Translations under genes and position numbers: made by a program
Part shown: positions 1 to 58,047 of the stretch, piece after piece
How positions within the stretch are numbered: position 1 is the stretch's first letter
How the letters are laid out: each line of letters starts with the position of its first letter
DNA from: a virus
DNA length: 58,047 nucleotides
Direction: 5' to 3' (one strand)
IMG/VR virus record: IMGVR_UViG_3300034071_002803
Span: 1 to 58,047 of that record
Notes under the pieces: model-generated
Told to the model about the DNA's origin: nothing
Databases searched by the model: none
What the model saw: the letters and a program-made list of their open reading frames with translations, nothing else

Positions 1-82
1 CGAGCGACAGCAGACGACTTACATGATCTGCTTCGTATTCGTACTGATCGTAGCATTGTTTACAGGAGGTCTAGGTGAATAA
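1..82 (+). CDS. 3' end of a small membrane protein (partial)
   Basis: The frame beginning at base 2 is open from the window edge to a TAA at 80-82. Its last 18 residues are nearly all hydrophobic (ICFVFVLIVALF...), like one transmembrane helix. It is either the C-terminus of a gene cut by the window edge or a 19-residue peptide starting at ATG 23. The stop overlaps the GTG start of the next gene by a few bases, as is common in this genome. It is too short to assign a function. Confidence 0.35.
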   Translation, partial: ERQQTTYMICFVFVLIVALFTGGLGE

Positions 83-467
83 GGAGCAGTTGATTGAACT
101 CTTTAGGGGGAAGCCGGCTCTACTCAAGGACATTGACGGCGACGGCCATTCAATCGTTTCAAACGATTACTGGACGAACGCAGGATGGCCAGATGACTTT
201 GTGAAGGAACTATCGGAGTTTCACGAGTCAGACTTCAGCCACCCGAAGTCAACGATCTTTGACAGCGAGGGTCATCCAATCGCTGGAATGCGAGGCATCG
301 GTTGCCTTCGCTTCCACTATTGGATCGCTAGTACGCTGGAGCTCCCTTGGGGAAACGAGGAGGGTCAAATCGGTGAGTACCTCGGCAGAGGGTCGCAGGC
401 TGCTGCGATCGCTGAGGTAGCGCGATCGTTCTTGAAGGCTCAGGGGATTTCACCCCAGGAGTCGTAA
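75..467 (+). CDS. hypothetical protein, 130 aa
   Basis: The GTG start at 75 follows a strong ribosome-binding site (AGGAGGT at 64-70). The product is soluble and acidic, with an Asp-rich N-terminal patch (KDIDGDGH) and a compact C-terminal helix (GSQAAAIAEVARSFLKAQ). I recognise no family. Two hairpins follow the stop, so it looks like the last gene of a rightward unit. The reading frame is well supported by its ribosome-binding site and length; the function is unknown. Confidence 0.75.
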   Translation: MNKEQLIELFRGKPALLKDIDGDGHSIVSNDYWTNAGWPDDFVKELSEFHESDFSHPKSTIFDSEGHPIAGMRGIGCLRFHYWIASTLELPWGNEEGQIGEYLGRGSQAAAIAEVARSFLKAQGISPQES

Positions 468-474
468 TGTCTAC

Positions 475-552
475 GCCAGAGGGTTGATGACCCCTTCCCT
501 CTGGCTTCCCGCCCCCTCACCGAGCTGACCCTCGGTGGGGGAGCTTTCTTTT
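475..552 (+). terminator. two tandem hairpins, the second terminator-like
   Basis: The first stem is a perfect 9-bp pair, GCCAGAGGG (475-483) with CCCTCTGGC (497-505). The second pairs CACCGAG (518-524) with CTCGGTG (531-537), extended by C-G pairs, and runs into a T-rich stretch (TTTCTTTT, 545-552). The second is a plausible intrinsic terminator for the gene ending at 467. Confidence 0.6.
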
Positions 553-854
553 ACCCCCAACCCTTGAGATCGCCGCGACCCCCAACCCTGAGATACCGGC
601 ACGACCCGCGACTGAGAGACGCCCCAAGGGACGCTCGTGAGAGAAGAAATCCAGACCTTTACTGAACAAGTCTCTATCCTTATTCAAATCTCATTGTTAC
701 ATCTCTGTAACAATCGCGGCAACCCGTCACCCCCCTCTAGCCCTAACTCGGGGCTAGGCATCATTGTTGCTCGTGGTGTACCATAGCGTTAGCGGCAGGG
801 CAGCAGCTCAGCCGCCGTAGCGGTCAGGCTACTCAGGCAGAAAGGGGGTCACAA
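553..854. other. non-coding region with inverted repeats
   Basis: No convincing gene lies between 468 and 854. Besides the terminator it holds a perfect 8-bp inverted repeat ATTGTTAC/GTAACAAT (693-700 and 707-714) and a 7-bp hairpin CTAGCCC/GGGCTAG (737-743 and 751-757). The ATTGTTAC word also appears in the divergent promoter near 20436-20585. A regulatory role or a small RNA is possible but unproven. No tRNA signature was seen. Confidence 0.4.
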
Positions 855-1085
855 ATGAACAAGGAAACAAAGCTCAGCAGTCAAGCCGAGCTGGCCGTTT
901 TGAATGTCGTTGGCACGGCATATCACACCAGTCTTGGTTCACAGCTCCGCCAGCTCGCTGGGGAGTTTGGTAACGATGTCTGGGTCTTGGCGCAGGAGCT
1001 ATTGGTGAAGTCCACCGCGCTCCCACCGCAGGGACACAAGTGCGATAACAAGGACTTGTGCGAGTACGGCTATCGTTGCGTCTAA
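855..1085 (+). CDS. hypothetical protein with Cys-rich tail, 76 aa
   Basis: The ATG start follows a purine-rich ribosome-binding site (AAAGGGGG, about 841-848). The N-terminal two thirds look helical. The C-terminus carries three cysteines (CDNKDLCEYGYRC) that could bind a metal. No family was recognised. It stands alone between two non-coding stretches with strong hairpins, which suits a small early phage protein. Confidence 0.6.
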   Translation: MNKETKLSSQAELAVLNVVGTAYHTSLGSQLRQLAGEFGNDVWVLAQELLVKSTALPPQGHKCDNKDLCEYGYRCV

Positions 1086-1127
1086 TCTGTTCGGCGCATT
1101 TGGATTTGCGCTGAGCTGGTAGCAAGA

Positions 1128-1169
1128 GGTTCGCTGGGTCGGGGGTTATCGCCCCCGGCTCAGCGAGCC
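1128..1169 (+). other. long GC-rich hairpin between small genes
   Basis: An 18-base arm (1128-1145) pairs with 1152-1169 across a 6-base loop (TTATCG), with only a few wobble or mismatched positions. No T-run follows, so it is not a classical intrinsic terminator. It could be an RNA processing site or a regulatory structure in the leader of the gene at 1191. Confidence 0.5.
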
Positions 1170-1190
1170 ACAAGAGTAAGGAGTAGTGAA

Positions 1191-1388
1191 ATGTGTGAGG
1201 TCTGCGCTAAGGAGCTATACAAGGAGCGCCGTCGCCGTCAGTACGCTGACAAGCGACGCAAGAAGGGTCTGCTGGCAACAAGGCGGCTGACTCCAGAAAC
1301 TAATAGGGCAGTGAATCTTGCGCTCTGGCTTCAGGACTTTGGCGATAGCGATCAGGTAGCTCGCGGCAGACACATTGACCTCGGCTGA
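1191..1388 (+). CDS. small basic protein, 65 aa
   Basis: The ATG at 1191 follows AAGGAG (about 1177-1182). The product starts with CEVC and has a strongly basic segment (KERRRRQYADKRRKK), so nucleic-acid binding is plausible. A second half with LALWLQDFGD is less charged. The CxxC pair could be half of a zinc site. No known family was recognised. A UUCG-capped hairpin follows the gene. Confidence 0.6.
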   Translation: MCEVCAKELYKERRRRQYADKRRKKGLLATRRLTPETNRAVNLALWLQDFGDSDQVARGRHIDLG

Positions 1389-1420
1389 GGAGTAGCGCTC
1401 TCCTCTAAGCGGTTGCTCTT

Positions 1421-1461
1421 GGACCTCTCGTCGCTTCGGCGACGAGGGGTCCATTTGCTTT
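1421..1461 (+). terminator. UUCG-capped hairpin terminator
   Basis: A 14-bp stem (1421-1434 with 1439-1452, one G-U pair) is closed by a TTCG tetraloop and followed by ATTTGCTTT. The stable tetraloop and U-rich tail fit a rho-independent terminator for the gene ending at 1388. Confidence 0.7.
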
Positions 1462-1497
1462 GTGCCTACTGACTGGCCGGCTTCACATCTCAATGCG

Positions 1498-1572
1498 CCA
1501 CACCCGCCACTAGCACGCGCCAACGCCCCCGCCACACCCAAACACCCCCCACCCGCCCCATTTGCCCCCCGG
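1498..1572. other. C-rich tract able to form G-quadruplex on the minus strand
   Basis: About 75 bases are almost free of G on the plus strand. On the minus strand this gives runs GGGGGG, GGGG, GGG, GGGGGG, GGG and GGGGG separated by short loops, within 1521-1570. The composition changes abruptly to AT-rich at 1578. Such a skewed tract beside an AT-rich stretch and repeats could mark a control region or origin, but no origin proof is visible. The gene-free stretch 1389-1764 otherwise holds the terminator, repeats and promoter listed separately. Confidence 0.5.
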
Positions 1573-1648
1573 GGTGCGTAAAATTTTGCTGCTATTTTTT
1601 TATTGTTTATTACCCCCAACCCATACCACATACCACACGCCATTATGG

Positions 1649-1669
1649 CTAATACAAAGCATGGTATAT
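1649..1669 (+). repeat. 21-bp direct repeat, copy 1 (candidate operator)
   Basis: This copy matches 1721-1741 at 19 of 21 positions. Each copy is also an imperfect dyad, ATAC-N8-GTAT. Copy 1 lies just upstream of a -35 box at 1673 and copy 2 lies downstream of the predicted start of transcription, an arrangement typical of regulator binding sites. Confidence 0.6.
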
Positions 1670-1672
1670 TGC

Positions 1673-1700
1673 TTGCCACGCCAGTTAGCTGGGTTATAAT
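1673..1700 (+). promoter_or_regulatory. sigma70-type promoter between two repeats
   Basis: TTGCCA (1673-1678) and a perfect TATAAT (1695-1700) are 16 bp apart. The predicted start, near 1707, would transcribe the metallopeptidase-like gene at 1765 and the methyltransferase genes behind it. Confidence 0.6.
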
Positions 1701-1720
1701 GCTGCGCAAGGTAATCGGAC

Positions 1721-1741
1721 CTAATACTACGCATGGTATAT
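1721..1741 (+). repeat. 21-bp direct repeat, copy 2 (candidate operator)
   Basis: This is the second copy of the repeat at 1649-1669, with the same ATAC-N8-GTAT dyad. It lies about 14 bases after the predicted transcription start, where a bound protein could block the promoter at 1673-1700. Confidence 0.6.
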
Positions 1742-1764
1742 CCTTTGAGCTGGTGAGGTGTGGC

Positions 1765-2478
1765 ATGGCATCGGGAATTCTTCGAGCACCGCGCTGGGCC
1801 CGCGCATACCAATTTAGTATTATGGCCCCGAAAGGCATGTCTGACCGGGCGCTGAAGCGGTGGAAGCCAATGCTCGACCAAGCACAGAAAATTGCGGAAA
1901 CGGAATCCGTACCGCTTCGCTTGCTGCGGATACACCACCACCCCAATAACCCGATGGACTGCGCAGCTGGGGCCGCCTACGAAAAGACCAACGAGATCAT
2001 GATGTGCACAGTCCCGTCGGATATGGACACGCTATTGCATGAATTTGCACACCTGTTAGCGCATGGCGGGCACACAGAGGCATGGGCGGAAACATGCTTT
2101 TTCCTGTATCGTAGGTACCTACCAAAGCACGAAATTGATTTCGCGGTTTGGGAAGCATGTAGGGTATACAAGAACGCACGGGTGGTATTCCGTCGTCAGC
2201 GTAAGGAAAAGAAGCTACGCGCCAAAAAGGCAGTAGCAACGAGAAGGAGGAGGGGGACCAGTGTCAAGCCAGAAAAGCCAGCCACAGAAGGACCAGACCT
2301 TCGAGGAGGTCTTTCAGGAGATCTACCAGGAAGCGTTCAGCCTGTTGATCGACCGACAGACGAAGTACGGCTCTGCGAATATCTCCCAACTGGGCCTGTA
2401 CGGAGTGATAAGCCGGATAGCGAACGACAAGACCTCGCGGATTCTACACGCGATGAACGGCTCTTTGATTGCGGGTAG
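1765..2478 (+). CDS. HExxH metallopeptidase-like protein
   Basis: I chose ATG 1765 because GAGGTG (1755-1760) precedes it; the frame is open further upstream through the promoter. Residues 91-107 carry LLHEFAHLLAHGGHTEAW, an HExxH zinc motif (H92, E93, H96) with a downstream His (H103) as third-ligand candidate. This resembles SprT/WSS-like phage metallopeptidases. A very basic stretch follows (RRQRKEKKLRAKKAVATRRRR), then a low-complexity tail that overlaps the next gene by 218 bases in another frame. The substrate is unknown. The catalytic core is well supported; the tail may be shorter in reality. Confidence 0.7.
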   Translation: MASGILRAPRWARAYQFSIMAPKGMSDRALKRWKPMLDQAQKIAETESVPLRLLRIHHHPNNPMDCAAGAAYEKTNEIMMCTVPSDMDTLLHEFAHLLAHGGHTEAWAETCFFLYRRYLPKHEIDFAVWEACRVYKNARVVFRRQRKEKKLRAKKAVATRRRRGTSVKPEKPATEGPDLRGGLSGDLPGSVQPVDRPTDEVRLCEYLPTGPVRSDKPDSERQDLADSTRDERLFDCG

Positions 2479-2629
2479 GGTGCACCTCAAGCCATTTGAG
2501 ACCCACGCGGACGAAACTATTGAGGACGCCCTGCTCGACATTGCAAACTACGCGCTGATTGCCATTGCCCTCAATCGCGGAAAGTGGGGCGCTCCCCTGA
2601 AGTCCGAGGTTGAAAAGCATGGCGCTTAA
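2261..2629 (+). CDS. Nmad1 (DUF1599) family protein, 122 aa
   Basis: The GTG start at 2261 has an excellent ribosome-binding site (AAGGAGGAGG at 2244-2253). The pattern FEEVFQEIYQEAFSLLIDRQ, then TKYGSAN, and later EDALLDIANYALIAIALNRGKW matches DUF1599, also called nucleotide-modification-associated domain 1. The domain was named for its recurrence beside phage base-modification enzymes; its biochemistry is not settled. Here it sits just upstream of a C5-methyltransferase, in keeping with such a role. It overlaps the metallopeptidase tail in another frame. Confidence 0.8.
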   Translation: MSSQKSQPQKDQTFEEVFQEIYQEAFSLLIDRQTKYGSANISQLGLYGVISRIANDKTSRILHAMNGSLIAGRVHLKPFETHADETIEDALLDIANYALIAIALNRGKWGAPLKSEVEKHGA

Positions 2630-2747
2630 GAAGCGGGATTCCGATCGCTACATCTTTTCTGCCAGGTCTGGCGAAGAGCCAGTTAGCTGGAAGTGGAGCA
2701 TTATCGGCGCGATCATTGCTGGCGCGCTGGCAATGCTATTCCTGTGA
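2619..2747 (+). CDS. small single-pass membrane protein, 42 aa
   Basis: The ATG at 2619 lies inside the end of the preceding gene (11-base overlap). The charged N-terminal half (MALKKRDSDRYIF...) leads into one hydrophobic helix, WSIIGAIIAGALAMLFL. Its TGA (2745-2747) overlaps the probable GTG start of the methyltransferase (2744), which suggests coupled translation. The function is unknown; a short membrane anchor or a translated leader are both possible. Confidence 0.55.
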   Translation: MALKKRDSDRYIFSARSGEEPVSWKWSIIGAIIAGALAMLFL

Positions 2748-3934
2748 GGCACGCCTCATTTTTTAGCGGCGTCGGCGGACTGGACATTGGTTTTACCCGC
2801 GCAGGGATGACCACGGTAAGCTTTAGCGAAATTGAGCCATATGCCTCTCAAATACTTACAGAACGATTCCCAGAGATACCAAACATTGGAGATATCACCA
2901 AGCTAGACGGGAAGGAGATACCTGATGCGGAAATCTGGACGGGGGGATTCCCCTGCCAAGACCTCAGCCTCGCAGGAAAGCGAGCCGGTTTTGATGGCGA
3001 AAGAAGTGTCCTCGCTTTTTCATTCCTCAACCTTGTGGAGCGACGTAAGCCTCGGTGGCTGGTGCTGGAAAACGTCCTTGGGCTCTTCTCTTCCTCTGGC
3101 GGTCGCGACTTCGGAAGGCTCCTCCGTGAAATGGATGAACTCGGGTACTCTGTTGCGTGGAGAACTTTCGATGCAAGATACTTCGGAGTCGCCCAACGAC
3201 GCCGTCGAGTGTTCATTGTCGCAAGTCTTATCGAAGAAGGCCCCGCAAAGGTTCTCTTTGAGTGCGAAGGCGAGTGCGGGCATCTTGGAACGAGCACGCA
3301 AGCGCGGAAAGAACCTGCCGGAGAGCCTGAAAGCCTCGCTCGAGAGTGGGAGCTTTTCAACCCGCCGTTTGACCCCGACAGAATGCGAAGTTCTTATGGG
3401 ATGGCCGAAGGGCTGGACAATCAGCAACTGGTGGAAGGCAAGACCGCGCAAGCGGAAGACCCACAACGGGTAGGGAATTTTGAGCTGTACGACTTTCCTG
3501 AAGACTCTGTCGCCCCAGCGCTAGCTTCTTCAAGGGCAAGAGACCAGATTGCGTACAGCATTCGAGAGGATGCCAAGGCAAACAACTTTTCGGCAAATGA
3601 AATTAAAGTTGCCAATGCCCTTCAAGCTCTTTGGCCAGGCGAGCAGTCACATCATGCCCAGACATTTATTGTTGGGTCTTCCTACGACGGATACAACCAA
3701 AAGCTTGACCCAGACGGACCACATCGAACCTTGAGGATTGGACGCGACTCTACAGACTTTGTTGTTGCAGAGGGCGGCGTATCTGACGACCCCCTGCTGC
3801 CAGAGGGGCTTGATATGCATCGGTACCGGGTGTGCGGAAACGGGATCGCTGCCCCAGTGGCAGAGTGGATTGCCAGGCGCATTATCGCCATAGATGCCCT
3901 CCAGGAAGCCCCAGGAGCCAAGGTAGGGCTTTAG
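2744..3934 (+). CDS. DNA (cytosine-5) methyltransferase
   Basis: The likely start is GTG 2744, coupled to the previous stop, because motif I (FFSGVGGLDIGF, residues 6-17) belongs at the very N-terminus; the frame is open 51 bases upstream. Motif IV has GGFPCQDLS with catalytic Cys71, motif VI is ENV (109-111), motif VIII is QRRRR (151-155), and motif X is CGNGIAAPVAEWIARRI near residues 364-380. The enzyme transfers a methyl group from SAM to C5 of cytosine. The usual motif IX (RRLTPxECxRLxGxPxxWT) is absent from this frame, and a version of it lies in an overlapping frame at 3363-3419. With the TET dioxygenase at 8383 it probably supplies 5-methylcytosine for further modification. Confidence 0.93.
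   Translation: MRHASFFSGVGGLDIGFTRAGMTTVSFSEIEPYASQILTERFPEIPNIGDITKLDGKEIPDAEIWTGGFPCQDLSLAGKRAGFDGERSVLAFSFLNLVERRKPRWLVLENVLGLFSSSGGRDFGRLLREMDELGYSVAWRTFDARYFGVAQRRRRVFIVASLIEEGPAKVLFECEGECGHLGTSTQARKEPAGEPESLAREWELFNPPFDPDRMRSSYGMAEGLDNQQLVEGKTAQAEDPQRVGNFELYDFPEDSVAPALASSRARDQIAYSIREDAKANNFSANEIKVANALQALWPGEQSHHAQTFIVGSSYDGYNQKLDPDGPHRTLRIGRDSTDFVVAEGGVSDDPLLPEGLDMHRYRVCGNGIAAPVAEWIARRIIAIDALQEAPGAKVGL
2925..3473 (+). CDS. possible overlapping gene in the +1 frame of the methyltransferase
   Basis: This 182-codon frame lies wholly inside the methyltransferase gene. From memory, similar translations (SLSQVL..., FSLSAKASAGILERARKRGK) are often annotated in phages beside C5-methyltransferases, but that may only mirror conservation of the methyltransferase DNA. 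Residues 147-165 read RRLTPTECEVLMGWPKGWT, which looks like the motif IX block missing from the main frame. There is no clear ribosome-binding site at ATG 2925; ATG 2994 is an alternative start. It could be a true overlapping gene, a frameshift product, or a shadow. Confidence 0.4.
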   Translation: MRKSGRGDSPAKTSASQESEPVLMAKEVSSLFHSSTLWSDVSLGGWCWKTSLGSSLPLAVATSEGSSVKWMNSGTLLRGELSMQDTSESPNDAVECSLSQVLSKKAPQRFSLSAKASAGILERARKRGKNLPESLKASLESGSFSTRRLTPTECEVLMGWPKGWTISNWWKARPRKRKTHNG

Positions 3935-3935
3935 G

Positions 3936-4127
3936 GTGGCAAAGTACCAGCCAGACCAGGAAGGGCCGTCAAAACGCCGCAAAACCCCATTGCTGGGCAT
4001 TTGTAACTACTGCGGTGCACCCAAGCAGGTATATGAGCAGGAAGACGAGTACAAGGTTATCTTTAGGGCATGCCTAGAGTGCATTAGGGACATTGCAAAC
4101 GGGTATCGACCTAGCGAACCGTCTTGA
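3936..4127 (+). CDS. zinc-ribbon protein, 63 aa
   Basis: A GTG start directly follows the methyltransferase stop. Two CxxC pairs (CNYCG at residues 23-27 and CLEC about 20 residues later) make a four-cysteine zinc ribbon. The N-terminus is basic. It is the last gene of the rightward unit and overlaps the convergent nucleotidyltransferase gene by 17 bases. It may bind nucleic acid or a protein partner; no specific role is visible. Confidence 0.65.
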   Translation: MAKYQPDQEGPSKRRKTPLLGICNYCGAPKQVYEQEDEYKVIFRACLECIRDIANGYRPSEPS

Positions 4128-4722
4128 TTGACTCCCAGTCGCCAGCGTCCTGCCAGCCCCCAATGTAGAGGTCCCGAAGCTGGTGAATCTTATGGTACTG
4201 CGTTAGCACATCAACCATTGGGATCTCTGGTGAGAATCTTTCTGGGGAAATCTTATCGATTGCATGCCGCAGTGCATCAACATCAGTAAACTGATATAAC
4301 CCCATACAGACTGGCACACGCGGCTTGCCGCGAATCCATCCTCCAGCTGCTGGATAATCCCACTGCCGGTTGATTGGCATATTTGAAACGCCAACCCAAT
4401 CACCGACATCCATCACTGGTCCCTTAAGCAGGCTATCGGCAAAAGAAACAAGCAGTGTGCCGGTGTGCGTTGTCTTTGAAAGATAGTGCCGAAGTGCAGA
4501 GGCTGGGCCGCCGCCACCGTCGTATCCGTAAATCTCTGACCCCTCCCATTCGTTTGACGCAAGTGTCTCAACATCCTTGCTTAGGACGACCGCATCAAGG
4601 GGTACTTCAAGCCAGGCATCTGTATGCCACTTATGGACTGGCTTGTCTTTTGCCCACACAAGCATTTTGCAAATACCATCAAGCCTGGTTGACTTGCCAG
4701 CGGAAAGAACAACGACTCTCAT
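4111..4722 (-). CDS. sugar-nucleotidyltransferase-like protein
   Basis: The N-terminus VVVLSAGKSTRLDGICKML carries the LxxGxSTRL phosphate-binding signature of GT-A-fold nucleotidyltransferases (the RmlA, GlmU and MobA superfamily), followed by a plausible Lys (K19). Such enzymes join a sugar 1-phosphate or similar substrate to an NTP to give an NDP-sugar. At 203 residues it is short and lacks an acyltransferase domain. It overlaps the upstream glycosyltransferase by ATGA. In context it may activate the sugar used by the nearby glycosyltransferases; the exact substrate cannot be read from the sequence. Confidence 0.75.
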   Translation of the reverse strand: MRVVVLSAGKSTRLDGICKMLVWAKDKPVHKWHTDAWLEVPLDAVVLSKDVETLASNEWEGSEIYGYDGGGGPASALRHYLSKTTHTGTLLVSFADSLLKGPVMDVGDWVGVSNMPINRQWDYPAAGGWIRGKPRVPVCMGLYQFTDVDALRHAIDKISPERFSPEIPMVDVLTQYHKIHQLRDLYIGGWQDAGDWESIKTVR

Positions 4723-5396
4723 GATCCCTTAAGCTTTTTTGCGATTGCCGTAACTTGGTCTGGGTTAATCGGCTGCAAGAATTTCTTCTCAGCGATATTG
4801 TCTCGATATTCTTGCTCGATCTTTCTTACCATCTCTTTTGTTACAAGATATCCATAAGACTGGTGGCTTTCATGTATCCAGTTTGGAGAGAGTCGATATT
4901 CCCATGTAACCTCTGGTATGCAAACAAATGTTGCACCGGCAGCAACAGCCCTACACCAGAATGTCCAGTCATATCCATACTCTGTGCCAAACTTTCCAAT
5001 TTTGTCAAATAGGCTTTTTCTAACAAGCGCATTGTGGCTGATGTTGTTGTTCTCAAAAAGCTTGTCTGGGCTGAATGGAACGTTGTACCAGCCAGAGTAA
5101 TTCTCGCCCTTGGCATACGAGTAGACGACATCAACGCCGTCAACCGCCTCCTTCAGAAGTCGCTCAATATGGTGCGGCATAAGGATGTCGTCGTCATCAA
5201 GGATTTGCACCCACTCGGTTTGCACCATATCAATCAGGCCGTTCTTTATGAACGCTCCGCCCTTTCGATTCGTGTCAATGCCAATGTAGTGCTCGGCAAC
5301 TGGGGATGTTTGGGCTTCGACGCAGGCAATAGCCTCAAGCAAGAGGTGCTGCCGGTCTGGGACGGTTGCGGTGATAACGCTAACCGCGCTGCTCAT
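4719..5396 (-). CDS. family 2 glycosyltransferase
   Basis: The GT-A signature is clear: a first strand VSVITATVPDR, then VQILDDDDILMPHHIERLL, where D67-D70 would bind metal and the NDP-sugar. A C-terminal region with DWTFWCRAV and later aromatic residues fits the acceptor side of family 2 enzymes. There are no membrane helices, so it is cytosolic. It overlaps the nucleotidyltransferase by four bases (ATGA) and follows the thioredoxin gene by one base, so the three are probably one transcript. The acceptor could be modified DNA, a protein or another sugar. Confidence 0.85.
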   Translation of the reverse strand: MSSAVSVITATVPDRQHLLLEAIACVEAQTSPVAEHYIGIDTNRKGGAFIKNGLIDMVQTEWVQILDDDDILMPHHIERLLKEAVDGVDVVYSYAKGENYSGWYNVPFSPDKLFENNNISHNALVRKSLFDKIGKFGTEYGYDWTFWCRAVAAGATFVCIPEVTWEYRLSPNWIHESHQSYGYLVTKEMVRKIEQEYRDNIAEKKFLQPINPDQVTAIAKKLKGS

Positions 5397-5397
5397 A

Positions 5398-5700
5398 TTA
5401 CAGGCCGAACTTTGTGATTAGCTCTTCGGCAAACAAGACCCCAGTTGTCGACTTTGGGGACTCGCCAGCCTTAATCACGACAAGTGTCGGGACGCTCTTG
5501 ATTTCAAATTCCCTGACCGCGTTTGGGTTTTTGTCTACATTCACTTTTACAATTTGTAGATTTGGCTTCATTGATGAAAGTCGCTCAAGCTCTGCGCTAA
5601 TCGCTCTGCATGGATGGCACCACGGTGCCCAGAAATCAATAATGGTGTCGCCCTTTGCGATAATGCTTGAAAGCGATTCTGTGCCGAGCTCAAAAATCAT
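5398..5700 (-). CDS. thioredoxin
   Basis: The start is ATG 5700, preceded by AGGAGA; the frame is open 23 codons further upstream without a better site. The 100-residue product has the active site DFWAPWCHPCRAIS (CHPC), the cis-proline segment VPTLVV and a typical thioredoxin length. It reduces disulfides; phage thioredoxins can also serve as polymerase processivity factors or reductants for metabolic enzymes. It sits in the sugar and base-modification operon, where it might keep oxygenases or other enzymes reduced, which is inference. A second thioredoxin-like gene lies at 50338. Confidence 0.92.
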   Translation of the reverse strand: MIFELGTESLSSIIAKGDTIIDFWAPWCHPCRAISAELERLSSMKPNLQIVKVNVDKNPNAVREFEIKSVPTLVVIKAGESPKSTTGVLFAEELITKFGL

Positions 5701-5770
5701 TTGGCGTCTCCTGATGTGGTGTTGGGGGGTTTCTATTATAACAAAATCCCCGCAGCTAGCAAGTGCCATG

Positions 5771-6124
5771 TTATTTGCGGAAGAGCACTTGGTGCTCTAG
5801 GTTCGCCTCGACGCCATACGCTTCAAAAATCTGTATTGCTTGAGCTTCAGTCATATCTGCAGAATCAGTGCTTCCATACCAAGATGTCTTTAGTGTTCCG
5901 CCAGTAGGGTATCCATCTCGACCTATGTGCAACTCTGCCCAGATGTTAGGGCCGTTAAGCGCAAAGTACACATGCACAACGCGCTTTGGCTCAACAGAAA
6001 GGCACTCAAGAAATTCCTGGCTTTCCTTTTCGTTTTTTTCTTGCCACTCAGCACATTCCGCTACTGTCTTTTCAAGGATATTAAGAGCATCGCCCTCATT
6101 AATTTCGTTCACAGTATTTTTCAT
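5771..6124 (-). CDS. hypothetical protein, 117 aa
   Basis: The ATG start overlaps the stop of the upstream gene (ATGA at 6121-6124) and GAGGAAG lies ahead of it. An acidic helical N-terminus (EWQEKNEKESQEF) is followed by a mixed alpha/beta part, VVHVYFALNGPNIWAELHIG. No motif tied to a function was found. It is tightly coupled to the neighbouring small acidic protein, so the two probably act together. Confidence 0.7.
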   Translation of the reverse strand: MKNTVNEINEGDALNILEKTVAECAEWQEKNEKESQEFLECLSVEPKRVVHVYFALNGPNIWAELHIGRDGYPTGGTLKTSWYGSTDSADMTEAQAIQIFEAYGVEANLEHQVLFRK

Positions 6125-6444
6125 GACTTCCTCAAGCTGTGGATGAAGATTGGGTTTTTAATTTCGCCGCTGCGAAGCGATCCGAGGATATTATACGAAA
6201 ACCACTCAAGGGCGTCCTGCCAGTGGTCGCAGGTGTCCTCGCAGGATTCCTCTTCGCAATTTAGCTTAAAGTTTTCTTGCAAGCCAGCAACACATTCGTC
6301 TCTGTCGTACACCGCAATGCTGTGGCTGATGTTTACGTCAAATACCTCACCGATTCCAACAAGGGCGTGTTCAATCTCGGGAAGGAAAATTACATCGTCG
6401 CCAACGACAAGCTGGTCGCCGTCTTCCATATCAAATACCGGCAC
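6121..6444 (-). CDS. hypothetical acidic protein, 107 aa
   Basis: GTG 6444 follows TAGGAGGG, a strong ribosome-binding site. The protein is acidic and has three clustered cysteines (LNCEEESCEDTCDHW), followed by an aromatic helix, DALEWFSYNILGSL. No family was recognised. It overlaps the next gene by ATGA. The cysteine cluster could bind a metal, but the spacing is not a standard zinc finger. Confidence 0.7.
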   Translation of the reverse strand: MPVFDMEDGDQLVVGDDVIFLPEIEHALVGIGEVFDVNISHSIAVYDRDECVAGLQENFKLNCEEESCEDTCDHWQDALEWFSYNILGSLRSGEIKNPIFIHSLRKS

Positions 6445-6452
6445 AAGCCCTC

Positions 6453-6848
6453 CTAAAACTCACCGCACGCCAGCGGAAGCTTTGAAATTGTTACATCCCA
6501 TGCCGACTCAACTGCGGCAACTCCATCTATGGTATCAGCAATCCAGAGCGTGTGGGACTCTACGATGTCCCTTGCCTGTTGGCCGCATGGGCTTTTGGGG
6601 ACGCGGGAAGCCTCGTCTTTTACCCATTGTATCTTTTGATCTAATGCTTTACGCCAAACAAGGTCTGGCTCCCAATTCACACTAGCTTCTCCAATCCACA
6701 TGCTCTCATGCCAGAAGAAGACTTCTGCCCGCAAGGCCGTAAGCCTATCCGTAAATCGTGACGAATCCGTACCGGGCGCAACAGACCCCTGAAAGATTAC
6801 GACAAGGGTGAATGCGTATGACAGGAGTAAGACATCAAATCCGCGCAT
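6453..6848 (-). CDS. hypothetical exported or membrane-anchored protein, 131 aa
   Basis: I chose ATG 6848, two bases after the deacetylase stop; the frame is open 22 codons upstream. The N-terminus MRGFDVLLLSYAFTLVVIFQ is one hydrophobic helix, so the protein is likely membrane-anchored or exported. The rest is helical and Trp-rich (WHESMWIGEASVNWEPD) with two cysteines that could form a disulfide. The function is unknown. A membrane protein inside a sugar-modification operon is slightly unexpected. Confidence 0.65.
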   Translation of the reverse strand: MRGFDVLLLSYAFTLVVIFQGSVAPGTDSSRFTDRLTALRAEVFFWHESMWIGEASVNWEPDLVWRKALDQKIQWVKDEASRVPKSPCGQQARDIVESHTLWIADTIDGVAAVESAWDVTISKLPLACGEF

Positions 6849-6850
6849 GG

Positions 6851-7429
6851 CTAAAAGCTGAACCTTGCAAGCTGGTATGCCTCTGCCCTGCCGTATCCGC
6901 ATCGATACCCCCACCAGGTGTCCTTCGCCAGCAGATGCTCTTTGGTGAAGTACTGGTTGTGCAACTGGCTCTTATGGCACCCCAGCGCCTTTGCCCTGGC
7001 GGCAACCAAATCCGGGGTTAGGTCAAGGTATGTATTTGGGTTGAATCCGTGCAGCGTGGACGGGGTGGCGTAGTAAGCAAGCGACGTATGTCGCCGCCTC
7101 AAAGCAGATAGGGTCGCTTCAGATACGGATCGGTGGTCCTGGTGGGTATCTTCTGGGTGTGGGGCGAGCACAAGGTCGTATTCAGACGAGAGCTCCGTAA
7201 TATCGTCAATAAGCTGACTATCGATCTGAACTGAGCCGTCCTTACGGTGCAGGAACTGTATGTTGGCATTAATGGTCTTGGCTGAAGCTTGTGCTTCCTT
7301 TGCTCTATCGCTAGAGCTTGTTCCAGTCACGATGACGATCTCAACGCTTTCTGCATGCACGCTGGACAGCAGACCCCAGCAGCCGTATTCCACATCATCT
7401 GGGTGAGGACCGATTGCGAGGATCTTCAT
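6851..7429 (-). CDS. PIG-L/LmbE family deacetylase
   Basis: The start at 7429 is preceded by AGGAGT. Residues 8-12 are PHPDD and residues 96-99 are HQDH, the zinc-binding and catalytic motifs of PIG-L/LmbE N-acetylglucosamine deacetylases. The length (192 aa) fits a single domain. Family members remove N-acetyl groups from GlcNAc on small molecules, lipids or nucleotide sugars. PIG-L genes have been reported in TET-phage modification clusters. Here it could expose an amine on a DNA-linked or nucleotide-linked aminosugar, with the GlcNAc-transferase-like gene at 46023 as a possible partner. Confidence 0.92.
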   Translation of the reverse strand: MKILAIGPHPDDVEYGCWGLLSSVHAESVEIVIVTGTSSSDRAKEAQASAKTINANIQFLHRKDGSVQIDSQLIDDITELSSEYDLVLAPHPEDTHQDHRSVSEATLSALRRRHTSLAYYATPSTLHGFNPNTYLDLTPDLVAARAKALGCHKSQLHNQYFTKEHLLAKDTWWGYRCGYGRAEAYQLARFSF

Positions 7430-7469
7430 TCCCGATACTCCTGTATAGACCCACTGTTTGTGGGGTTTA

Positions 7470-7504
7470 GGTAGTTTTACGGTGACGGAAAACTACCGTT
7501 TTTT
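7470..7504 (+). terminator. rightward-facing terminator within a leftward operon
   Basis: GGTAGTTTT (7470-7478) pairs perfectly with AAAACTACC (7489-7497), and a T-run follows on the plus strand. All flanking genes run leftward, so it would stop antisense transcripts. It lies in the 190-base gap 7430-7619. Confidence 0.5.
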
Positions 7505-7619
7505 AAAAATTTTTTCCAAGCTTTGCACGAGCAGAGCTGACAGGCGGCCCGCCTAACCCTGACAACTTGATCAATTATAACTTTGCTATCAGTCAAACTC
7601 CACAAAGCCTATGGTTATT

Positions 7620-8393
7620 CTAGCTTGATGTTCTTTTATCTTTTAGTCTTACTTCTGGTGTGCCCCTGCTTGGGGATACATGATATGTAACAAATTCTGG
7701 GTATTTCTCCAAAAGGTACTTTACGCCCTCGGAAAGTGTTTCTTCAGTTCTAAATTCCTGCATTCCGCCCGGCTCACCAATATACTTAGTGTCAACCGCG
7801 ATGTACTCTAGCCTTAGAACGCCACCGTCCCTAAGATAAAATTTAATAGATTTTTCATAATCATCTTTGTCGTTTGTTCCAATTAGCTCACACTCGTCGT
7901 GCCTTATTATTACGCCGTACATGGTTCCTATAATAAAAGACAGGTCGACACGAATCTTTGGCTTCATAAAATATGGATTCATAACTGGGTAAATTCCCCA
8001 CAGGTTAAAGCCCAGGGTTTCCAGAGCAGAAAATGATTCAACAAATAGATCTGGAAGGCTTGGTACATCTTCAAGTGTTTTCTCGTCAATCATTTTAACT
8101 ACCCTAGTCAAATCGTCGTCGCAGAAAACAACTCTTGAGCCGACCGGGTATGCCCTAGCCAGGTAATTCCTGAAACCCATTGCCCCGGGCTTTGCTTCAT
8201 ACTTTATAAGCTGTCCGTAGGTTTCAGCATCAAGTGACTCAAGGTATTCTTGGTGCTGGTCTTCCCCGCGAACATGAACATGAATCTTTTCTGGCGGAAC
8301 TCCGCCCCTAATAAGTGTCGGGATTGTTTTGTTTTTTATGGTATCTGGTCTTCCGTATGACGGTATGGCAACCACATAATCGCTACTGTTCAT
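7620..8393 (-). CDS. TET-associated glycosyltransferase (TAGT)-like protein
   Basis: The start is ATG 8393 with AAAGGAG just upstream; it overlaps the end of the TET gene by 11 bases. The first strand VVAIPSYGRPDTIKNKTIP and the metal-binding VVFCDDDL (D92-D94) mark a GT-A-fold glycosyltransferase of the type named for its link to TET/JBP genes. Family members transfer a sugar to the hydroxymethyl group of 5-hydroxymethylcytosine in DNA. Direct overlap with the dioxygenase gene strongly supports that role. The sugar donor cannot be read from the sequence. Confidence 0.82.
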   Translation of the reverse strand: MNSSDYVVAIPSYGRPDTIKNKTIPTLIRGGVPPEKIHVHVRGEDQHQEYLESLDAETYGQLIKYEAKPGAMGFRNYLARAYPVGSRVVFCDDDLTRVVKMIDEKTLEDVPSLPDLFVESFSALETLGFNLWGIYPVMNPYFMKPKIRVDLSFIIGTMYGVIIRHDECELIGTNDKDDYEKSIKFYLRDGGVLRLEYIAVDTKYIGEPGGMQEFRTEETLSEGVKYLLEKYPEFVTYHVSPSRGTPEVRLKDKRTSS

Positions 8394-9288
8394 TTTTCTT
8401 GCTCCTTTCAATAAGCTCTGCAGCACTAGTCGCGGCAAGAATATCGTCTCTCATGCCCTTTTCTCTTGATGTGCGCTTTCTTCCCGCCCTCCTCTGCTCC
8501 ACGGCGTGCGTAAAGCAGTCTTTCATTCCCCGCAATGCATAGTAGACAATGCTGCAGCGATACCCATCTTCTTTTGTTACGGTCATTGGAGTTACTCCGT
8601 GAACAAGCTTAAGTCCGCAAAAAAATGCAGCGTATCCATCTCTGCAAGCTAATGTAATCCCGTATTCTGGTATGTGGAGATGGCCGCCATCAACTCCCTC
8701 GCGAACAACCGGCATTGCGGCCCATGTATCAAAATTAAACCCATCTCGATGGTAGGGAAGTTGCGCAGTCCAGTTGACCACGCCGCTAGTCCAAATTGAT
8801 TCTTCGGTCAGCTTCCAGTCCTTATCAACCTGCTGCATTGTTTCGTAATTTTCAGCATATATATGCGGGGCAAATTCGCTAAGCATCTCCCCCATCTCCA
8901 TAGAGACTTGGGCGAGCGCCGCATTTTGCATCGGAGACTCGGAGGCAAGAGATGTTGGCTTGCAGGCATCCCTAAGCTGTATGGGCTTCCTGGGTGCCAT
9001 TCCGAAGGTTCTGGATTGGGTCGTAAGCCCGGTTCCTTTGCGCGCCACCCCGCCAAACGGAACATCTATGGTTGTAACTGCCCACCTCAAAAGCTCAGTA
9101 GTTTTTGTAGGCAGCTTAAGATGGGCGACAATTGGCTCACCAGTCTCAGCATCAAAAATAATTTCGCTTTTGTTTACATTTGGCTTAATGTTATTGACTT
9201 CGGTTCCAACAAGCACATCCGCCTCTTCTGGCGTTATGAGCCTCTTAGCCGCGCTTACTGTAACTTCGCCAAACGAGTATCTAGCCAT
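8383..9288 (-). CDS. TET/JBP-family 2-oxoglutarate dioxygenase
   Basis: The iron-binding core is complete: HRD (H180, D182) in LPYHRDGFNFD, distal His230 in LKLVHGVTPM, and Arg244 (YRCSIVYYALRG) for 2-oxoglutarate. The segment HLHIPEYGITLACRDGYAAF matches the TET/JBP double-stranded beta-helix. Such enzymes oxidise 5-methylcytosine or thymine in DNA, and phage members hydroxylate 5-methylcytosine. The start overlaps the ParB-like stop by one base (TAATG) and the stop overlaps the TAGT start, giving a ParB-TET-TAGT cassette. The N-terminal 170 residues have no recognised motif and may be a DNA-binding region. Confidence 0.9.
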   Translation of the reverse strand: MARYSFGEVTVSAAKRLITPEEADVLVGTEVNNIKPNVNKSEIIFDAETGEPIVAHLKLPTKTTELLRWAVTTIDVPFGGVARKGTGLTTQSRTFGMAPRKPIQLRDACKPTSLASESPMQNAALAQVSMEMGEMLSEFAPHIYAENYETMQQVDKDWKLTEESIWTSGVVNWTAQLPYHRDGFNFDTWAAMPVVREGVDGGHLHIPEYGITLACRDGYAAFFCGLKLVHGVTPMTVTKEDGYRCSIVYYALRGMKDCFTHAVEQRRAGRKRTSREKGMRDDILAATSAAELIERSKKNEQ

Positions 9289-9965
9289 TATTCTTGCTCT
9301 GGTGCCTTTTCTCCAGTCGCGTCCTCAATAAGCTTCAAGATGGCCTGGGCGTTGCTTTCAAGCTTGTGCTTCTTTCGGTATTCACCAAGCTTTTCTTGTA
9401 CCCAGGCATAAACAGCGTTCTGGTACTCAAGTGCCACAAGGCGCGTCAACTTTGAGCTGTACTTCTCTGCCAGCTCTGCAAGGCTAGGCATTGAGCCAGT
9501 GCCAGATGCCTTTTCGGAGATTTCTTTTGCAATCTTTTCAACGTCCTTGTTAAGCAAGCGCTCAAGGTCATCAAGATCGGAGAAATTAAAACCCGTGGAC
9601 TCAAGGATTGAGTCGTCAAGGGAATTAAGAGCGTCGTAAAGAACCTTTTCGTTCCAGCTTGAAAGGTCACCTGCACGGTTATCTGCAATTGCGTAAGCTC
9701 TTGCCCGGTCAAGATCGTCAAACGGAAGCTCATGAACCGCAATTTCGCTCCAGCCAATAGACTTTGCTGCCTCAAGCGTGCCGTTACCAGCGACAACGAC
9801 CCCACTTCTGGTCACAACAAGCGGCCTTTGCTGACCAAACTCTTTAAGCGAGGCAGCGATTGCCTGGATATTCTTCTCGTTGTGCTTGCGTGGGTTTTCG
9901 GTATCGTAAGTTAGATCGTCAACGCTAACGATTTTTACTTCAAACTTATTTGACTTGCCTGCCAT
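9288..9965 (-). CDS. ParB-like N-terminal domain protein
   Basis: ATG 9965 follows TAGGAGG. Residues 20-90 hold the ParB/sulfiredoxin-type fold: NPRKHNEKNIQAIAASLKEF, then the PLVV and VVAGNGTLEAAKSIG motifs and a conserved HELP. The C-terminal half is helical and charged. ParB-like domains recur beside TET/JBP genes in phages and may target the modification machinery or act as an NTP-dependent clamp or nuclease. It is translationally coupled to the TET gene by a one-base overlap. No centromere-type partner (ParA) is present, so plasmid-style partition is unlikely. Confidence 0.85.
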   Translation of the reverse strand: MAGKSNKFEVKIVSVDDLTYDTENPRKHNEKNIQAIAASLKEFGQQRPLVVTRSGVVVAGNGTLEAAKSIGWSEIAVHELPFDDLDRARAYAIADNRAGDLSSWNEKVLYDALNSLDDSILESTGFNFSDLDDLERLLNKDVEKIAKEISEKASGTGSMPSLAELAEKYSSKLTRLVALEYQNAVYAWVQEKLGEYRKKHKLESNAQAILKLIEDATGEKAPEQE

Positions 9966-9973
9966 AAATCCTC

Positions 9974-11074
9974 CTATATAATTCTTTTGGCTTTCGCCAT
10001 TGCTGAAGCTATTACCTGGTCCATATCATAATACCTGTACTCGCCAAGTCTACCACCAAGAACAAGTCGAAGCTCGGACTCGGCCCGCTCTTTGTATTTT
10101 GCGTACTTTTGGTGGTTTTTATCGTCTGCTATCGGGTAGTAAGCAGTTTTTCCAGGCTCCCAGGTGTCTGGGTATTCTCTGGTAATTACTGTTTTTGACA
10201 CATTTGCATAACTGTTAATATCAAAGTGCTTGTGCTCAGTAATTCTTGTCCAGGGAATATCAATTGAAGGGTAATTTACGACCGCATTACCTTGGAAATC
10301 TGGCGTGTCGAGCACTTCGTGTTCAAATTTAAGACCTCGGTACTCAAGTGGGCCGTACTCTTCAAACCTGAATAGCTCGTCAACACCTCCGCTAAAGACA
10401 ATTTGCTTGCCTTTCATTCTCCAGTAATCAAGATCTGCCCCAAAATCAGACTTAAGCTGAATATTCAAGCCCTCTGACATATTTTCTATCCACTTTGTAT
10501 ATCCACCAATAGGAATACCTTGATATTTACTATGGAAATAGTTGTCATCAAAGGTAAATCTGATTGGCAGGCGCGAAACGACAGTGTGGTCTATCTGGCT
10601 TGGAGACCTACCCCACTGTTTTGTGGTGTAGCCGTAGAAGAATTTTTCGTAAATAGTTTTTCCAACAGTTGAAAGAAGGTATTCCTCAACAGTTTTAGGC
10701 TTTTCAATCTTAACAATGTCTGCAGCAAGCGCATTTCTAGCTTCTAGGGGTGTTTTTGCCCTAAAAAGCTGGTACATGGTCATTAGATTAATTGGAAAAG
10801 AGTAAATTTCTTCCCCAAACCGTATTTTGGGTCTATTTACAAAATTATTAAAGCTTGCAAATCGATTGGCATAGGCCCATATGTCCTCACTGTTGGTGTG
10901 GAAGATATGCGGGCCGTGTACATGCACCTGGATTCCTTCAATCTCGTCAGAAATGATATTTCCGCCAATTCTGTCTCTTTTTTCTATTATCAGGCAGGTT
11001 TTTCCCGCGTCTGTTACCGTTCTGGCGAATGTAACGCCAAAAAGCCCAGCGCCAACAACTACAAAGTCATACAT
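9974..11074 (-). CDS. glf: UDP-galactopyranose mutase
   Basis: The FAD-binding start (FVVVGAGLFGVTFAR, GxGxxG at residues 8-13) is followed by IEKRDRIGGNI and HVHGPHIFHT, a flavin-stacking signature. FFYGYTTKQWG, the RLPIR block and YANVSKTVITREY are characteristic of the family, and 366 residues is the normal bacterial length. The enzyme converts UDP-galactopyranose to UDP-galactofuranose. With the GalE gene at 44745 it gives a two-step route from UDP-glucose. In a phage this suggests galactofuranose on DNA, virion proteins or the host envelope. It overlaps the upstream glycosyltransferase by 8 bases. Confidence 0.95.
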   Translation of the reverse strand: MYDFVVVGAGLFGVTFARTVTDAGKTCLIIEKRDRIGGNIISDEIEGIQVHVHGPHIFHTNSEDIWAYANRFASFNNFVNRPKIRFGEEIYSFPINLMTMYQLFRAKTPLEARNALAADIVKIEKPKTVEEYLLSTVGKTIYEKFFYGYTTKQWGRSPSQIDHTVVSRLPIRFTFDDNYFHSKYQGIPIGGYTKWIENMSEGLNIQLKSDFGADLDYWRMKGKQIVFSGGVDELFRFEEYGPLEYRGLKFEHEVLDTPDFQGNAVVNYPSIDIPWTRITEHKHFDINSYANVSKTVITREYPDTWEPGKTAYYPIADDKNHQKYAKYKERAESELRLVLGGRLGEYRYYDMDQVIASAMAKAKRII

Positions 11075-11870
11075 TAGATCTCTCCCTAAGATTTACTATT
11101 GCATTTTGCAACTTCTCAACAGTTAAAACCTCATATTGTCTCATTGCCATCCACCATGTTCCGCCAGGAAGCTTGCCGTCCATATATTTTTGGACATAGA
11201 ACTTCCTTTCCTTATACGGGCTTTCAAACTCGGTTGCCAAAGCATCCTTTTGGCTTCCCTGGACTCTTGTGTGCTCTGCCGGCGAGGCATCTATGCACCC
11301 GATTCTTCCACCATGAATAGACCTTCCCTCTTTATGGTGGTATTTCTGTTGCCACCATTCTGGTATTCCCCAGCCATGCCCGTAAGGGGAATCATTGAAT
11401 ATCGGAAGGGACGCCTTGAACGCCCTGCTGGTCATCAGGAACGCACCAACATCAATCGTATTAAGCGTTCTAAATATGCCTCCCTTTTTTCTCCTAAACT
11501 TGCTATCTCCGGGCTCCATTACAAACCCAGGGCAAGCAAGATCAAAATCAAAATAATCAAATGTCTCAATAAACTTAAGTATGTTTTCCCTGCTCATATA
11601 TATGTCGTCATCCATAATCAAAAATCTTTTATACTGGTTAATTGTTGATTTATACTTTTTAAAAAAATCCCTTATTAGATGAAACTTGTTACCTTTTTGC
11701 TTTAATATATATTTAGCAGACTTCCAGAATTTATCAGAATAATCCTTTTCGCCCCAAAAACAAATTCCAACATCAATGCCATCTTCTGGCCTGAAGAGCT
11801 CCATTCGCTCGTGTTCGGACCAATACTCTTTTCCAGATCCAGTAACTATTAAAAGAAGTGTTTTATCCAT
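11067..11870 (-). CDS. glycosyltransferase-like protein (GT-A fold)
   Basis: The pattern KRFLIMDDDIYMSRENI (D87-D89) and the later IDVGAFLMTSRAFK with YGHGWGIPEWW resemble GT-A glycosyltransferases of the DUF707 type. There are no membrane segments. It sits between another glycosyltransferase and the UDP-galactopyranose mutase, with three- and minus-eight-base junctions, so a role in transferring galactofuranose or a related sugar is an attractive inference. The ribosome-binding site is weak, which suggests translational coupling. Confidence 0.75.
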   Translation of the reverse strand: MDKTLLLIVTGSGKEYWSEHERMELFRPEDGIDVGICFWGEKDYSDKFWKSAKYILKQKGNKFHLIRDFFKKYKSTINQYKRFLIMDDDIYMSRENILKFIETFDYFDFDLACPGFVMEPGDSKFRRKKGGIFRTLNTIDVGAFLMTSRAFKASLPIFNDSPYGHGWGIPEWWQQKYHHKEGRSIHGGRIGCIDASPAEHTRVQGSQKDALATEFESPYKERKFYVQKYMDGKLPGGTWWMAMRQYEVLTVEKLQNAIVNLRERSNV

Positions 11871-11873
11871 AAT

Positions 11874-12827
11874 TTATTTGAATATATCCTTGCTTGGGTT
11901 AAAGCCTGTTTCTTTAATATACTTCACTCGCCATTCTCTTTGCTTTTCGTTGGATATAGTGAAATCTAAACTTGCAAGGTAATCTGCGTCAAGCCATTTT
12001 GCGGGCTTGAACAAGCCGGGGTATTTTCTCACAAGCTTTTCGCATGCTTCGTTTCTTTGCTCTGTTCTTTTTGTTTTGCCCTCAGCCTGCAAGCCACCAG
12101 GCATCTCGCCATATAGCGGCGCATCAAGAAGTAGCCATTGGTTGGTAAGCACTTTTCCATATACAAGCATGCATTTTGCCCAAAGGTCAACATCGTCCAG
12201 CTCGATGCTGTCATCAAGGGATATTCTTCGATCTTTTTTTATCAGCTGAAATGCTATCGGGTGCCTGCCCCAGTGCCACTTTGATTTCTCCCACCCCTTG
12301 ATCAGGTAAGGGTTTATTCCGTTGATCCAGTCCTCATCAGTCTCAAGCGTTGAGACAGCTGCCATTGAGTTAATCCCACAATATCCAATTTTTTCTTGAT
12401 CGCAGATAGAAATCATTTCCATTATCATTTTCTTGCCATCTTCGCTGTCTGGAGTGTGCGACCATAGATCACCGTATTCTTTTCTTCGTTTAATTTTTGG
12501 AAGGGTTGTTTTTGTCCAGTAGTGCTCTGGAACTACCGACCTAAATGTAACAATGTCGTCATCCAGGAAGAGCGCCCACTCCCCATCCTCAAGGGTTTCA
12601 TATATAAAATTCTGCTGTCTGACTTTTCCATTTCCTGGCCAGCCAGCCCTTACGCCAGAGACAATAATCTTAGCATTTGCCTTTATGGCTGCGTCCCTAT
12701 AAAGGTTTGCCTCATCTTCACTATGCAGCACAAGGAATTTTTCAAATCCCTGAATGCCCGGCGCATTAAGGGTAAAGCAAAACTCAGATCTTGCGTATGA
12801 AAAAATGAAAACCTTGGGCAAATTCAT
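11874..12827 (-). CDS. glycosyltransferase, TAGT-like GT-A fold
   Basis: The first strand KVFIFSYARSEF and the metal-binding WALFLDDDIVTF (D89-D91) indicate a GT-A glycosyltransferase whose layout resembles the TAGT at 7620 more than typical family 2 enzymes. GDLWSHTP and LDDSIELDDVDLWAKC may shape the acceptor pocket. The start codon sits at the loop edge of a perfect 10-bp hairpin (12812-12836) and lacks a visible ribosome-binding site, so expression may be limited. It is the first gene of the sugar operon after SSB. The acceptor is unknown. Confidence 0.78.
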   Translation of the reverse strand: MNLPKVFIFSYARSEFCFTLNAPGIQGFEKFLVLHSEDEANLYRDAAIKANAKIIVSGVRAGWPGNGKVRQQNFIYETLEDGEWALFLDDDIVTFRSVVPEHYWTKTTLPKIKRRKEYGDLWSHTPDSEDGKKMIMEMISICDQEKIGYCGINSMAAVSTLETDEDWINGINPYLIKGWEKSKWHWGRHPIAFQLIKKDRRISLDDSIELDDVDLWAKCMLVYGKVLTNQWLLLDAPLYGEMPGGLQAEGKTKRTEQRNEACEKLVRKYPGLFKPAKWLDADYLASLDFTISNEKQREWRVKYIKETGFNPSKDIFK

Positions 12828-12836
12828 TGCCCAAGG
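12800..12836 (-). terminator. hairpin plus T-run over the start of a glycosyltransferase gene
   Basis: CCTTGGGCAA (12812-12821) pairs perfectly with TTGCCCAAGG (12827-12836). Read leftward, the stem is followed by TTTTCATTTTTT, the form of an intrinsic terminator for the SSB transcript. It also buries the ATG (12825-12827) of the next gene, so it could act as an attenuator. Confidence 0.6.
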
Positions 12837-12861
12837 TTATCACATTAAATCTAACTAATCG

Positions 12862-13320
12862 TTAAAATGGCAAGTCTTCAAAGCCCTCTTCTTCTCGCTG
12901 GGACTTTGCCTTACTGCCATACGAAGAGTCCTTACCGTAGCCTCCGCCACTGCTGTAAGAAGAGCCTCGGGACTGACCGCCAGCCGCCTTTTTCTCAAGC
13001 CCAGCCTTACCCCGCGATAGGAGCTGAAGAAACTTTGCCGTTACCTGAATATCTGTTCGCTCCTTGCCATTGCGGTCACTCCATGTGTTTAGCTCTGGGG
13101 TGCCCTCGATATACACAAGGTCTCCGGCGTTTAGGAGATCTGCGGCAAGGTCGGCTCGACCATCCCAGCATGTAATTGGAAACCACTGGGTATCTTCGTT
13201 TCCATCCTTATCCTTGCCCTTGTTAATCGCAACGCTAAAGTTTGTAACATTGCGACCGTTCTTGGTGGCTCGGGTCTCTGGCTGCTTGCCAACACGTCCA
13301 ATCAATTGAAGCTTAATCAT
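12862..13320 (-). CDS. ssb: single-stranded DNA-binding protein
   Basis: The OB-fold N-terminus (KLQLIGRVGKQPETR, then WFPITCWDGRA and GDLVYIEGTPEL) spans residues 1-105. A Gly/Ser-rich linker follows, ending in the acidic tip EEEGFEDLPF, which matches the DDDIPF-type partner-binding tail of bacterial SSBs. GAGGAG precedes ATG 13320. It coats single-stranded DNA in replication and recombination and recruits partners through its tail. It sits downstream of RusA and the replication genes, with an 8-base overlap. Confidence 0.95.
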   Translation of the reverse strand: MIKLQLIGRVGKQPETRATKNGRNVTNFSVAINKGKDKDGNEDTQWFPITCWDGRADLAADLLNAGDLVYIEGTPELNTWSDRNGKERTDIQVTAKFLQLLSRGKAGLEKKAAGGQSRGSSYSSGGGYGKDSSYGSKAKSQREEEGFEDLPF

Positions 13321-13690
13321 TATTTTTCTCCTCTACAAATTCTAATGTTATGTACTCCACCTTGTGCCGACGCTCCATTTTCCAAACTCGCGGGAGGAAT
13401 CGAACATCGTTAATGTCCATTGCCTTCGCACAAGCGTCTAATGTGAGCTTAAGGATGTTGTCCGCATCCATTGGTCGGTTTAAAAAGGTGTTGATATTGA
13501 CCACAATTTGGGTCTCGTCCCCAGACAGGGACCACTTCTTACTCTTTATTTCCCAGCGCACTACCTCCTCTACATAATCTTTCCAAGCCCTTGCTGGCCT
13601 GGTCATATATATAATCTTACCGGCGGACCGGTAAGCCGAATTCCACGATGGCGGTCTTCCGTTTAGCCTAATCGCCAGCGGCTCTGCCAT
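13313..13690 (-). CDS. rusA: RusA-type Holliday junction resolvase
   Basis: I chose ATG 13690, just after the DnaC-like stop with AAGAGGT ahead of it; the frame is open 14 codons upstream. RPMDADNILKLTLDACAKAMDINDVR carries the conserved RusA acidic residues (DADN, the DA pair and the later ND). The length (125 aa) fits the family. RusA dimers cut Holliday junctions, resolving recombination and branched DNA before packaging. It lies in the replication and recombination operon between the helicase loader and SSB. Confidence 0.9.
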   Translation of the reverse strand: MAEPLAIRLNGRPPSWNSAYRSAGKIIYMTRPARAWKDYVEEVVRWEIKSKKWSLSGDETQIVVNINTFLNRPMDADNILKLTLDACAKAMDINDVRFLPRVWKMERRHKVEYITLEFVEEKNND

Positions 13691-13691
13691 C

Positions 13692-14312
13692 TTACCTCTT
13701 GCCCAGCTCTGGGCGCAAGTCCTGCGAGTCAATTCTTACAAACCGATTAGTTTGCTGAAGCCTGCTCACAGCAGCACCATAGCCCAAAACGTCTAGCTCG
13801 TCTAGCGTTCTATTGCTTGTCATGATTGTTGGCAATAGTCGTTGATACCTGCTCTCTACCAGCACGTAAAGCCTTTCCGTAGCCCAGTCAGTAGCCTTTT
13901 CTTTGCCGAAGTCATCAAGAACGACAACTGAGGCATGCTTGCAGCAGTATTCAAAAAGCTCCTGCGCCTCAGATTCCTGGAACTTAAATGATGCCCTAAT
14001 TCTGTCAAGAAAAATAGGAACATTCAAAAATCTTACTTTGGAAAGTCCGTTCTTGTAGATTTGATGCTTTACTGCTGCGACAGCCAGGTGGGTCTTTCCA
14101 ACGCCTGGTGTTCCTATCAGTGAAAAAGACCGATCGCCAAAATCCTTGCTGCCAGCCCATTCCTTTGCCGCCTCAAATGCCTTTTCGGCTCCCTTTCTGA
14201 ATTGAAAATTCTCAAAAGAGCATGGGGCATACCTTGGCGGAATCATAGAAAGATCAAAAGCTTTGTGCCTTCGCTCTAGCTTAATGTTTTCCTCACTCAA
14301 TATATCGGTCAC
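13692..14312 (-). CDS. DnaC/IstB-like helicase loader ATPase
   Basis: GTG 14312 has GGGAGG at the right distance; the frame runs 18 codons further upstream inside the previous gene. Walker A is GTPGVGKTH, Walker B is SVVVLDDFGKE, sensor 1 is TIMTSNR, and an Arg finger follows (VSRLQQTNRFVRI). This layout is that of DnaC/DnaI/IstB helicase loaders. It probably loads the host replicative helicase, since no phage helicase is seen here. It overlaps the replisome organiser gene by 20 bases, which fits a functional pair. Confidence 0.92.
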   Translation of the reverse strand: MTDILSEENIKLERRHKAFDLSMIPPRYAPCSFENFQFRKGAEKAFEAAKEWAGSKDFGDRSFSLIGTPGVGKTHLAVAAVKHQIYKNGLSKVRFLNVPIFLDRIRASFKFQESEAQELFEYCCKHASVVVLDDFGKEKATDWATERLYVLVESRYQRLLPTIMTSNRTLDELDVLGYGAAVSRLQQTNRFVRIDSQDLRPELGKR

Positions 14313-15036
14313 GGTCGCCTCCCGCTGAAGTGTTTGCCCTAACACCAGATCTCCTGGCTGAGGCAACCTTGGTCAAATAAGATAGCGGATCTCCCTTGAG
14401 ATCTCGTAGAGCTGATTCGCAGATTGCCGACATGAGCGCCGGAATCCCGCCAGGAAAATCCTTCATTAGCTTTGCAAGCCTTCCATAATCTCCACGCTGT
14501 GGGACCATTCCAAGCTGGGCGCCCATAAACTCGCCAAGGCGACCCTGCGTATTCGGGCCAGATATTACATACTCCATCCACTCCTTGAGGCTCCTAACAG
14601 CAACCTGCTCATAATCGTCGCGAAGCCCCAAGCGCTCGTATCGCTCTCTTGCATTTTCTGCCATTTGCTTTCTTTCAATCCTGCCATTGTCTAGAGGGGT
14701 TTCTTGCCATTCATCCCAATCGTGAACGACAAGACCATCCATCAATCCAACGCGCCTAAAGACCGGAAGATACTTTGCGTTTTGGGTGCCAATTATTGCT
14801 TCTATGTGCTGGTCCGATTCAAATACACCATTGGTTTCAGAGGCAGCGCAAAGCAATACAACCCAAGCCCATCTGGCATTGTTGTCTGGTAGCCTCCAGA
14901 GCTTCTTGTGCTTCGGAAGGTCGCTATAGCAGCGCCACCACCTTATTCCTGGGGCGTGTCCTTCTTTACCCGAAGGTTCGGTATCAGAATCTTCAAAGAG
15001 TCCATTGAATGAAGCTCCTGCGGATGACTTTCCCAT
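14293..15036 (-). CDS. DnaD-like phage replisome organiser
   Basis: ATG 15036 has AGGGAGGT nine bases ahead, so the 94-base overlap with the nuclease gene upstream appears real. Residues 32-110 resemble the winged-helix N-terminus of phage replisome organisers (WWRCYSDLPKHKKLWRLP, then FRRVGLMDGLVV). A helical middle and a basic C-terminus follow. Such proteins bind the phage origin and recruit the helicase loader, which is encoded next door. I see no origin repeats inside this gene, though they sometimes lie there. Confidence 0.75.
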   Translation of the reverse strand: MGKSSAGASFNGLFEDSDTEPSGKEGHAPGIRWWRCYSDLPKHKKLWRLPDNNARWAWVVLLCAASETNGVFESDQHIEAIIGTQNAKYLPVFRRVGLMDGLVVHDWDEWQETPLDNGRIERKQMAENARERYERLGLRDDYEQVAVRSLKEWMEYVISGPNTQGRLGEFMGAQLGMVPQRGDYGRLAKLMKDFPGGIPALMSAICESALRDLKGDPLSYLTKVASARRSGVRANTSAGGDRDRYIE

Positions 15037-15803
15037 TTGTTGCAGACCTCCCTATATTCGCATGTTGCATGAGCCCATGAGGATGGGTTCGGGTATATCG
15101 CACCCTTCTCAACCGAGTCCAGAAATGCTCTTGCCTGAATATACAGCTTATCAAGATCATACTGGTTTCTCGTAGTTTGCCTTCGCTCCACCAGCGGGGC
15201 CTTAACAGACTTAGTTATGATATTGAATGTTACAGTTGGATCGTGGGCAAAATTGTCTCTAATTGCCATCGCGTATGCGGTGGCCTGAATGTCTCCGTGC
15301 TCTCTTCCAGCCTCCCACTTTCTTTCTGCTGTTTTGTGCTCAACAACATCATGTTGCTTAGTGATCATGTCAACCTGTGCCTTGAGCCTAATCGGAAGCT
15401 TGCCAAGTTTTGAGTGCGAGATTTCAGCAAACATTGTTCGCTCTACCGCTTCCGCCTCCCAATCATCTCCGGCATCAATTCCCGCAACAAGCATCTTTTC
15501 CCCAAGAGCCGAGTCACCGATCTGATCCCTTTTCTCTTCAGACGACCAGTCAACCTTTGCAGACTCTTCTGCGTAGGTTGTTCTATACATTCTAAGAGAT
15601 AGATCTCTCCTGTTTGGCAACTTTGAGTTTCCGTACCAGGTTGCAAGCCCAGAATGAACCGCCGTCCCTAGCGCAAAAAATGTTGTTGTTTTGTCGGTCC
15701 AAAGACCCATCTTGTACTTGTACCACCAGCGAAGCGGGCACGAGAGGAACTCTCGAAGCTCGCTGACGCTGACGTAGTCAACATTCCTTTCCTGAATTGA
15801 CAT
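14943..15803 (-). CDS. PD-(D/E)XK nuclease, RecB/Cas4-like
   Basis: The start is ATG 15803, overlapping the previous stop by one base (TGATG); a TTG ten codons upstream is less likely. YVSVSELREFLSCPLRWWYKY is the typical opening of RecB-like nucleases. GTAVHSGL, QVDMITKQHDVVEHKTA (D...EHK active site) and GDIQATAYAMAI (QxxxY) complete the PD-(D/E)XK core. A C-terminal CEYREVC may form part of an iron-sulfur site with the N-terminal Cys. It probably resects DNA ends for the annealing protein encoded just upstream. Confidence 0.9.
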   Translation of the reverse strand: MSIQERNVDYVSVSELREFLSCPLRWWYKYKMGLWTDKTTTFFALGTAVHSGLATWYGNSKLPNRRDLSLRMYRTTYAEESAKVDWSSEEKRDQIGDSALGEKMLVAGIDAGDDWEAEAVERTMFAEISHSKLGKLPIRLKAQVDMITKQHDVVEHKTAERKWEAGREHGDIQATAYAMAIRDNFAHDPTVTFNIITKSVKAPLVERRQTTRNQYDLDKLYIQARAFLDSVEKGAIYPNPSSWAHATCEYREVCNKWESHPQELHSMDSLKILIPNLRVKKDTPQE

Positions 15804-16351
15804 CAGACTAGCTCTGCTGAGCGGCTCTTCCAAACAGACTGGAGCGCCTTGCGCTGGTCTGCATCAAGAGATGATCCAACAATATCCTGACCAATTTGCT
15901 GCAGTTCAGCCTTGGTGCCAGCAGACTGGATTGCAGAAATCCAATCAGCAAGAGCAGGATCGTCAAGGAAAATGCGCTGCGCAGCCTCCTCAATCTTCTC
16001 CTGCTTTTCTGGCTGCTTCTTTGATCGAATCTCATCGTCTGAAGCAATTCTCTTTGATGGGAGCCCAGCCATCACCAGCGCCCTGCCAACTGCAGATGTT
16101 TCGCAGTTCTCAACTTCGCTTCCGCGAGTGTAGGGCGTGCTTCCTGGAATATTCATCGCGCTGTGGCCAGTGCCGGCTGGCTGTTCATCTGGCGACTCGC
16201 CGCGATACACAGCAGCACTAAAGACAACGCGCTTGTCCGTAAGCTCAATAAGCCGTGGCTCAATTCTGGCTTTTGGGTAAACCTCAAACCAGGCACGGAG
16301 TCTCTCTGCGACATCAATGTAGTCCTTAAGAACGCTCTTATCAAATGGCAT
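15803..16351 (-). CDS. phage annealing-type recombination protein (ERF/Sak-like)
   Basis: AAGGAG precedes ATG 16351. The block SEVENCETSAVGRALVMAGL, preceded by VVFSAAVYRGE, matches a phage family that recurs where single-strand annealing proteins are expected and shares the ETSAVGRAL signature with ERF/Sak3 proteins. The C-terminal 60 residues are a separate helical domain. Its position directly upstream of the RecB-like nuclease supports an exonuclease-annealase pair. Assignment rests on motif memory; an alternative is a DNA-binding accessory protein. Confidence 0.65.
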   Translation of the reverse strand: MPFDKSVLKDYIDVAERLRAWFEVYPKARIEPRLIELTDKRVVFSAAVYRGESPDEQPAGTGHSAMNIPGSTPYTRGSEVENCETSAVGRALVMAGLPSKRIASDDEIRSKKQPEKQEKIEEAAQRIFLDDPALADWISAIQSAGTKAELQQIGQDIVGSSLDADQRKALQSVWKSRSAELV

Positions 16352-16353
16352 TT

Positions 16354-16623
16354 TTACTTCTCCTTACTGCTTGCGGAATCCAGATCAGAGAAAAGCTCCT
16401 CCTCTGGGAGACCAAGATATTCGGCGAGCTTTACTCGCATTGGCTTCGTCATCGGGGCGTGACCGTACTGTACCTGATTTAGATACCCGTAGGAAATCCC
16501 AAGATGTCGAGCAACCCAGCGTCTCTTAACGCCAGCCTCTGCAATGATTTCCCATACGCGGGCTGTTCCCTTACGCTGGGCCTCGCGAACTGACTTCAGC
16601 TCGTCTCCTGATTGCTTGCTCAT
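16354..16623 (-). CDS. HTH transcriptional regulator (XRE-like)
   Basis: AAGGAGG precedes ATG 16623. Residues 22-70 form a helix-turn-helix of the XRE/Cro type: WEIIAEAGVKRRWVARHLGI, SYGYLNQVQ, and KPMRVKLAEYLGLPEEEL. At 89 residues it is a stand-alone regulator. A near-consensus promoter and a 25-bp dyad lie immediately upstream, which strongly suggests autoregulation of this gene and the recombination/replication operon behind it. Confidence 0.85.
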   Translation of the reverse strand: MSKQSGDELKSVREAQRKGTARVWEIIAEAGVKRRWVARHLGISYGYLNQVQYGHAPMTKPMRVKLAEYLGLPEEELFSDLDSASSKEK

Positions 16624-16637
16624 CCAACCTCCTTACT

Positions 16638-16662
16638 GGCAACATTACTGCTTTATGTTGCC
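16638..16662 (-). promoter_or_regulatory. 25-bp dyad operator
   Basis: GGCAACAT (16638-16645) and ATGTTGCC (16655-16662) form a perfect 8-bp inverted repeat with a 9-base spacer. It lies between the predicted transcription start and the ribosome-binding site of the HTH gene, where bound repressor would block transcription. Confidence 0.7.
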
Positions 16663-16671
16663 TACCACCAG

Positions 16672-16700
16672 AGTATAAGCGGGCTAAGACCTGTCGTCAA
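16672..16700 (-). promoter_or_regulatory. near-consensus sigma70 promoter for the HTH operon
   Basis: Read leftward, TTGACG (16700-16695) and TATACT (16677-16672) are exactly 17 bp apart. The -35 box lies in the last codons of the upstream gene. The predicted start of transcription is near 16665, at the edge of the dyad. Confidence 0.8.
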
Positions 16701-16875
16701 CCGCCTTTTTGCAGGAGCAATGCGTGACCTTGTCGCCAGACCCGGTGGACTTCCCTAAAGATCTGATTGAGCCAAACTTAATACCAGTGCTTTTTCGGTT
16801 TTTGCAATTTTTTGACGCACATGTAATTCGCTCAACGCCGCTTGCAATGCTTCGGTCAGTATCCGTATTTTTCAT
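16684..16875 (-). CDS. small Cys-rich basic protein, 63 aa
   Basis: AAAGGAG precedes ATG 16875, which lies within the end of the HNH gene (20-base overlap). Four cysteines (CASKNCKNRK and later HCSCKK) in a Lys/Arg/Ser-rich chain suggest a small zinc-binding, nucleic-acid-interacting protein. No family was recognised. Its last codons contain the -35 element of the HTH promoter. Confidence 0.65.
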   Translation of the reverse strand: MKNTDTDRSIASGVERITCASKNCKNRKSTGIKFGSIRSLGKSTGSGDKVTHCSCKKAVDDRS

Positions 16876-17152
16876 GTAGGTACTCCTTTATAGCTGCCCG
16901 CCACCTTTTGGATGATTCTGTTTTTACTCTATGGTGCCAGCCACAAAGTATAACACAATTTTCCATTGTTGATGGTCCGCGCTTGCCAAGCCCAGATGTT
17001 GAAACATGGTCTATTTCAAGCGCAATTCTTCCGCCAGAACCAAATTGGCTTCCGCATCTATCTTCCATGCCAATTACTGGCCCTATGCAGGTCTTGTCTC
17101 TTTTGAGCAGCGCAAATCGAAGCTCTGGCGTTACGGGGTCTTTGTGGGGCAT
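16856..17152 (-). CDS. HNH endonuclease
   Basis: The compact HNH fold is visible: RFALLKRDKTCIGP, then IALEIDHV (first His), ENCVILCGWHHRVK (Asn and final His) with Cys pairs that probably bind zinc. The start overlaps the previous stop by TAATG. Small HNH proteins encoded near head genes in HK97-type phages can assist terminase during packaging; here it lies near the portal gene. A free-standing homing-type nuclease is the alternative. Confidence 0.9.
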   Translation of the reverse strand: MPHKDPVTPELRFALLKRDKTCIGPVIGMEDRCGSQFGSGGRIALEIDHVSTSGLGKRGPSTMENCVILCGWHHRVKTESSKRWRAAIKEYLHEKYGY

Positions 17153-17397
17153 TAGTCTTCCCAGATAGCTTCTGAGATTCTTCCTGCCGTCCTTAGCTCG
17201 CGAAGCTTTTCAACTTCTTCATAAAACTTTCTAATTTTATAATCTATTGCCATTAGCAATTTTTGATCGTCTTCAAGTGGCACCCTAGAGGACGCACTTA
17301 CCACCGCGCCCTGAGCCCTGCTCATGTCTCTCTCTAGGGCGTCAAGAACCCTGTTGCAGATTGAATTACTTCGTTTCCCCTGAAAGTTGTTTGACAT
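17152..17397 (-). CDS. hypothetical helical protein, 81 aa
   Basis: I chose ATG 17397 (MSNNFQGKRSN...), with GGAGG about 12 bases ahead; the frame is open upstream only through non-ATG codons or ATG 17439. The product is helical and charged (LMAIDYKIRKFYEEVEKLREL), possibly a coiled coil. It overlaps the small Cys gene at 17366. No function can be assigned. Confidence 0.55.
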   Translation of the reverse strand: MSNNFQGKRSNSICNRVLDALERDMSRAQGAVVSASSRVPLEDDQKLLMAIDYKIRKFYEEVEKLRELRTAGRISEAIWED

Positions 17398-17524
17398 TCT
17401 TTTTCTTAACCTCCGCTGTTGATGCCTTCTTTGCGGCATCTTCTGCTCGAACCAGTCTACACCCAATACAAAAACAGGGTTGAATGTGCGACTTTGGGCC
17501 TTCTGTCTTTGGCAGCTTTGCCAT
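17366..17524 (-). CDS. small Cys/Lys-rich protein, 52 aa
   Basis: The ATG at 17524 overlaps the portal stop by one base (TAATG), the junction style used throughout this genome. The peptide has a CFCIGC cluster in its centre and a Lys-rich C-terminal tail (KKASTAEVKKKNVKQ). It could bind a metal. It is short, but its position and coupling argue that it is translated. Confidence 0.6.
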   Translation of the reverse strand: MAKLPKTEGPKSHIQPCFCIGCRLVRAEDAAKKASTAEVKKKNVKQLSGETK

Positions 17525-19722
17525 TATTCGTTATCGAGCTGACGGACAACCTTCCCGCTCCAAGACCACCCAGCGTCTCCGCCCCATAGCGCCCAGGCAA
17601 TTCTGCCGTTGCTTGGGTACCCGTCAGAGCCAGGGGCCCAGCCCTTACCCTTCTTGTCTACCTCATGGCGAGCAAAATAAGCATTCATTTTTCGCACTCT
17701 TGGAGCAGTCATTCGGTTGCCAACCAGCATTCTTGCCGTAGTCTGACCAGGGCCAATTCCGCCGCGACCAAACTCCTTGCGCCAATCAAGTCCGCGCTGC
17801 GCTTCCTTCCTGACAGACTCTGGGACATCAAGGTTTGCAGCAGTTTTATCAAGTTTTACATTTTCTGAGTTTGTAACCTTGCTGATGCCAAGCTTTTTAT
17901 ACTCCTCGCGAACAGCGCTATTATTTTCAATTGCCTCAACAACGCTGCGGCTTCCTAGTATTTTGCTCATCTTATATTTCTTCCACTGCAATTCAGTACC
18001 TGCCGGGAAGTCGCTAAGGAATATCTCGCTATGCGGAATGTCGTTTGAATCAAGCCAAGACTTAGTTTCCTCCAGCCGCTTAATGTTTCTAGCGCTAAGG
18101 ATATAAATGTCATGATCCATTGACTCGGTTCGCAGATGCTCAACAACCGCTTCGTTTACTTTTCCGCCGTCCATGTCAATTGTTCCATCAATATCGCAAA
18201 CTATTACTGGATCTCCAGCAGATTTCTTCCCCTTGGATGGTCGCTGGTTTGGCGCCATCTCTGGGTTATTTACCGGGTTGACCATTTGTGCCCCCTGCGG
18301 AGTTGGCTTCATTTTTGCCGGCGGGGTCTTTGGCGGGGTTGGCTTGCCGCCCTCTGTCGGAGTAGGCGCTCCGCCTTCTGGCTCTGGCTCTGGCTCTGGC
18401 AGCGGGAATTCACCAAGAACCCTGCGTCGCAACTCAATCTCGTAAAGACTTAGTGGCATATAGCCCTGGGGCGTTGGAATCCAAACATCGTCCCCAAGCT
18501 CCCCAACGCCCTCCATGCCCCTTTCCTTAAGAGCTTCATTAAGGCGCATCCACGGCATACCAGCCATTGAGGCCTTGTAGTAGCTTGAAATTGTGTCCAT
18601 GCTTGCTCGTCCAACGTCTGTGAATGAAAACCTTAGCTTGCGGTCATAGCGCCATACAATTTCTCTGGTGATGTATTCGGCAATCAAGTCAAGAAGTGGC
18701 GCGATACCAACATCTTGAGTGAAGCCAGCGCCAACTTCGGCGGTGCTCCTGTTCACATCAAAGCTAATGCCAATATCCTGCGGCTGAACACCAAAGACGG
18801 CACAAATTTTTCTGGCAAGGTAGACCTGCCACTCCATAAACTGCATGTCCCTGTTTGAAGAGGCAAGCGGCATCCATTGAATGCCCTTTGCGCCGCCAGT
18901 GATTGCGATCTGGCTCTTGCCTGCAATCTCTGCCTCCCAGTAAGCCTTAAATGAATCAACCTGATCTGCACGAATGCCCTCGCCGAGGTTAAGAATTCCC
19001 GGCGGAACAGCCTGCTTTACCGTTTTGGAGTTGTAATCAGCAGCGGCAAGATCCGCCTCAATGGTATCGGCAAGAACCTCAAGCGGAGAAAGACCGATTG
19101 GGCTATATGTGACTGGGTTTGCCATAATGACAACCATCTCATCGTTTCTATACGATGCAACAAGCTCACCAGTTTCCGCAGTGTGTTCGTAATATCGCGG
19201 CTGATTTGGCTTAGTGCCATCCCACTTTGCATCAAACGAGATAAGTCCGGCGTCCTTCGGCCAAAGATTGGCAATCGGATCAACCATTGACCCGGGCTTA
19301 AGCTTTGCCCCGCGCTTCATTTCAATCTCAATAGCCCCTTGGTCCAAGACAAGGATGTCTTCAACAATTGGTTCAATAAACGAACGCCAGGAGTCGCCTC
19401 TCTGGTTCGGGTTTCTCAAGAGCAACTTGACTCGGTTTGACTCAATTTCGTTTGCTGCCTCGCCCACCCAGTCAGCTGAAACAATGTCCCATTTTGCGCG
19501 GCTAATCTGTGTCCTGCGGAGGTTGATTGCGGCGCGAAGCCAAGGGTTGCTTCGAGACCACCGGCGGAGCTGTGAGACGCTACGCTTCTGTAGCTGCCCA
19601 GTGCTTACAGCGCCACGGGCGTAGGGGGAAATATCAAAATCTGGAATAACGCTTGGCTCGCTATTCTTCTCGGCGCCACCGCCAAAGATTCGCTGAAAGA
19701 GACTTGGTCGCTGCTCTGCCAT
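17524..19722 (-). CDS. portal protein fused to a HAD-like domain and a C-terminal domain
   Basis: Residues 1-435 match HK97-type phage portals (WLRAAINLRRTQISRAKWDI, GLSPLEVLADTIEADLAA, VFGVQPQDIG). A Pro/Glu/Thr linker (436-500) follows. Residues 504-615 form a HAD/polynucleotide-kinase-type phosphatase domain: VIVCDIDGTI (D510, D512), ILSARN and a late Lys, but motif IV reads AIENN where an acidic pair is usual, so activity is doubtful. Residues 632-732 (VPESVRKEAQRGLDW ... GRIAWALWGGDAGWSW) are a domain seen in other phage head proteins. The portal forms the dodecameric DNA channel. It is on the opposite strand from the protease and capsid genes. Confidence 0.88.
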   Translation of the reverse strand: MAEQRPSLFQRIFGGGAEKNSEPSVIPDFDISPYARGAVSTGQLQKRSVSQLRRWSRSNPWLRAAINLRRTQISRAKWDIVSADWVGEAANEIESNRVKLLLRNPNQRGDSWRSFIEPIVEDILVLDQGAIEIEMKRGAKLKPGSMVDPIANLWPKDAGLISFDAKWDGTKPNQPRYYEHTAETGELVASYRNDEMVVIMANPVTYSPIGLSPLEVLADTIEADLAAADYNSKTVKQAVPPGILNLGEGIRADQVDSFKAYWEAEIAGKSQIAITGGAKGIQWMPLASSNRDMQFMEWQVYLARKICAVFGVQPQDIGISFDVNRSTAEVGAGFTQDVGIAPLLDLIAEYITREIVWRYDRKLRFSFTDVGRASMDTISSYYKASMAGMPWMRLNEALKERGMEGVGELGDDVWIPTPQGYMPLSLYEIELRRRVLGEFPLPEPEPEPEGGAPTPTEGGKPTPPKTPPAKMKPTPQGAQMVNPVNNPEMAPNQRPSKGKKSAGDPVIVCDIDGTIDMDGGKVNEAVVEHLRTESMDHDIYILSARNIKRLEETKSWLDSNDIPHSEIFLSDFPAGTELQWKKYKMSKILGSRSVVEAIENNSAVREEYKKLGISKVTNSENVKLDKTAANLDVPESVRKEAQRGLDWRKEFGRGGIGPGQTTARMLVGNRMTAPRVRKMNAYFARHEVDKKGKGWAPGSDGYPSNGRIAWALWGGDAGWSWSGKVVRQLDNE

Positions 19723-19949
19723 TAAATCCCCCTAATACTTCTTCGAATAGCGCTTCTAAATGTGTCGTCAGCCATCCACTTGTTAACAGAATCCCGAAAC
19801 TCTGGGAGGGTCATATTAACAACCTGATGCCCCTTGTTGTATCTGATCGTATTGGCGTTGATGTACCTAATCCAATACCTTGGGACAGCAAAGGTTCCGT
19901 CTTTGAATTCGACTACAATGGTAGACGATGCGTCAGGAATTGTGCTCAT
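19722..19949 (-). CDS. hypothetical protein, 75 aa
   Basis: The stop overlaps the portal start by one base (TAATG) and the start lies inside the end of the upstream gene. The chain has a beta-rich first half (TIVVEFKDGTFAVPRYWIRYI) and a helical end (PEFRDSVNKWMADD). Because it is tightly coupled to the portal gene it may be a head assembly factor, but there is no direct evidence. Confidence 0.65.
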   Translation of the reverse strand: MSTIPDASSTIVVEFKDGTFAVPRYWIRYINANTIRYNKGHQVVNMTLPEFRDSVNKWMADDTFRSAIRRSIRGI

Positions 19950-20439
19950 CTTCAGAATCTACCTGCTCAAGCTCCTCAAGGACTCCAGACAAAATGTCGT
20001 CTGGGCTTTCATCTGGCTCATCATAAAGGTCTTCTTCCTCTTTTGCAATAAGCTCAGAAAGTAGCTTGCGGTACTTCTTTTCTTGTGGAACACTCATCCT
20101 TGACCTGTGCAAATCCGCATAACACCAATGGCAAACTTTGTATCTCTTTTGACCCTTTGCCCTTGGGACTATTGGCTCTGGGTAAAGTTCTTTTACTAGG
20201 TGGTTTGGTCCGGCCATAATTCCACATGCCGCGCATCTTGGGTGGGCGGCTTCAAGGTCCTTATATCTAGCCACCACTGGGGCAATGGTTTTCTGGAGTC
20301 TCAAAAGAGACGAGGCAAGCTCTCGGACTTGTGCCTCGTGATGATTTATCTGCGAGCAAAGCGGGCACGGATTTGCGCCATCAACGGGCGCTCCGGTTGT
20401 CTCTTCTTGCTCGTTATCAAACATAGTGTCATCTACCAT
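19933..20439 (-). CDS. zinc-finger-like protein, 168 aa
   Basis: The start ATG 20439 lies 6-7 bases after a -10 box, so the mRNA is probably leaderless; a start six codons upstream would precede the RNA start. Three cysteine pairs occur (CPLCSQ, CAACG, CHWCYADLH), with His nearby, which fits zinc binding. A helical middle (VRELASSLLRLQKTI) and a strongly acidic C-terminus follow. It is the first gene of the leftward portal operon. The function is unknown; a small-terminase-like role has no direct support. Confidence 0.7.
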   Translation of the reverse strand: MVDDTMFDNEQEETTGAPVDGANPCPLCSQINHHEAQVRELASSLLRLQKTIAPVVARYKDLEAAHPRCAACGIMAGPNHLVKELYPEPIVPRAKGQKRYKVCHWCYADLHRSRMSVPQEKKYRKLLSELIAKEEEDLYDEPDESPDDILSGVLEELEQVDSEDEHNS

Positions 20440-20455
20440 TGTTACAATATAGCAC
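20436..20455 (-). promoter_or_regulatory. left arm of divergent promoter (leaderless, leftward)
   Basis: This 20-bp arm is the perfect inverted copy of 20566-20585. Read leftward it contains an extended -10 (TGC TATATT) followed six bases later by the ATG at 20439. No good -35 box is present, which suits an extended -10 promoter. Confidence 0.65.
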
Positions 20456-20565
20456 ATCGGAAACTATTGTTTATAAAACTGAATATTTAATAAATCATTT
20501 TTACTGTAAAAACAAGTGTAGTATTTTTGAATCTTGACTTTACATAATCAATAGGTTCATTATGT

Positions 20566-20585
20566 GTGCTATATTGTAACAATGG
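20566..20585 (+). promoter_or_regulatory. right arm of divergent promoter (rightward)
   Basis: The arm has an extended -10, TGC TATATT (20567-20575), inside GTGCTATATTGTAACAATGG, identical to the reverse of 20436-20455. Transcription should begin near 20582, at an ATG, and read into the protease, capsid and tail genes. Confidence 0.65.
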
Positions 20586-20626
20586 CGCTAAGGGCGCCTG
20601 TGGTAAAACCACCATATAAACATTGA
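20582..20626 (+). CDS. possible 14-residue leader peptide
   Basis: An ATG six bases after the -10 box opens MALRAPVVKPPYKH and stops at 20626, where the ribosome-binding site (AGGGAG) of the protease begins. It mirrors the leaderless start on the left arm. It could be a translated leader or a chance frame created by the symmetry. Confidence 0.35.
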   Translation: MALRAPVVKPPYKH

Positions 20627-20636
20627 GGGAGCTAAA

Positions 20637-22325
20637 GTGGATTTCAAGCTTTACACCACGGCACTCAAGGCGTACACCGCCGACAACGGCGACCTTTATG
20701 TTCGGGGAACAACCTCCTCTACCATCCGCGACCTTCATGGCGACGAGATGACCCTAAACGCGCTGCACACAATGCGTGATACTGCCAAAAATAATATGAC
20801 CATTTGGCTTAACCATAATTACAATGTTCCTGACGATATCTTTGGCTCCGTATCAGACGCCTTCATTGAGAAGCGCATGGACGCAGCTACTGGTCAAGAA
20901 GTTTATGACCTTGATATCGCTATTCGGGTTGTCGGCGAAGACGAGAACCCACTTGCAATGAAGGCATACCGCGCTATTAAGCGTGGCGTCAAGCTTGGCT
21001 TGTCCATTGGCGCCCGAGTGGAAAAGGTTTCAAAGCGCAAGGACAATAACGACCAGGAAACCTATGTTATTGACAGCGTTCGACTCCTTGAGTCGTCAAT
21101 CGTTGGAATCCCCGCCAATCAGCGCTCATATCTTCAGAATGCTCTTAAGAGTGTTCGTGGTGGGGCTGGTAATCTTCCGGACATTGATGAGCTCCTCGAG
21201 GAGACTAAGTCCGCTGAGGGAAGATTCAAGGTTGGAGATATGGTCACTTGGGGTTCAAGTGGCGGTGACGCAACTGGCAAGATCACAAAGATTGTCCAAG
21301 AGGGCAAGCTTGAGGTTCCAGATTCGTCATTTACTATCGAGGCTGATGAGGACGATCCGGCAGTCCTTATTCGCGTTTACCGAGACGCAAAGCCATCAGA
21401 TCGACTTGTTGGGCACAAGATGTCCACTCTTCGAGCTGCAAAGTCTTTTGACGCATCTGCCGAAGCGTTTACTGTAGAAACAGAAACTGAAGAGGAGACA
21501 TTTGACATGGATGAACTAGATCAGAAGAAGACCCGTGTAACCGTTACGGTTAGCACGGATGCGGAGGCCAATAACGAAGCCGCCGCTGCTGTCGCACCCT
21601 CCGCTCCGGCGGCGGCGGCCCCCCTTGAAGAGGTAGAGGCTGCTGCGCCAGAGGTAGAGGTTGAGCCAGTCGTTGAGGAGCCAGCCGTTGAGCCTGAAGT
21701 TGCAGAGCCAGTGGTTGAGGAGCCAGCGGCAGAAGAGCCAGTTGCTGAGGAGCATCCGGCAGCAGCCCCAGAAGTTGAACTAAGTGACTTGCTAGTACTT
21801 GCATCAGCCGACGAGGTTGTTGAAAAGGCTGGCGCATCGGTAGCTGAGCGACTTGCAATTGTTGTCAAGGAACTTAAGTCAATTGCCGATCAGTACGCTA
21901 AAGACGAGAGTTCAAATGCAGACTCAATCATGAAGATTGTTGATGCACTCAATAAGGTGCTCGGCACGGAAGAGTCCTCACCGGCTTCTGAAATGCCAAG
22001 CAAGAGCGCCGATTCTACCGAGATTACTGCTCCAGAAGGCAATGGCCTTGTGGAGTTGGAGTCACTTGCTAAGTCTGCACTGGATGCAGCCATCTCAGCA
22101 CAGCAGGAAGTTGCCGCGATTCGCCGCGAGTTTACTGAGCTGTCGGACGAGAAGGCCAAGGTCGAGGGCGAGCTTGCCAAGGCGCTTGATGTTGTCGGTC
22201 GGTTGATGAACCTACCCGGCGGCCGCAAGGAAATTGAAACAACTGGGACGAAGGGCTCGACGGCAGTTTCTGCCCCGTGGCTTTCACCCTACATTCAGCG
22301 TGTCCTAGACACAGAGGAGAAGTAA
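20637..22325 (+). CDS. HK97-type prohead protease with Tudor-like domain and scaffold region
   Basis: GTG 20637 follows AGGGAG. Residues 1-180 are an S78-type prohead protease: His60 in IWLNHNY and Ser123 in LGLSIGARV are the catalytic candidates. Residues about 195-270 (FKVGDMVTWGSSGG ... DDPAVLIRVYRD ... LVGHKMSTL) match the HVA1/DUF2945 Tudor-like domain often fused to phage head proteins. An acidic Pro/Glu/Val/Ala-rich stretch (about 310-380) and a coiled-coil end (AAISAQQEVAAIRREFTELS) probably act as scaffold removed on maturation. It is coupled to the capsid gene by TAATG. Confidence 0.9.
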   Translation: MDFKLYTTALKAYTADNGDLYVRGTTSSTIRDLHGDEMTLNALHTMRDTAKNNMTIWLNHNYNVPDDIFGSVSDAFIEKRMDAATGQEVYDLDIAIRVVGEDENPLAMKAYRAIKRGVKLGLSIGARVEKVSKRKDNNDQETYVIDSVRLLESSIVGIPANQRSYLQNALKSVRGGAGNLPDIDELLEETKSAEGRFKVGDMVTWGSSGGDATGKITKIVQEGKLEVPDSSFTIEADEDDPAVLIRVYRDAKPSDRLVGHKMSTLRAAKSFDASAEAFTVETETEEETFDMDELDQKKTRVTVTVSTDAEANNEAAAAVAPSAPAAAAPLEEVEAAAPEVEVEPVVEEPAVEPEVAEPVVEEPAAEEPVAEEHPAAAPEVELSDLLVLASADEVVEKAGASVAERLAIVVKELKSIADQYAKDESSNADSIMKIVDALNKVLGTEESSPASEMPSKSADSTEITAPEGNGLVELESLAKSALDAAISAQQEVAAIRREFTELSDEKAKVEGELAKALDVVGRLMNLPGGRKEIETTGTKGSTAVSAPWLSPYIQRVLDTEEK

Positions 22326-23557
22326 TGTCTGAACAGCGAGAGCGGCTGGAAGACGTCCAGAAGGGACTTGAGTCCCTTGCCGACGCCCCAGCTTTGGTGG
22401 GACGTGATGTTGCCACCAAGTCGATTGACGTTGCCGACGCATATGCAACGCAGCGCGAGCTTCGCAAGAAGTTTACAAAGCTAAACACGGCTGATCTTAA
22501 CGAGATGCTTGATATCCAGGCAGCTCGCGAGACCGGCAAGCAGGCTGATAGCGATGTGCTTAACCGCCTTGCTATGGCTAACCCAAATATCGCCAAGCTT
22601 CTTGATTCAAGCGGCGGCGCGGCTCTTATCCGTCAGGACCTTGAGCCAATCCTTTACGCTTTGTTCGTAAAGAAGTTCCCATTCTTCGAGCGCATTCGTA
22701 AGGAAGGGGCAAACGGCCTCGTCCATGCGTTCAACCAGCAGACCGCTTATGGCGATGCAGTGTTCCAGACCGAGACCGGAACGGTCACAGATGACTCGAA
22801 CACCTATTCACGCCAGACGACCAACGTGGCCGTTCTTGCAACCCGACGCGGTATCACGCTGAAGTCGCAGTTTGCCATTAGCCAGGGCGGCGCTCCTGGG
22901 CAGCAGGGCCTTTCAACTGAGCTTGCAGGTGGCGTAACCGCCATTGCCCACAAGCTTCAGAAGACCTTGTTCCAGGGTAATGCCACGACTTCTGCATCAG
23001 CTGGTGCAGCCACCGAGCTCGGCGCGTTTGACGCGAACGGGTTTGATGGTCTTCGCAAGGTCCTTGGCGCGGCGGCTGGCACTGCCCAGATCGTCAACAA
23101 GGGCACGGCTTCGTATTTGTCAACGATTAACAGCAACGTTGCGGAAATCCTCAACGCTGGTGGTAATCCTTCGGCACTTCTCGTTGCCCCACAGGACTAC
23201 GCTGGTCTTGTGAATGAGCTCACGAACCTCGTTCGCTACAATGCCCCGTCGCAGGTCGACCAGGCTGCTGGCGCAACGTTTGGTTCAGTCGTGACCGCCG
23301 CTGGCGCACTGCCAATCATGGCTGTGCCTGGTGACTCGATCGGCTCGTACGTTGTAAGCTCGGTCAGCTATCGCGACATGTATGTCGTTGATGAGTCGAC
23401 TTGGTCGATGCCGTACCTTGGTGCGGACTCGATCACGACGCTTGAGATCCCAGTCGGTGTAAACGGTTCCCTTTCGCGCCTGTACATCATGTATGTGATG
23501 TTTGGTCTTGCGAACAAGGCTCCGCAGTTCAACGGCAAGATCCGAGTAACAGCCTAA
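22325..23557 (+). CDS. major capsid protein (HK97 fold)
   Basis: ATG 22325 overlaps the protease stop and has GAGGAG ahead of it. The 410-residue product begins with a helical delta-like region (MSEQRERLEDVQKGLESLAD), removed by the protease in related phages. The remainder shows HK97-family features: FVKKFPFFERIRKEGANG, a TAYGDAVFQTETG loop, and a C-terminal half with ALLVAPQDYAGLVNELTNLV, ALPIMAVPGD and YRDMYVVDES. It forms the icosahedral shell. A strong hairpin follows the gene. Confidence 0.93.
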   Translation: MSEQRERLEDVQKGLESLADAPALVGRDVATKSIDVADAYATQRELRKKFTKLNTADLNEMLDIQAARETGKQADSDVLNRLAMANPNIAKLLDSSGGAALIRQDLEPILYALFVKKFPFFERIRKEGANGLVHAFNQQTAYGDAVFQTETGTVTDDSNTYSRQTTNVAVLATRRGITLKSQFAISQGGAPGQQGLSTELAGGVTAIAHKLQKTLFQGNATTSASAGAATELGAFDANGFDGLRKVLGAAAGTAQIVNKGTASYLSTINSNVAEILNAGGNPSALLVAPQDYAGLVNELTNLVRYNAPSQVDQAAGATFGSVVTAAGALPIMAVPGDSIGSYVVSSVSYRDMYVVDESTWSMPYLGADSITTLEIPVGVNGSLSRLYIMYVMFGLANKAPQFNGKIRVTA

Positions 23558-23583
23558 GTAATCGCCCCACGCGGGGTGGTATG

Positions 23584-23618
23584 ATTGAGGCCGGGGATTT
23601 CCCCGGCCTCAATTGTTT
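23584..23618 (+). terminator. strong hairpin after the capsid gene
   Basis: ATTGAGGCCGGGG (23584-23596) pairs perfectly with CCCCGGCCTCAAT (23601-23613) around a four-base loop, followed by TGTTT. The T-run is short, so it may only partly terminate and so raise capsid mRNA over the downstream genes. Confidence 0.65.
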
Positions 23619-23628
23619 CATGTGGAAC

Positions 23629-23883
23629 ATGTCAAAATTACCAAAAAAGCTTCTTAAAAACCCAAGCAGGCTTATAGCACAACGTGTTATTGGCATGTCT
23701 ATTGAGCACCTGCAAGAGAAAATGTGCGAAATTGAATGGGATATGGACGGAACGCTTGGAATAGGCAATACTGAATTTGTTACATTTGTAAACCGGCGGG
23801 CGACAATCCCGTATCGCCTGCTTAATAGTGCCCTTGCAGCGGGAGCAAGAAAGGTTGATGAAAATGGCAATAATGAAAGATAA
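23629..23883 (+). CDS. hypothetical small head-region protein
   Basis: I place the start at ATG 23629 (MSKLPKKLLKNPSRLIAQRV); ATG 23620 is equally possible, and ATG 23581 is unlikely because it would translate the terminator hairpin. The basic N-terminus is followed by ECxIEW-like acidic text and TEFVTFVNRRATIPYRLL. No family was recognised. It lies between the capsid and connector genes and overlaps the next gene. Confidence 0.55.
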   Translation: MSKLPKKLLKNPSRLIAQRVIGMSIEHLQEKMCEIEWDMDGTLGIGNTEFVTFVNRRATIPYRLLNSALAAGARKVDENGNNER

Positions 23884-24214
23884 GGCTATCGAAGAGGCCG
23901 TTGTAGCATCGGAGCCGGTCGTTGATGTTGCGCCAGATCTAGTTGTTGAGGTTGTGCCAGAGCCAGCTGTGGAAGCAGCTAAGGCCGAAGCTAAGCCAGT
24001 AGTTGACGCTAAGGAAGTGGTAGTTCAGGCCAAGAAGGAAGACACGGTTGCCGTTGGCGGTCAAGCTGACGAGCGAGTTGTTGTTGGTGGACCGCTGCGC
24101 GGAACCAACTTTGCCGCAGACGGAACCCCATATCTTTTTACTAGCAATGGCGTTTGCGCAATCTTTAAGAAGCATCTTCCAGAGTTCCAGGCTCGCGGCT
24201 GCGCAGAGCTTTAA
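23864..24214 (+). CDS. Val/Glu/Ala-rich protein with conserved-looking C-terminus
   Basis: The likely start is ATG 23864, 9 bases after AAGG; ATG 23858 is possible. The first 75 residues are a low-complexity Val/Glu/Pro/Ala chain resembling the acidic region of the prohead protease. The C-terminus (RGTNFAADGTPYLFTSNGVCAIFKKHLPEF) is ordered. It could be a capsid-associated or decoration protein, by location only. Confidence 0.55.
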   Translation: MAIMKDKAIEEAVVASEPVVDVAPDLVVEVVPEPAVEAAKAEAKPVVDAKEVVVQAKKEDTVAVGGQADERVVVGGPLRGTNFAADGTPYLFTSNGVCAIFKKHLPEFQARGCAEL

Positions 24215-24268
24215 TTCGTAGTCGGCATTTCTCTGGACTAAATAGCACAAAAAGGACACAATACAGAC

Positions 24269-25192
24269 ATGGCGATTATTAATGTATCTGTTCCTTCGGT
24301 AAACACAAGCATGGCGACTTACAACGCCATTCAAGTTGGCTATGCCCCAACTAAAGAAGTCGCCGCCGCACAGAGCGGCACTGGCTGGGTCAACGCAGGA
24401 GCGCTTGCCACGCTTGTAACAAATGTAACCCTTTATGAAATTAATGTCACCGCAGGCGCAGCAAACCAGTGGTATGTTTGGCGGCTATTTAATACATCAA
24501 ACAGCTCAGCTGGATCATGGTCAACGCCAGTTATTGGAAAATCATCTGGTTACTTGACGGTAGAAGAGTTTAAAGACCTTGGTCTTGGCGATCTTACAAA
24601 TCCAGACGGAACAGATATTGACCCAGCAAGGCTCCAATCATTCCTTAAGTCTGCCTCTGCGGTTGCAGATAAGGTTGTCGGGTATAAGTTTGAGTACCGG
24701 CAAACAACAGAAAAGCATCCATGGGATCAAAAGAGCCGAAGAATTTACCCGCGAGAGAGGAATATAGTTTCTGTCTCTGCGGTTAAGATTCAGGTATCTG
24801 CCCAGCAAAGCGCGGACTTTACCGTTCAAGATATCTACCTAAACCCTGACCGTGGATATATTGAGATTACGAGCCTGGCAAATGTTACATATTCCCTATT
24901 CCCAGCCATTGTTGCGCTTGGCATGATCCAACCCCAAGCAATGATTACTTACACCCATGGGTACGAAACAATCCCAGAAGATGTGAAACTTGCAGTTGGG
25001 CATATTGCCGCAGACATGCTGGTCAAGGACAACATCATTAAGAAGGGAATGGGGGGGCTTAATAGCTTCTCCATCGGCGGAATGAGCATGACCTTTAATC
25101 AGGGCAGCAAGTCAAATACAATGGGGGATCACGATATACCGCAGATTGCCAAGACACTTCTGCGCGAGTACATCATGATCAATGTTCGATAA
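24269..25192 (+). CDS. head-tail connector with extra N-terminal domain
   Basis: Residues about 100-307 show the helical pattern of gp6-type head-tail adaptors (YLTVEEFKDLGL, then PARLQSFLKSASAVADKVVGYKFEYRQT, later PEDVKLAVGHIAADMLVKDN). The first 95 residues form a separate beta-rich domain with a fibronectin-like look (YEINVTAGAANQWYVWRLF). The adaptor joins portal to tail. The extra domain might project from the neck. It ends in TAATG with the next gene. Confidence 0.75.
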   Translation: MAIINVSVPSVNTSMATYNAIQVGYAPTKEVAAAQSGTGWVNAGALATLVTNVTLYEINVTAGAANQWYVWRLFNTSNSSAGSWSTPVIGKSSGYLTVEEFKDLGLGDLTNPDGTDIDPARLQSFLKSASAVADKVVGYKFEYRQTTEKHPWDQKSRRIYPRERNIVSVSAVKIQVSAQQSADFTVQDIYLNPDRGYIEITSLANVTYSLFPAIVALGMIQPQAMITYTHGYETIPEDVKLAVGHIAADMLVKDNIIKKGMGGLNSFSIGGMSMTFNQGSKSNTMGDHDIPQIAKTLLREYIMINVR

Positions 25193-25518
25193 TGCTACCA
25201 GGATTTACTAGGAACATTACACTAACTCGCCAATCTGTTACTGGCCAAGACGCTATTGGAGTTCCTTCAAAGACTGCAAGCGCGGTTTGGACCAAGAAGG
25301 GCTTCTATGGAAATCCAGTTAGCGATTTCAACGAACCGGCAACTGGCTTTTCGTTCAAGGGAAAGTTTAATTTTTACCTTCCGCCAATGCCAGTAGACGA
25401 TATCCCAAACACTGGCGATATTTTGACCGCAGATGGCATGGCGTACATTGTTGAGGTAATAACCCTTGATGCAATATCTCACCATATTGAGGTTCTTGCA
25501 AGAAGGTTTGAGCGATGA
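25192..25518 (+). CDS. head closure protein
   Basis: This 108-residue beta-rich protein starts inside the connector stop and ends in ATGA with the next gene. ITLTRQSVTGQDAIGVPSKTAS, then PVDDIPNTGDILTADGMAYIVEVI and the ending HHIEVLARRFER follow the layout of small head-closure (Hc1-type) proteins. It would seal the neck after packaging. The assignment rests on order and pattern. Confidence 0.75.
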   Translation: MLPGFTRNITLTRQSVTGQDAIGVPSKTASAVWTKKGFYGNPVSDFNEPATGFSFKGKFNFYLPPMPVDDIPNTGDILTADGMAYIVEVITLDAISHHIEVLARRFER

Positions 25519-26030
25519 GAGTTTCAATAAAGATAGACAATGCGGCCCTAAACAGCATTATTAAGAAAACTAGCCAAATGGCAAGCGCGCTCAATGTTGA
25601 TCAAAACGATCGGCTTAAGCAGAAGCAGCTAGACGCAATAGATCAGGCCGTGTACGGTCCAGACTCTGGTCTTGGAAAGGCGCCAACTCTTGCCTCTAGA
25701 TTTGCCAAAACCAGGAAAAGCACAGCCCCAGGAAACCCCGCTGGTGGAACACCAGTTCAAACTGGCAGGCTACAGAAAGCCTTGACGGTACCTGGCGCCC
25801 CCTACTCAAGATATAGCAGAAGGGCTTTCAAGAACTCAGTTCAGGTATCCATTTCTGCAAACCCAAGCGGCAGGAAAGGGTTCAAGTATTTCCCAGTAGT
25901 TGAGGCTAAATACGGATTTTTTGACTACGAAACATCAAAAGGTTCGTTTATAACAACAACCATGCCAAGGCTAGCCAAGAGGTGCAGAGAGCTCCTCCAA
26001 GAGGCCCTTCGGTTGCCGCTAAAGCGCTAA
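25515..26030 (+). CDS. HK97 gp10-like neck/tail completion protein
   Basis: At 171 residues, with a basic N-terminus (VSIKIDNAALNSIIKKT), a TGRLQKALTVPGAPYSRYSRRAFK middle and a basic C-terminal helix, it resembles gp10-like neck proteins. Position (after head closure, before tail terminator) agrees. The last four bases overlap the convergent phosphoesterase gene. Confidence 0.75.
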   Translation: MRVSIKIDNAALNSIIKKTSQMASALNVDQNDRLKQKQLDAIDQAVYGPDSGLGKAPTLASRFAKTRKSTAPGNPAGGTPVQTGRLQKALTVPGAPYSRYSRRAFKNSVQVSISANPSGRKGFKYFPVVEAKYGFFDYETSKGSFITTTMPRLAKRCRELLQEALRLPLKR

Positions 26031-27238
26031 AACTCGCAGCGAAGAACCTTCAGGTCGTCCCAGCCAGTTTGACCAACAACAAGGGTCAACATCCCAGATC
26101 GAGCACTTGAGCCGCTTGTTTCAGCAAACCATTGCGACCCGCCATCAAGTGATGGTGCCTGGATGTGCGTTCTTGCGCCGTGCTCAGTGACGCTAAGGTG
26201 GTGGTAGTGCCCGGTTAGCAACAGCGTTGCATCTGCTACTGGCGCCATACCAAGCGCTTGCTTCGCCCACCAGGTACCAATCTTGCCAGATGCGTTTCCG
26301 CCCCCGCGGGCCTGGTGACCATGTGCCAGCCCGACAACCGTCCCGTGCACATCAAGAGTAAGCGTGAGCTCGCTCTTTGGGAAGGCAAACTTTACATGGG
26401 AATATGCATCGCTTGCGCCGAGGATTTCGGCAACCTGCTCAAATACGGCAACATCATCGTTGTCGCCAAAGGTTGTGTATGCCTTACCGCCCTTGCGGTT
26501 TTCTCCATGATTTCCTGGAACCGCAGCAACAATTACTAGCGGGGCAAAGGTTGCCCAGTGGGTAAGAGCCTTAACAATCAGTCGCCTGGCTACGGTTGTC
26601 TGCTCTCGGCGGTCAAGATCGGTCTGAAACTCTTGCATATCGTAGAAGCCAGAGCAGCCCTCAACAACATCCCCAAGGCCAACCACGATAAGCCGATCAA
26701 GCTTTCTGCCAGCTTTTGTTAACTCTTTCCAGCGAGTTTCTACCTCTGCAATTCCAGAAAGGAATCGCTGAACTGTTGCGGCTGTTCCTCCGCCTTCGCC
26801 CTTGCCAATCTGCAAGTCGCTAAGTGCAACAATCAACGCCGAGTCGCCATCAGCTAGCTCAGCCTTTTTAGGCTTGTGCTTTTTAATCTCCGAGATTAGC
26901 TCTTCAACTTCTGCGCCATTAGCCTTGTTCTTTCGGACGACTTTGCCCTTCCACTGGCGATTAAGCACGCCAAGCGTGTCGCCCCAAACATTAAACAAGA
27001 CAGGCTCGACAACCTCAAAATTTTCTGGCTCAAGGCCCCAAACCCTTAGTACCGCGCTCCAGTCTGGAGCACTCTCTGACGGCATGCCGGTTGTAGTAAC
27101 AGTCCCTTCATTTCCGCTCCAAACCACACCAGGCTCCCAGCCCTCTGGGTGCTGACGCTTGTTTGGCTTTGAACGCTCTAGTTCATTTTGAACTTGCAGC
27201 AACTCGTCCATTAGCTTATTTACTTCTGGCATGTGCAT
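26027..27238 (-). CDS. calcineurin-like metallophosphoesterase
   Basis: The metal-binding series is complete: SDLQIG, LGDVVEG, PGNHGENR, an AHGHQ segment and GHYHH near residue 350. The N-terminal 110 residues are a separate helical region with a GW/VW-rich segment. Members of this family are phosphodiesterases or nucleases related to SbcD/Mre11; phage versions of this length are common in actinophages and of unknown role. It is leftward inside the rightward structural block and shares a promoter with the small gene at 27220. Confidence 0.88.
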   Translation of the reverse strand: MHMPEVNKLMDELLQVQNELERSKPNKRQHPEGWEPGVVWSGNEGTVTTTGMPSESAPDWSAVLRVWGLEPENFEVVEPVLFNVWGDTLGVLNRQWKGKVVRKNKANGAEVEELISEIKKHKPKKAELADGDSALIVALSDLQIGKGEGGGTAATVQRFLSGIAEVETRWKELTKAGRKLDRLIVVGLGDVVEGCSGFYDMQEFQTDLDRREQTTVARRLIVKALTHWATFAPLVIVAAVPGNHGENRKGGKAYTTFGDNDDVAVFEQVAEILGASDAYSHVKFAFPKSELTLTLDVHGTVVGLAHGHQARGGGNASGKIGTWWAKQALGMAPVADATLLLTGHYHHLSVTEHGARTHIQAPSLDGGSQWFAETSGSSARSGMLTLVVGQTGWDDLKVLRCEF

Positions 27239-27471
27239 TCACCCCTTCTATGTCGAGATATGGTGTGGCGGCGAAGGTCATACCCCTTCCGGTTTAACCA
27301 CACCTCTATGGTCATTGAATCAATGGTCGCGTCCTCAAAAGCCGCCTTAAGCGCCTTTGCCTCTTCACCTGGCATTACTGATACTACCTTAAAAACTGAG
27401 CAAGTTGCACCAATCTTTTTAGCGCTTTGGATAGACTTAATTTCATCTAAAAGACTGTTAAATTCAGCCAC
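27220..27471 (-). CDS. small DNA-binding-like protein, 83 aa
   Basis: GTG 27471 follows AAGGAGGA. The C-terminus VWLNRKGYDLRRHTISRHRRGECTC resembles a recognition helix plus Cys pair, a pattern I associate with small proteins encoded just before phage metallophosphoesterases. It overlaps that gene by 19 bases. It could direct the phosphoesterase to DNA, which is inference. A TATAAT box lies just upstream. Confidence 0.7.
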   Translation of the reverse strand: MAEFNSLLDEIKSIQSAKKIGATCSVFKVVSVMPGEEAKALKAAFEDATIDSMTIEVWLNRKGYDLRRHTISRHRRGECTCQK

Positions 27472-27493
27472 AACTCCTCCTTGCTTTAGGGGC

Positions 27494-27499
27494 ATTATA
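27494..27499 (-). promoter_or_regulatory. -10 box for the leftward phosphoesterase pair
   Basis: Read leftward this is a perfect TATAAT about 23 bases before GTG 27471. The -35 region is weak. A TTGACA lies further upstream but at the wrong distance. Confidence 0.5.
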
Positions 27500-27588
27500 A
27501 CCCATGTACATCAGGTTAGAGCCGTCAATATACTTTTGTCAACAGGTAATCCATAAATTGTGGACATCTATAGCAGAACAGGATTTGG

Positions 27589-27617
27589 TTGCCTTTTTTT
27601 TGCGTTAGATACATAAT
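27589..27617 (+). promoter_or_regulatory. promoter for the tail operon (leaderless start)
   Basis: TTGCCT (27589-27594) and CATAAT (27612-27617) are 17 bp apart. The ATG at 27624 is at the expected transcription start, and no ribosome-binding site precedes it, so a leaderless mRNA is likely. Confidence 0.6.
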
Positions 27618-27623
27618 CACTTT

Positions 27624-28022
27624 ATGACGGGACTTTATGAAACATTCTTCTCGACGCTGTCTGGCGACGCCACCCTTCAAGGGCTGCTTGGCGCCTCAGC
27701 AACCGATAAGAAGGTTTATCCCGTTTGGCTGCAGGGAAAAAGCAGCCTACCAGCTATACGGGTAGCGGTTTCTGGTGTGACCAGCGATATTGGTCTGCCG
27801 ATAGATCGACCAGTTGTAGATGTGTACATGGCTAGCGCAATTAGTCCAACACAGTTAAACTCGATCTCTGCGAGAGTAGATTACCTACTTAACCGGAAGA
27901 GGCTATCTGGACCCAACGGATTCGTTATGCATATTTGCTACAAGGTAGTTGAGCAAGATGATTTTGACGAAGCCACTCAAGAATATCGGAGAGTAATCCG
28001 ATACAGCATAATTAGCAAATAG
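27624..28022 (+). CDS. tail terminator/completion protein
   Basis: This 132-residue protein begins LYETFFSTLSGDATLQGLLG, includes KVYPVWLQGKSSLPAIRVAV, and ends with a beta-rich part ending in RYSIISK. The pattern matches DUF3168-type tail completion proteins that cap the tail tube at the neck. Its place directly before the tail-tube genes supports this. It is the first gene after the promoter at 27589. Confidence 0.8.
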   Translation: MTGLYETFFSTLSGDATLQGLLGASATDKKVYPVWLQGKSSLPAIRVAVSGVTSDIGLPIDRPVVDVYMASAISPTQLNSISARVDYLLNRKRLSGPNGFVMHICYKVVEQDDFDEATQEYRRVIRYSIISK

Positions 28023-28031
28023 GAGAACCAA

Positions 28032-28658
28032 ATGCTTACACTTGGCTCTGGAATTATCCAGGTCTCGTACTGGAAGTCTGGCGCTGTTAAGGGTACTGGT
28101 ACATCCAGCTACTTTAGCGGCGAGTCCCAGTACACGGGATCTAACCTTGTCACGATCGGCGAGATCGGTGGCGATGTTGAGTTTGACATCAACTTCCAGG
28201 AGCGCGAGTTCCTGGGCCAGTACAACTTCGCGATTGCCAAGGCGTTCTTTGGCGGCAAGGTTGAGGTGCGCGCTCGTCGCGTTGAGCTCAACCTCGCAAA
28301 CCTGAAGAACCTCTTCAATCAGAACAGCACGGCGACCACCCCAGTGGCGGTTGACAATGGCGGAAGCGCCTTTAGCTTTGATGTCACCACTAACGGTGGC
28401 AGCGGGCAGGCAACCACCGGACCTGCTGGTCTTCCGCGACCGCTTTATGTGAAGTTTGTCCACACTCGCTCGGATGATCCGAGCAAGACCGTGACGATTC
28501 ACCTTCCAAAGGCGTACAGCATGGCCCTGACCTATCCATTCACCCGCGAAGACATCGCGGTAATGGACTTGGACTTCAGCGCCATCGTTGACCGAAATTG
28601 CGTAACCACTGGCACGACGACCGCCCCGACTATCGTGGCGATCGAAGCAACCGCGTAA
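28032..28658 (+). CDS. major tail (tube) protein, paralogue 1
   Basis: A good ribosome-binding site (AGGAGA) precedes ATG 28032. The 208-residue beta-rich protein shares long segments with the next gene: TLGSG at the start, GEIGGDVEFDINFQEREFLGQ, LYVKFVHTRSDDPSKTVT and PFTREDIAVMDLDF. It lies between the tail terminator and the assembly chaperones, the standard place of a tail-tube protein. Hexameric rings of it would form the tail tube. Confidence 0.85.
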   Translation: MLTLGSGIIQVSYWKSGAVKGTGTSSYFSGESQYTGSNLVTIGEIGGDVEFDINFQEREFLGQYNFAIAKAFFGGKVEVRARRVELNLANLKNLFNQNSTATTPVAVDNGGSAFSFDVTTNGGSGQATTGPAGLPRPLYVKFVHTRSDDPSKTVTIHLPKAYSMALTYPFTREDIAVMDLDFSAIVDRNCVTTGTTTAPTIVAIEATA

Positions 28659-28676
28659 TAACAAGGAGACGCGCAC

Positions 28677-29732
28677 ATGTTTACTCTCGGCTCTGGTCGA
28701 CTTTCAGTAGCTAGGTGGTATGAGGGCTCACGAGTTGAAACCCCAGCCACCATCACCGCTGTCGGAACTGGCACTGGTGGATCTAACGCTGCCGGGACGT
28801 ACTATGTGCGCGTCTCCGCTAGAAACGCATACGGCGATGGCACGCCGACTGCCTCAACGGCAGTAACAATTACCTCTGGTCAGGGTATTAAGATTGACTG
28901 GACCGCGCCAGCAAGTGGCGCAACGCCAACACACTATGACATCTATATCGGTACTGTTGCTGGCGAAGAGTCACGGCAGGCTGCTGTTGCTGCCCCGACA
29001 GTAACCTATACCAGGACCACGGCTATTGTTCAGGGTCAAAAGCGCGCAGTTATAACTGGCGTCTCTGGCGACGGCACAACTGTTACATATACTGCTGCCA
29101 ATAATTTTGCAGCCGGGCAGCTGGTAAACATTAGCCAGGTTATTCCTTCGGCATACAACCTTAAGAATGTAACCATTGCAACAGCTTCTACAACTCAGTT
29201 TACTGTTACCAATGCGGCTACTGGAACCTACGAGAGCGGTGGACTTGCCGAAGTTGGTCAGTCTGCCCGGTATGTTGGGCTGATTGACATTGGGGAAATC
29301 GGCGGTGATGTCGAGTACGACATCAACTACCAAGAGCGAGAGTTCCTGGGTCAGTTCAACTTTCCAATCTCCAAGCAGTTCTTCGGCGGCAAGTCAGAAA
29401 TCCGCGTTCGCCGTATTGAAATGGACATTCTAAATCTTGAGCTTGTTCAGCAGGGTGGATACCAGTACGATGCAGCAAATGCAAAGCACAGCCTTGATCC
29501 GCTCCCAAATAATGGCCTCTTGCGAAAGGGTCAACCGCTTTATGTTCAGCTTACACATACCAGAAGTGACGACACAAGCAAAACAGTAACCATCACTTCT
29601 CCAAAAGCCTATCTCATCAACTTCACTATTCCGTTCACGCGAGAGGATATTGCCGTGATGGACTTTGACTTTATGTTGACGTATGATAGCACTAAGCCCA
29701 GCGGCCAGTTGGTGCTAATTAGTGGTAGCTAA
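28677..29732 (+). CDS. tail tube protein, paralogue 2 with inserted Ig/fibronectin-like domains
   Basis: The core matches paralogue 1 (GEIGGDVEYDINYQEREFLG, LYVQLTHTRSDDTSKTVT, PFTREDIAVMDFDF). About 180 extra residues (20-200) are inserted after the first strand. They include a fibronectin-like part (GTYYVRVSARNAYGDGTPTA ... PTHYDIYIGT) and a second beta module (VTYTAANNFAAGQLVNIS). The insert probably projects from the tail surface. Two tube paralogues could alternate in the tube or be used in different ratios. The same second module recurs in the tail-tip protein. Confidence 0.85.
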   Translation: MFTLGSGRLSVARWYEGSRVETPATITAVGTGTGGSNAAGTYYVRVSARNAYGDGTPTASTAVTITSGQGIKIDWTAPASGATPTHYDIYIGTVAGEESRQAAVAAPTVTYTRTTAIVQGQKRAVITGVSGDGTTVTYTAANNFAAGQLVNISQVIPSAYNLKNVTIATASTTQFTVTNAATGTYESGGLAEVGQSARYVGLIDIGEIGGDVEYDINYQEREFLGQFNFPISKQFFGGKSEIRVRRIEMDILNLELVQQGGYQYDAANAKHSLDPLPNNGLLRKGQPLYVQLTHTRSDDTSKTVTITSPKAYLINFTIPFTREDIAVMDFDFMLTYDSTKPSGQLVLISGS

Positions 29733-29742
29733 GGAGTAGAAA

Positions 29743-30045
29743 ATGAGCGAGGGAAAGAATCCGGGGGCTCTGAGCGTGGCCCGTTCAAAGAACGCCCTTA
29801 ACCTGAACGATCTTGCCGATCTCCAGGACCGATACGGTTCTTTGGACAAGATCGATCTGACCAACTTCTCGGTTGTTCGGTTTGTGCTTTGGCTAATCAT
29901 CCGAAAGGAAGAGCCAGAGGTTACCGAGCGCGAGGTTGGTGAGCGCTTTGACATGCAGACAATGCAGTCTGAAATGACCAAGGTACTTGCCCGCAGCGGT
30001 TTGATCAGCGAGGACCAGGCAGAGGGAAAAGCGGTAGCGGAGTAA
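29743..30045 (+). CDS. tail assembly chaperone, short form (gpG-like)
   Basis: AAGGAG precedes ATG 29743. The 100-residue protein begins SEGKNPGALSVARSKNALNL and has VVRFVLWLIIRKEEPEVTE. It lies directly before the tape measure region with a slippery GGGAAAA near its 3' end in the correct phase. It would produce the short chaperone and, by -1 frameshift, a longer fusion with the next frame. Such chaperones hold the tape measure protein during tail assembly. Confidence 0.88.
   Translation: MSEGKNPGALSVARSKNALNLNDLADLQDRYGSLDKIDLTNFSVVRFVLWLIIRKEEPEVTEREVGERFDMQTMQSEMTKVLARSGLISEDQAEGKAVAE
30024..30030 (+). promoter_or_regulatory. programmed -1 ribosomal frameshift site
   Basis: G GGA AAA is a canonical X XXY YYZ heptamer in phase with the chaperone frame. 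Slipping back one base continues from AGC (30030) with no stop until 30314, giving a fusion of about 190 residues. Confidence 0.85.
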
Positions 30046-30314
30046 GCAGTTGGTCTGAAACGGACTGGGGTGTGCTCATGGGCTCATATGCAGAAGCCTT
30101 TGGGTACACACCAGATCAGTTTTACCAATTGACTCTTCCGCAAATCGCAGCGTTTGGACGGTACATAGAAGAGAGAGATAAGGAACTGGACTCAGCAAAG
30201 AGTTCTTCGCCAAGTCGAAAGTCCAAATCCGAAAAGCCTGTGTCCTCGGTAGAAAACCTGGTTGCAGTTTTTGGTGACGACGAGACAAAGCGAAGGTTGC
30301 TGAGCGATGGCTGA
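30030..30314 (+). CDS. frameshift extension of tail assembly chaperone (gpT-like)
   Basis: This -1 frame is open from the slippery site through SSWSETDWGVLMGSYAEAFG, a region typical of the second half of chaperone fusions, and continues YTPDQFYQLTLPQIAAFGRY. It is a helical 94-residue extension with a Ser/Lys-rich part. It is expected mainly as a fusion to the upstream frame; an ATG at 30072 is not needed. It overlaps the tape measure start at 30307. Confidence 0.85.
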   Translation, partial: SGSGVSSWSETDWGVLMGSYAEAFGYTPDQFYQLTLPQIAAFGRYIEERDKELDSAKSSSPSRKSKSEKPVSSVENLVAVFGDDETKRRLLSDG

Positions 30315-33300
30315 AAATACCGAACAGCTAAAAATACAGGTACAGGTTACTGGTGCAGACCAGGCTGCGCAGCAGCTTAACGCACTAAGCCTTGCCGCAC
30401 GCGATTTCGGTAGAAAGCTTGGCGGATTCAACACTGGGGCGACATCGTTCCAGGCTAACATGCAGGGAATCGAGCAGTCGTCTGCTCGCGCATCACGGGC
30501 AGCCCAACAGCTTGGTGGCGTTCTCGGGACGCTTGGTGACCAGTTCCGGCTTGCGGCAGCAATCACATTTACGCAAGCAATCGGTTCACAGCTTGCATCT
30601 GGGCTTGGTGTTATTCGCTCTGGAATCATCAGCTTCAACGCCATCCTGGAAACAGCACAGGTCGGACTTGGAACTCTTATTAGGAATCGAGCTGAGCTTG
30701 ATGCCTATGCTGCAGCAAACATTGAAATTGCTAGGACAAGCGCGGATGCCGCCGAGGCGGAGAAAATTCGCGCAAAAACAACAAAAGAATATGCGGTAAG
30801 CCAGCAAGAAGCTAACAACATGGCCCAGCAGCAAGTTGAGCTGCTTCGCCAGTTTGCAAACGTAACTCCGTTCTACTTTACTGGTCTAACCAAGACCGCA
30901 GTCATGATGCAGGCATTCGGCTTCCGCATGGAAGAAATCCTGCAGAAAGACTCAATGGGCAATTTCCAGGGCGCACTTGTTGCGATTGGAGATGCTGTAG
31001 CGGCGCTTGGCGGTGGCGACGAAACAATTACAAGAATCGCCTACGCACTTGGGCAAATGAAGTCGGCTGGTCGCGTATACCAAAACGACATGATGCAGCT
31101 GGCGAACGCTGGTATTGCTGGATATCAAATCCTCGGCAAGGCGCTCATGGACGACCTAGAAAAGGCTGGTCAGACAAGTAGCGCGCTTTACAAGAGTCTT
31201 GTTGAGAATCCAGTGGAAGTAATTCGCGACCTTGCAAAGAGGGGCAAGCTAAGCGGAGAGGCAGCTGCAGAGGCAATTCTTGCTGGCTTGAATGAGCGCT
31301 ATGGCGGGGGCATGAAGCGCTTCCAGAAGACATTCCAAGCCTCGCTGTCAACATTGAGCGACACAACTCAATCACTTGTTGCCGTTGCGTTCAAGCCACT
31401 CTTCTACTATGTAAGAGACTCGATGGTAAATCTTGCCATGGAGCTCCAGAAGCCACAGGTCATGGAGGCTGCAAAGCAGTTTATGACCATGGCAGACGCA
31501 TTGGTTGGCATACTAAAAATGCTTGCGCCAATCATCAAAGAGGTTGCCCTTGCTATTTCTGGAAGGCTAAATGTAGCAATCCTTAACCTTAACCTTGACT
31601 CAATGACTGGCAAGGCAAACCAGCTGCTTTCGTTTATAAAGATACTTGGCGCGTCACTGCAAACAGTTGTTGAGTTCCTTGGAAGTAAGTTTGGACAAAG
31701 CATCACAATGGCTGGTGCTGGAATTGCGCTGTTCCTGAAGTTCCTATCTGCAAACCCAGTTATCAACTTTATTGTTGGCGTTGCATCCGCAATCGGTATT
31801 TTGCGCAAGGCCTACGACGAAAACCTATTTGGTCTTCGCGATACGCTCATGCCGCTTATCGACATGCTTACAAACCAAAGCGCAGAGCTTGGCAAAAACA
31901 TTCAAATCCTTGCCCAGGCATTCCTTACTGCATTCTCTGAAACAATTGTTAATGTTGTTGTAACGCTTGGAAATGCTCTTGGTGGTCTGTTTAACATCTT
32001 GAGCGGTATAGCAAAGATTTTCGCCCCTTCGAGCACGGCAGCTGAGGCATTCGGCAAGGTTCTCGGCACAATCGTTGCCCTCATGATCACTAAGAAGATT
32101 GTTATTGATGGATTTGCCGCAAGCCTTTCTAGGGCTGCCTTGGCTGCAAGAAGCCTTGGGGCTGGCGCCGGTCAGGGTCTTGTTTCGCAGCTTGGTGGAT
32201 ACTTCAACATCCAAAGACCAAAGGACCTGATCAACCCGCAGGCAATGACAAAGGCTCAGGCAAAGCAGTACATTGCCATGAGCCCGCAGCAGCAAGCCCG
32301 AGTCCGATCACTCAACGATTCATACCGTGCGCTTAACGGAACGCTTGGAAAGACAGTAAGCGCACTTGGCGGGGTTGGCGCCGGAATGCTTGGGCTTGGC
32401 GTCGCAATCTCTATGGTCAACCCGCAAATGGGCGGAATGGTAATTGCCATTGGCGCGGTCTTGACAATAATCCCAATGATTGTTCAAGGGCTTGTTGCGC
32501 TTCGAGCCGCTATCGCTGCGTCTGGGGCAAGCCTCACTGCATTCCTTGCAACGCCAGCAGGTCTTGCGCTTATTGCAATTGGCGCCCTTACGGCTGGTGT
32601 TGCAATCTTTGCAATGTCGCAAAGGGATGCAACTGAGCAAACTAGAAACCTTAACGAGCAGCTAGAGAATCAATATAAGGCTGCCGGAGAGCTCGTAAAG
32701 ACCTATGACGCTCTTACCGAAACCGCATATAGGTTCATGTTTTACACGAACCCAACAGATCTATGGGACATTTCTGCAGTTCGCGCCTTTAATGATGCAC
32801 TTCCGCTTAATAGCATGGAGCGCATTAACGAGGAGTTCTCGCACTTTATTAGTGAAATTGAGGGCATTAGCTGGACGCAGGGAATTAAGGATGCATTTGT
32901 TGGCTGGGGTGAAGACATTGGTCTTGCTCTTCAGAACCTATCCGCAATGGGGACTGAGCTACAGACTGCAATAACACTTCAAGAGCAGCTAAACGACGAT
33001 GTTGAGCAATTTGCAAGACTGCAAGAGCTGCAAAAGCTCATGCTTGCAACTGGGATGTCTGCCGATCAAATCTTGCCGCTTGGCATTGAGGAGATTAGAA
33101 AGCTTGTTGCCGCTGCAAACCCAGATCTTGACAGCAATCAGTGGCTTGAAATTGCAAGAAAGATTGACTCACTTAACGATAGTCTTTCTGAAAATGAGAT
33201 GGCGTGGCTTCGTGCCTCTATTGCGGTTGATCCATATCTTAAGAATATTGCCGAGCTGGTTGGATTGGATGTTCAATCGTCTATTGACTATCTGACATCT

Positions 33301-34917
33301 GTTGCAAAGCTCAACCAAAGGATTGCAGATCTTTATGACCAGCAGCAGCAGGATTTGGCTCAAGCTGCATATGAAAGAAAGCTAAAGCTTCTTACTGCTG
33401 CACTTGACGAAGCCACAGACGCTGCAGATCAGGCAAGAAGGGCCTTTGAAAAGCTATTTGATCAATTCAAGTTCTTCTATGACCAGCTTGTCATGCAGCT
33501 GCAAATGGTCCTGCAGGACAAGTTTGCTGCGCAGGTAGAAGCTCTAAAAAAGCAGGCTGAAGAGGCAATCCGCGCCATCCAGGTCCTTAATGAAGGGAAC
33601 CTGACAACCGTTGGCGCGCTAAGGGATCAGCTTGCGGTCATGAAGGAAATAATTGATGACCGGGAGCGAATGAACCAACTTCAAGAGGCGTCTCTTGCAA
33701 TGGAGCGCGCACAGCTTGGTCTTTACGACGCAAGCAAGGACCCATTTGAGGCAGCTATTGCAATTCGAGAAGCCGCCGCAAACAAGCAGAAGGCGCAAGA
33801 GCAATACACCATTGCAACCATGGAGGACACACTCCAGGGGGCTGAGGCGCAAATTGCTGCAATACAGGCGAAATACGACACCCTGCTCAAGCAGCTCCAG
33901 AATGATCAAGCCCTTTTGTCGAATCAGTTTAACAGCTATTTCTCTGACTATCTTGACTTTATCCAGGCGATTGCCGACGGAGAGCTGACGGTAAAGGAGG
34001 CAAATGCCAAATTCCTTGAACGATACGGCGTTGCCAATGTCTTTGGAAAAACCGAAGCAGAAAAGGCACTCGGCTGGGACAACCTCCTTGCGGGGGCAAG
34101 CAAGCTATTTGGAATTGATATTGGTCAACTTACAAGCCTTGAGCAAAATCTAAATAACTTTGGCAGCAACTTTGGCAATGCGTTCAAAGATAACGCGATT
34201 GGCCTCGCAAACTGGCTAAGGACTAAGTGGCCCGGCTTGATGAAGGCGGCGATAACCGCTGCGGCAACATCAATTGAGGTTGAGACGGCTCAGGCCGCTC
34301 TGAATGCCCTTAAGCCGCCGACGCCAAAGAAGGCTGGCCCAACCGAGCTAGACGAGTATCAGCAATCTATCATTGTTAAAAACTGGAACGACTCGATGAT
34401 CGGCATGATTTCGCAGCTCAGGGACAAGCTTACCAAGCTGGGTAAAAATGGCGGTCTTTACTACTCCCAGATGATGGGTTATTTGACCAATACATTTAAG
34501 CTTGCAAACGGCGCTATTAAGAGCCGACCGCAAGATGCAACAAAATTCAATCAATACATGCAGGGTATCTGGGGCACTCTAAAGGGTCAGGCGGAAACTC
34601 TTTATACAAGATTTAGCGGCGGCGTACAGCCGTGGGGTTATCGCGGCGCCAGGGCGCAAGGCGGAATGGTTGGAACTGGCGGCTCTTATCTTGTTGGCGA
34701 AAAGGGACCAGAGCTATTTATGCCATATCAGCGTGGTATGATTATCCCACACACTGTTACATCAGCGTTGATGAAGACAATCGGAACCAACAGGAGCATG
34801 GCTACTGTTATCAACATTAATAACCCAGTTGTCCGAGATGACAGGGACATCAGAAAGATGGCTGAAAGGGTCTCTGCCGCTCAGGTCAGCGTGCTTCGTT
34901 CCTACGGGAGGCGCTAA
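30307..34917 (+). CDS. tape measure protein, 1536 aa
   Basis: The start overlaps the chaperone stop. The protein is long and Ala/Gln-rich with coiled-coil stretches (ARRAFEKLFDQFKFFYDQLV) and hydrophobic helices in the middle (GGVGAGMLGLGVAISMVNP, LIAIGALTAGVAIFAM). The C-terminal GGSYLVGEKGPELFMPYQRG is a common ending of phage tape measures. It sets tail length: by the usual 0.15 nm per residue rule it predicts about 230 nm, a long siphovirus tail. No clear peptidase or lysozyme domain was seen. Confidence 0.93.
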   Translation: MAENTEQLKIQVQVTGADQAAQQLNALSLAARDFGRKLGGFNTGATSFQANMQGIEQSSARASRAAQQLGGVLGTLGDQFRLAAAITFTQAIGSQLASGLGVIRSGIISFNAILETAQVGLGTLIRNRAELDAYAAANIEIARTSADAAEAEKIRAKTTKEYAVSQQEANNMAQQQVELLRQFANVTPFYFTGLTKTAVMMQAFGFRMEEILQKDSMGNFQGALVAIGDAVAALGGGDETITRIAYALGQMKSAGRVYQNDMMQLANAGIAGYQILGKALMDDLEKAGQTSSALYKSLVENPVEVIRDLAKRGKLSGEAAAEAILAGLNERYGGGMKRFQKTFQASLSTLSDTTQSLVAVAFKPLFYYVRDSMVNLAMELQKPQVMEAAKQFMTMADALVGILKMLAPIIKEVALAISGRLNVAILNLNLDSMTGKANQLLSFIKILGASLQTVVEFLGSKFGQSITMAGAGIALFLKFLSANPVINFIVGVASAIGILRKAYDENLFGLRDTLMPLIDMLTNQSAELGKNIQILAQAFLTAFSETIVNVVVTLGNALGGLFNILSGIAKIFAPSSTAAEAFGKVLGTIVALMITKKIVIDGFAASLSRAALAARSLGAGAGQGLVSQLGGYFNIQRPKDLINPQAMTKAQAKQYIAMSPQQQARVRSLNDSYRALNGTLGKTVSALGGVGAGMLGLGVAISMVNPQMGGMVIAIGAVLTIIPMIVQGLVALRAAIAASGASLTAFLATPAGLALIAIGALTAGVAIFAMSQRDATEQTRNLNEQLENQYKAAGELVKTYDALTETAYRFMFYTNPTDLWDISAVRAFNDALPLNSMERINEEFSHFISEIEGISWTQGIKDAFVGWGEDIGLALQNLSAMGTELQTAITLQEQLNDDVEQFARLQELQKLMLATGMSADQILPLGIEEIRKLVAAANPDLDSNQWLEIARKIDSLNDSLSENEMAWLRASIAVDPYLKNIAELVGLDVQSSIDYLTSVAKLNQRIADLYDQQQQDLAQAAYERKLKLLTAALDEATDAADQARRAFEKLFDQFKFFYDQLVMQLQMVLQDKFAAQVEALKKQAEEAIRAIQVLNEGNLTTVGALRDQLAVMKEIIDDRERMNQLQEASLAMERAQLGLYDASKDPFEAAIAIREAAANKQKAQEQYTIATMEDTLQGAEAQIAAIQAKYDTLLKQLQNDQALLSNQFNSYFSDYLDFIQAIADGELTVKEANAKFLERYGVANVFGKTEAEKALGWDNLLAGASKLFGIDIGQLTSLEQNLNNFGSNFGNAFKDNAIGLANWLRTKWPGLMKAAITAAATSIEVETAQAALNALKPPTPKKAGPTELDEYQQSIIVKNWNDSMIGMISQLRDKLTKLGKNGGLYYSQMMGYLTNTFKLANGAIKSRPQDATKFNQYMQGIWGTLKGQAETLYTRFSGGVQPWGYRGARAQGGMVGTGGSYLVGEKGPELFMPYQRGMIIPHTVTSALMKTIGTNRSMATVININNPVVRDDRDIRKMAERVSAAQVSVLRSYGRR

Positions 34918-37900
34918 ATGAATAACCAGGTTCGAGTTTACATGCAGCTGCGGGTTGACGGCGCCGATCCGCTATGGATTGATATTAGCAGCCGTTGTGA
35001 GTACGACACAATGGAGTGGGAAAAGAACGACCAGGGCACAGCCGCAATATTGCGGATTAACATGTTTACTATGCTCCCAAAGTCCACCACGCTTTGGTCT
35101 GGATATGCTGGAGCGACAAACACAGAAAAGCTCCAGGCAGCGATAAACGATGACAAGTTTATTATCCCATTCACTGACCACGCAGAAATTCAAGTCCGTG
35201 ACGCGAGCACAAGCCCGCAATCAATTCTATTTAGCGGCATTATTACAAGACATGAATCTGTCAAGGATGGCGGGTATATAGCGCACTCTATTGAGGCAGC
35301 CGACTACACGGAGCTGCTCTCAGAGTCAGTCGTTCAGTATTACTACCCACCGGTTGATAGCACAATCCAGCAGATACTTACTGCGAACGACACGGTATTC
35401 ACGGTGACCACAAAGAAGAAGACATCTAATGTTGTCACCCTGACGCTTAGCTCGCTAACAATTGATAGCCCATACAGCAGAACGCTTGAAGAAAGCGACT
35501 ATATATATGTCGCTCTTGACGATGTTAAGTTTGATGGCTACTGGAGGATCTCTGGAGTAGAGCCATCAACTAACAAGATAACCTACGCGATGAGCGGCGA
35601 CGATGTCGCGCAGTCAACGATTAGCAAGTCCGCTCGTGTACTTTCAATATTTGGCTCAACCGCAACGCCGCGAACCGATTCAAGGATAGTGAGAACATCA
35701 AGCTACATTGAAAACATAAATCCCAACTTCCTCATCAGGAAGAGGCTGTCAGACAGCTCAGTTGATCCAATTTTCTTTGGCGGCAGAACTATTCGTCAAG
35801 CAATTGACTCTATGATTAACCGCACTGGCGGGACCTACTGGATTGACTCTGGCGCACTTGATCCAGCAAGCTCGGAAACTGGCGTAATCACCATGACTAT
35901 GAACCTCCATCTTGGCGATACCAACCCAAAAAATTGGGCTGATTCTGATGACAGCGTGTTCTCTATCATGTCAAGAACCAGGGTAAATGACCTCGTAACG
36001 CTCAAGCTGGATAGCATTGCACTTGGAAGGCCGTACTCAAGGAACCTTCAGGCTGGGGATGTCGTAACCGTATTGACCGGAACGGACGACATGGACGGTT
36101 CAAAAACCATTACGGCGATAAGCTCAACCAACAACACTATTAGCTATACCTCTGCCGGGACAAATATTGCCTCCAACACGGTCTCAATAACTGGGGCAAC
36201 TTTTAACTCTGGGGCCGCAACAACGACATATACGGCAAAGCACTCATTCTCCCTTGGTCAGATTGTAACCATAACTGGAATTTCACCAAGCGGATACAAC
36301 AAAACATCTCAAGCAATTACCGCATATACGGACACAACCTTTACTGTTGGCGTGGTGAGCAGCGGGACCTACGTTTCTGGCGGAACTGCCACGCATGACG
36401 GCTACTCAATTACGGCAGTTTCTGGAACAGGTAGCTTTGCGACATATACATCATCAAACTCCCTGAAGGAAGGGGACTACATTTCCATTACTGGCGTAAC
36501 GCCGTCTGGGTACAACTCCACCCTTGTTCGTGTCTATTCAGCAAGCACGACTTCATTTGTTACAAGGAATGTAACCACTGGGTCTGCAACCGTAAGCTCG
36601 GCTAAGGCACTTGTTCTTGCCGAGGAGAACGGCGGTCAGGTAACCGTTCAGGGCATGAGCGGTATCTTTGATCGGGGTAATACCGCCGGATATTCGTTTG
36701 GAACATACACACTTGAGCCCAGCACGGGTCCTTATGGTGCGGGATACAGCGCAAAGACTCTAGCTGGTGGGAGTGGGCCGTACCTTCTTACGCTATCAGC
36801 CGCTGGATATGTACCAGTCGTAGCTGGCGAAAAGTGGTTTCATTCTGTTAGGGCTAAGTCTAGCGCCAGCCAAAAGGCTCATCTGTATGTCAATTATTAC
36901 AACAGCTCAAAGGCGCTTATCTCAACAGTCCAGCTTGCAGACCACATTGCTGGGGGCGACAACTGGGAACTTCTTTATGATGTCCATACTGTTCCTGCTG
37001 GTATTGCATACCTAGCACCAGTAGCCTATACGGACACTGGTAGCCATACCGCCTACTACACAGATTTTAAGTCCATCAAGATTACTGCTGCGTTTGGATT
37101 CCACGAATACCCATCTCCATCTGGAACAACCCGTGCAGACCGACCATCTGGAACGACGCTTGACATAGACACCTACGACTTTGAGCTCCCAGACGCCCCA
37201 AAAGAGTCTGGGGACTCCGCGAACACCCTATACCTGTACACAACGCAAACAATTAGCACAGCCGGTCAAGGCGGATTGATTGCAAAGAACACAAAAAGCA
37301 CATATACATCAGTTCAGGGTATTTGGGACGCTGGTGGAAAAATCATTGAGGCAGCCATGGCTGACGAGCGCGCCGCAACTCTTGATCTTGCCGACATCAA
37401 GGCAAGGGAGTATTTTGCTGGACTTGGTCAGACTATTGAGTCGTATACATTTGATCATGAGCAGGGCTCCCTGGAAATTGGCGCAACCGTCCCGTTCTTC
37501 TGGGAGACGAATGGTGTCGCCAAGGCGCTAATTGTCAGGTCGCAGAAGGGGTATTTGATTGGTCAAGATGTTTATTACAATGTCCAGCTTGGCGGAGACC
37601 CGAAGTTCCAAAAGAACTCTATCTACCTCATTGATCGTCAGATTCTCCAGTCCACTGACGAGACGGCAACAACGAACCCAAGCACTGACCCTGGCGTAAC
37701 GGACCCAGGAGAAGGCGGGAAGAGCGGAAACCTTGAGGTGCCAACTGATGTAGTTGCCGTCCTTAAGCCCGGAGCTTCAATAGAGGTCACATGGGCATAC
37801 TCAGATGAAATCATTTCCTTTACAAACTTTGGCGGATTTAGGGTTCGATGGAAGAGTAAGAACGACCCTGCGATAGGTGGAACCGTAATAGAAGACGTCA

Positions 37901-39267
37901 ATTGGTCTTACATCACAGGGGCTGGGATCTCCTCGACATACGCGACTATCTTTACTCACAATGCGCTGGATAGAACAAGGTATTACCAATACCAGGTGGC
38001 AGCGATCAATGGGGATACTGGGGTGCAGACAGCATGGAGCGCATCAAGCAACTACGCACTACCTGGACCGACAACGGCCAATGCTCTTGACAGCAACACG
38101 ATTGAGATCAACAACTTTACGGCTGGCGTAAGGCCAGTTCCAATTCTCACGCAAAGCCAGGCAAACGTCGCAACAACGGCGCAGGGATATTCAATAGGCA
38201 CTATTGCTGTTATTACCACAGCAGTTTCCTATACATACAGTAGCGGAACTGCAAGCGGTACAACTGCAACAATACCTGCCGGATCAGTGTGGAAAAGATT
38301 CCAGGATACTAGCGGAACGCTTATTCAAGACTGGCAGCCAGGCGGCGGGATATCAATTACTACCGACAGCCTCGTCGCTGGAACAATTAGTGCTGGAGCG
38401 ATTGCCTCCGGCTCCCTGACGCTTTCTGGGCTTACTGGTGGTTCATACGCTATTCAATCAAGCAACTCTGGAACTAGAACATTTAGCGTTACGGCTGCTG
38501 GGGTCATGGTCGCAACGGGCGCAACCCTAAATTCCGTGATTATACAAAGCGCTGGCAACTCTGCTCCTGGAATTCAGATTAGCAAAAGTGCTGACGTTGG
38601 CGACATTACCGTACCGTCCAATCAGTCAATGAGCCTCGGTCACTGGAGCGGAACAGCATTCACTGAAAGGCTAAGAATTGACTCATCTGGGCAGATGCGT
38701 TTATATGACGGCTATTTTGCCATTGGCAGATCTTCTGATACATTTAAAGTGACTGCAGCTGGGGCAGTAACCAGCGGTGCGATTACAACCACTGCTGATT
38801 TAACCATAAAAAATGCAACTCCAGCGGTCATTTTTCAGAAAGCAGACGGGACCGTGCTTGGAAGTATTGGTCACGATGGAACAAACATTTCCATCACTGA
38901 CTCTACTGGGACAGGAATACTTTCTACTGGTCAAATTTCAGCTACATCGATAAGCACAAGCGGGGCAATAACGGCGACAGGGGCAGTGAACGGGTCTAAT
39001 ATCCCGGCGTATATAAGAACCGTGGCCGGAACCACAAGTACGACTCAGGTTAACGTAAACGCATTTCAAGATTTCACAATTGCCTATACGTCTGTAGGGT
39101 CAGTCCCAGACGTCGTTCTTGCCACTATATTTCACAGCTCATCGACAGAAAATGCTTGGCTTGCTACAGTTTGGACTAAATCTGCGACGCAAGCGGTTAT
39201 CCGTGTGTATAATGTGGACGCTGCAGCGTCGACGTCGTCAAGGCAAGCCTTGATACTCGCATCTTAG
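34918..39267 (+). CDS. large tail-tip/hub protein, 1449 aa
   Basis: The start follows the tape measure stop directly. The first 300 residues (VRVYMQLRVDGADPLWIDIS ... FSGIITRHESVKDGGYIAHSIEA) look like a baseplate hub or distal tail region. Residues about 350-570 contain repeated beta modules with TAKHSFSLGQIVTITGISPS and SLKEGDYISITGVTPS. A carbohydrate-binding-like jelly roll follows near 590-720. Residues 940-1055 are a fibronectin type III domain (LEVPTDVVAVLKPG ... YYQYQVAAINGDTG). The C-terminus is fibre-like (AAGAVTSGAITTTADLTI). It probably forms the tail tip and binds host sugars. Confidence 0.82.
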   Translation: MNNQVRVYMQLRVDGADPLWIDISSRCEYDTMEWEKNDQGTAAILRINMFTMLPKSTTLWSGYAGATNTEKLQAAINDDKFIIPFTDHAEIQVRDASTSPQSILFSGIITRHESVKDGGYIAHSIEAADYTELLSESVVQYYYPPVDSTIQQILTANDTVFTVTTKKKTSNVVTLTLSSLTIDSPYSRTLEESDYIYVALDDVKFDGYWRISGVEPSTNKITYAMSGDDVAQSTISKSARVLSIFGSTATPRTDSRIVRTSSYIENINPNFLIRKRLSDSSVDPIFFGGRTIRQAIDSMINRTGGTYWIDSGALDPASSETGVITMTMNLHLGDTNPKNWADSDDSVFSIMSRTRVNDLVTLKLDSIALGRPYSRNLQAGDVVTVLTGTDDMDGSKTITAISSTNNTISYTSAGTNIASNTVSITGATFNSGAATTTYTAKHSFSLGQIVTITGISPSGYNKTSQAITAYTDTTFTVGVVSSGTYVSGGTATHDGYSITAVSGTGSFATYTSSNSLKEGDYISITGVTPSGYNSTLVRVYSASTTSFVTRNVTTGSATVSSAKALVLAEENGGQVTVQGMSGIFDRGNTAGYSFGTYTLEPSTGPYGAGYSAKTLAGGSGPYLLTLSAAGYVPVVAGEKWFHSVRAKSSASQKAHLYVNYYNSSKALISTVQLADHIAGGDNWELLYDVHTVPAGIAYLAPVAYTDTGSHTAYYTDFKSIKITAAFGFHEYPSPSGTTRADRPSGTTLDIDTYDFELPDAPKESGDSANTLYLYTTQTISTAGQGGLIAKNTKSTYTSVQGIWDAGGKIIEAAMADERAATLDLADIKAREYFAGLGQTIESYTFDHEQGSLEIGATVPFFWETNGVAKALIVRSQKGYLIGQDVYYNVQLGGDPKFQKNSIYLIDRQILQSTDETATTNPSTDPGVTDPGEGGKSGNLEVPTDVVAVLKPGASIEVTWAYSDEIISFTNFGGFRVRWKSKNDPAIGGTVIEDVNWSYITGAGISSTYATIFTHNALDRTRYYQYQVAAINGDTGVQTAWSASSNYALPGPTTANALDSNTIEINNFTAGVRPVPILTQSQANVATTAQGYSIGTIAVITTAVSYTYSSGTASGTTATIPAGSVWKRFQDTSGTLIQDWQPGGGISITTDSLVAGTISAGAIASGSLTLSGLTGGSYAIQSSNSGTRTFSVTAAGVMVATGATLNSVIIQSAGNSAPGIQISKSADVGDITVPSNQSMSLGHWSGTAFTERLRIDSSGQMRLYDGYFAIGRSSDTFKVTAAGAVTSGAITTTADLTIKNATPAVIFQKADGTVLGSIGHDGTNISITDSTGTGILSTGQISATSISTSGAITATGAVNGSNIPAYIRTVAGTTSTTQVNVNAFQDFTIAYTSVGSVPDVVLATIFHSSSTENAWLATVWTKSATQAVIRVYNVDAAASTSSRQALILAS

Positions 39268-39288
39268 TAGAAAGGGTAAAATCAACAA

Positions 39289-39519
39289 ATGAAACTACCA
39301 GATACTTCAGGGTATAAGTACATTGCAATTTATGATCTTAATGGCGTTCTTGAGTCAATAATTGGAATGCCAGAAGACCAGATTGGCGGATACTCAACGG
39401 GTAACGACATGCTTTTTGAGGTTTTAGATTTTTACGATCAAGCAAAGACTGCTGAATTGGCGGTCGGGAAAATTGTCAGAAGGATAGGCCCGAAGCAGTA
39501 CGAGGTACAGGATATATAG
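39289..39519 (+). CDS. hypothetical small protein after tail tip
   Basis: AAAGGG precedes ATG 39289. The 76-residue soluble protein (YKYIAIYDLNGVLESIIGMP) has no recognised domain. Its position after the tail-tip gene suggests a small tail or fibre accessory protein. The 160 bases that follow continue in the same frame with a coiled-coil-like text broken by stops. Confidence 0.65.
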   Translation: MKLPDTSGYKYIAIYDLNGVLESIIGMPEDQIGGYSTGNDMLFEVLDFYDQAKTAELAVGKIVRRIGPKQYEVQDI

Positions 39520-39680
39520 CAGAATCAAATATGATGTCGCAAAGATGATGCGTTGATCCTCGACCTCGAATCCTTGGTCGCAGAACTGGAGTCCTAGGCA
39601 GAATTAAAAACCCAGACTAAAGGTTTTATACATCCTATAATGTAGTAGCCCCAAACGGGCTTATTACATAGGAGTATAAA
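39520..39680 (+). other. intergenic with -10 box and possible gene remnant
   Basis: In the frame of the preceding gene, after a TGA, the text DDALILDLESLVAELES then a TAG reads like a coiled-coil remnant. A perfect TATAAT lies at 39636-39641, with only a weak -35, and could start a lysis transcript for 39681. No gene is called here. Confidence 0.35.
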
Positions 39681-40331
39681 ATGCAATACAAGGTTAAATC
39701 GCAGCTTGATCACGAGGAAAAAGGCGGGATTCTTGACGACTGCGGCCCATCAAGCGTGGCTGCAGCTGTTTCTTGGGCGTTTAAGTACGCCCCAGGTAGG
39801 GACTTCTCTGCCGCTGACGGTATTGCCGCCAAGGCAAAGGCTACTGGCTTCGTAGAGAAGCAGGGCGTCAGCGACAACGGCTCAACTCTTGGCGACCTGA
39901 TTAAGACGGCAAGGGTGCTTGGGGCAGAGGCGCGATGGGCTAAGGACTGGGCTGATGTTGTTGCTTCCGCTAAGGCTGGGGCTGCAATTGGCGTCTGGGT
40001 CCAGCAGCCAATTGGCTATCCAGCTGGAGTAGAAATTAGCGCCTGGCATGCCAAGTGGTCTAAGTGGTGGGGGCCAGGCGGAAAGGGTCATGCAAAGAGC
40101 CCAAAGCACTACAAGGAGGGTTATGGCCACATGACCTCAGCTGGCTGGTGCGCAGATTGCGGCTGGCAGTGGGCTTGCCCAACCCGATCAGGTAAGGGAA
40201 AAGAGCAATTTGGCGTAAAGGTTACAGAAGAGCAGCTGAAGGCTATTGCTGACAGCAAGCGCATCTCTGGCAAGCATGTTGCACCAGCACATAAGCACGT
40301 AATAATTATTTCGGCACCAAAGTCGAAGTAG
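39681..40331 (+). CDS. lysis protein with C39-like cysteine peptidase domain
   Basis: TAGGAG precedes ATG 39681. The N-terminus LDDCGPSSVAAAVSWAF has the Cys-Gly-Pro-Ser opening of papain-like C39 peptidases (C21), with candidate His residues near 126 or 150. C39-type domains are common in actinophage endolysins, where they cut peptidoglycan peptides. Four cysteines with GWCADCGWQWACP may bind zinc. A C-terminal cell-wall-binding domain is not obvious. The holin-like gene follows. A head or tail peptidase role is the alternative. Confidence 0.75.
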   Translation: MQYKVKSQLDHEEKGGILDDCGPSSVAAAVSWAFKYAPGRDFSAADGIAAKAKATGFVEKQGVSDNGSTLGDLIKTARVLGAEARWAKDWADVVASAKAGAAIGVWVQQPIGYPAGVEISAWHAKWSKWWGPGGKGHAKSPKHYKEGYGHMTSAGWCADCGWQWACPTRSGKGKEQFGVKVTEEQLKAIADSKRISGKHVAPAHKHVIIISAPKSK

Positions 40332-40344
40332 ATAGGAGAACAAA

Positions 40345-40731
40345 ATGAGCGTAGTTGGTTCAAAGATTAAATGGGTTATGGACAATACTGGAATTGACGA
40401 GATGCTACTTGAGGCTGGTCGTGCCTTCTTGGCCACCAGCATTGCGGTTGCGCTTGGTCTTGGAATTCCACTTTTGGACATTAGCGGCGGAGACTTCCGC
40501 ACGGTTCTTTCAGCCGGTCTTGCCGCATGCCTCCAGGTTGTTGTTCGAGCGCTTAACCCAGAAGACGCTAAGTTTGGCGTTGGCAAGGCAAAGGCTGCGC
40601 GAGAAGAGGAGGCTTCGACCTCCCACATCACCGGGGCAGCCATTGACACCGATGGCGATGGCATACCAGATGAGCTTGCTGGCACCCTTGCAGAAGAGGA
40701 TGCAGCCGAGTTTATGAAGGAAAAAGATTAA
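40345..40731 (+). CDS. holin-like membrane protein, 128 aa
   Basis: AGGAGA precedes ATG 40345. Two hydrophobic helices are visible (AFLATSIAVALGLGIPLLDI and FRTVLSAGLAACLQVVVRAL), followed by a charged C-terminal tail (EDAAEFMKEKD) with a DTDGDGIPDE calcium-loop-like motif. Two helices plus a charged tail directly after the lysin gene suits a class II holin. A strong terminator follows. Confidence 0.75.
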   Translation: MSVVGSKIKWVMDNTGIDEMLLEAGRAFLATSIAVALGLGIPLLDISGGDFRTVLSAGLAACLQVVVRALNPEDAKFGVGKAKAAREEEASTSHITGAAIDTDGDGIPDELAGTLAEEDAAEFMKEKD

Positions 40732-40747
40732 TAGTTTAGGCAAAAGA

Positions 40748-40779
40748 AAATCCCCCCGCTTTTGCGGGGGGATTTTTTT
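40748..40779 (+). terminator. bidirectional intrinsic terminator
   Basis: AAATCCCCCCGC pairs perfectly with GCGGGGGGATTT around TTTT, and the T-run continues to 40779. It ends the rightward head-tail-lysis unit and, with its A-rich left side, could also stop the leftward gene at 40788. Confidence 0.92.
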
Positions 40780-40787
40780 ATGGTCGA

Positions 40788-40982
40788 CTATTCGTCGCCA
40801 GAGGAAATCCTCAATGGCATTGTTATCAGCCAAGCAAGAGTTAGAAGACCAAGGGTAATACCGACAAAGTTCCTGGTATCACCGTCAGGCAAAACAATCC
40901 ATCCTACAAGAAGACCAAAAATGGTCCACGACTGGCTGACAATGTCATTAACCGCTTGAACGGCTATGTCCTTCCAGTTCAT
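40788..40982 (-). CDS. small membrane protein, 64 aa (holin-like)
   Basis: AAAGGAGA precedes ATG 40982. Two hydrophobic segments (SWTIFGLLVGWIVLP and FVGITLGLLTLAWLITM) are separated by a short polar loop (DGDTRN), with short charged ends. Size and topology suit a small holin or antiholin. It faces the lysis genes across the terminator, so it may balance lysis timing. Confidence 0.7.
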   Translation of the reverse strand: MNWKDIAVQAVNDIVSQSWTIFGLLVGWIVLPDGDTRNFVGITLGLLTLAWLITMPLRISSGDE

Positions 40983-41082
40983 TTATTGACTTCTCCTTTC
41001 TGCGCCTTAAATACAGCATAATCAAAATTGGCTGCGCTTTTGATTTGCTTCTGTATGATCGCATTTTTAAAATCTTTTTGCA

Positions 41083-42843
41083 TTACTTTCCAATTCTCCC
41101 GTTTCGTATCCTTGCGGAATTAGATCGTTTATTTGATTGGTTGCGTTGCGGTTTATTTTTTTCGCCACCGCCACCGCCACCGCTAAATCCACCACCGTTG
41201 TTATTGCTTCTACTTGCAGATGCGGCAACTGCTGCCTGCGCAATTGTTGTCATAATTACTGCTGGGCCAACAATTGCCCTGGCTTCTTCCCGTTGCTCTT
41301 CGGTGATTTCATTTCCAAGATTCGCAACGGTGTCTACAGCATCGCCAACTGCGCCAGCAACAGCGTCAACAGCCTCGCTGACTGCTTCAGAGGCGGCCTC
41401 TACGGCTGCTCCAATTGTTTCTGCGACTACACTAGCAGCTTCGCCTATATCAGGCAGAGTGGATTCGGGTTCAACAGAAGGTAAAGGGCTGGGATCAGGA
41501 GATACGGAAGGAGCCGGCGAATCACTTGGCTCCACGGTTCCTTCGGGCGTCGGCTCGGGCTCGGAAGTCGGGTCTGGGGTTGTTCCTGGTTCATTTGTCA
41601 CCTCTGGGCTTGGAGTCGGCTCTGCAGTCGGCTCTGGAGTTGGATTTGGGGTGGGATTTGGGGTCGGCTCAATAGAAGGCTCTGGCGTGGGGGTAGGAGC
41701 CACGCTGGGGCTTGGTGATGGTGTTTCTGGGGCCGGAGTAGGGGTTGGCTCAAAAGTCGGCTCTGGGGTCGACGTAGGGGTTGGTTCGGGGGTAATTGTG
41801 GGCTCTGGAGTTGGCTCAGGCTCTGGGAGCGCATAGGTGCTTAGCCAGGATTCTGGAACCAACCCGTAGCCAGATGGTCCGCCGTACCAAAGTCTTGCGC
41901 AGGCGCCACCGACCCACTCATACATCCAAATAGAAATTGGCATAGACACTCCAGCCTGAAGGGTCGTGTACCCCTCATTTGGACCAGACCAATGGCCGCC
42001 ACATCCGTGCAAGTTCCAATCAGACAAAGCCACTTCTTCGCCAATAGTCATGTACCAGCCGTCATCGGACCAGTTCAGCCACTCCCACTGACCGCTTTCT
42101 GGAACAGTAATGTATCCATAGAAATGAACAAGAAAGAAGTCTGGGTCACATCCTTCTACCGCCGGACCGCCGCCCCAATCAAAATTAATTTGCGGGACAA
42201 TTCCCGAATAGCATGGCTCACCGCTAGGCGCCGTCTCCCAAGGATGAACATTTAAATCGTTGTAATTGTTGTAAACCTCCATGACCAATCCTGGAACATT
42301 GGGAACAGCAGTTTGCTCTGGGGTTGGTGTTGGCTCTGGCGTTGGCTCGGGGGTTGGTTCTGGCGTCGGCTCTGGCGTTGGTGTCCATGTTGCAGACGGC
42401 GTACCTGGCGCAAGCTGTGCGTCAAAGTTGCTGTGTAAATAATAGTGATTTCCATAAAAGCGATCTGCAGCTGGGTCTCCGCAGCACACGCCTGCTCGAA
42501 CTCGATACTCACCAGGGTTAACGGTGACCAAAATATTTGAAGCAAGAGAATGCGTTCCAACATGCTCCGTCCACGAGTCGTCGTTTGCCGCGATGAGATT
42601 GCCCTGGTCGTCATACAGCCATAGCATCGAGTCTACAATCCCTGAGCACCAGCCAGATGTTGTGTCGTCGCACAGGTCGGTCCAGATGTGAAGAGAGCCG
42701 CCTTCTGGGACAGAAATCCAGTAATCTTTTGTTGCGTCAACATAGTATGGCTCTGCAGCGTTAGCTATACTTGCAGAAGCTGAAAAAACAGTTGTAGCCA
42801 AGATAACCCACGAGGTTATAAGGGCGCGAATTTCTGTCCTCAT
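41083..42843 (-). CDS. secreted PA14-domain protein with long TPEP repeats
   Basis: The start is ATG 42843 with AGAGAGGA ahead. The N-terminus (MRTEIRALITSWVILATTVF then ASASIANA) is a signal peptide. A first beta domain with paired cysteines (WTDLCDDTTSGWCSG, RVRAGVCCGD) is followed by a TPEP linker, a PA14-like domain (FYGYITVPESGQWEWLNWSD ... MPISIWMYEW), then about 150 residues of Thr/Pro/Glu/Ser repeats, an Ala/Val helix region and a Gly/Asn/Lys/Arg-rich basic tail. PA14 domains often bind sugars. It may decorate the host surface or be a virion adhesin. It is unusual for a phage. Confidence 0.8.
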   Translation of the reverse strand: MRTEIRALITSWVILATTVFSASASIANAAEPYYVDATKDYWISVPEGGSLHIWTDLCDDTTSGWCSGIVDSMLWLYDDQGNLIAANDDSWTEHVGTHSLASNILVTVNPGEYRVRAGVCCGDPAADRFYGNHYYLHSNFDAQLAPGTPSATWTPTPEPTPEPTPEPTPEPTPTPEQTAVPNVPGLVMEVYNNYNDLNVHPWETAPSGEPCYSGIVPQINFDWGGGPAVEGCDPDFFLVHFYGYITVPESGQWEWLNWSDDGWYMTIGEEVALSDWNLHGCGGHWSGPNEGYTTLQAGVSMPISIWMYEWVGGACARLWYGGPSGYGLVPESWLSTYALPEPEPTPEPTITPEPTPTSTPEPTFEPTPTPAPETPSPSPSVAPTPTPEPSIEPTPNPTPNPTPEPTAEPTPSPEVTNEPGTTPDPTSEPEPTPEGTVEPSDSPAPSVSPDPSPLPSVEPESTLPDIGEAASVVAETIGAAVEAASEAVSEAVDAVAGAVGDAVDTVANLGNEITEEQREEARAIVGPAVIMTTIAQAAVAASASRSNNNGGGFSGGGGGGEKNKPQRNQSNKRSNSARIRNGRIGK

Positions 42844-43002
42844 TCGTCCTCTCTTTTGTTCTGGAGTACAACAATGGCCGCTAGCGCAACAAACAAATGC
42901 GAATTTGATCAGCATTTGCACTCCGTCGCAATTAAACGATATATCAAAACAAGCTGGAAATCCACAAGGTTAAAATTTACAAGTGTCTATCCTTGCGGAA
43001 TA

Positions 43003-43011
43003 TGGTAATAT
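43003..43011 (+). promoter_or_regulatory. extended -10 promoter, leaderless start
   Basis: TGG TAATAT (43003-43011) lies six bases before ATG 43018, which has no ribosome-binding site. This is the same leaderless geometry as at 20575 and 27617. Confidence 0.5.
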
Positions 43012-43017
43012 CTGTTT

Positions 43018-43716
43018 ATGGAGATTTTTGTACTAGCCGTTCTTTTTGGCTCTCTTTGGTTTAGCCAGTGGTTTTTTAGGAAGTTTTGGTTTCATCGGCA
43101 ATCTCTTGACATTGATGAAATAAAAAGACTTCCGGCTGATATTGTTTGCTCTCCAGTTGACGGGGTAATTGTTTACAAGAAAAGGGTTGATAACGGTCAA
43201 GCTTTTTCAATCAAGCTGAATAAACAGATTGGAGAGCCCTGGACTGGTGGCCAGAGCGGCTGGCTCATTGGGATATACATGAGTGTTTTTGACCGTCATT
43301 TTGTCATTGCGCCAACATCTGGCACAAACACTTCTCTTTACTTTAAAACCGACAAAAACTTGCCAATGATGGATCTTTTTGAGTATGTGCGGTTTTATGC
43401 ACTATCAATTACAAGCAAAAGAATGGCTGAAAACGCAGAGGAATATGTTGACAACAATGAACGCCTAAAGCTGGATTGGAGCTCTGGGATTAAAATGCTT
43501 GTAATAGGTGATGCTAATGTTAACAAGATTGACCAGGAGCCTGGCCTAGGTGACGGGGGAAGCATTTGGGCACGAGGGGACAAGCTTCTCTTTATTCGCC
43601 GTGGCAGCCAATGCGATATATTTATCCCAGACAGCGTCGGATCACCGATTAAATCAATTGCGGTTGGCAGAAAGGTAAAAGCTGGAACGCCAATTGCCGC
43701 AGGATGGAGGGGATAA
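43018..43716 (+). CDS. phosphatidylserine-decarboxylase-like protein
   Basis: An N-terminal hydrophobic helix (1-22) anchors the protein. SPVDGVIVY (45-53) and SVFDRHFVIAPTSGT (89-103) match the SPADG and LxxxDYHRxHxPxxG motifs of phosphatidylserine decarboxylases. Near the C-terminus IRRGSQCDIFIP (G196, S197) stands where the self-cleaving Gly-Ser-Thr triad that makes the pyruvoyl cofactor is expected, but with Gln in third place. The family decarboxylates phosphatidylserine to phosphatidylethanolamine. Whether it acts on lipid here or on another amino-acid conjugate is unknown. Confidence 0.75.
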   Translation: MEIFVLAVLFGSLWFSQWFFRKFWFHRQSLDIDEIKRLPADIVCSPVDGVIVYKKRVDNGQAFSIKLNKQIGEPWTGGQSGWLIGIYMSVFDRHFVIAPTSGTNTSLYFKTDKNLPMMDLFEYVRFYALSITSKRMAENAEEYVDNNERLKLDWSSGIKMLVIGDANVNKIDQEPGLGDGGSIWARGDKLLFIRRGSQCDIFIPDSVGSPIKSIAVGRKVKAGTPIAAGWRG

Positions 43717-43862
43717 TGTTTAACTTGCTATTTGTGCTATTTTTTGTTTTGGGGTTTTTGCTTAGATTTGAGAGTGGAAAAATTATTTCTGTCGCGGCTG
43801 GGCTTTGCCTTGGAGTAATTGCCAATGAGATTTATAAGTTTATTGTATGGGCAATAAGATGA
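43716..43862 (+). CDS. small two-helix membrane protein, 48 aa
   Basis: The ATG overlaps the previous stop (TAATG) and its TGA overlaps the next start (ATGA). The peptide has two hydrophobic helices (FNLLFVLFFVLGFLL and ISVAAGLCLGVIA) with a short charged loop. The double coupling strongly suggests translation. It may assist the membrane-anchored decarboxylase-like protein; the function is unknown. Confidence 0.7.
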   Translation: MFNLLFVLFFVLGFLLRFESGKIISVAAGLCLGVIANEIYKFIVWAIR

Positions 43863-44752
43863 AGTCTGCGGCAATACTATCGGCAGGCTCGCCTGGCTCC
43901 ATTGCGGTAATCAAAGTATTAAAAGAATGCGGGTATAAGGTTCACGGGGTTGATATTGACCCAAGGACTCCGGCAAAAAATCTTGTTGACTCGTTTGAGC
44001 TTAAGTCAGATCTTGAGCTGCGTGGGATTGAATCGCTTCAAGGTTTTGACTTTGTCCTCTCCTCAACAATTGAAGAGTTTGAGCTAATCGAGCGATCTGG
44101 GGCAAGACATCTTCAGCCAGGGGCAAAGGTATATGAGTCGTGTAGGGATAAGCTTGCAACGGCTGGTATTGCCTCAATGCATGGAATTAATCACCCAGTA
44201 ACTAGCGCATCCTGGCCCGGAAACGGATATAGCGGATATGTTGTTAAGCCAAGATTTGGCAGGGGCTCAAAAGGTCTATACATATCCAAAAAGCCGGTTG
44301 GCGCATTTTCTCATTTTGCAGAGTCTAGCGAGCCAATGATTATTCAGGACTTTATTGAGGGAAGAGAGTTTAATGTTGACGGCATCGCGGAGGACGGCAA
44401 CGGTATTTCCTGGTTTTGCCACTATTCCGACCTTATGCGTGGCGGCATAACGACAAAAGCAGAAACATTTGAAAACAAAAACATTAACAGCCTAGTTAAA
44501 AGTATTTGCGAAAAGTTTAATCTGCACGGTCTTTTTAATATTGGCGGGATTCTTGACGACGGAGGAAAGCCTTGGCTTATAGAAATTAACCCAAGGCTTT
44601 CCCCTGGCATTGTAATTGGGCATCTTGCTGGGGCAAGGCCAGTCTCTGCCTGGGAAAGCTTTATTGCAAAATCCCCAATTTCGTCTTCAGACTACAAGGC
44701 AAAATCTGGGGTTGTGGTGAGCAGGTATTTTGAGGAAGCTGTTATTAAGTAA
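43859..44752 (+). CDS. ATP-grasp ligase
   Basis: ATG 43859 overlaps the previous stop by ATGA; an ATG 12 bases upstream is less likely. The N-terminal fold (AAILSAGSPGSIAVIKVLKE) precedes the ATP-grasp core: YVVKPRFGRGSKGL (glycine-rich loop), MIIQDFIEGREFNVDG, and WLIEINPRLSPG (metal-binding Glu and Asn). These enzymes activate a carboxylate with ATP and join it to an amine or similar nucleophile. Together with the PIG-L deacetylase it could acylate an aminosugar. The substrate is not known. Confidence 0.88.
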   Translation: MKSAAILSAGSPGSIAVIKVLKECGYKVHGVDIDPRTPAKNLVDSFELKSDLELRGIESLQGFDFVLSSTIEEFELIERSGARHLQPGAKVYESCRDKLATAGIASMHGINHPVTSASWPGNGYSGYVVKPRFGRGSKGLYISKKPVGAFSHFAESSEPMIIQDFIEGREFNVDGIAEDGNGISWFCHYSDLMRGGITTKAETFENKNINSLVKSICEKFNLHGLFNIGGILDDGGKPWLIEINPRLSPGIVIGHLAGARPVSAWESFIAKSPISSSDYKAKSGVVVSRYFEEAVIK

Positions 44753-45710
44753 TTGAATTAATAATCTTTTCAATTGTGCTATTTACTGGCTCCCATCCCA
44801 ATACCCTCTTTGCCAAAGAAACATCTGCCACCAGAGAGGCTGGATCTCCCTCTCTCCTATTCTTAATGACAATATTTATTAGCTCTGGGTCTCTAGCAAT
44901 TTGATTGCCAATCTCTTGGGCGGCGTCAAATACGCTGGTTCCGGTTCCGCTTCCAATGTTTATTGCAATAAATCCATCTGATTGGCTTGAATCAAAATAA
45001 TTAAGCGCCATCACATGTGCATCAGCTATGTCAGCAACATGAACGTAATCCCTAACGGCGCTTCCGTCTGGGGTATCGTAATCGTCTCCGAATACAAAAA
45101 ATTCCAAGCCGCTATCTGCAGAGCTAATCATTCTTGGAATAAGGTGGGTTTCGTTTTGGTGAAGCTCTTTTGAGACGCTAGTTGCTCCGGCTACATTAAA
45201 ATACCTAAAGGCAATTGCCTTTAAATCATTTGACACAGATGCTGCCGCGAGAAGCCCTTCAAAGGCTACTTTTGTTTCTCCGTATGGGTTAATTGGCAGC
45301 AACGGAAATTCTTCCTTGATCGGGCTTGTGTTTGGCTGGCCGTACACGGCAGCGCTAGAGGAAAAGATAAATTCCTTAATTCCGCTGTCAACCGATGCCC
45401 TTAAAAGCTCAATGCTGTCTGCAACATTTGATTTGTAATATTCAATTGGGTTTTCAACGCTATCTTTTACAAGGCTTTTTGCTGCACAGTGAACAATAGA
45501 ACTGATTCCTTCAGCCTCAATGATATTTTTAATAGCTTCATAGTCCCCATAAGAGACCGGATAAAAAGAACTTTCTGGCGCAACAAGTTCGGTAAATCCG
45601 CTAGTAAAATTATCAGCTATTACTACTTTGTGTCCCGCTTTTATTAGCGCTTCTGAAACAGCAGATCCTACATATCCAGCTCCGCCAGTAACCAAGATGG
45701 CCTTATTCAT
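44745..45710 (-). CDS. galE: UDP-glucose 4-epimerase-like protein
   Basis: The NAD-binding motif GGAGYVGSAVSEALIKAGHKV, the catalytic SSSAAVYGQP (Ser-Ser-Ser) and NPYGETK (YxxxK), and the RYFNVAGA segment are those of extended short-chain dehydrogenases of the GalE type. A C-terminal INIGSGTGTSVFD and DPASLVADVSLAKRVLGW complete the family pattern. It would interconvert UDP-glucose and UDP-galactose and so feed the UDP-galactopyranose mutase at 9974. It overlaps the ATP-grasp gene convergently and the small gene upstream by 8 bases. Confidence 0.9.
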   Translation of the reverse strand: MNKAILVTGGAGYVGSAVSEALIKAGHKVVIADNFTSGFTELVAPESSFYPVSYGDYEAIKNIIEAEGISSIVHCAAKSLVKDSVENPIEYYKSNVADSIELLRASVDSGIKEFIFSSSAAVYGQPNTSPIKEEFPLLPINPYGETKVAFEGLLAAASVSNDLKAIAFRYFNVAGATSVSKELHQNETHLIPRMISSADSGLEFFVFGDDYDTPDGSAVRDYVHVADIADAHVMALNYFDSSQSDGFIAINIGSGTGTSVFDAAQEIGNQIARDPELINIVIKNRREGDPASLVADVSLAKRVLGWEPVNSTIEKIINSIT

Positions 45711-45876
45711 TTTCAGAAGTTTTAATGTTTTCCCTTTTTGCCTTGTTAGACCTATTTTCTTCTATCTCTTTGGCAAGAAGCTCAATTCTTGCATTGGCAG
45801 CGTCAAGCTGTATGACAAGATATCCAATTTTTCTAAAAAGATCCTCAACCGTAATTTCTTGTGCCATGTTATTCAT
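45703..45876 (-). CDS. small helical protein, 57 aa (twin 2)
   Basis: The start overlaps the previous stop by ATGA and the stop overlaps GalE. After MAQEITVEDLFRKIGYLVIQ it forms a charged coiled coil (ARIELLAKEIEENRSNKAK). The N-terminus shares ITVExLxxKIG with the gene just upstream, so the two are probably duplicates that diverged. The function is unknown; a coiled-coil assembly role is possible. Confidence 0.6.
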   Translation of the reverse strand: MNNMAQEITVEDLFRKIGYLVIQLDAANARIELLAKEIEENRSNKAKRENIKTSENE

Positions 45877-46013
45877 TCCCCCTCAATAGTTGTTTCTGGC
45901 GCTGGTGGGTTTGGATCAGTAAATACTCCATCAACAAGGACCCACCCAATTTGAACTGGGTCTTCCAGCCCTATCTTTGCAAGCAACTGCTCTACCGTGA
46001 TCTGTCCGTCCAT
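45873..46013 (-). CDS. small protein, 46 aa (twin 1)
   Basis: AGGGAGGAG precedes ATG 46013. MDGQITVEQLLAKIGLEDPV, then a short beta-type and Pro-rich tail. The N-terminal ITVEQLLAKIG matches the next gene. It is short, but the ribosome-binding site and the ATGA junction are good evidence of translation. Confidence 0.6.
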   Translation of the reverse strand: MDGQITVEQLLAKIGLEDPVQIGWVLVDGVFTDPNPPAPETTIEGE

Positions 46014-46022
46014 GGCTCCTCC

Positions 46023-47066
46023 CTACAGTGGGTCAAAACCAACATTAGCGTACCCGTCTGGGTACTTCTTCCTAATTATAGCAGACTTCAGGGAGACATG
46101 TGCGTACTTCTCGTACGCGACTACCTTGTCAAAGTTTTCCTCATAATATTTATTAAAGTTTATTTTCCCAAGGTACGCCACGGGGTTCTCGCCAGCAGCG
46201 TCTATCCCCTTAAAGCGCTCCCCGAGACCCTCATACATTGAGAAAACCTCTCCGACATTGAATCTAGCGCCGTGCGTTGGCGTGGACCACTCCCCGTACA
46301 TGTGATAAATCGGGCCAACCAGAAGGGGGTATACAAAACTGAACCCAAGGGACAGCAGCTCGATAGACTGAATAATCTCTTCTTCCCAAAAGACTAGGTT
46401 GTCTGGAAGGGTAATGTGCTGTGCCAACTCTTTGCTTCCAAACATAAATGCGGCGCATGTTTTTTGCGCTGGAGCAAACCCGGTTTGGGTTGTCATAATC
46501 TTCAGTGTTCTTGAGTACATTCCACATGGGTCAACATGTTGCCAGCTAGGGATTACACCATCAATCCACCATTTCCCCTCAGAAAATGCTGGATAGCCAA
46601 TATTTTTTTCCGCAAGGTATATCTCACTTGTGCCCCCTCCTGGATGGACATACTCAAGCGGCGTGGCCGTCAGAATGGTTCTCTTGTTTTTTGTAATGCG
46701 AGTCGCTTCCTCATACTTTTTTACGAGAATCTTGTCCCAGTCATTCACAAAATATGTATGGGCATCAACCTGTAGAAAATAGTCTTCGCCATCGTATAGG
46801 CTTGCGGCTAGGTTTCTCCCCCTAGCCACGCCCCAATTATCTCTTAGGCGGAAGCGTTGCATCTTAACCATTTTCGATGCTTCTGGGTCCTCAAGAACCA
46901 CAATGTCCTGTCTGGCCTGATCCCATTCCCCAAGATTGCCAACGAAGGCAATCCCAATTTTTATATCGTTATCTCCGGACCTGTTTTGCAGGCAGGATAG
47001 AACGGTGGTTGGAAGTTCTGTGTCCCAACCAAGAACAGATACAGAAACAAAAATCTTTGGCCGCAT
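46023..47066 (-). CDS. GlcNAc-transferase-like glycosyltransferase
   Basis: ATG 47066 is taken as start (the codon before it is TTG). IFVSVSVLGWDTELPTTVLS opens the fold, and NWGVARGRNLAASLYDGEDYFLQVDAHTYF is characteristic of the GlcNAc transferase family typified by eukaryotic Skp1 GlcNAc-transferase (DxH motif at 102-104). FMFGSKELAQ and VFWEEEIIQSIELLSLGF continue the pattern. It would move GlcNAc to a hydroxyl on protein or sugar. A PIG-L deacetylase elsewhere in the window could then act. The target may be DNA sugar or a fibre protein. Confidence 0.8.
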   Translation of the reverse strand: MRPKIFVSVSVLGWDTELPTTVLSCLQNRSGDNDIKIGIAFVGNLGEWDQARQDIVVLEDPEASKMVKMQRFRLRDNWGVARGRNLAASLYDGEDYFLQVDAHTYFVNDWDKILVKKYEEATRITKNKRTILTATPLEYVHPGGGTSEIYLAEKNIGYPAFSEGKWWIDGVIPSWQHVDPCGMYSRTLKIMTTQTGFAPAQKTCAAFMFGSKELAQHITLPDNLVFWEEEIIQSIELLSLGFSFVYPLLVGPIYHMYGEWSTPTHGARFNVGEVFSMYEGLGERFKGIDAAGENPVAYLGKINFNKYYEENFDKVVAYEKYAHVSLKSAIIRKKYPDGYANVGFDPL

Positions 47067-47072
47067 CAATGG

Positions 47073-47873
47073 TCACTTAAACTCTTTCTTCGACCAGAAC
47101 AACTTCCGGTAAGGAAGATGGAATACGCTTGCAAGGGTTGCGTCTATCTTACCCTTGCGCTCCTTAACGCGCTCCATACCCTCTTTCGTGTGTTCAATAA
47201 CCATCTCCCAATTTTCTCGTTTAAATGGCACAACCTGAACCAGCGGTGTCCCCACCGGTATAATCCCGTTAAAGTTTTTGTCTTTAAGGGCAATCATAAA
47301 ATTTAGCTTTGGAAAAAACCTATCTGAATCCATGACTCCTGGGACCACATCAAAGTACTCGTTTTGATCATTGAGTGGCGAGTGAAAAATTACCGAGTAC
47401 CCAGGTGCCGTCCTGACAATCCATGGGGTAAAGATTTTTAGAAGATGCTGCTCTTGCTTTTTGCTGTACGGGTGCTCCATCGCCTGCCCAAAGGGGTGAA
47501 AGCTGGCTCCGCTGTTTGGTGAGTCTGTTATTCTGCGCGGGTACGTAGCCGTTGTAATAACAGACGGCGCTGGGCAGACTTCTTCGTTTAGGTGGGCGCT
47601 TTCATTGTCCTTAGATTCGATGTAAATCTCCGCATGGGTCCTGATAGTGTAGCCAAGGGTCATTGAGTCAATAATTGGCTGGCAACGCTTGATACTGGCA
47701 TTATCCATGCCCGAGTTAATATTGACCTTTCGCTCCACTGAGTCCCCATCCGCCCCCCAGCCACCGTAAGCGTACATGTCCCGCCACCATTGCGGCATAG
47801 GCCGACCCGCTGGTCGCGGGTGGACACCATCGGGGATCTCATGCCAATTCCAAAACTTAATAATGTTGCTCAT
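47073..47873 (-). CDS. unknown family A, copy 1 (266 aa)
   Basis: This is one of three related proteins here (47073, 49520, 54606). Shared features in order: a basic/aromatic N-terminus with PMPQWWRDM, then IKRCQPIIDSMTLGYTI, an aromatic APGYSVIFHSPLND, VVPGVMDSDRFFP, and IIPVGTPLVQVVPFKRENWE. It ends FWSKKEFK, as does 54606. I do not recognise a function; it resembles uncharacterised phage proteins (possibly DUF6065-type). It is coupled by ATGA to the oxygenase-like gene upstream. Confidence 0.72.
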   Translation of the reverse strand: MSNIIKFWNWHEIPDGVHPRPAGRPMPQWWRDMYAYGGWGADGDSVERKVNINSGMDNASIKRCQPIIDSMTLGYTIRTHAEIYIESKDNESAHLNEEVCPAPSVITTATYPRRITDSPNSGASFHPFGQAMEHPYSKKQEQHLLKIFTPWIVRTAPGYSVIFHSPLNDQNEYFDVVPGVMDSDRFFPKLNFMIALKDKNFNGIIPVGTPLVQVVPFKRENWEMVIEHTKEGMERVKERKGKIDATLASVFHLPYRKLFWSKKEFK

Positions 47874-48427
47874 ATACCGCAGACTCCATTTTTGAAATTT
47901 GCCGACCAGAGATTAGAGAGGGAAATATTGTTTTCCTGGAGGTACTTCTGCTGAAGCGATTTTTGGTAGTAGCCCGTATGCAGCATTGCCATCTCATATC
48001 TTACGCCGGAAGTAACTGGCTCTAACGATTGCCGATACTCCCAACTACCGCTTGGGAAGATTATCGCGGAAAGCGGCTCTGGCTGATACTCGAATTCCTG
48101 ATTAGGAAATACAATCTTACCGTCGGTAAAGTTTCCGCCAAGATAGATGATGCTAGTCGCTATGATATGTTCTAATCCCGTGCCCAAATTAGTATATTCC
48201 ACCGGTTCTGATCCGCTTTGAGTGGGAAAAGCTTGCGCTTTCGCCGTAAACAAATAAGATTTCCAGCCAAGCTCCTCCCTGTGCTCCTCAAGAAGTTTAT
48301 CTGAGTACTTTTTAAGCATCCACTCCGTTGTTATGCTATTGCTTTTTCCTTCATCAATCAGCCGAATAACTTTTTCGGCGTCAGCTGGCTCGACAAAGTT
48401 TTGAAGTACTTTAATCCTGTGGCCCAT
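47870..48427 (-). CDS. prolyl-hydroxylase-like fold protein, degenerate active site
   Basis: ATG 48427 follows GGGAGGT. VLQNFVEPADAEKVIRLIDE, then IIYLGGNFTDGKIVFPNQ, YQPEPLSAIIFPSGS and SGVRYEMAMLHTGYY trace a 2-oxoglutarate oxygenase beta-helix of the prolyl hydroxylase type. The HxD motif is not visible where expected (EYTNLGTG) and the distal His is replaced (WEYRQSLEPV); the Arg (GVRY) remains. It may be inactive, or use other ligands. It lies between family A and a methyltransferase-like gene. Confidence 0.65.
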   Translation of the reverse strand: MGHRIKVLQNFVEPADAEKVIRLIDEGKSNSITTEWMLKKYSDKLLEEHREELGWKSYLFTAKAQAFPTQSGSEPVEYTNLGTGLEHIIATSIIYLGGNFTDGKIVFPNQEFEYQPEPLSAIIFPSGSWEYRQSLEPVTSGVRYEMAMLHTGYYQKSLQQKYLQENNISLSNLWSANFKNGVCGI

Positions 48428-49331
48428 GGCTACCTCCCAGTTGGCATGTTCTCCACACGCGGTCCCCAGATGACTGCGTTTTAACAATGGTTGTTATGAG
48501 GTTTTGATACGCGCCAAGATTAGCATACCCCCTGGCTAGGGCGTAAAATGGCGGCCATCTGAGGATGCAGTCAGAAAACAGTGCCTGACCGCTGCGGCTC
48601 ATTGCCATTTTGTTAAGCCAAATACCTGGCGTTGGGGAATGGGCAAGGGCTGAAAGCTCGCCCAGGTAGTCATGCTCGGTTTTTTCCCAATTCCAGTCGA
48701 TGACCAGCAAATAAGTTTCACCTTCCCGGTCAAGGGCGTTCCTAACGTAGTTTATTTTTGCAACAGAGTAGTTAAATAGACCAGTCCTTGGATGCGCGTC
48801 GTCTTGTCGCTCTGGGTCAATTGATCTTGTCGCCAAAGGGTAATAGTACATATTGTTTTTTTCATCAATAGAAAGCTCCTCTAGGCGTATGGCGCCATCC
48901 CTGCTCTTGGTCATTCGCATGCCGGTAAACGGCAAGGCGTCCAGGAATTGATTTGCAATAACGACCATAGTGCCCCCGGGGGATGGCGGGATAAGAGCGT
49001 CTACGAGAACATTTTCTTCTTTAATAAGGCCGCGGGAAATAATCTTTTTCCGCAACTCGTCGTTGAATTCTGAGGCGTAGACCTCAATGCCGCTTGAGTT
49101 GCTTAGCTTTCCTAAAACCAAAGCTGAAAATGAGCCATCTGCCTCGCCGTCAAACCTAATCTTGTCCACATGCCCCAAAGACGAAATCCATTCGGCAACC
49201 GCGGCGGCGAACACTGGTCCGGATGAAGCAGAGTAATCCCTTTTCTCAACCCATTGTGCTTTTCCTGAATATTGGCTAGTGAGCTTTTCCTGCTCCCGAA
49301 ACCTAATCCTCTGCGGGTGGATTGTGCTCAT
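48411..49331 (-). CDS. possible SAM-dependent methyltransferase (MidA-like)
   Basis: The start lies in the end of the gene at 49303 (29-base overlap). VVIANQFLDALPFTGMRM resembles the NExLDALP motif of MidA/NDUFAF7 methyltransferases, and SGPVFAAAVAEWISSLGHVDKIRFDGEADGSF could hold a degraded SAM site. The rest is unassigned. It overlaps the oxygenase-like gene by 17 bases. Confidence in the reading frame is high and in the function low. Confidence 0.55.
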   Translation of the reverse strand: MSTIHPQRIRFREQEKLTSQYSGKAQWVEKRDYSASSGPVFAAAVAEWISSLGHVDKIRFDGEADGSFSALVLGKLSNSSGIEVYASEFNDELRKKIISRGLIKEENVLVDALIPPSPGGTMVVIANQFLDALPFTGMRMTKSRDGAIRLEELSIDEKNNMYYYPLATRSIDPERQDDAHPRTGLFNYSVAKINYVRNALDREGETYLLVIDWNWEKTEHDYLGELSALAHSPTPGIWLNKMAMSRSGQALFSDCILRWPPFYALARGYANLGAYQNLITTIVKTQSSGDRVWRTCQLGGSHGPQD

Positions 49332-49539
49332 CCTTCCCCCATCTCCCCACGGGACATTCTGCTTGCGGCAATTGCGCCTTGAGCTTCATGAAGCATAGGC
49401 ACTTTTTGCATTGACCTGAAAGGCGGATAAAATGCTCGCACCCACGACAAGATTTAAGGCGTTCTTCTAGTGTCTCCTTGCTGACCCTGCCAGCATTTGG
49501 ATCTAGCATGTCCCAAGGCTTAACGCTCATTAGTGCCAT
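49303..49539 (-). CDS. zinc-ribbon protein, 78 aa
   Basis: CRGCEHFIRLSGQCKKCLCFMKLKAQLPQAECPVGRW has six cysteines in the spacing of a phage zinc-ribbon family (DUF6171-like). ATG 49539 has GGAG close by; ATG 49530 is an alternative. It overlaps both neighbours. The family is common in phages, without known function. Confidence 0.7.
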   Translation of the reverse strand: MALMSVKPWDMLDPNAGRVSKETLEERLKSCRGCEHFIRLSGQCKKCLCFMKLKAQLPQAECPVGRWGKDEHNPPAED

Positions 49540-50341
49540 CCGCTCCGTGCATTACCGGGCATCGGGGCTGCTCGGCCTCAACATATGACTTCTTCTTCCA
49601 GAAACGATTTCGGTACGCACCACCCCATACGTCTCGAGTCATAGCAACGTATTTTGTTCGGTGAGCTTCGTTATATGGAATTAATGAAGATTCCCAGTTA
49701 GTTCTTTTGATTGGAATAATCTGAAAAATAGGCGTACCCTTCGGAATCACACCTTGAAAATCGCTCTTAAGATAAAAAGTTATTTCAGACCTAAGGGGGA
49801 AGCTATCGGAATCCACTATGGCCGACATCGTGCGAAATGGCAGATCAAAGCGATTTAATGGGTGGGTGATAAGAACAGACCAGCCTTTTGGCACACCGAA
49901 TTCAAATGGTTGAATCCACAGGTATGGATTCTTATAAAAGCCTTCTGGCGAAACAAATCCCTCCATCGCACTCGGGTCTCGCGGAGGTCTAACCGGCTCC
50001 CATGGGAATTGTCGTGGCCAGTTAATCGTTGCGCCCTCGCCGCGAATATCACGCTGGACCTGCAGGTCACAGTTTAATCCCTGAATAAACCCAGTGGTAA
50101 ATGCGTCGATGATAGGAACGCAATTTTTAACAGTGTGGTTGTATTCCTGCATTTCTGGATTGAATGGAAGTCGGCCATGGGCCACTGTAGGAATTCCCTT
50201 GTACCAGTCTGGAACATACTTTGATGCTGGCCTTGGTGGCTCAAATCCAGTTTCCTGAAGATTTTCATGCTCCGGGCGCCAGGTAATCCTGTGAACATCT
50301 TCTCCCCTTAGGCGCTTAATGAGCTTCTCAACTGGATTCAC
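49520..50341 (-). CDS. unknown family A, copy 2 (273 aa)
   Basis: It shares the family A framework with 47073 and 54606: YVPDWYKGIP, VKNCVPIIDAFTTGFIQG, PKGWSVLITHPLNRFDLPF, SAIVDSDSFPL, and VIPKGTPIFQIIPIKRTNWES. It is the most divergent copy and has its own C-terminal extension (EQPRCPVMHGAD). The aromatic and proline pattern suggests a beta-rich fold. It is coupled by ATGA to a thioredoxin-like gene. Confidence 0.72.
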   Translation of the reverse strand: MNPVEKLIKRLRGEDVHRITWRPEHENLQETGFEPPRPASKYVPDWYKGIPTVAHGRLPFNPEMQEYNHTVKNCVPIIDAFTTGFIQGLNCDLQVQRDIRGEGATINWPRQFPWEPVRPPRDPSAMEGFVSPEGFYKNPYLWIQPFEFGVPKGWSVLITHPLNRFDLPFRTMSAIVDSDSFPLRSEITFYLKSDFQGVIPKGTPIFQIIPIKRTNWESSLIPYNEAHRTKYVAMTRDVWGGAYRNRFWKKKSYVEAEQPRCPVMHGADGTNER

Positions 50342-50898
50342 TTCTTTTCCTCAAATAGAAACGCTCTGAGCTCTGCAATATCTGCCCTAATTGCATCGAG
50401 CTCTTTAGAGATGTTTTCAGCCAGCTCAGCGAGCGCTGGGTTTGCCTCCTTGCCGCACCCCTCGCATGTTCCCTCAGATCCTCCGTCGCTGGCATATGGT
50501 ACTGCTGGGTTTACAAACTTAGTCAGGCCAGCAATCTCATTAAAAAGGTCAGTCAGGCCAAGCCGAACCTCGACCTCAGCAAATGACTTTTCCCCCCAGC
50601 CAACAATTCTTGCTGTGGGAGAACCGTTTGCGGAGTTGATCAATACCGGAACTGCATTTACCCCAGCGGCGGCGGAAATAGATTGATTTGTATCAGTGGA
50701 CACAACAACAACGGCAAGGCCCTTATCCTGATACTTCTTCTCAATTGCCTCAATCCATGGGTATGCTTGCTCACAAAATGTGCAACTTGGCGATGAAAAG
50801 AAATACAGAACATTACCGCGGCTAGCGTTTTTTTCGAGCAGCTCAGTCCAAGGCGTAGTGGCCTTATCCTGCAAATCACCCTGTAGTACTTCTGGCAT
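50338..50898 (-). CDS. thioredoxin-like protein with coiled-coil tail
   Basis: AGGAGG precedes ATG 50898. VLYFFSSPSCTFCEQAYPWI is a thioredoxin-fold active site (CTFC), followed by VVVVSTDTNQSISAAAGVNAVPVLI with the cis-Pro. The C-terminus has CEGCG and a coiled coil (LAENISKELDAIRADIAELR). It may form disulfides in the Cys-rich fibre encoded nearby, which is speculation. It differs from the classic thioredoxin at 5398. Confidence 0.82.
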   Translation of the reverse strand: MPEVLQGDLQDKATTPWTELLEKNASRGNVLYFFSSPSCTFCEQAYPWIEAIEKKYQDKGLAVVVVSTDTNQSISAAAGVNAVPVLINSANGSPTARIVGWGEKSFAEVEVRLGLTDLFNEIAGLTKFVNPAVPYASDGGSEGTCEGCGKEANPALAELAENISKELDAIRADIAELRAFLFEEKK

Positions 50899-51535
50899 AA
50901 TTTACCCCCCCTCCTGATAGGATTTTTTCAATTACAGGGTCACCCCTGCCTGGCTGGAGTATAGCACTAAAGCTGGCGTAGAAACACCCTATCTGAAACG
51001 TTGGATCGTGGTTGACATTCACCAGATCGTATATATTAAACCTGAAGATGCCCGGGAAGAGGCGCACGATTTCTTCGGTGCTCGCCTCTGGCTCTACATG
51101 CTCCTCGTAAGGATTCATAATGCATGTCTCGGTATCATCATCAGGAACATTGTTCCCCGTCTGCTCGCACAGACCGATAGGCATGGCGATGTATGCAAAT
51201 CTGGCAGAAGCGGAGATAGCGGCCCAGAGCGCGACGGCGTCGGATCTTGGCATATGCTCAATCACATCACCAAGGACTACCAGGTCATAGGGGAAGGAGG
51301 TGATGGTGCGGGCGTCGGCAATCGTTACGGTGTCGTAAATATCATCCAGCGAAAAGCGTGTCTGATAGTACGGAAAAACCTCTATGGCATCAAGGACGGT
51401 GACGGATGGGCACGCGTTGCGAATCGCTACACCGTAACGTCCAGATCCAGCCCCAACGTCAAGGACAGTGGTGATGCCATGCTCGTTGATCCACTCGGTA
51501 AGAGCTTTAATTCCATGACCGCTAGACCAGGGCAT
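50876..51535 (-). CDS. class I SAM-dependent methyltransferase
   Basis: TTVLDVGAGSGRYGVAI is motif I (SAM loop), VTVLDAIEVF is the acidic strand 2, and YDLVVLGDVIEHMPRSDAVALW is motif II and the post-motif. This is a Rossmann-fold methyltransferase of about normal size. There are no DNA-specific motifs such as DPPY, so the substrate is probably a small molecule, sugar or protein. It could methylate a sugar in the pathway. It overlaps the thioredoxin-like gene by 23 bases. Confidence 0.85.
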   Translation of the reverse strand: MPWSSGHGIKALTEWINEHGITTVLDVGAGSGRYGVAIRNACPSVTVLDAIEVFPYYQTRFSLDDIYDTVTIADARTITSFPYDLVVLGDVIEHMPRSDAVALWAAISASARFAYIAMPIGLCEQTGNNVPDDDTETCIMNPYEEHVEPEASTEEIVRLFPGIFRFNIYDLVNVNHDPTFQIGCFYASFSAILQPGRGDPVIEKILSGGGVNYARSTTG

Positions 51536-51538
51536 TTA

Positions 51539-53059
51539 TCAGGAAATCAAGATGCCGACGCTATCAGATCCAGTACTATAACTTGCGTACCAATAGTCAA
51601 TCTGGTCTGTTTCCCCTGGGTTCTGGTCGCCAAGCGGGGCCACCCCAATACCGTGACCAACTGAACTCAAATAATCGCTCTGGCCAGAGGCTTGCAGGCC
51701 GGAATTGGCAGCCTCCGTCGTCCACGCATCGTCCGTATACACATACGCCGTGTAGTCCGCACCGCTGGTCACAACCTTGATGGAGCCCCACGACTGGGTA
51801 GAGCTAGTGCTGTCGTAAAGCGCAGCAGAAGTATAATGATTGCTTCGCGTTCCAGCAGCAATGCGATCAACCTTAAGCTTATATCGGAACTTATAGTTTG
51901 GCGAGTTCTCTAAGCACGCGTTATAGCATTCTGCGCCCGATGTTGGTACGCATGTTCCGCATGCATTTGTGTTGCCGCCGCTTTTTGTGCATGTGCATGT
52001 TCGAGAATATTGTTTTCCGGTAGTGCCGCACGAGGTGCAGGTCTTGTCGGCGGATGCGCAAGTGATGTTTCCGCATGCATATGTTCCAGAGGTTGGCGAG
52101 CACGCGCCGGTCGTACACGAACCAGTCGTGTAGTTTCCAGGAGAGCAGTTGTAGACGGTGGGATTTTTGTTTCCGCCTTTTAGATTTCCAGCGACAGTGG
52201 CATTGTAGTTTGCAACTTTGCTGTTTCCTGGGCTAATCGCGTTGTAGCTGCTAAGGAATGAATTTCCAGGCGTGGTTGAGCTCTTTAGGTTTCCTGGTAC
52301 TGGTGAGTACGATACGATGTTTCCATTGTCCCTATATTTATTTCCCTTAAACGAGGGAGAGTTATAGCTATAGTTAGTCTTAGGTGCGTTATAGGAATAT
52401 TTTGCGTTTCCGCCAGTGGGGGCGTTGTAGGAATAGTTTGCGTTTCCGCCAGTGGGCGCATTGTATGAGTACGCATTAGTGTTGAAGTAGCTGACGCATG
52501 TTTCGGCATTATTGCCAACCCGCTGGGAGCAGTTTGCATCGCCGCAGACCCACGCAATCTCCGTAACATCTCCCTCAGCGCGGTATGGGTCTCCAAAGAT
52601 ATCACACCCGCAAGCCGCGTGAACATTTGTAGAGCAACCGCAACCAACAGTTTGCGTGTAGTTGGTTGTTTCTCCGGAGTTATATACAACTGGGTTTTTA
52701 TTACCACCACCGCAAGCCGTACAAGATGTGCAGGAATAATAGCCACCAACGCAAGTTGTCCCATCTTGGTATCGCTCTCCGTGCACATAGGAGATCCAGT
52801 AGTTGCTTGCGTCTTCTACCCAGAATGCAGCACCCACTCCATTTCCATGGGTCGTGGATGCCCCGGTTTCAATGCCCACCTCCGCATCTGAGTTTGGGGT
52901 AATGACCCAGCAAACGCCAGCGGACTCAACGTTTTTTGCAGCGTTGCTGTTAATTTGCCAATTAGTCGCACCCTGCCACGCAAGGCTGCCCGTGTCCGTT
53001 GAGCCCATCGTTCCAAGGGATGTATTTGTCCTGTTAAATGTATCCGCTACAAGGGCCAT
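51539..53059 (-). CDS. Cys-rich tail fibre or adhesin
   Basis: Residues 1-95 (LVADTFNRTNTSLGTMGSTD ... GVGAAFWVEDASNYWISYVHG) and about 390-506 (YKFRYKLKVDRIAAGTRSNH ... DYWYASYSTG) together look like one concanavalin-type beta-sandwich. Between them lies a 290-residue insert rich in Cys, Asn, Gly and Tyr. It has three copies of YSYNAPTGGNA-like repeats and many cysteine pairs (SCTSCTACGGG, TCTSCGTTG, RTCTCTKSGG). The start overlaps the next fibre stop (TAATG). It is probably a receptor-binding protein. Confidence 0.75.
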   Translation of the reverse strand: MALVADTFNRTNTSLGTMGSTDTGSLAWQGATNWQINSNAAKNVESAGVCWVITPNSDAEVGIETGASTTHGNGVGAAFWVEDASNYWISYVHGERYQDGTTCVGGYYSCTSCTACGGGNKNPVVYNSGETTNYTQTVGCGCSTNVHAACGCDIFGDPYRAEGDVTEIAWVCGDANCSQRVGNNAETCVSYFNTNAYSYNAPTGGNANYSYNAPTGGNAKYSYNAPKTNYSYNSPSFKGNKYRDNGNIVSYSPVPGNLKSSTTPGNSFLSSYNAISPGNSKVANYNATVAGNLKGGNKNPTVYNCSPGNYTTGSCTTGACSPTSGTYACGNITCASADKTCTSCGTTGKQYSRTCTCTKSGGNTNACGTCVPTSGAECYNACLENSPNYKFRYKLKVDRIAAGTRSNHYTSAALYDSTSSTQSWGSIKVVTSGADYTAYVYTDDAWTTEAANSGLQASGQSDYLSSVGHGIGVAPLGDQNPGETDQIDYWYASYSTGSDSVGILIS

Positions 53060-54606
53060 TAATATGTCGCCTCAATGGTTACCGAAAGGTCGGCTCCAGA
53101 TGTTCCTGCGTTTACAATCTCAACTTGGAGAGTATCTCCAACGGCAAGGGAGGTAACGGTGCTAAGGGATGTGGTGACTACGGCGGCCCCTACGGTGGCG
53201 CTTGTATTGCCGTTGGTAGAGCCGTTCTTCACAAGGCGATAGGTCACGCCAGAGCCACCGCCAGCGTATGCTCGAGCGTTGACAAGAGTGCAGGCAACTG
53301 TGGAAATGAACCTTGGCTGCTTAACCCCAGTAGATAGGGTTCCAGCGATGTGGAAAGAGATTGGCATTTGCAACGCATCAAGCTTTGTCTTGTCTGATGC
53401 GCTAAGGTAACCAGGAACAGACTGTGTTGCCTCCACAACACTTAGTGTATTTCCAGATTTGGAGAGTGCGGTTCCCGCAATAATGGACGCTGCGCCGGTG
53501 AATTGCTGCCACGACATAGAATCAGTTCCTACTTTAATAATTTCGCCTACTCCGGTTCCGGTGTTCACTTGGATGTATCCTTGGTTGCCATAATTTGTTC
53601 CGTTTAAAATGTATACTGCATCACCGGACTGCACGTATTCAGCGGGAATGCTTCCGTCAAAATTAGCTGCTCTTGTGATTCGCCACGGAGTTCCTGCGCT
53701 TCCAGCGTTGCTTACAACGTAGATTCCATTATGGGCCTGATTAGTCGCTCCGATATATAGAAGCCGGTCATTTAGCAGCATCTGGTACCCGTCAACCGTT
53801 CCGATGGCTCCGTTCGTGTTTGATTCAATGTAGGCACCAACACCAGTCCCGCCGTCACCTCCTGCCGATCCAGCTGTGTAGGTGCCGTTGCCGATATTAG
53901 ACGCCTGCGCTGCCTTTACGGCTACGTGCCAGTTAACTCCGGAAGCGAATGCGTCCACATACGCTTTCGTAGCAGCATGCATGTCCTGAGTTGGGTCAAC
54001 CCCAAGGGTGATTTGATTGACGGCAGTGTTTGCGCTTCCGTCCCTAAGGACGATTGTGTTGTTGTTGGCTGATGCAGTTGCGGTGGTCTGCGCGTTGAGA
54101 ACGGTCAGCGTATTGCTGTTGCCGTCAATAGTCTTATTTGTCAGGGTCTGCGTTCCTGTATCAGAAACCAACGTAGCATCAGAATTTCCGATAACTGACC
54201 CGCCTGGAAGCAACAAGGTATTAGTCGCTTCCACGGCATGCGGCGCTGCTTTAATTTTTTGCCCGTGTGTGTTTACATAGCAATTGAGTTGTATTGATGC
54301 GTCTACTGAAGAGCCGCCTTGAACCTCAAGAATAGTTGAGGCAGGCGCGACTACAAGGTTTCCAGAGGCGGTGGTTGTCGTTCCGCCCAGTACTGGCGAT
54401 GTTAGGGTCTTGTTTGTAAGGGTTTCAGCGCCTGCGGGGGTTACTGTCACATAGGTCAACGAGCTCCACGCGGTTGTACCATCACCAATCTTAAACTGAC
54501 CCGTGGTGGTATCAAAGCCAATTTCACCAGATTGCAAGACAGGGTTAGCCGACGCCCAGTTGGCAGATGTATCGCGTCGTGGCTTAATCCTTGCTTGCGC
54601 TGGCAT
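53059..54606 (-). CDS. tail fibre protein 1
   Basis: The N-terminus RIKPRRDTSANWASANPVLQ, then SGEIGFDTTTGQFKIGDGTTAWSSL, is a common phage fibre attachment segment. LTNKTLTSPVLGGT and TLTNKTIDGNSNT follow. Residues about 215-360 form a domain shared with fibre 2 (TKAYVDAFASGVNWHVAVKA, DRLLYIGATNQAHNGIYVV, SGDAVYILNGTNYGNQGYIQ). The C-terminal 90 residues are a beta-sandwich tip. It is probably a trimer on the tail. Confidence 0.85.
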   Translation of the reverse strand: MPAQARIKPRRDTSANWASANPVLQSGEIGFDTTTGQFKIGDGTTAWSSLTYVTVTPAGAETLTNKTLTSPVLGGTTTTASGNLVVAPASTILEVQGGSSVDASIQLNCYVNTHGQKIKAAPHAVEATNTLLLPGGSVIGNSDATLVSDTGTQTLTNKTIDGNSNTLTVLNAQTTATASANNNTIVLRDGSANTAVNQITLGVDPTQDMHAATKAYVDAFASGVNWHVAVKAAQASNIGNGTYTAGSAGGDGGTGVGAYIESNTNGAIGTVDGYQMLLNDRLLYIGATNQAHNGIYVVSNAGSAGTPWRITRAANFDGSIPAEYVQSGDAVYILNGTNYGNQGYIQVNTGTGVGEIIKVGTDSMSWQQFTGAASIIAGTALSKSGNTLSVVEATQSVPGYLSASDKTKLDALQMPISFHIAGTLSTGVKQPRFISTVACTLVNARAYAGGGSGVTYRLVKNGSTNGNTSATVGAAVVTTSLSTVTSLAVGDTLQVEIVNAGTSGADLSVTIEATY

Positions 54607-55376
54607 TACTTAAATTCCTTCTTTGACCAGAAGAACCTACGGTAGGCTGAGGCAATGTGCGCCATCAGCTTTCGATCCGCACGGTCAAGATGCTCAAGAT
54701 CTTCTTCTGTCGGCTCTGTTTCCATCTGCCAAGACTCTCTTTTGAATGGAAAGACTTGCACAACTGGCGTTCCAGCAGGGATAATGGTTTCAATTGACGT
54801 CTCATGAATAACAAATGGAAAATTAACCACGTTCGTGTAGGTATCTGTATCAACTACACCAGGCAGCGCTTCAAAGAATCCGTTTGGATTGTTCATCGGT
54901 GGGAGGAATAAAGTTGAATACCCGGGAGGAGTCTGAATATGCCAAGGATTGATCCACTTGAATACATCGCGACCCGGGTATAGCTTTGCCAGTGGATGAC
55001 CAGCGGCTTGGCCAAATTTATGGCCCTCAACTACCTTTGTTTCATTGGAAATACCTGGTCGCCATGAAAACCTCAGGTCGGTTGGCTCGTTGGGGTCTTC
55101 ATGGTTCTTTTTTTCATTAATTTGCACATACATGTCCTGATCTGTATAGATAACATATCCAAGGCTTAGGCTGTCCAGAATCGGCACGCAGCGCTTAATA
55201 GTAGAGTTATAATCCCCAGAATTGTTCATCACCTTTTTGTCGCGCGGGGCGTTCTCAAAGCCCCCGTAGGATGGCATCTCCTTCCACCAATCAGGCATCT
55301 TGTAACCGATTGGCTTGGGCCAATACTCCTCTAGCACCTTCCTGCTCGCAATAAACTTAATTGTTTTGTGCGACAT
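54606..55376 (-). CDS. unknown family A, copy 3 (256 aa)
   Basis: It lies between two fibre genes. It shares KMPDWWKEM, IKRCVPILDSLSLGYVI, PPGYSTLFLPPMNNPNG, ALPGVVDTDTYTNVVNFPFVI and IIPAGTPVVQVFPFKRESW with the copies at 47073 and 49520, and the ending FWSKKEFK with 47073. GAGGGAGA precedes ATG 55376. The reason a phage would carry three copies, one between fibre genes, is not clear. Confidence 0.72.
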   Translation of the reverse strand: MSHKTIKFIASRKVLEEYWPKPIGYKMPDWWKEMPSYGGFENAPRDKKVMNNSGDYNSTIKRCVPILDSLSLGYVIYTDQDMYVQINEKKNHEDPNEPTDLRFSWRPGISNETKVVEGHKFGQAAGHPLAKLYPGRDVFKWINPWHIQTPPGYSTLFLPPMNNPNGFFEALPGVVDTDTYTNVVNFPFVIHETSIETIIPAGTPVVQVFPFKRESWQMETEPTEEDLEHLDRADRKLMAHIASAYRRFFWSKKEFK

Positions 55377-55390
55377 GAATAAATCTCCCT

Positions 55391-57211
55391 CTACGCTGAT
55401 CCACCATCAACAGTGATGGTGTCAAGAGAATACCACACGACATCCGTGCCATCGGTCTGTAGTACTTTCCCCGTCTGGCTGGTCTGAGATGGAAGAACTG
55501 CTGTTCGCGCGCCCTGGGCGGTGGTTGACCCAGTCCCTCCATACAAGATTTCAACTGGTGTGCCCTGCCATGTGCCAGTGCCGATTGTGCCGACAGATGC
55601 CAAAGAAGAGTTTACAACGCTAGAGCCTAGAGTCGTAGAGGAAAGAACAGAGGTTCCGTTTATTTTGAATGATGCCCCGCTTGCAATATCAAGATACCCT
55701 GTTGCAATTGTTGCGGCGGTCGTGTGAGATGTGGTACCAGCCCCAACGAGAACAACTTCAACTTTTCCTCCGCCAGCGCTGTCGGTAAAGTTTTCTGTTG
55801 CGACCCCGCGCAAGATTACTGACTCCGTTGAAAGATACCCAGTTGCCCCTCGGCCAAATATCGCAAACTCACCTAGGGTCTGGCCAGACTGCGTGGCTGA
55901 AGGTGAGGCAGATGTACCACCAGACGTTCGCGATACATAGCGGCCATACTTGTTAGTTCCGTGGGCATCAAGAACGATGATTGACGCTGCTCCGTCTTCA
56001 TTGACTGCGTGGAGAACAACATCGTCAGAGATGGCGCCAAGGGCAAGTGGTGCGCCAGTAGCGTTATCAATAGTGATTTTACCAAAGATTGTCGGGTCTG
56101 TTGCAATAGCCCACGGCGCATCGATCCAGTCAAGTCCGCCAACCTCTGTGGAGCTTGCGATCAAAACCTGATTGTTTGTCCCCACCGCAAGGGTTGAAGG
56201 GGTTTCCGCAGCGCTAGCCGTAACGATAGCACCCTTGGCGCTAAGGGCCGACTTGGGGATTGCCGCGTTCGCAGTTGATTGCGCGGCAGCAGCGGCATCG
56301 TTAATTTGTTTTGCAACAGCGGCAGTTGCGGCTCTGACTGTTGATGTTCCACTAACGCTGTTGTCAAAGTCAACTTCAAGAACCGCTGGAGATCCAGCTC
56401 CCCAAACTAGACCACTGCCTTTATTTACAGAAAATGTATCTCCAGAGATTGAAATGCCATTTCCAGCAACAACTCCTGCAAGGCCAGTAAATTGAGTCCA
56501 ATCTTGATTGTCTGTTCCGACTGCGTGGACCGCATTGGCCTGCGAACCTATTGATGTAAGCACAAATCCCTGGCCGCTATTATTTATTCCGCCCCCAGGG
56601 AGAACAAAAACAGCGTCACCACCAGAGACTTGACCTGCAATGTTGTTATTTGAATCATTGGCTCGGGTAAGCTTCCATTTGGTTGATGGTGACCCGGCAG
56701 AGGTAACAGAATAAATGCCGTTGTGGGCTGCGTTTGCCTGATTTTTTACCAGCACCCTGTCGCCAGCGCTTGGACTGAGTCCGTCAATAATCAGGTCTGC
56801 GTTTGAGCCCGCCTCAATATATGCACCAATTCCATAGCCGGAAGATTGATCTGCCGTTCCGGCCGTGTAGGTCGGGCTGTTCGGTAGAGCTGCATCTGTT
56901 GCGGCGGTAACTGCGCCGTGCCAGTTCATTCCAGTTGTAAGGCTTTCTGCGTATGCCTTTGTGGCAATTGTGTCGGTGTCAACATTCAGCGTTGCCGATC
57001 CGCTTGACGCTCCGCCAGTAAGTCCTGTGCCGGCAACAACGGCGGTAATATCACCAGACCCACCACCGCCAGCCGCAAGATCAAGCCAAGTACTACCGTC
57101 GTAGACATAGACGGTATCGTCCGTCGTGTTGTAGTACATGTCTCCCTGGGCGGGGGAGGACGGCGCGGCGGCGTATTGCGGAAGATTGATCCTACTTAGA
57201 AGCTTTGGCAT
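55391..57211 (-). CDS. tail fibre protein 2
   Basis: TAGGAGG precedes ATG 57211. MPKLLSRINLPQYAAAPSSP, then GDMYYNTTDDTVYVYDGSTW, is an N-terminal attachment region. Residues about 85-245 are homologous to the shared domain of fibre 1 (TKAYAESLTTGMNWHGAVTA, DRVLVKNQANAAHNGIYSVT, SGGDAVFVLPGGGINNSGQG). A helical section (AAAAAQSTANAAI) and beta-rich repeats follow. Together with fibre 1 it probably forms an interchangeable receptor-binding set. Confidence 0.85.
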   Translation of the reverse strand: MPKLLSRINLPQYAAAPSSPAQGDMYYNTTDDTVYVYDGSTWLDLAAGGGGSGDITAVVAGTGLTGGASSGSATLNVDTDTIATKAYAESLTTGMNWHGAVTAATDAALPNSPTYTAGTADQSSGYGIGAYIEAGSNADLIIDGLSPSAGDRVLVKNQANAAHNGIYSVTSAGSPSTKWKLTRANDSNNNIAGQVSGGDAVFVLPGGGINNSGQGFVLTSIGSQANAVHAVGTDNQDWTQFTGLAGVVAGNGISISGDTFSVNKGSGLVWGAGSPAVLEVDFDNSVSGTSTVRAATAAVAKQINDAAAAAQSTANAAIPKSALSAKGAIVTASAAETPSTLAVGTNNQVLIASSTEVGGLDWIDAPWAIATDPTIFGKITIDNATGAPLALGAISDDVVLHAVNEDGAASIIVLDAHGTNKYGRYVSRTSGGTSASPSATQSGQTLGEFAIFGRGATGYLSTESVILRGVATENFTDSAGGGKVEVVLVGAGTTSHTTAATIATGYLDIASGASFKINGTSVLSSTTLGSSVVNSSLASVGTIGTGTWQGTPVEILYGGTGSTTAQGARTAVLPSQTSQTGKVLQTDGTDVVWYSLDTITVDGGSA

Positions 57212-57231
57212 CGGGCCCTCCTAGCGGGGGT

Positions 57232-58047
57232 TTACCCGATTATAACAACCCTGTACTGGTTGTTGCTTGGGGCAGAGGCAAAGTCAAGAACAACGGTGCC
57301 GTTTGGGGTTCCTGTAGTCAATCCAACGGTGATGTCTGGGTAAACCTTCTCGCCGTTAGAGGTCTGGAACACTTCGGCGGTCACCCAAATGTTTCCAAGA
57401 CCATGAGAGATCGTGTAGGTCGTTGCCGTACCGTCGCCAAGTTGCGCAGTGTACTTCGTCGTTCCGCCAAGTGCCGTAAGGGCTGCGGCGGCAGTAGTCT
57501 GACCAGTACCACCGTTGGCGATGGCAAGTGCGCCCGTAACCGCAGCGCTCTGCGCAAGGTTTATTGCGCCAAATGCTGGGGCGCCACCGGCTCCAGGAAC
57601 CCGAAGAACCTGATCAGCAGTTCCTGCTGTGGTTGCACTGACAGCGCTTGTCCCGTTGCCGAGCAGTACGCCACCAGATGTCAGGGTGCTCGCGCCAGTA
57701 CCGCCGTTTGCGACTGGAAGCGTGCCAGAAACTTCGCTTCCAAGGGCAATCGTGCTTGCGGTTGTCAGCGCATCGGTACCGCCAGTTGACTTAACGATAC
57801 CAGCGGTGAATGTTGCAACACCAGTACCACCGCGGGCAACGCCAAGCGTGCCGCTCGTGAGCTTATCAGTGCCGTGGTTTGGAATGTCTGAAGCAACAAG
57901 TGATCGGAATGAAGGGGCAGAAGGCCCACCAGTTGCAGGACCAGCGAATACTGCGTTGTCTGCTGCAGTTGTGGCGCCAGTACCACCCTTGGCTACTGGA
58001 AGGGTTCCAGTTACTGTTGAAGTTGAGACATCAACAGCGCTGGTTGC
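57232..58047 (-). CDS. tail fibre protein 3 (5' part beyond the window)
   Basis: The leftward frame is open from the right edge to TAA at 57232-57234. It contains repeats of the type LPVAKGGTG, SGTLGVARGGTG, SGTLPVANGGTG and ALAIANGGTG, typical of beta-helical phage fibres. The end (HGLGNIWVTAEVFQTSNGEK ... YRVVIIG) resembles a tip domain. The start codon lies outside the window. Confidence 0.82.
   Translation of the reverse strand, partial: ATSAVDVSTSTVTGTLPVAKGGTGATTAADNAVFAGPATGGPSAPSFRSLVASDIPNHGTDKLTSGTLGVARGGTGVATFTAGIVKSTGGTDALTTASTIALGSEVSGTLPVANGGTGASTLTSGGVLLGNGTSAVSATTAGTADQVLRVPGAGGAPAFGAINLAQSAAVTGALAIANGGTGQTTAAAALTALGGTTKYTAQLGDGTATTYTISHGLGNIWVTAEVFQTSNGEKVYPDITVGLTTGTPNGTVVLDFASAPSNNQYRVVIIG

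Follow-up and report, generated by a model that had tools for sequence, protein, structure and literature searches.

The closest isolate cluster to the locus described here is formed by genes 1-7 of Rhodococcus phage Tonitrus, which are described in print as a putative system for thymidine hypermodification (PMC11955845). Amino-acid:DNA transferase (ADDT) and the kinase acting on 5-hydroxymethyluracil (5hmU) in DNA are thymidine hypermodification enzymes (PMC6449724, PMC11955845). A sugar-bearing thymine derivative, glucosylated dihydroxypentyluracil, is found in the DNA of Bacillus phage SP-15 (PMC5977210). The family of TET-associated glycosyltransferases (TAGT) includes a T-even enzyme that acts on glucosylated 5-hydroxymethylcytosine (5hmC) (PMC13216743).

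We analysed 58,047 nucleotides of DNA from an uncultured phage (IMG/VR record IMGVR_UViG_3300034071_002803), here called the window. It contains a gene cluster that is most likely related to the thymine-decorating systems known from phages and has an unusually rich set of sugar genes. Judged from its sequence, the cluster would be a post-replicative cassette for pyrimidine hypermodification, most likely on thymine, and we give this reading a probability of about two in three.

Organization of the cassette

The following genes form the cassette and its surroundings:

2693..3934, plus strand: C5-cytosine DNA methyltransferase, motifs complete (PF00145, E = 2.4e-53)
4111..4722, minus strand: MobA-like nucleotidyltransferase (NTP_transf_3; PF12804, E = 7.5e-7)
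4719..5396, minus strand: GT2 family glycosyltransferase (PF00535, E = 1.4e-6)
5398..5769, minus strand: thioredoxin (PF00085, E = 5.2e-21)
6851..7429, minus strand: PIG-L/BshB1-like N-acetyl sugar deacetylase, HPDD motif intact (PF02585, E = 1e-17; TIGR04001, 1.3e-14, below cut-off)
7620..8393 (ORF to 8438), minus strand: TAGT1, TET-associated GT-A, putative 5-hydroxymethyl-pyrimidine DNA glycosyltransferase (PF20691, E = 4.9e-9 to 5.9e-9; PHROG 842, 6.9e-8)
8383..9288, minus strand: TET/JBP 2OG-Fe(II) dioxygenase (PF12851, 2.2e-8; ligands H180 xD182, H230 and R244; fold match)
9288..9965, minus strand: ParB-like domain protein, immediate conserved partner of the TET clade (PF02195, 3.5e-5; PHROG 620, 9.9e-35; PHROG 498, 6e-34)
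9974..11074, minus strand: UDP-galactopyranose mutase (UGM), UDP-galactofuranose supply (PF03275, 1.9e-70; TIGR00031)
11067..11870, minus strand: orphan putative GT-A glycosyltransferase, DDD motif (PF00535 only, E = 0.014)
11874..12827, minus strand: TAGT2, second TAGT-family glycosyltransferase (PF20691, E = 0.0053; BLASTP to TAGT1, 5e-5)
12862..13320, minus strand: single-strand binding protein (SSB), at the upstream edge of the conserved SSB-ParB-TET neighbourhood (PF00436, 4.9e-25)

The cassette is a single leftward run on the minus strand with ParB, the TET/JBP dioxygenase, two TAGT-family glycosyltransferases, another putative glycosyltransferase, UGM, PIG-L, GT2 and a sugar nucleotidyltransferase. 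The C5-methyltransferase gene is on the plus strand and runs towards the last gene of the cassette; it thus lies outside the cassette transcription unit. Most IMG/VR relatives have an SSB gene upstream of ParB-TET. SSB and ParB adjoin in most relatives, while UGM, the orphan glycosyltransferase and TAGT2 are found between them here. Scans of the window for Rfam families and tRNAs gave no match, and no near-identical phage record was found for its first 25 kb. A second sugar-gene cluster is located at 43-55 kb of the window, beside a tail gene.

Dioxygenase and glycosyltransferases

The PF12851 score of the TET (33.9 bits) is slightly under the curated cut-off of 34.9 bits. Its assignment does not depend on Pfam alone, since a fold model and invariant ligands point to the same family. 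The model has a mean pLDDT of 84, and its top Foldseek matches are CcTET, NgTet1, human TET2 and CMD1 (double-stranded beta-helix), with E values of 1e-11 to 1e-14 for the first three. H180, D182, H230 and R244 are invariant across 28-32 aligned relatives. The residue five after the HxD histidine is Asn in all readable members of the TET's clade (87/87); the two other phage TET clades have Asp in almost every readable member. This position is that of N1387 in human TET2. Because the clade Asn is the same as in human TET2, cytosine stays compatible with the active site. A substrate call from this residue was dropped, as Asn and Asp clades all carry ADDT clusters and the residue is not diagnostic.

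TAGT1 scores 36.9 bits against PF20691, above the curated cut-off of 27.5 bits, and PHROG 842 represents the T-even glucosyl-HMC glucosyltransferase. Its start codon is most likely the ATG at 8393, which follows AAAGGAG, and with this start the overlap with TET would be 11 bp. TAGT2 scores under the same cut-off (17.2 vs 27.5 bits), but BLASTP still relates it to TAGT1, and TAGT2 relatives are located directly 3' of TET in loci L011, L025 and L061. The orphan glycosyltransferase overlaps UGM by 8 bp and is a candidate galactofuranosyltransferase. No relatives of it were found among phage records or in IMG/VR, and its fold model was discarded (pLDDT 31).

A sequence-only reading of this DNA had named the C5-methyltransferase, TET, TAGT, ParB-like and sugar genes, and Pfam profile matches recover all of them at or near the places it gave. 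It had called the HxD, His and Arg ligands of the TET intact, which their invariance bears out. The TAGT-TET overlap it described is present, most likely with the short length given above. Its C5-methyltransferase is indeed complete in motifs I (FSGVG), IV (GFPCQ), VI (ENV), VIII (QRRRR) and X (GNGI), but the start placed at 2744 lies inside a longer ORF from 2693.

The ParB-TET module in relatives

The ParB-TET module was found in 88 fetched loci, with ParB at 86/88 TET loci; PHROG 498, one of the ParB matches, is the ParB domain of phage DNA methyltransferases. Downstream of the module, a TAGT payload is found at 37/88 loci and an ADDT payload at 23/88. A P-loop kinase is present at 28/88, often alongside ADDT. 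Payload types were confirmed by Pfam for representative loci. On the TET tree the payload type requires at least 6 changes over 43 rows. Because it switches repeatedly, the TAGT and ADDT payloads seem to act on one and the same TET product. Both the 88 loci and the tree place the TET of this phage in a clade common to ADDT/kinase clusters, and two actinobacterial contigs carry ParB-TET-ADDT-kinase with no methyltransferase nearby. ADDT and 5hmU kinase domains (PF18724 and PF18751) are absent from the window itself.

The thymine reading is favoured because this alternative payload, ADDT plus kinase, consists of thymidine hypermodification enzymes; against this, ADDT might act on a cytosine derivative. 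Furthermore, no thymidylate synthase-family hydroxymethylase is found in the window or in 15 relatives checked, so the TET probably supplies the hydroxymethyl group.

The C5-methyltransferase and the cytosine question

The complete C5-methyltransferase in the same phage, 4.4 kb from the TET on the opposite strand, speaks against thymine. It would suit a pathway in which this enzyme makes 5-methylcytosine (5mC), TET converts it to 5hmC, and TAGT and its partners glycosylate the product. This is what the sequence-only reading had proposed. Phage TETs paired with C5-methyltransferases are reported to act on 5mC (Burke 2021, Pyle 2024). The Asn retained at the TET2 N1387 position is consistent with such a pathway, as is the use of glucosylated 5hmC by the T-even TAGT-family enzyme (PMC13216743). 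A C5-methyltransferase is also present in 6/48 IMG/VR relatives, a rate above that in phage records generally (1743/50,697, counted by another method).

However, the gene is convergent and outside the operon, and the other payloads of ParB-TET are thymidine enzymes. Four complete isolate genomes with the ParB-TET module have no C5-methyltransferase. Two of them, Arthrobacter phage Altadena and Mycobacterium phage Indlovu, have the identical TET-TAGT-PIG-L order. On the TET tree, the 7 rows with a C5-methyltransferase need 6 changes and lie on scattered branches. In the reverse direction, no TET lies near any of the 80 closest relatives of the C5-methyltransferase in the window. The linkage was thus tested from the TET side and from the methyltransferase side and is unsupported. 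A methyltransferase-linked TET clade was sought as a positive control and none was found (methyltransferase at 2/36 loci for L120, 3/82 for the P12024L-like clade and 0/84 for the Cr30-like clade); the non-linkage reported here stands without a contrast set of true 5mC-TETs. From the earlier proposal we keep a TET and glycosyltransferase cassette for DNA hypermodification with sugar-tailoring enzymes; the cytosine route fed by the C5-methyltransferase appears unlikely, given the relatives that do without this gene. Its absence from complete genomes with the same module and from most IMG/VR relatives favours thymine. Most likely the C5-methyltransferase works independently, as an orphan enzyme adding ordinary 5mC, and it is probably not part of the sugar cassette.

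Certain TET/JBP enzymes, NgTet1 for example, accept T as well as 5mC. A mixed case, with a TET that takes both bases and sugars on both in this phage, would accommodate a thymine-type cassette together with a C5-methyltransferase. With the methyltransferase-TET association absent in either direction, we regard it as very unlikely.

Sugar-tailoring genes

UGM scores 346 bits against the NCBIfam model TIGR00031, above the equivalog cut-off of 303.75 bits. In an unrelated phage, C48C1, UGM is coupled to TET and overlaps the TET operon. No C5-methyltransferase is found in the 156 kb of C48C1, and its 344-aa protein has no similarity to the orphan glycosyltransferase or TAGT2. The MobA-like nucleotidyltransferase probably makes an NDP-sugar.

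UGM and the orphan glycosyltransferase could also serve virion glycosylation, which would weaken the thymine reading of the cassette as a whole. In a broader form of this alternative, TET and TAGT would modify DNA while UGM, the orphan glycosyltransferase, GT2, PIG-L and the nucleotidyltransferase would make glycans of virion proteins or the host surface, an arrangement that fits either base. The second sugar-gene cluster adjoining a tail gene is consistent with this, and so are the UGM relatives in IMG/VR, of which 0/10 are near a TET. Mycobacteriophage virion glycans are known (cited in PMC12619734). However, two other phages have PIG-L after TET-TAGT; UGM, the orphan glycosyltransferase and TAGT2 sit between SSB and ParB, which adjoin each other in most relatives; and UGM overlaps the TET operon in C48C1. 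We consider this division of labour rather unlikely.

Proposed mechanism and implications

In the thymine reading, the ParB-like protein would help to load or guide the dioxygenase onto phage DNA. TET/JBP would then hydroxylate the thymine methyl group in DNA to 5hmU, as kinetoplastid JBPs do, a substrate suggested by gene association. TAGT1, perhaps with TAGT2, would put a sugar on the hydroxymethyl group, as expected from the family, giving a base-J-like nucleotide. PIG-L may remove the acetyl group from an N-acetylated sugar, leaving a cationic amino sugar, UGM may make UDP-galactofuranose, and the orphan glycosyltransferase and GT2 may lengthen the glycan. The glycosylated DNA would be shielded from host nucleases. 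The glycan probably contains an amino sugar, as predicted from PIG-L, and perhaps galactofuranose, from UGM. More tentatively, and less likely than not, the product may be a base-J-like thymine with a composite glycan of cationic deacetylated amino sugar and galactofuranose, built by two TAGTs and a TET under ParB guidance, with ParB-TET as a common oxidation core for plug-in sugar or amino-acid payloads.

If true, hydroxymethyluracil arises in this phage clade through oxidation of thymines that are already part of the DNA and not via a modified dNTP, and in its sugar-decorated form it is a counterpart, in viruses of bacteria, to the base J of trypanosomes. The cassette enzymes could then offer new means to write or label thymine bases in DNA. 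The swap of TAGT and ADDT behind a constant ParB-TET core opens the substrate question to the isolates Altadena, Indlovu and Tonitrus. To be noted, a C5-methyltransferase elsewhere in a TET-bearing phage genome is insufficient for a cytosine-specific call.

Comparison with known systems

Tonitrus shares ParB and TET with the window, the TETs being 50% identical, and its genome also has no C5-methyltransferase. Its payload is ADDT (aGPT-PPlase2) and a P-loop kinase, of amino-acid type instead of sugars. Altadena and Indlovu have the four genes ParB-TET-TAGT-PIG-L in the same order as the window, but their clusters are without UGM, a second TAGT and the orphan glycosyltransferase; that of Indlovu also carries a P-loop kinase. 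The phage 5mC-TET/TAGT cytosine clusters likewise combine TET, TAGT-family glycosyltransferases and sugar-tailoring enzymes. In those of Burke 2021 and Pyle 2024 the C5-methyltransferase is reportedly a linked, functional partner, whereas in the window it is unlinked and phylogenetically dispensable. In SP-15, unlike the product proposed here, the base is formed ahead of replication by a route that uses a hydroxymethylase, and its side chain differs. The base J synthesis of kinetoplastids (JBP1/2 and a glucosyltransferase) resembles the window in that a TET/JBP-family dioxygenase acts first and a sugar is then transferred to the base in DNA, with thymine as the proposed substrate. The window differs in that its TAGT is a phage-type GT-A enzyme and its TET has a ParB partner, and the presence of a deacetylase and of UGM hints at a sugar of greater complexity.

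Layout of the cassette

The window, 58,047 bases of viral DNA from IMG/VR, carries on its minus strand an almost gapless gene run that reaches from 13.3 to 4.1 kb. The gene order in this run is SSB, TAGT2, orphan GT, UGM, ParB-like, TET, TAGT1, PIG-L, three small unknowns, thioredoxin, GT2 and a MobA-like nucleotidyltransferase.

2693-3934, plus strand: C5-methyltransferase (C5-MTase) with motifs I, IV, VI, VIII and X
6851-7429, minus strand: PIG-L deacetylase
7620-8393, minus strand: TET-associated glycosyltransferase TAGT1
8383-9288, minus strand: TET/JBP dioxygenase (TET)
9974-11074, minus strand: UDP-galactopyranose mutase (UGM)
11067-11870, minus strand: putative GT-A glycosyltransferase (orphan GT)
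11874-12827, minus strand: second TET-associated glycosyltransferase, TAGT2
43018-55376: second sugar cluster (phosphatidylserine decarboxylase-like, ATP-grasp, NAD epimerase, GlcNAc glycosyltransferase (PF11397), thioredoxin, methyltransferase)

The ParB and TET gene ends overlap by 1 bp and the orphan GT and UGM genes by 8 bp. TET and TAGT1 overlap by 11 bp if TAGT1 starts at the ATG at 8393, which has AAAGGAG ahead of it. The C5-MTase gene is convergent with the last cassette gene. UGM, orphan GT and TAGT2 are placed between SSB and ParB, which suggests that they were added to the module. At 12810-12838 (minus strand), a 12-bp hairpin with a T-rich tract behind it (z-score -5.5 against shuffles) includes the TAGT2 start codon; it might act as an attenuator or as a switch that hides this codon. 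A search of 50,697 phage records found nothing closely related to the first 25 kb of the window.

TET and the sugar enzymes

The genes named in the sequence-only reading were found by Pfam, and the fold and ligands of its TET are confirmed. The TET gene is a genuine TET. Its Pfam Tet_JBP match (2e-8) is a little under the curated cut-off. The best solved folds for its AlphaFold2 model (27 relatives included; pLDDT 84) are CcTET, NgTet1, TET2 and CMD1, and residues H180, D182, H230 and R244 are invariant. Five residues after the HxD His (residue 185), all 87 readable members of the ParB-TET clade have Asn; the two other phage TET clades have Asp there with few exceptions. Public annotations of phage TETs include SNF2 DNA repair protein, DnaJ and queuine tRNA-ribosyltransferase (loci L005, L091, L092, L094; records H1-H40).

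TAGT1 scores above its family cut-off and also matches the PHROG of the T-even glucosyl-HMC glucosyltransferase, whose family can also put a second sugar onto the first (PMC13216743). PIG-L is closest to deacetylases acting on N-acetylglucosaminyl compounds, so a cationic amino-sugar base is a plausible product of TET-TAGT-PIG-L. This triple is found again in two other phages with different hosts.

UGM scores as a true equivalog, and its presence would imply galactofuranose. The sugar genes might instead serve virion glycosylation. The second sugar cluster, which adjoins a tail gene with an Mtd_N domain, leaves room for this role, as do the UGM relatives in IMG/VR, of which 0 of 10 are near a TET. 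Against it for the UGM product stands phage C48C1 (OQ984149), where an overlapping operon (L093, 5908-9352) encodes a TET, a 344-aa protein with no Pfam match and a UGM, an independent tie of UGM to a TET. The 156-kb C48C1 genome is without C5-MTase.

Probable target base

The hypermodification proposed earlier stands as a function class, while its assignment to cytosine is probably wrong; four tests, arguing by association, count against this base. Whole-genome searches of phages Tonitrus, Indlovu, Altadena and Terij, all complete, found no C5-MTase, and the TET-TAGT-PIG-L order of Indlovu and Altadena is identical to that of the window. C5-MTase is present in 6 of 48 IMG/VR relatives, many of these records being fragments. 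Seven MTase-bearing rows need six changes on the TET tree, so MTase acquisitions are scattered. The reverse test took the 80 MTases most closely related to that of the window (mean context 12 kb) and found no TET, TAGT or ADDT (amino-acid:DNA transferase) nearby. A cytosine pathway in which the window MTase feeds the TET is unlikely, and a mixed substrate is more improbable still.

ADDT and kinase, the payload found instead of TAGT in other such modules, belong to thymidine hypermodification via 5hmU (PMC6449724), and the Tonitrus system was published as putative thymidine hypermodification (PMC11955845). Two other sampled phage TET clades have the same pattern, with ADDT at 23/82 and 53/84 loci and C5-MTase at 3/82 and 0/84. 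A search for a proven 5mC-TET set to serve as positive control yielded none; a further group had an MTase at 2 of 36 loci. With ADDT clusters in each of these clades, the active-site residue in contact with the base (185) is not diagnostic of thymine or cytosine. A thymidylate synthase-family hydroxymethylase is absent from 15 phages checked among those with the ParB-TET module and from the window, which leaves the TET itself as the probable source of the hydroxymethyl group. Judging from gene content, the best interpretation of the cassette is that it glycosylates thymine in a base-J-like manner.

The ParB-TET module in other phages

IMG/VR, isolate phages and genome contigs served as sources of TET relatives. 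In the clade of the window TET, ParB is present at 86 of 88 loci, usually immediately upstream of TET; SSB often precedes ParB in turn. The downstream payload is TAGT at 37 loci, ADDT at 23 and a P-loop kinase at 28, with calls for representative proteins confirmed by Pfam. Clustering the 88 TETs at 90% identity gives 57 groups, so they are not copies of one phage. On the maximum-likelihood TET tree (62 members, 4 outgroups), at least six switches between sugar and amino-acid payloads are needed over 43 rows.

TAGT2-like genes lie immediately behind TET at loci L011, L025 and L061, and two tandem TAGT genes do so at L020 (10795-12461), an independent case of doubling. ParB-TET-ADDT-kinase clusters on bacterial contigs (L346, Corynebacterium sp. 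13CS0277; L345, an Actinomycetota MAG) are probably prophages. The ParB-like domain (9288-9965; PHROG 498) is of a type that phage DNA methyltransferases also carry as a fusion, a hint that such domains may generally direct base-modifying enzymes to DNA. Compared with the known ParB-TET hypermodification module, the cassette of the window is a new, sugar-rich variant.

Follow-up and report, generated by a model that had tools for sequence, protein, structure and literature searches.

Genes on either side of the divergent region

The DNA analysed here, referred to as the window, is a virus contig record of 58,047 bases that is possibly a fragment. Two sets of genes point away from each other across positions 20436-20585 (Table 1). 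Leftward lie the gene of a 168-aa protein, a 75-aa ORF and then the portal protein, and rightward the prohead protease is followed by an SU10-type major capsid protein and a head-tail adaptor. A first-pass annotation of this DNA had placed the portal on one side and the protease and capsid genes on the other, and these identities were confirmed by profile matches (PF04860; PF04586; PF17236). Eighty loci containing relatives were taken from IMG/VR, and more than 50 of them share the same divergent arrangement. No relative of the capsid protein was detected among about 50,700 named phage records and none of the 168-aa protein among named phages, and the portal gave distant matches only. The 168-aa protein is encoded beside the portal in all relatives having that region and carries three CxxC pairs and an invariant core, PEPxxPRAxGQKRYxVC..C. 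Searches against Pfam, PHROGs and PDB profiles returned no family above cut-off for this protein, and its fold prediction was poor (pTM 0.34).

Table 1. Features in and around the divergent region. Positions are those of the window; promoters, leaderless starts and the leader peptide are predictions.
Feature	Position	Strand	Remarks
Portal protein gene	17524..19722	-	PF04860, E 6e-41
168-aa Cys-rich protein gene	19933..20439	-	First gene of the portal-side operon
Left arm: extended -10 (TGC TATATT), GTAACA, ATG; predicted leaderless promoter of the 168-aa gene	20436..20456	-	-10/ATG spacing kept in 23/23 clusters
Predicted -10 hexamer TATATT of the leftward promoter	20446..20451	-	Weak -35 TAAACA upstream, 16-nt spacing
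AT-rich spacer, halves alike in inverted orientation	20457..20564	.	27/37 aligned
Sigma70-like promoter candidate TTGACT-N18-CATTAT for the protease	20534..20563	+	Immediately 5' of the right arm
Right arm: extended -10 (TGC TATATT, 20570-20575), GTAACA, ATG 20582-20584	20565..20585	+	Identical to the left arm; in no relative
14-codon open frame MALRAPVVKPPYKH, potential leaderless leader peptide	20582..20626	+	Stop inside the protease Shine-Dalgarno
Pair of small hairpins, GGCGC..GCGCC and GTGGT..ACCAC, in the protease leader	20584..20616	+	
Protease Shine-Dalgarno GAGGGAG	20625..20631	+	
Prohead protease gene, GTG start	20637..22325	+	Peptidase_S78, PF04586
Major capsid protein gene	22325..23557	+	SU10_MCP, PF17236

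A perfect inverted repeat bounds the region

The left and right arms are exact reverse complements of each other (CCATTGTTACAATATAGCACA / TGTGCTATATTGTAACAATGG) and are separated by 108 nt. The repeat had been described as perfect and 20 bp long; it is indeed perfect, and its length was corrected to 21 bp. It is the longest perfect inverted repeat in the window with arms at most 1 kb apart, and the chance expectation for a perfect 21-bp inverted repeat at such closeness is about 4e-6. Read toward its gene, each arm has the layout TGTGC-TATATT-GTAACA-ATGG, in which TGC stands directly 5' of a TATAAT-like hexamer, as in an extended -10 element (TGN followed by the hexamer). Both arms thus contain the extended -10 with an ATG six bases beyond (TGC-TATATT-N6-ATG) that had been noticed at the first reading. 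A search for the motif elsewhere, proposed at the same time, was run on the 58-kb record and found the arm to be unique, with no further copy even at up to 3 mismatches. The whole of 20436-20585 forms an imperfect palindrome, the spacer halves also being alike when inverted. An assembly chimera was ruled out, the gene order on both sides being that of more than 50 relatives.

The left arm is predicted to be a conserved leaderless start

On the minus strand, the spacer GTAACA separates the hexamer of the left arm from an ATG (20439-20437); this codon shares its frame with the 168-aa ORF, whose end is at 19933. Near-identical sequences among the IMG/VR relatives (about 40 distinct) and the window were grouped into 23 clusters of orthologues. 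TANNNT was found 6-7 nt 5' of the ATG in all 23 clusters, starts having been picked by requiring this signal, with the picked ATG the sole in-frame start in most sequences. A Shine-Dalgarno-like motif preceded the start in none of the 23. Across the clusters the hexamer always has T1, A2 and T6, and its middle and the 6-7 spacer bases vary freely; the T and the G of the extended -10 are each present in 15/23 clusters on this side. The locus L070 was left unanchored by the script; its intergenic sequence is almost the same as that of L039, which fits.

Control starts on the same contigs behaved differently. The TANNNT signal preceded 0/24 distinct starts of the protease, 0/20 of the portal and 0/13 of the capsid gene, and a Shine-Dalgarno sequence was present before 24/24, 19/20 and 13/13 of them, respectively (56 of the 57 distinct starts). 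The prediction of a genuine leaderless start at 20439 in the left arm, kept across relatives, is therefore strongly supported, in line with the first-pass annotation, which had the gene start at this ATG. The start of the 168-aa gene should be 20439 and not the upstream in-frame ATG at 20457, since the leaderless signature lies at 20439 and 20457 precedes the predicted -10 element.

TANNNT about 12 bp before the start is the signature of bacterial leaderless genes (PMC3160421), which are common in Actinobacteria and Deinococcus-Thermus (PMC3160421; -10-adjacent ORFs, PMC12340547). The left arm resembles them in having the -10 element 6-7 nt before the ATG, no Shine-Dalgarno and a spacing kept across orthologues. 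It differs from them in belonging to an uncultivated tailed phage, in having a mirror copy across a divergent intergenic region, and in that its start is predicted from sequence.

The right arm is specific to this lineage

The right ATG had been said to open a 14-codon leader ending at the ribosome-binding site of the protease. Such a frame is present as described, its TGA (20624-20626) overlapping GAGGGAG ahead of the protease GTG at 20637; it is not conserved in relatives, and the right ATG opens no conserved protein-coding gene. At the same place in relatives we found no exact inverted repeat of at least 11 bp, and the ungapped inverted similarity of the two promoters was at background level or reflected local hairpins elsewhere. 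No relative carries a leaderless-type start (TANNNT-N6/7-ATG) in the last 120 nt before the protease. Since neither the inverted repeat nor such a start occurs there in any relative, the right arm is, on these comparisons, lineage-specific, and it lies at or just past the predicted start site of a more usual protease promoter. The earlier proposal of twin leaderless promoters thus holds for the left side, with its 23/23 clusters, and finds no backing from homology on the right, where no relative has the arm.

In the candidate sigma70-like promoter, TTGACT (20534-20539) and CATTAT (20558-20563) form an element that begins 103 nt 5' of the protease start. A counterpart, TTGAC-N17/18-NANNNT, occurs 53-61 nt 5' of the protease in about 23 of 40 distinct relative sequences. 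The element of the window sits 42-50 nt farther upstream than this counterpart, with the right arm and the small hairpins of the leader taking up the extra distance. The fold of these hairpins was no better than that of shuffled sequences (z -0.69), and an Rfam search gave nothing above any family's own cut-off. No -35 element was found at 16-18 nt from the right-arm -10, the nearby TTGACT pairing with CATTAT instead. As a promoter the right arm is a plausible prediction, given its identity with the left arm and its match to leaderless promoters in unrelated phages; it may be a second promoter, an operator or neither.

It is possible, if rather doubtful, that only the left arm is a promoter and that its right-hand copy, passive or operator-like, lies at the start site (-5 to about +16) of TTGACT-N18-CATTAT; the latter would be the true promoter of the protease, and the 14-codon frame would not be translated from a leaderless transcript. 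The frequency of TTGAC-N17/18-NANNNT before the protease in relatives, together with the window's own version of it, the restriction of the right arm to the window, and protease starts that are Shine-Dalgarno-led everywhere are all consistent with that possibility. However, the same polymerase would probably not ignore an exact extended -10 with the -10/ATG geometry of the left arm, and the greater distance of TTGACT from the protease in the window also speaks against it.

In one clade of relatives (L048:3758-3945, L055:1389-1576, L057:3621-3808, L068:2186-2373, L077-L080, L083, L086), conservation within the protease leader is strong over GTAGGAATNAA and GGTGNTNATACGGGACTATCTRCTGACAC; there is little consensus structure, and the two stretches are a possible conserved leader or binding site. 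In L074 and L089, the intergenic region between the 168-aa gene and the protease is about 400 nt longer (633 versus about 250 nt extracted), apparently through an extra insertion.

The spacer halves are similar in inverted orientation

When the arms were removed, the inverted alignment of the spacer halves gave 27/37 identities and a score of 34, a score reached by 0.5% of dinucleotide shuffles (p ~0.005), as against 19 for the direct and 20 for the merely reversed control alignments. Folding of the whole region with the arms kept was better than with shuffled spacers (p 0.012). The simplest reading is that the region arose as an inverted duplication of a leaderless promoter module of about 60 bp, whose flanks diverged and whose 21-bp core did not. 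Confidence in this origin is moderate, since the spacer is AT-rich and the similarity of the flanks is modest there.

A recent template-switch or inverted duplication that left a right side devoid of selected function, so that the mirror layout would be a mutational product only, appears quite unlikely. The layout was found in one phage and is absent from all relatives examined, and perfect identity can mean recent copying. Yet the perfect segment coincides with the predicted promoter and start codon, and flanks with 73% identity look much older than a perfect core, an indication that the core has been under selection.

Perfect inverted repeats bounding a short AT-rich stretch could also be recombination sites on either side of an invertible, phase-variable segment. 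We consider this highly improbable: the repeat occurs in neither orientation in any relative, a PHROGs scan of about 30 proteins of the window recognized no site-specific recombinase, and the repeats themselves would be promoters and start codons, so that inversion would change little.

Similar promoter cores occur in other phages

A scan of IMG/VR for TGNTATATTGTNACAATG returned 14 loci, most of them probably chance matches, and five of them in one phage group with promoter arrays. These five, on contigs G001-G004, read TTGACA-N17-TGTG[GT]TATATTGTAACAATG with an ORF directly after. Altogether 41 promoters on the four contigs fit TTGAC-N-TGTG-N-TATATT. They all lie on one strand, and in 34 of them the start codon of an ORF of at least 30 codons follows within 14 nt (24 at 6 nt and 6 at 7 nt). 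They share with the window the core TGTG-N-TATATT-N6-ATG, and the five copies fit the 18-nt pattern of the window exactly. They differ from it in belonging to unrelated phages, with no protein in common with the portal, the protease or the 168-aa protein of the window, and in their strong TTGACA at 17 nt, their single strand and their many repeats. Because the 21-mer of the window matches the leaderless core of other phages, a promoter reading is favoured over a phage-specific operator.

The arrays themselves are near-identical repeats of TTGACA-N17-TGTG[GT]TATATT-[AG]TANNA-ATG, placed mostly directly 5' of small ORFs (L192, G003:19000-31500; L193, G002:32500-44500; L194, G004:33000-42000; L195, G001:17000-19990). 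A 245-aa protein encoded behind one array promoter has 39-48% identity to Synechococcus phage proteins. A scan of bacterial genomes with the full promoter gave mostly ordinary Clostridia promoters lacking leaderless starts, and was uninformative as to the host.

Two further systems were compared with the window. The IMG/VR contigs L196 and L197, from another phage, have a divergent, back-to-back pair of extended -10 promoters, TTGAC-N17-TGTGNTATATT, which share the TGTGNTATATT type of the window and stand at nearly equal separation; unlike the window, they have full -35 elements, no 21-bp identity, no ATG at 6 nt and no leaderless starts. In phage PY54, the divergent promoters of cI and cro are reported to give leaderless mRNA (PMC4488713). 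Divergent phage promoters are common to PY54 and the window, and in PY54 an operator site lies between the genes. In PY54, however, the pair forms a repressor switch whose operator has been mapped and whose Cro is known, whereas in the window the genes belong to structural operons and the predicted promoter cores are exact mirror copies. A literature search that covered subscription journals thinly found no mirrored pair ahead of late or capsid genes, which is weak evidence.

A dyad within each arm

Each arm contains a perfect 11-bp dyad, ATTGTWACAAT, which extends from the end of the predicted -10 element over both start site and ATG, and the centres of the two dyads are 135 bp apart. The arms could accordingly be regarded as twin operators bound at these dyads by a phage regulator, possibly looping the 135 bp, with the portal and capsid operons switched together. 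We judge this unlikely, although it is compatible with one or both arms also acting as promoters. The position of the dyad (ATTGT-W-ACAAT) over the -10 end, start site and ATG in each arm would suit an operator, as would the identity of the 21 bp between diverged flanks. A weak lead comes from some relatives (L065 and L073), whose corresponding intergenic region contains GATTGTTACA-N12-TGTTACAATC, an inverted pair built around TGTTACA. On the other hand, the dyad requires just three matching positions beyond those of the promoter and ATG (1/64), and such a dyad is absent from the leaderless start in most relatives. In the 58-kb window, possibly a genome fragment, there is no other exact ATTGTWACAAT and no further exact ATTGTNACAAT, and copies with one mismatch are as numerous as by chance. 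The earlier suggestion that the symmetry balances portal and capsid expression or binds a regulator remains speculation.

The element TGTTACAATC was also seen conserved 110-125 nt before the protease in L037, L038, L041, L047, L063 and L084, as well as in L065 and L073, and may represent an operator or an extended -10 directed rightward.

A model for the divergent region

Positions 20436-20585 are best explained as a region of divergent promoters that separates the portal-side operon from the protease/capsid-side operon, combining a leaderless start on the left with an active inverted copy on the right; we hold this explanation, taken as a whole, to be somewhat probable. For a leaderless gene, the left arm would provide at once the -10 element, the transcription start and the start codon. 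TGC-TATATT would be read by the sigma70-type RNA polymerase of the host, which would initiate at or beside the A of the ATG at 20439, and the 168-aa protein, then the portal operon, would be translated from mRNA with no 5' leader. The right side would be an inverted copy of the promoter module, with a perfect 21-bp core and diverged flanks, supplying the capsid-side operon with a second, start-proximal extended -10 promoter beside TTGACT-N18-CATTAT. Transcripts from the right arm would begin at the ATG of the 14-codon frame, and because this frame stops within the protease Shine-Dalgarno, ribosomes might move on from it to the protease. A more demanding version is rather unlikely: in it both arms would be active leaderless starts, the 14-residue leader would deliver ribosomes to the protease, and both operons would be set together, through the 21-bp cores, by a single regulator or state of RNA polymerase.

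The elements of this region are of known kinds; what is unusual is their exact mirror duplication. In a widespread group of uncultivated phages, one gene keeps what is predicted to be a leaderless start next to Shine-Dalgarno-led neighbours, which suggests that leaderless starts of single genes can be under long-term selection in phages. The mirrored copy amounts to a natural experiment on a small scale, with one and the same -10/ATG core standing before a real gene on one side and before a Shine-Dalgarno-led operon on the other.

Other sites in the window

An ATG at 12827 with the same motif was not counted, as it sits in a terminator-like hairpin. A 27-nt inverted repeat of 78% identity lies at 28665-28691 / 28791-28817, and its end 14 bp (GGAGACGCGCACAT/ATGTGCGCGTCTCC) are perfect. 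Its first arm holds the Shine-Dalgarno and ATG of a 351-aa ORF, and its second arm lies inside the same ORF. Positions 42929-43020 form a second divergent junction, in which rightward TGGTAATAT-CTGTTT-ATG opens a 232-aa ORF at 43018 that is apparently leaderless, and leftward TGATATAT precedes a 612-aa ORF on the opposite side.
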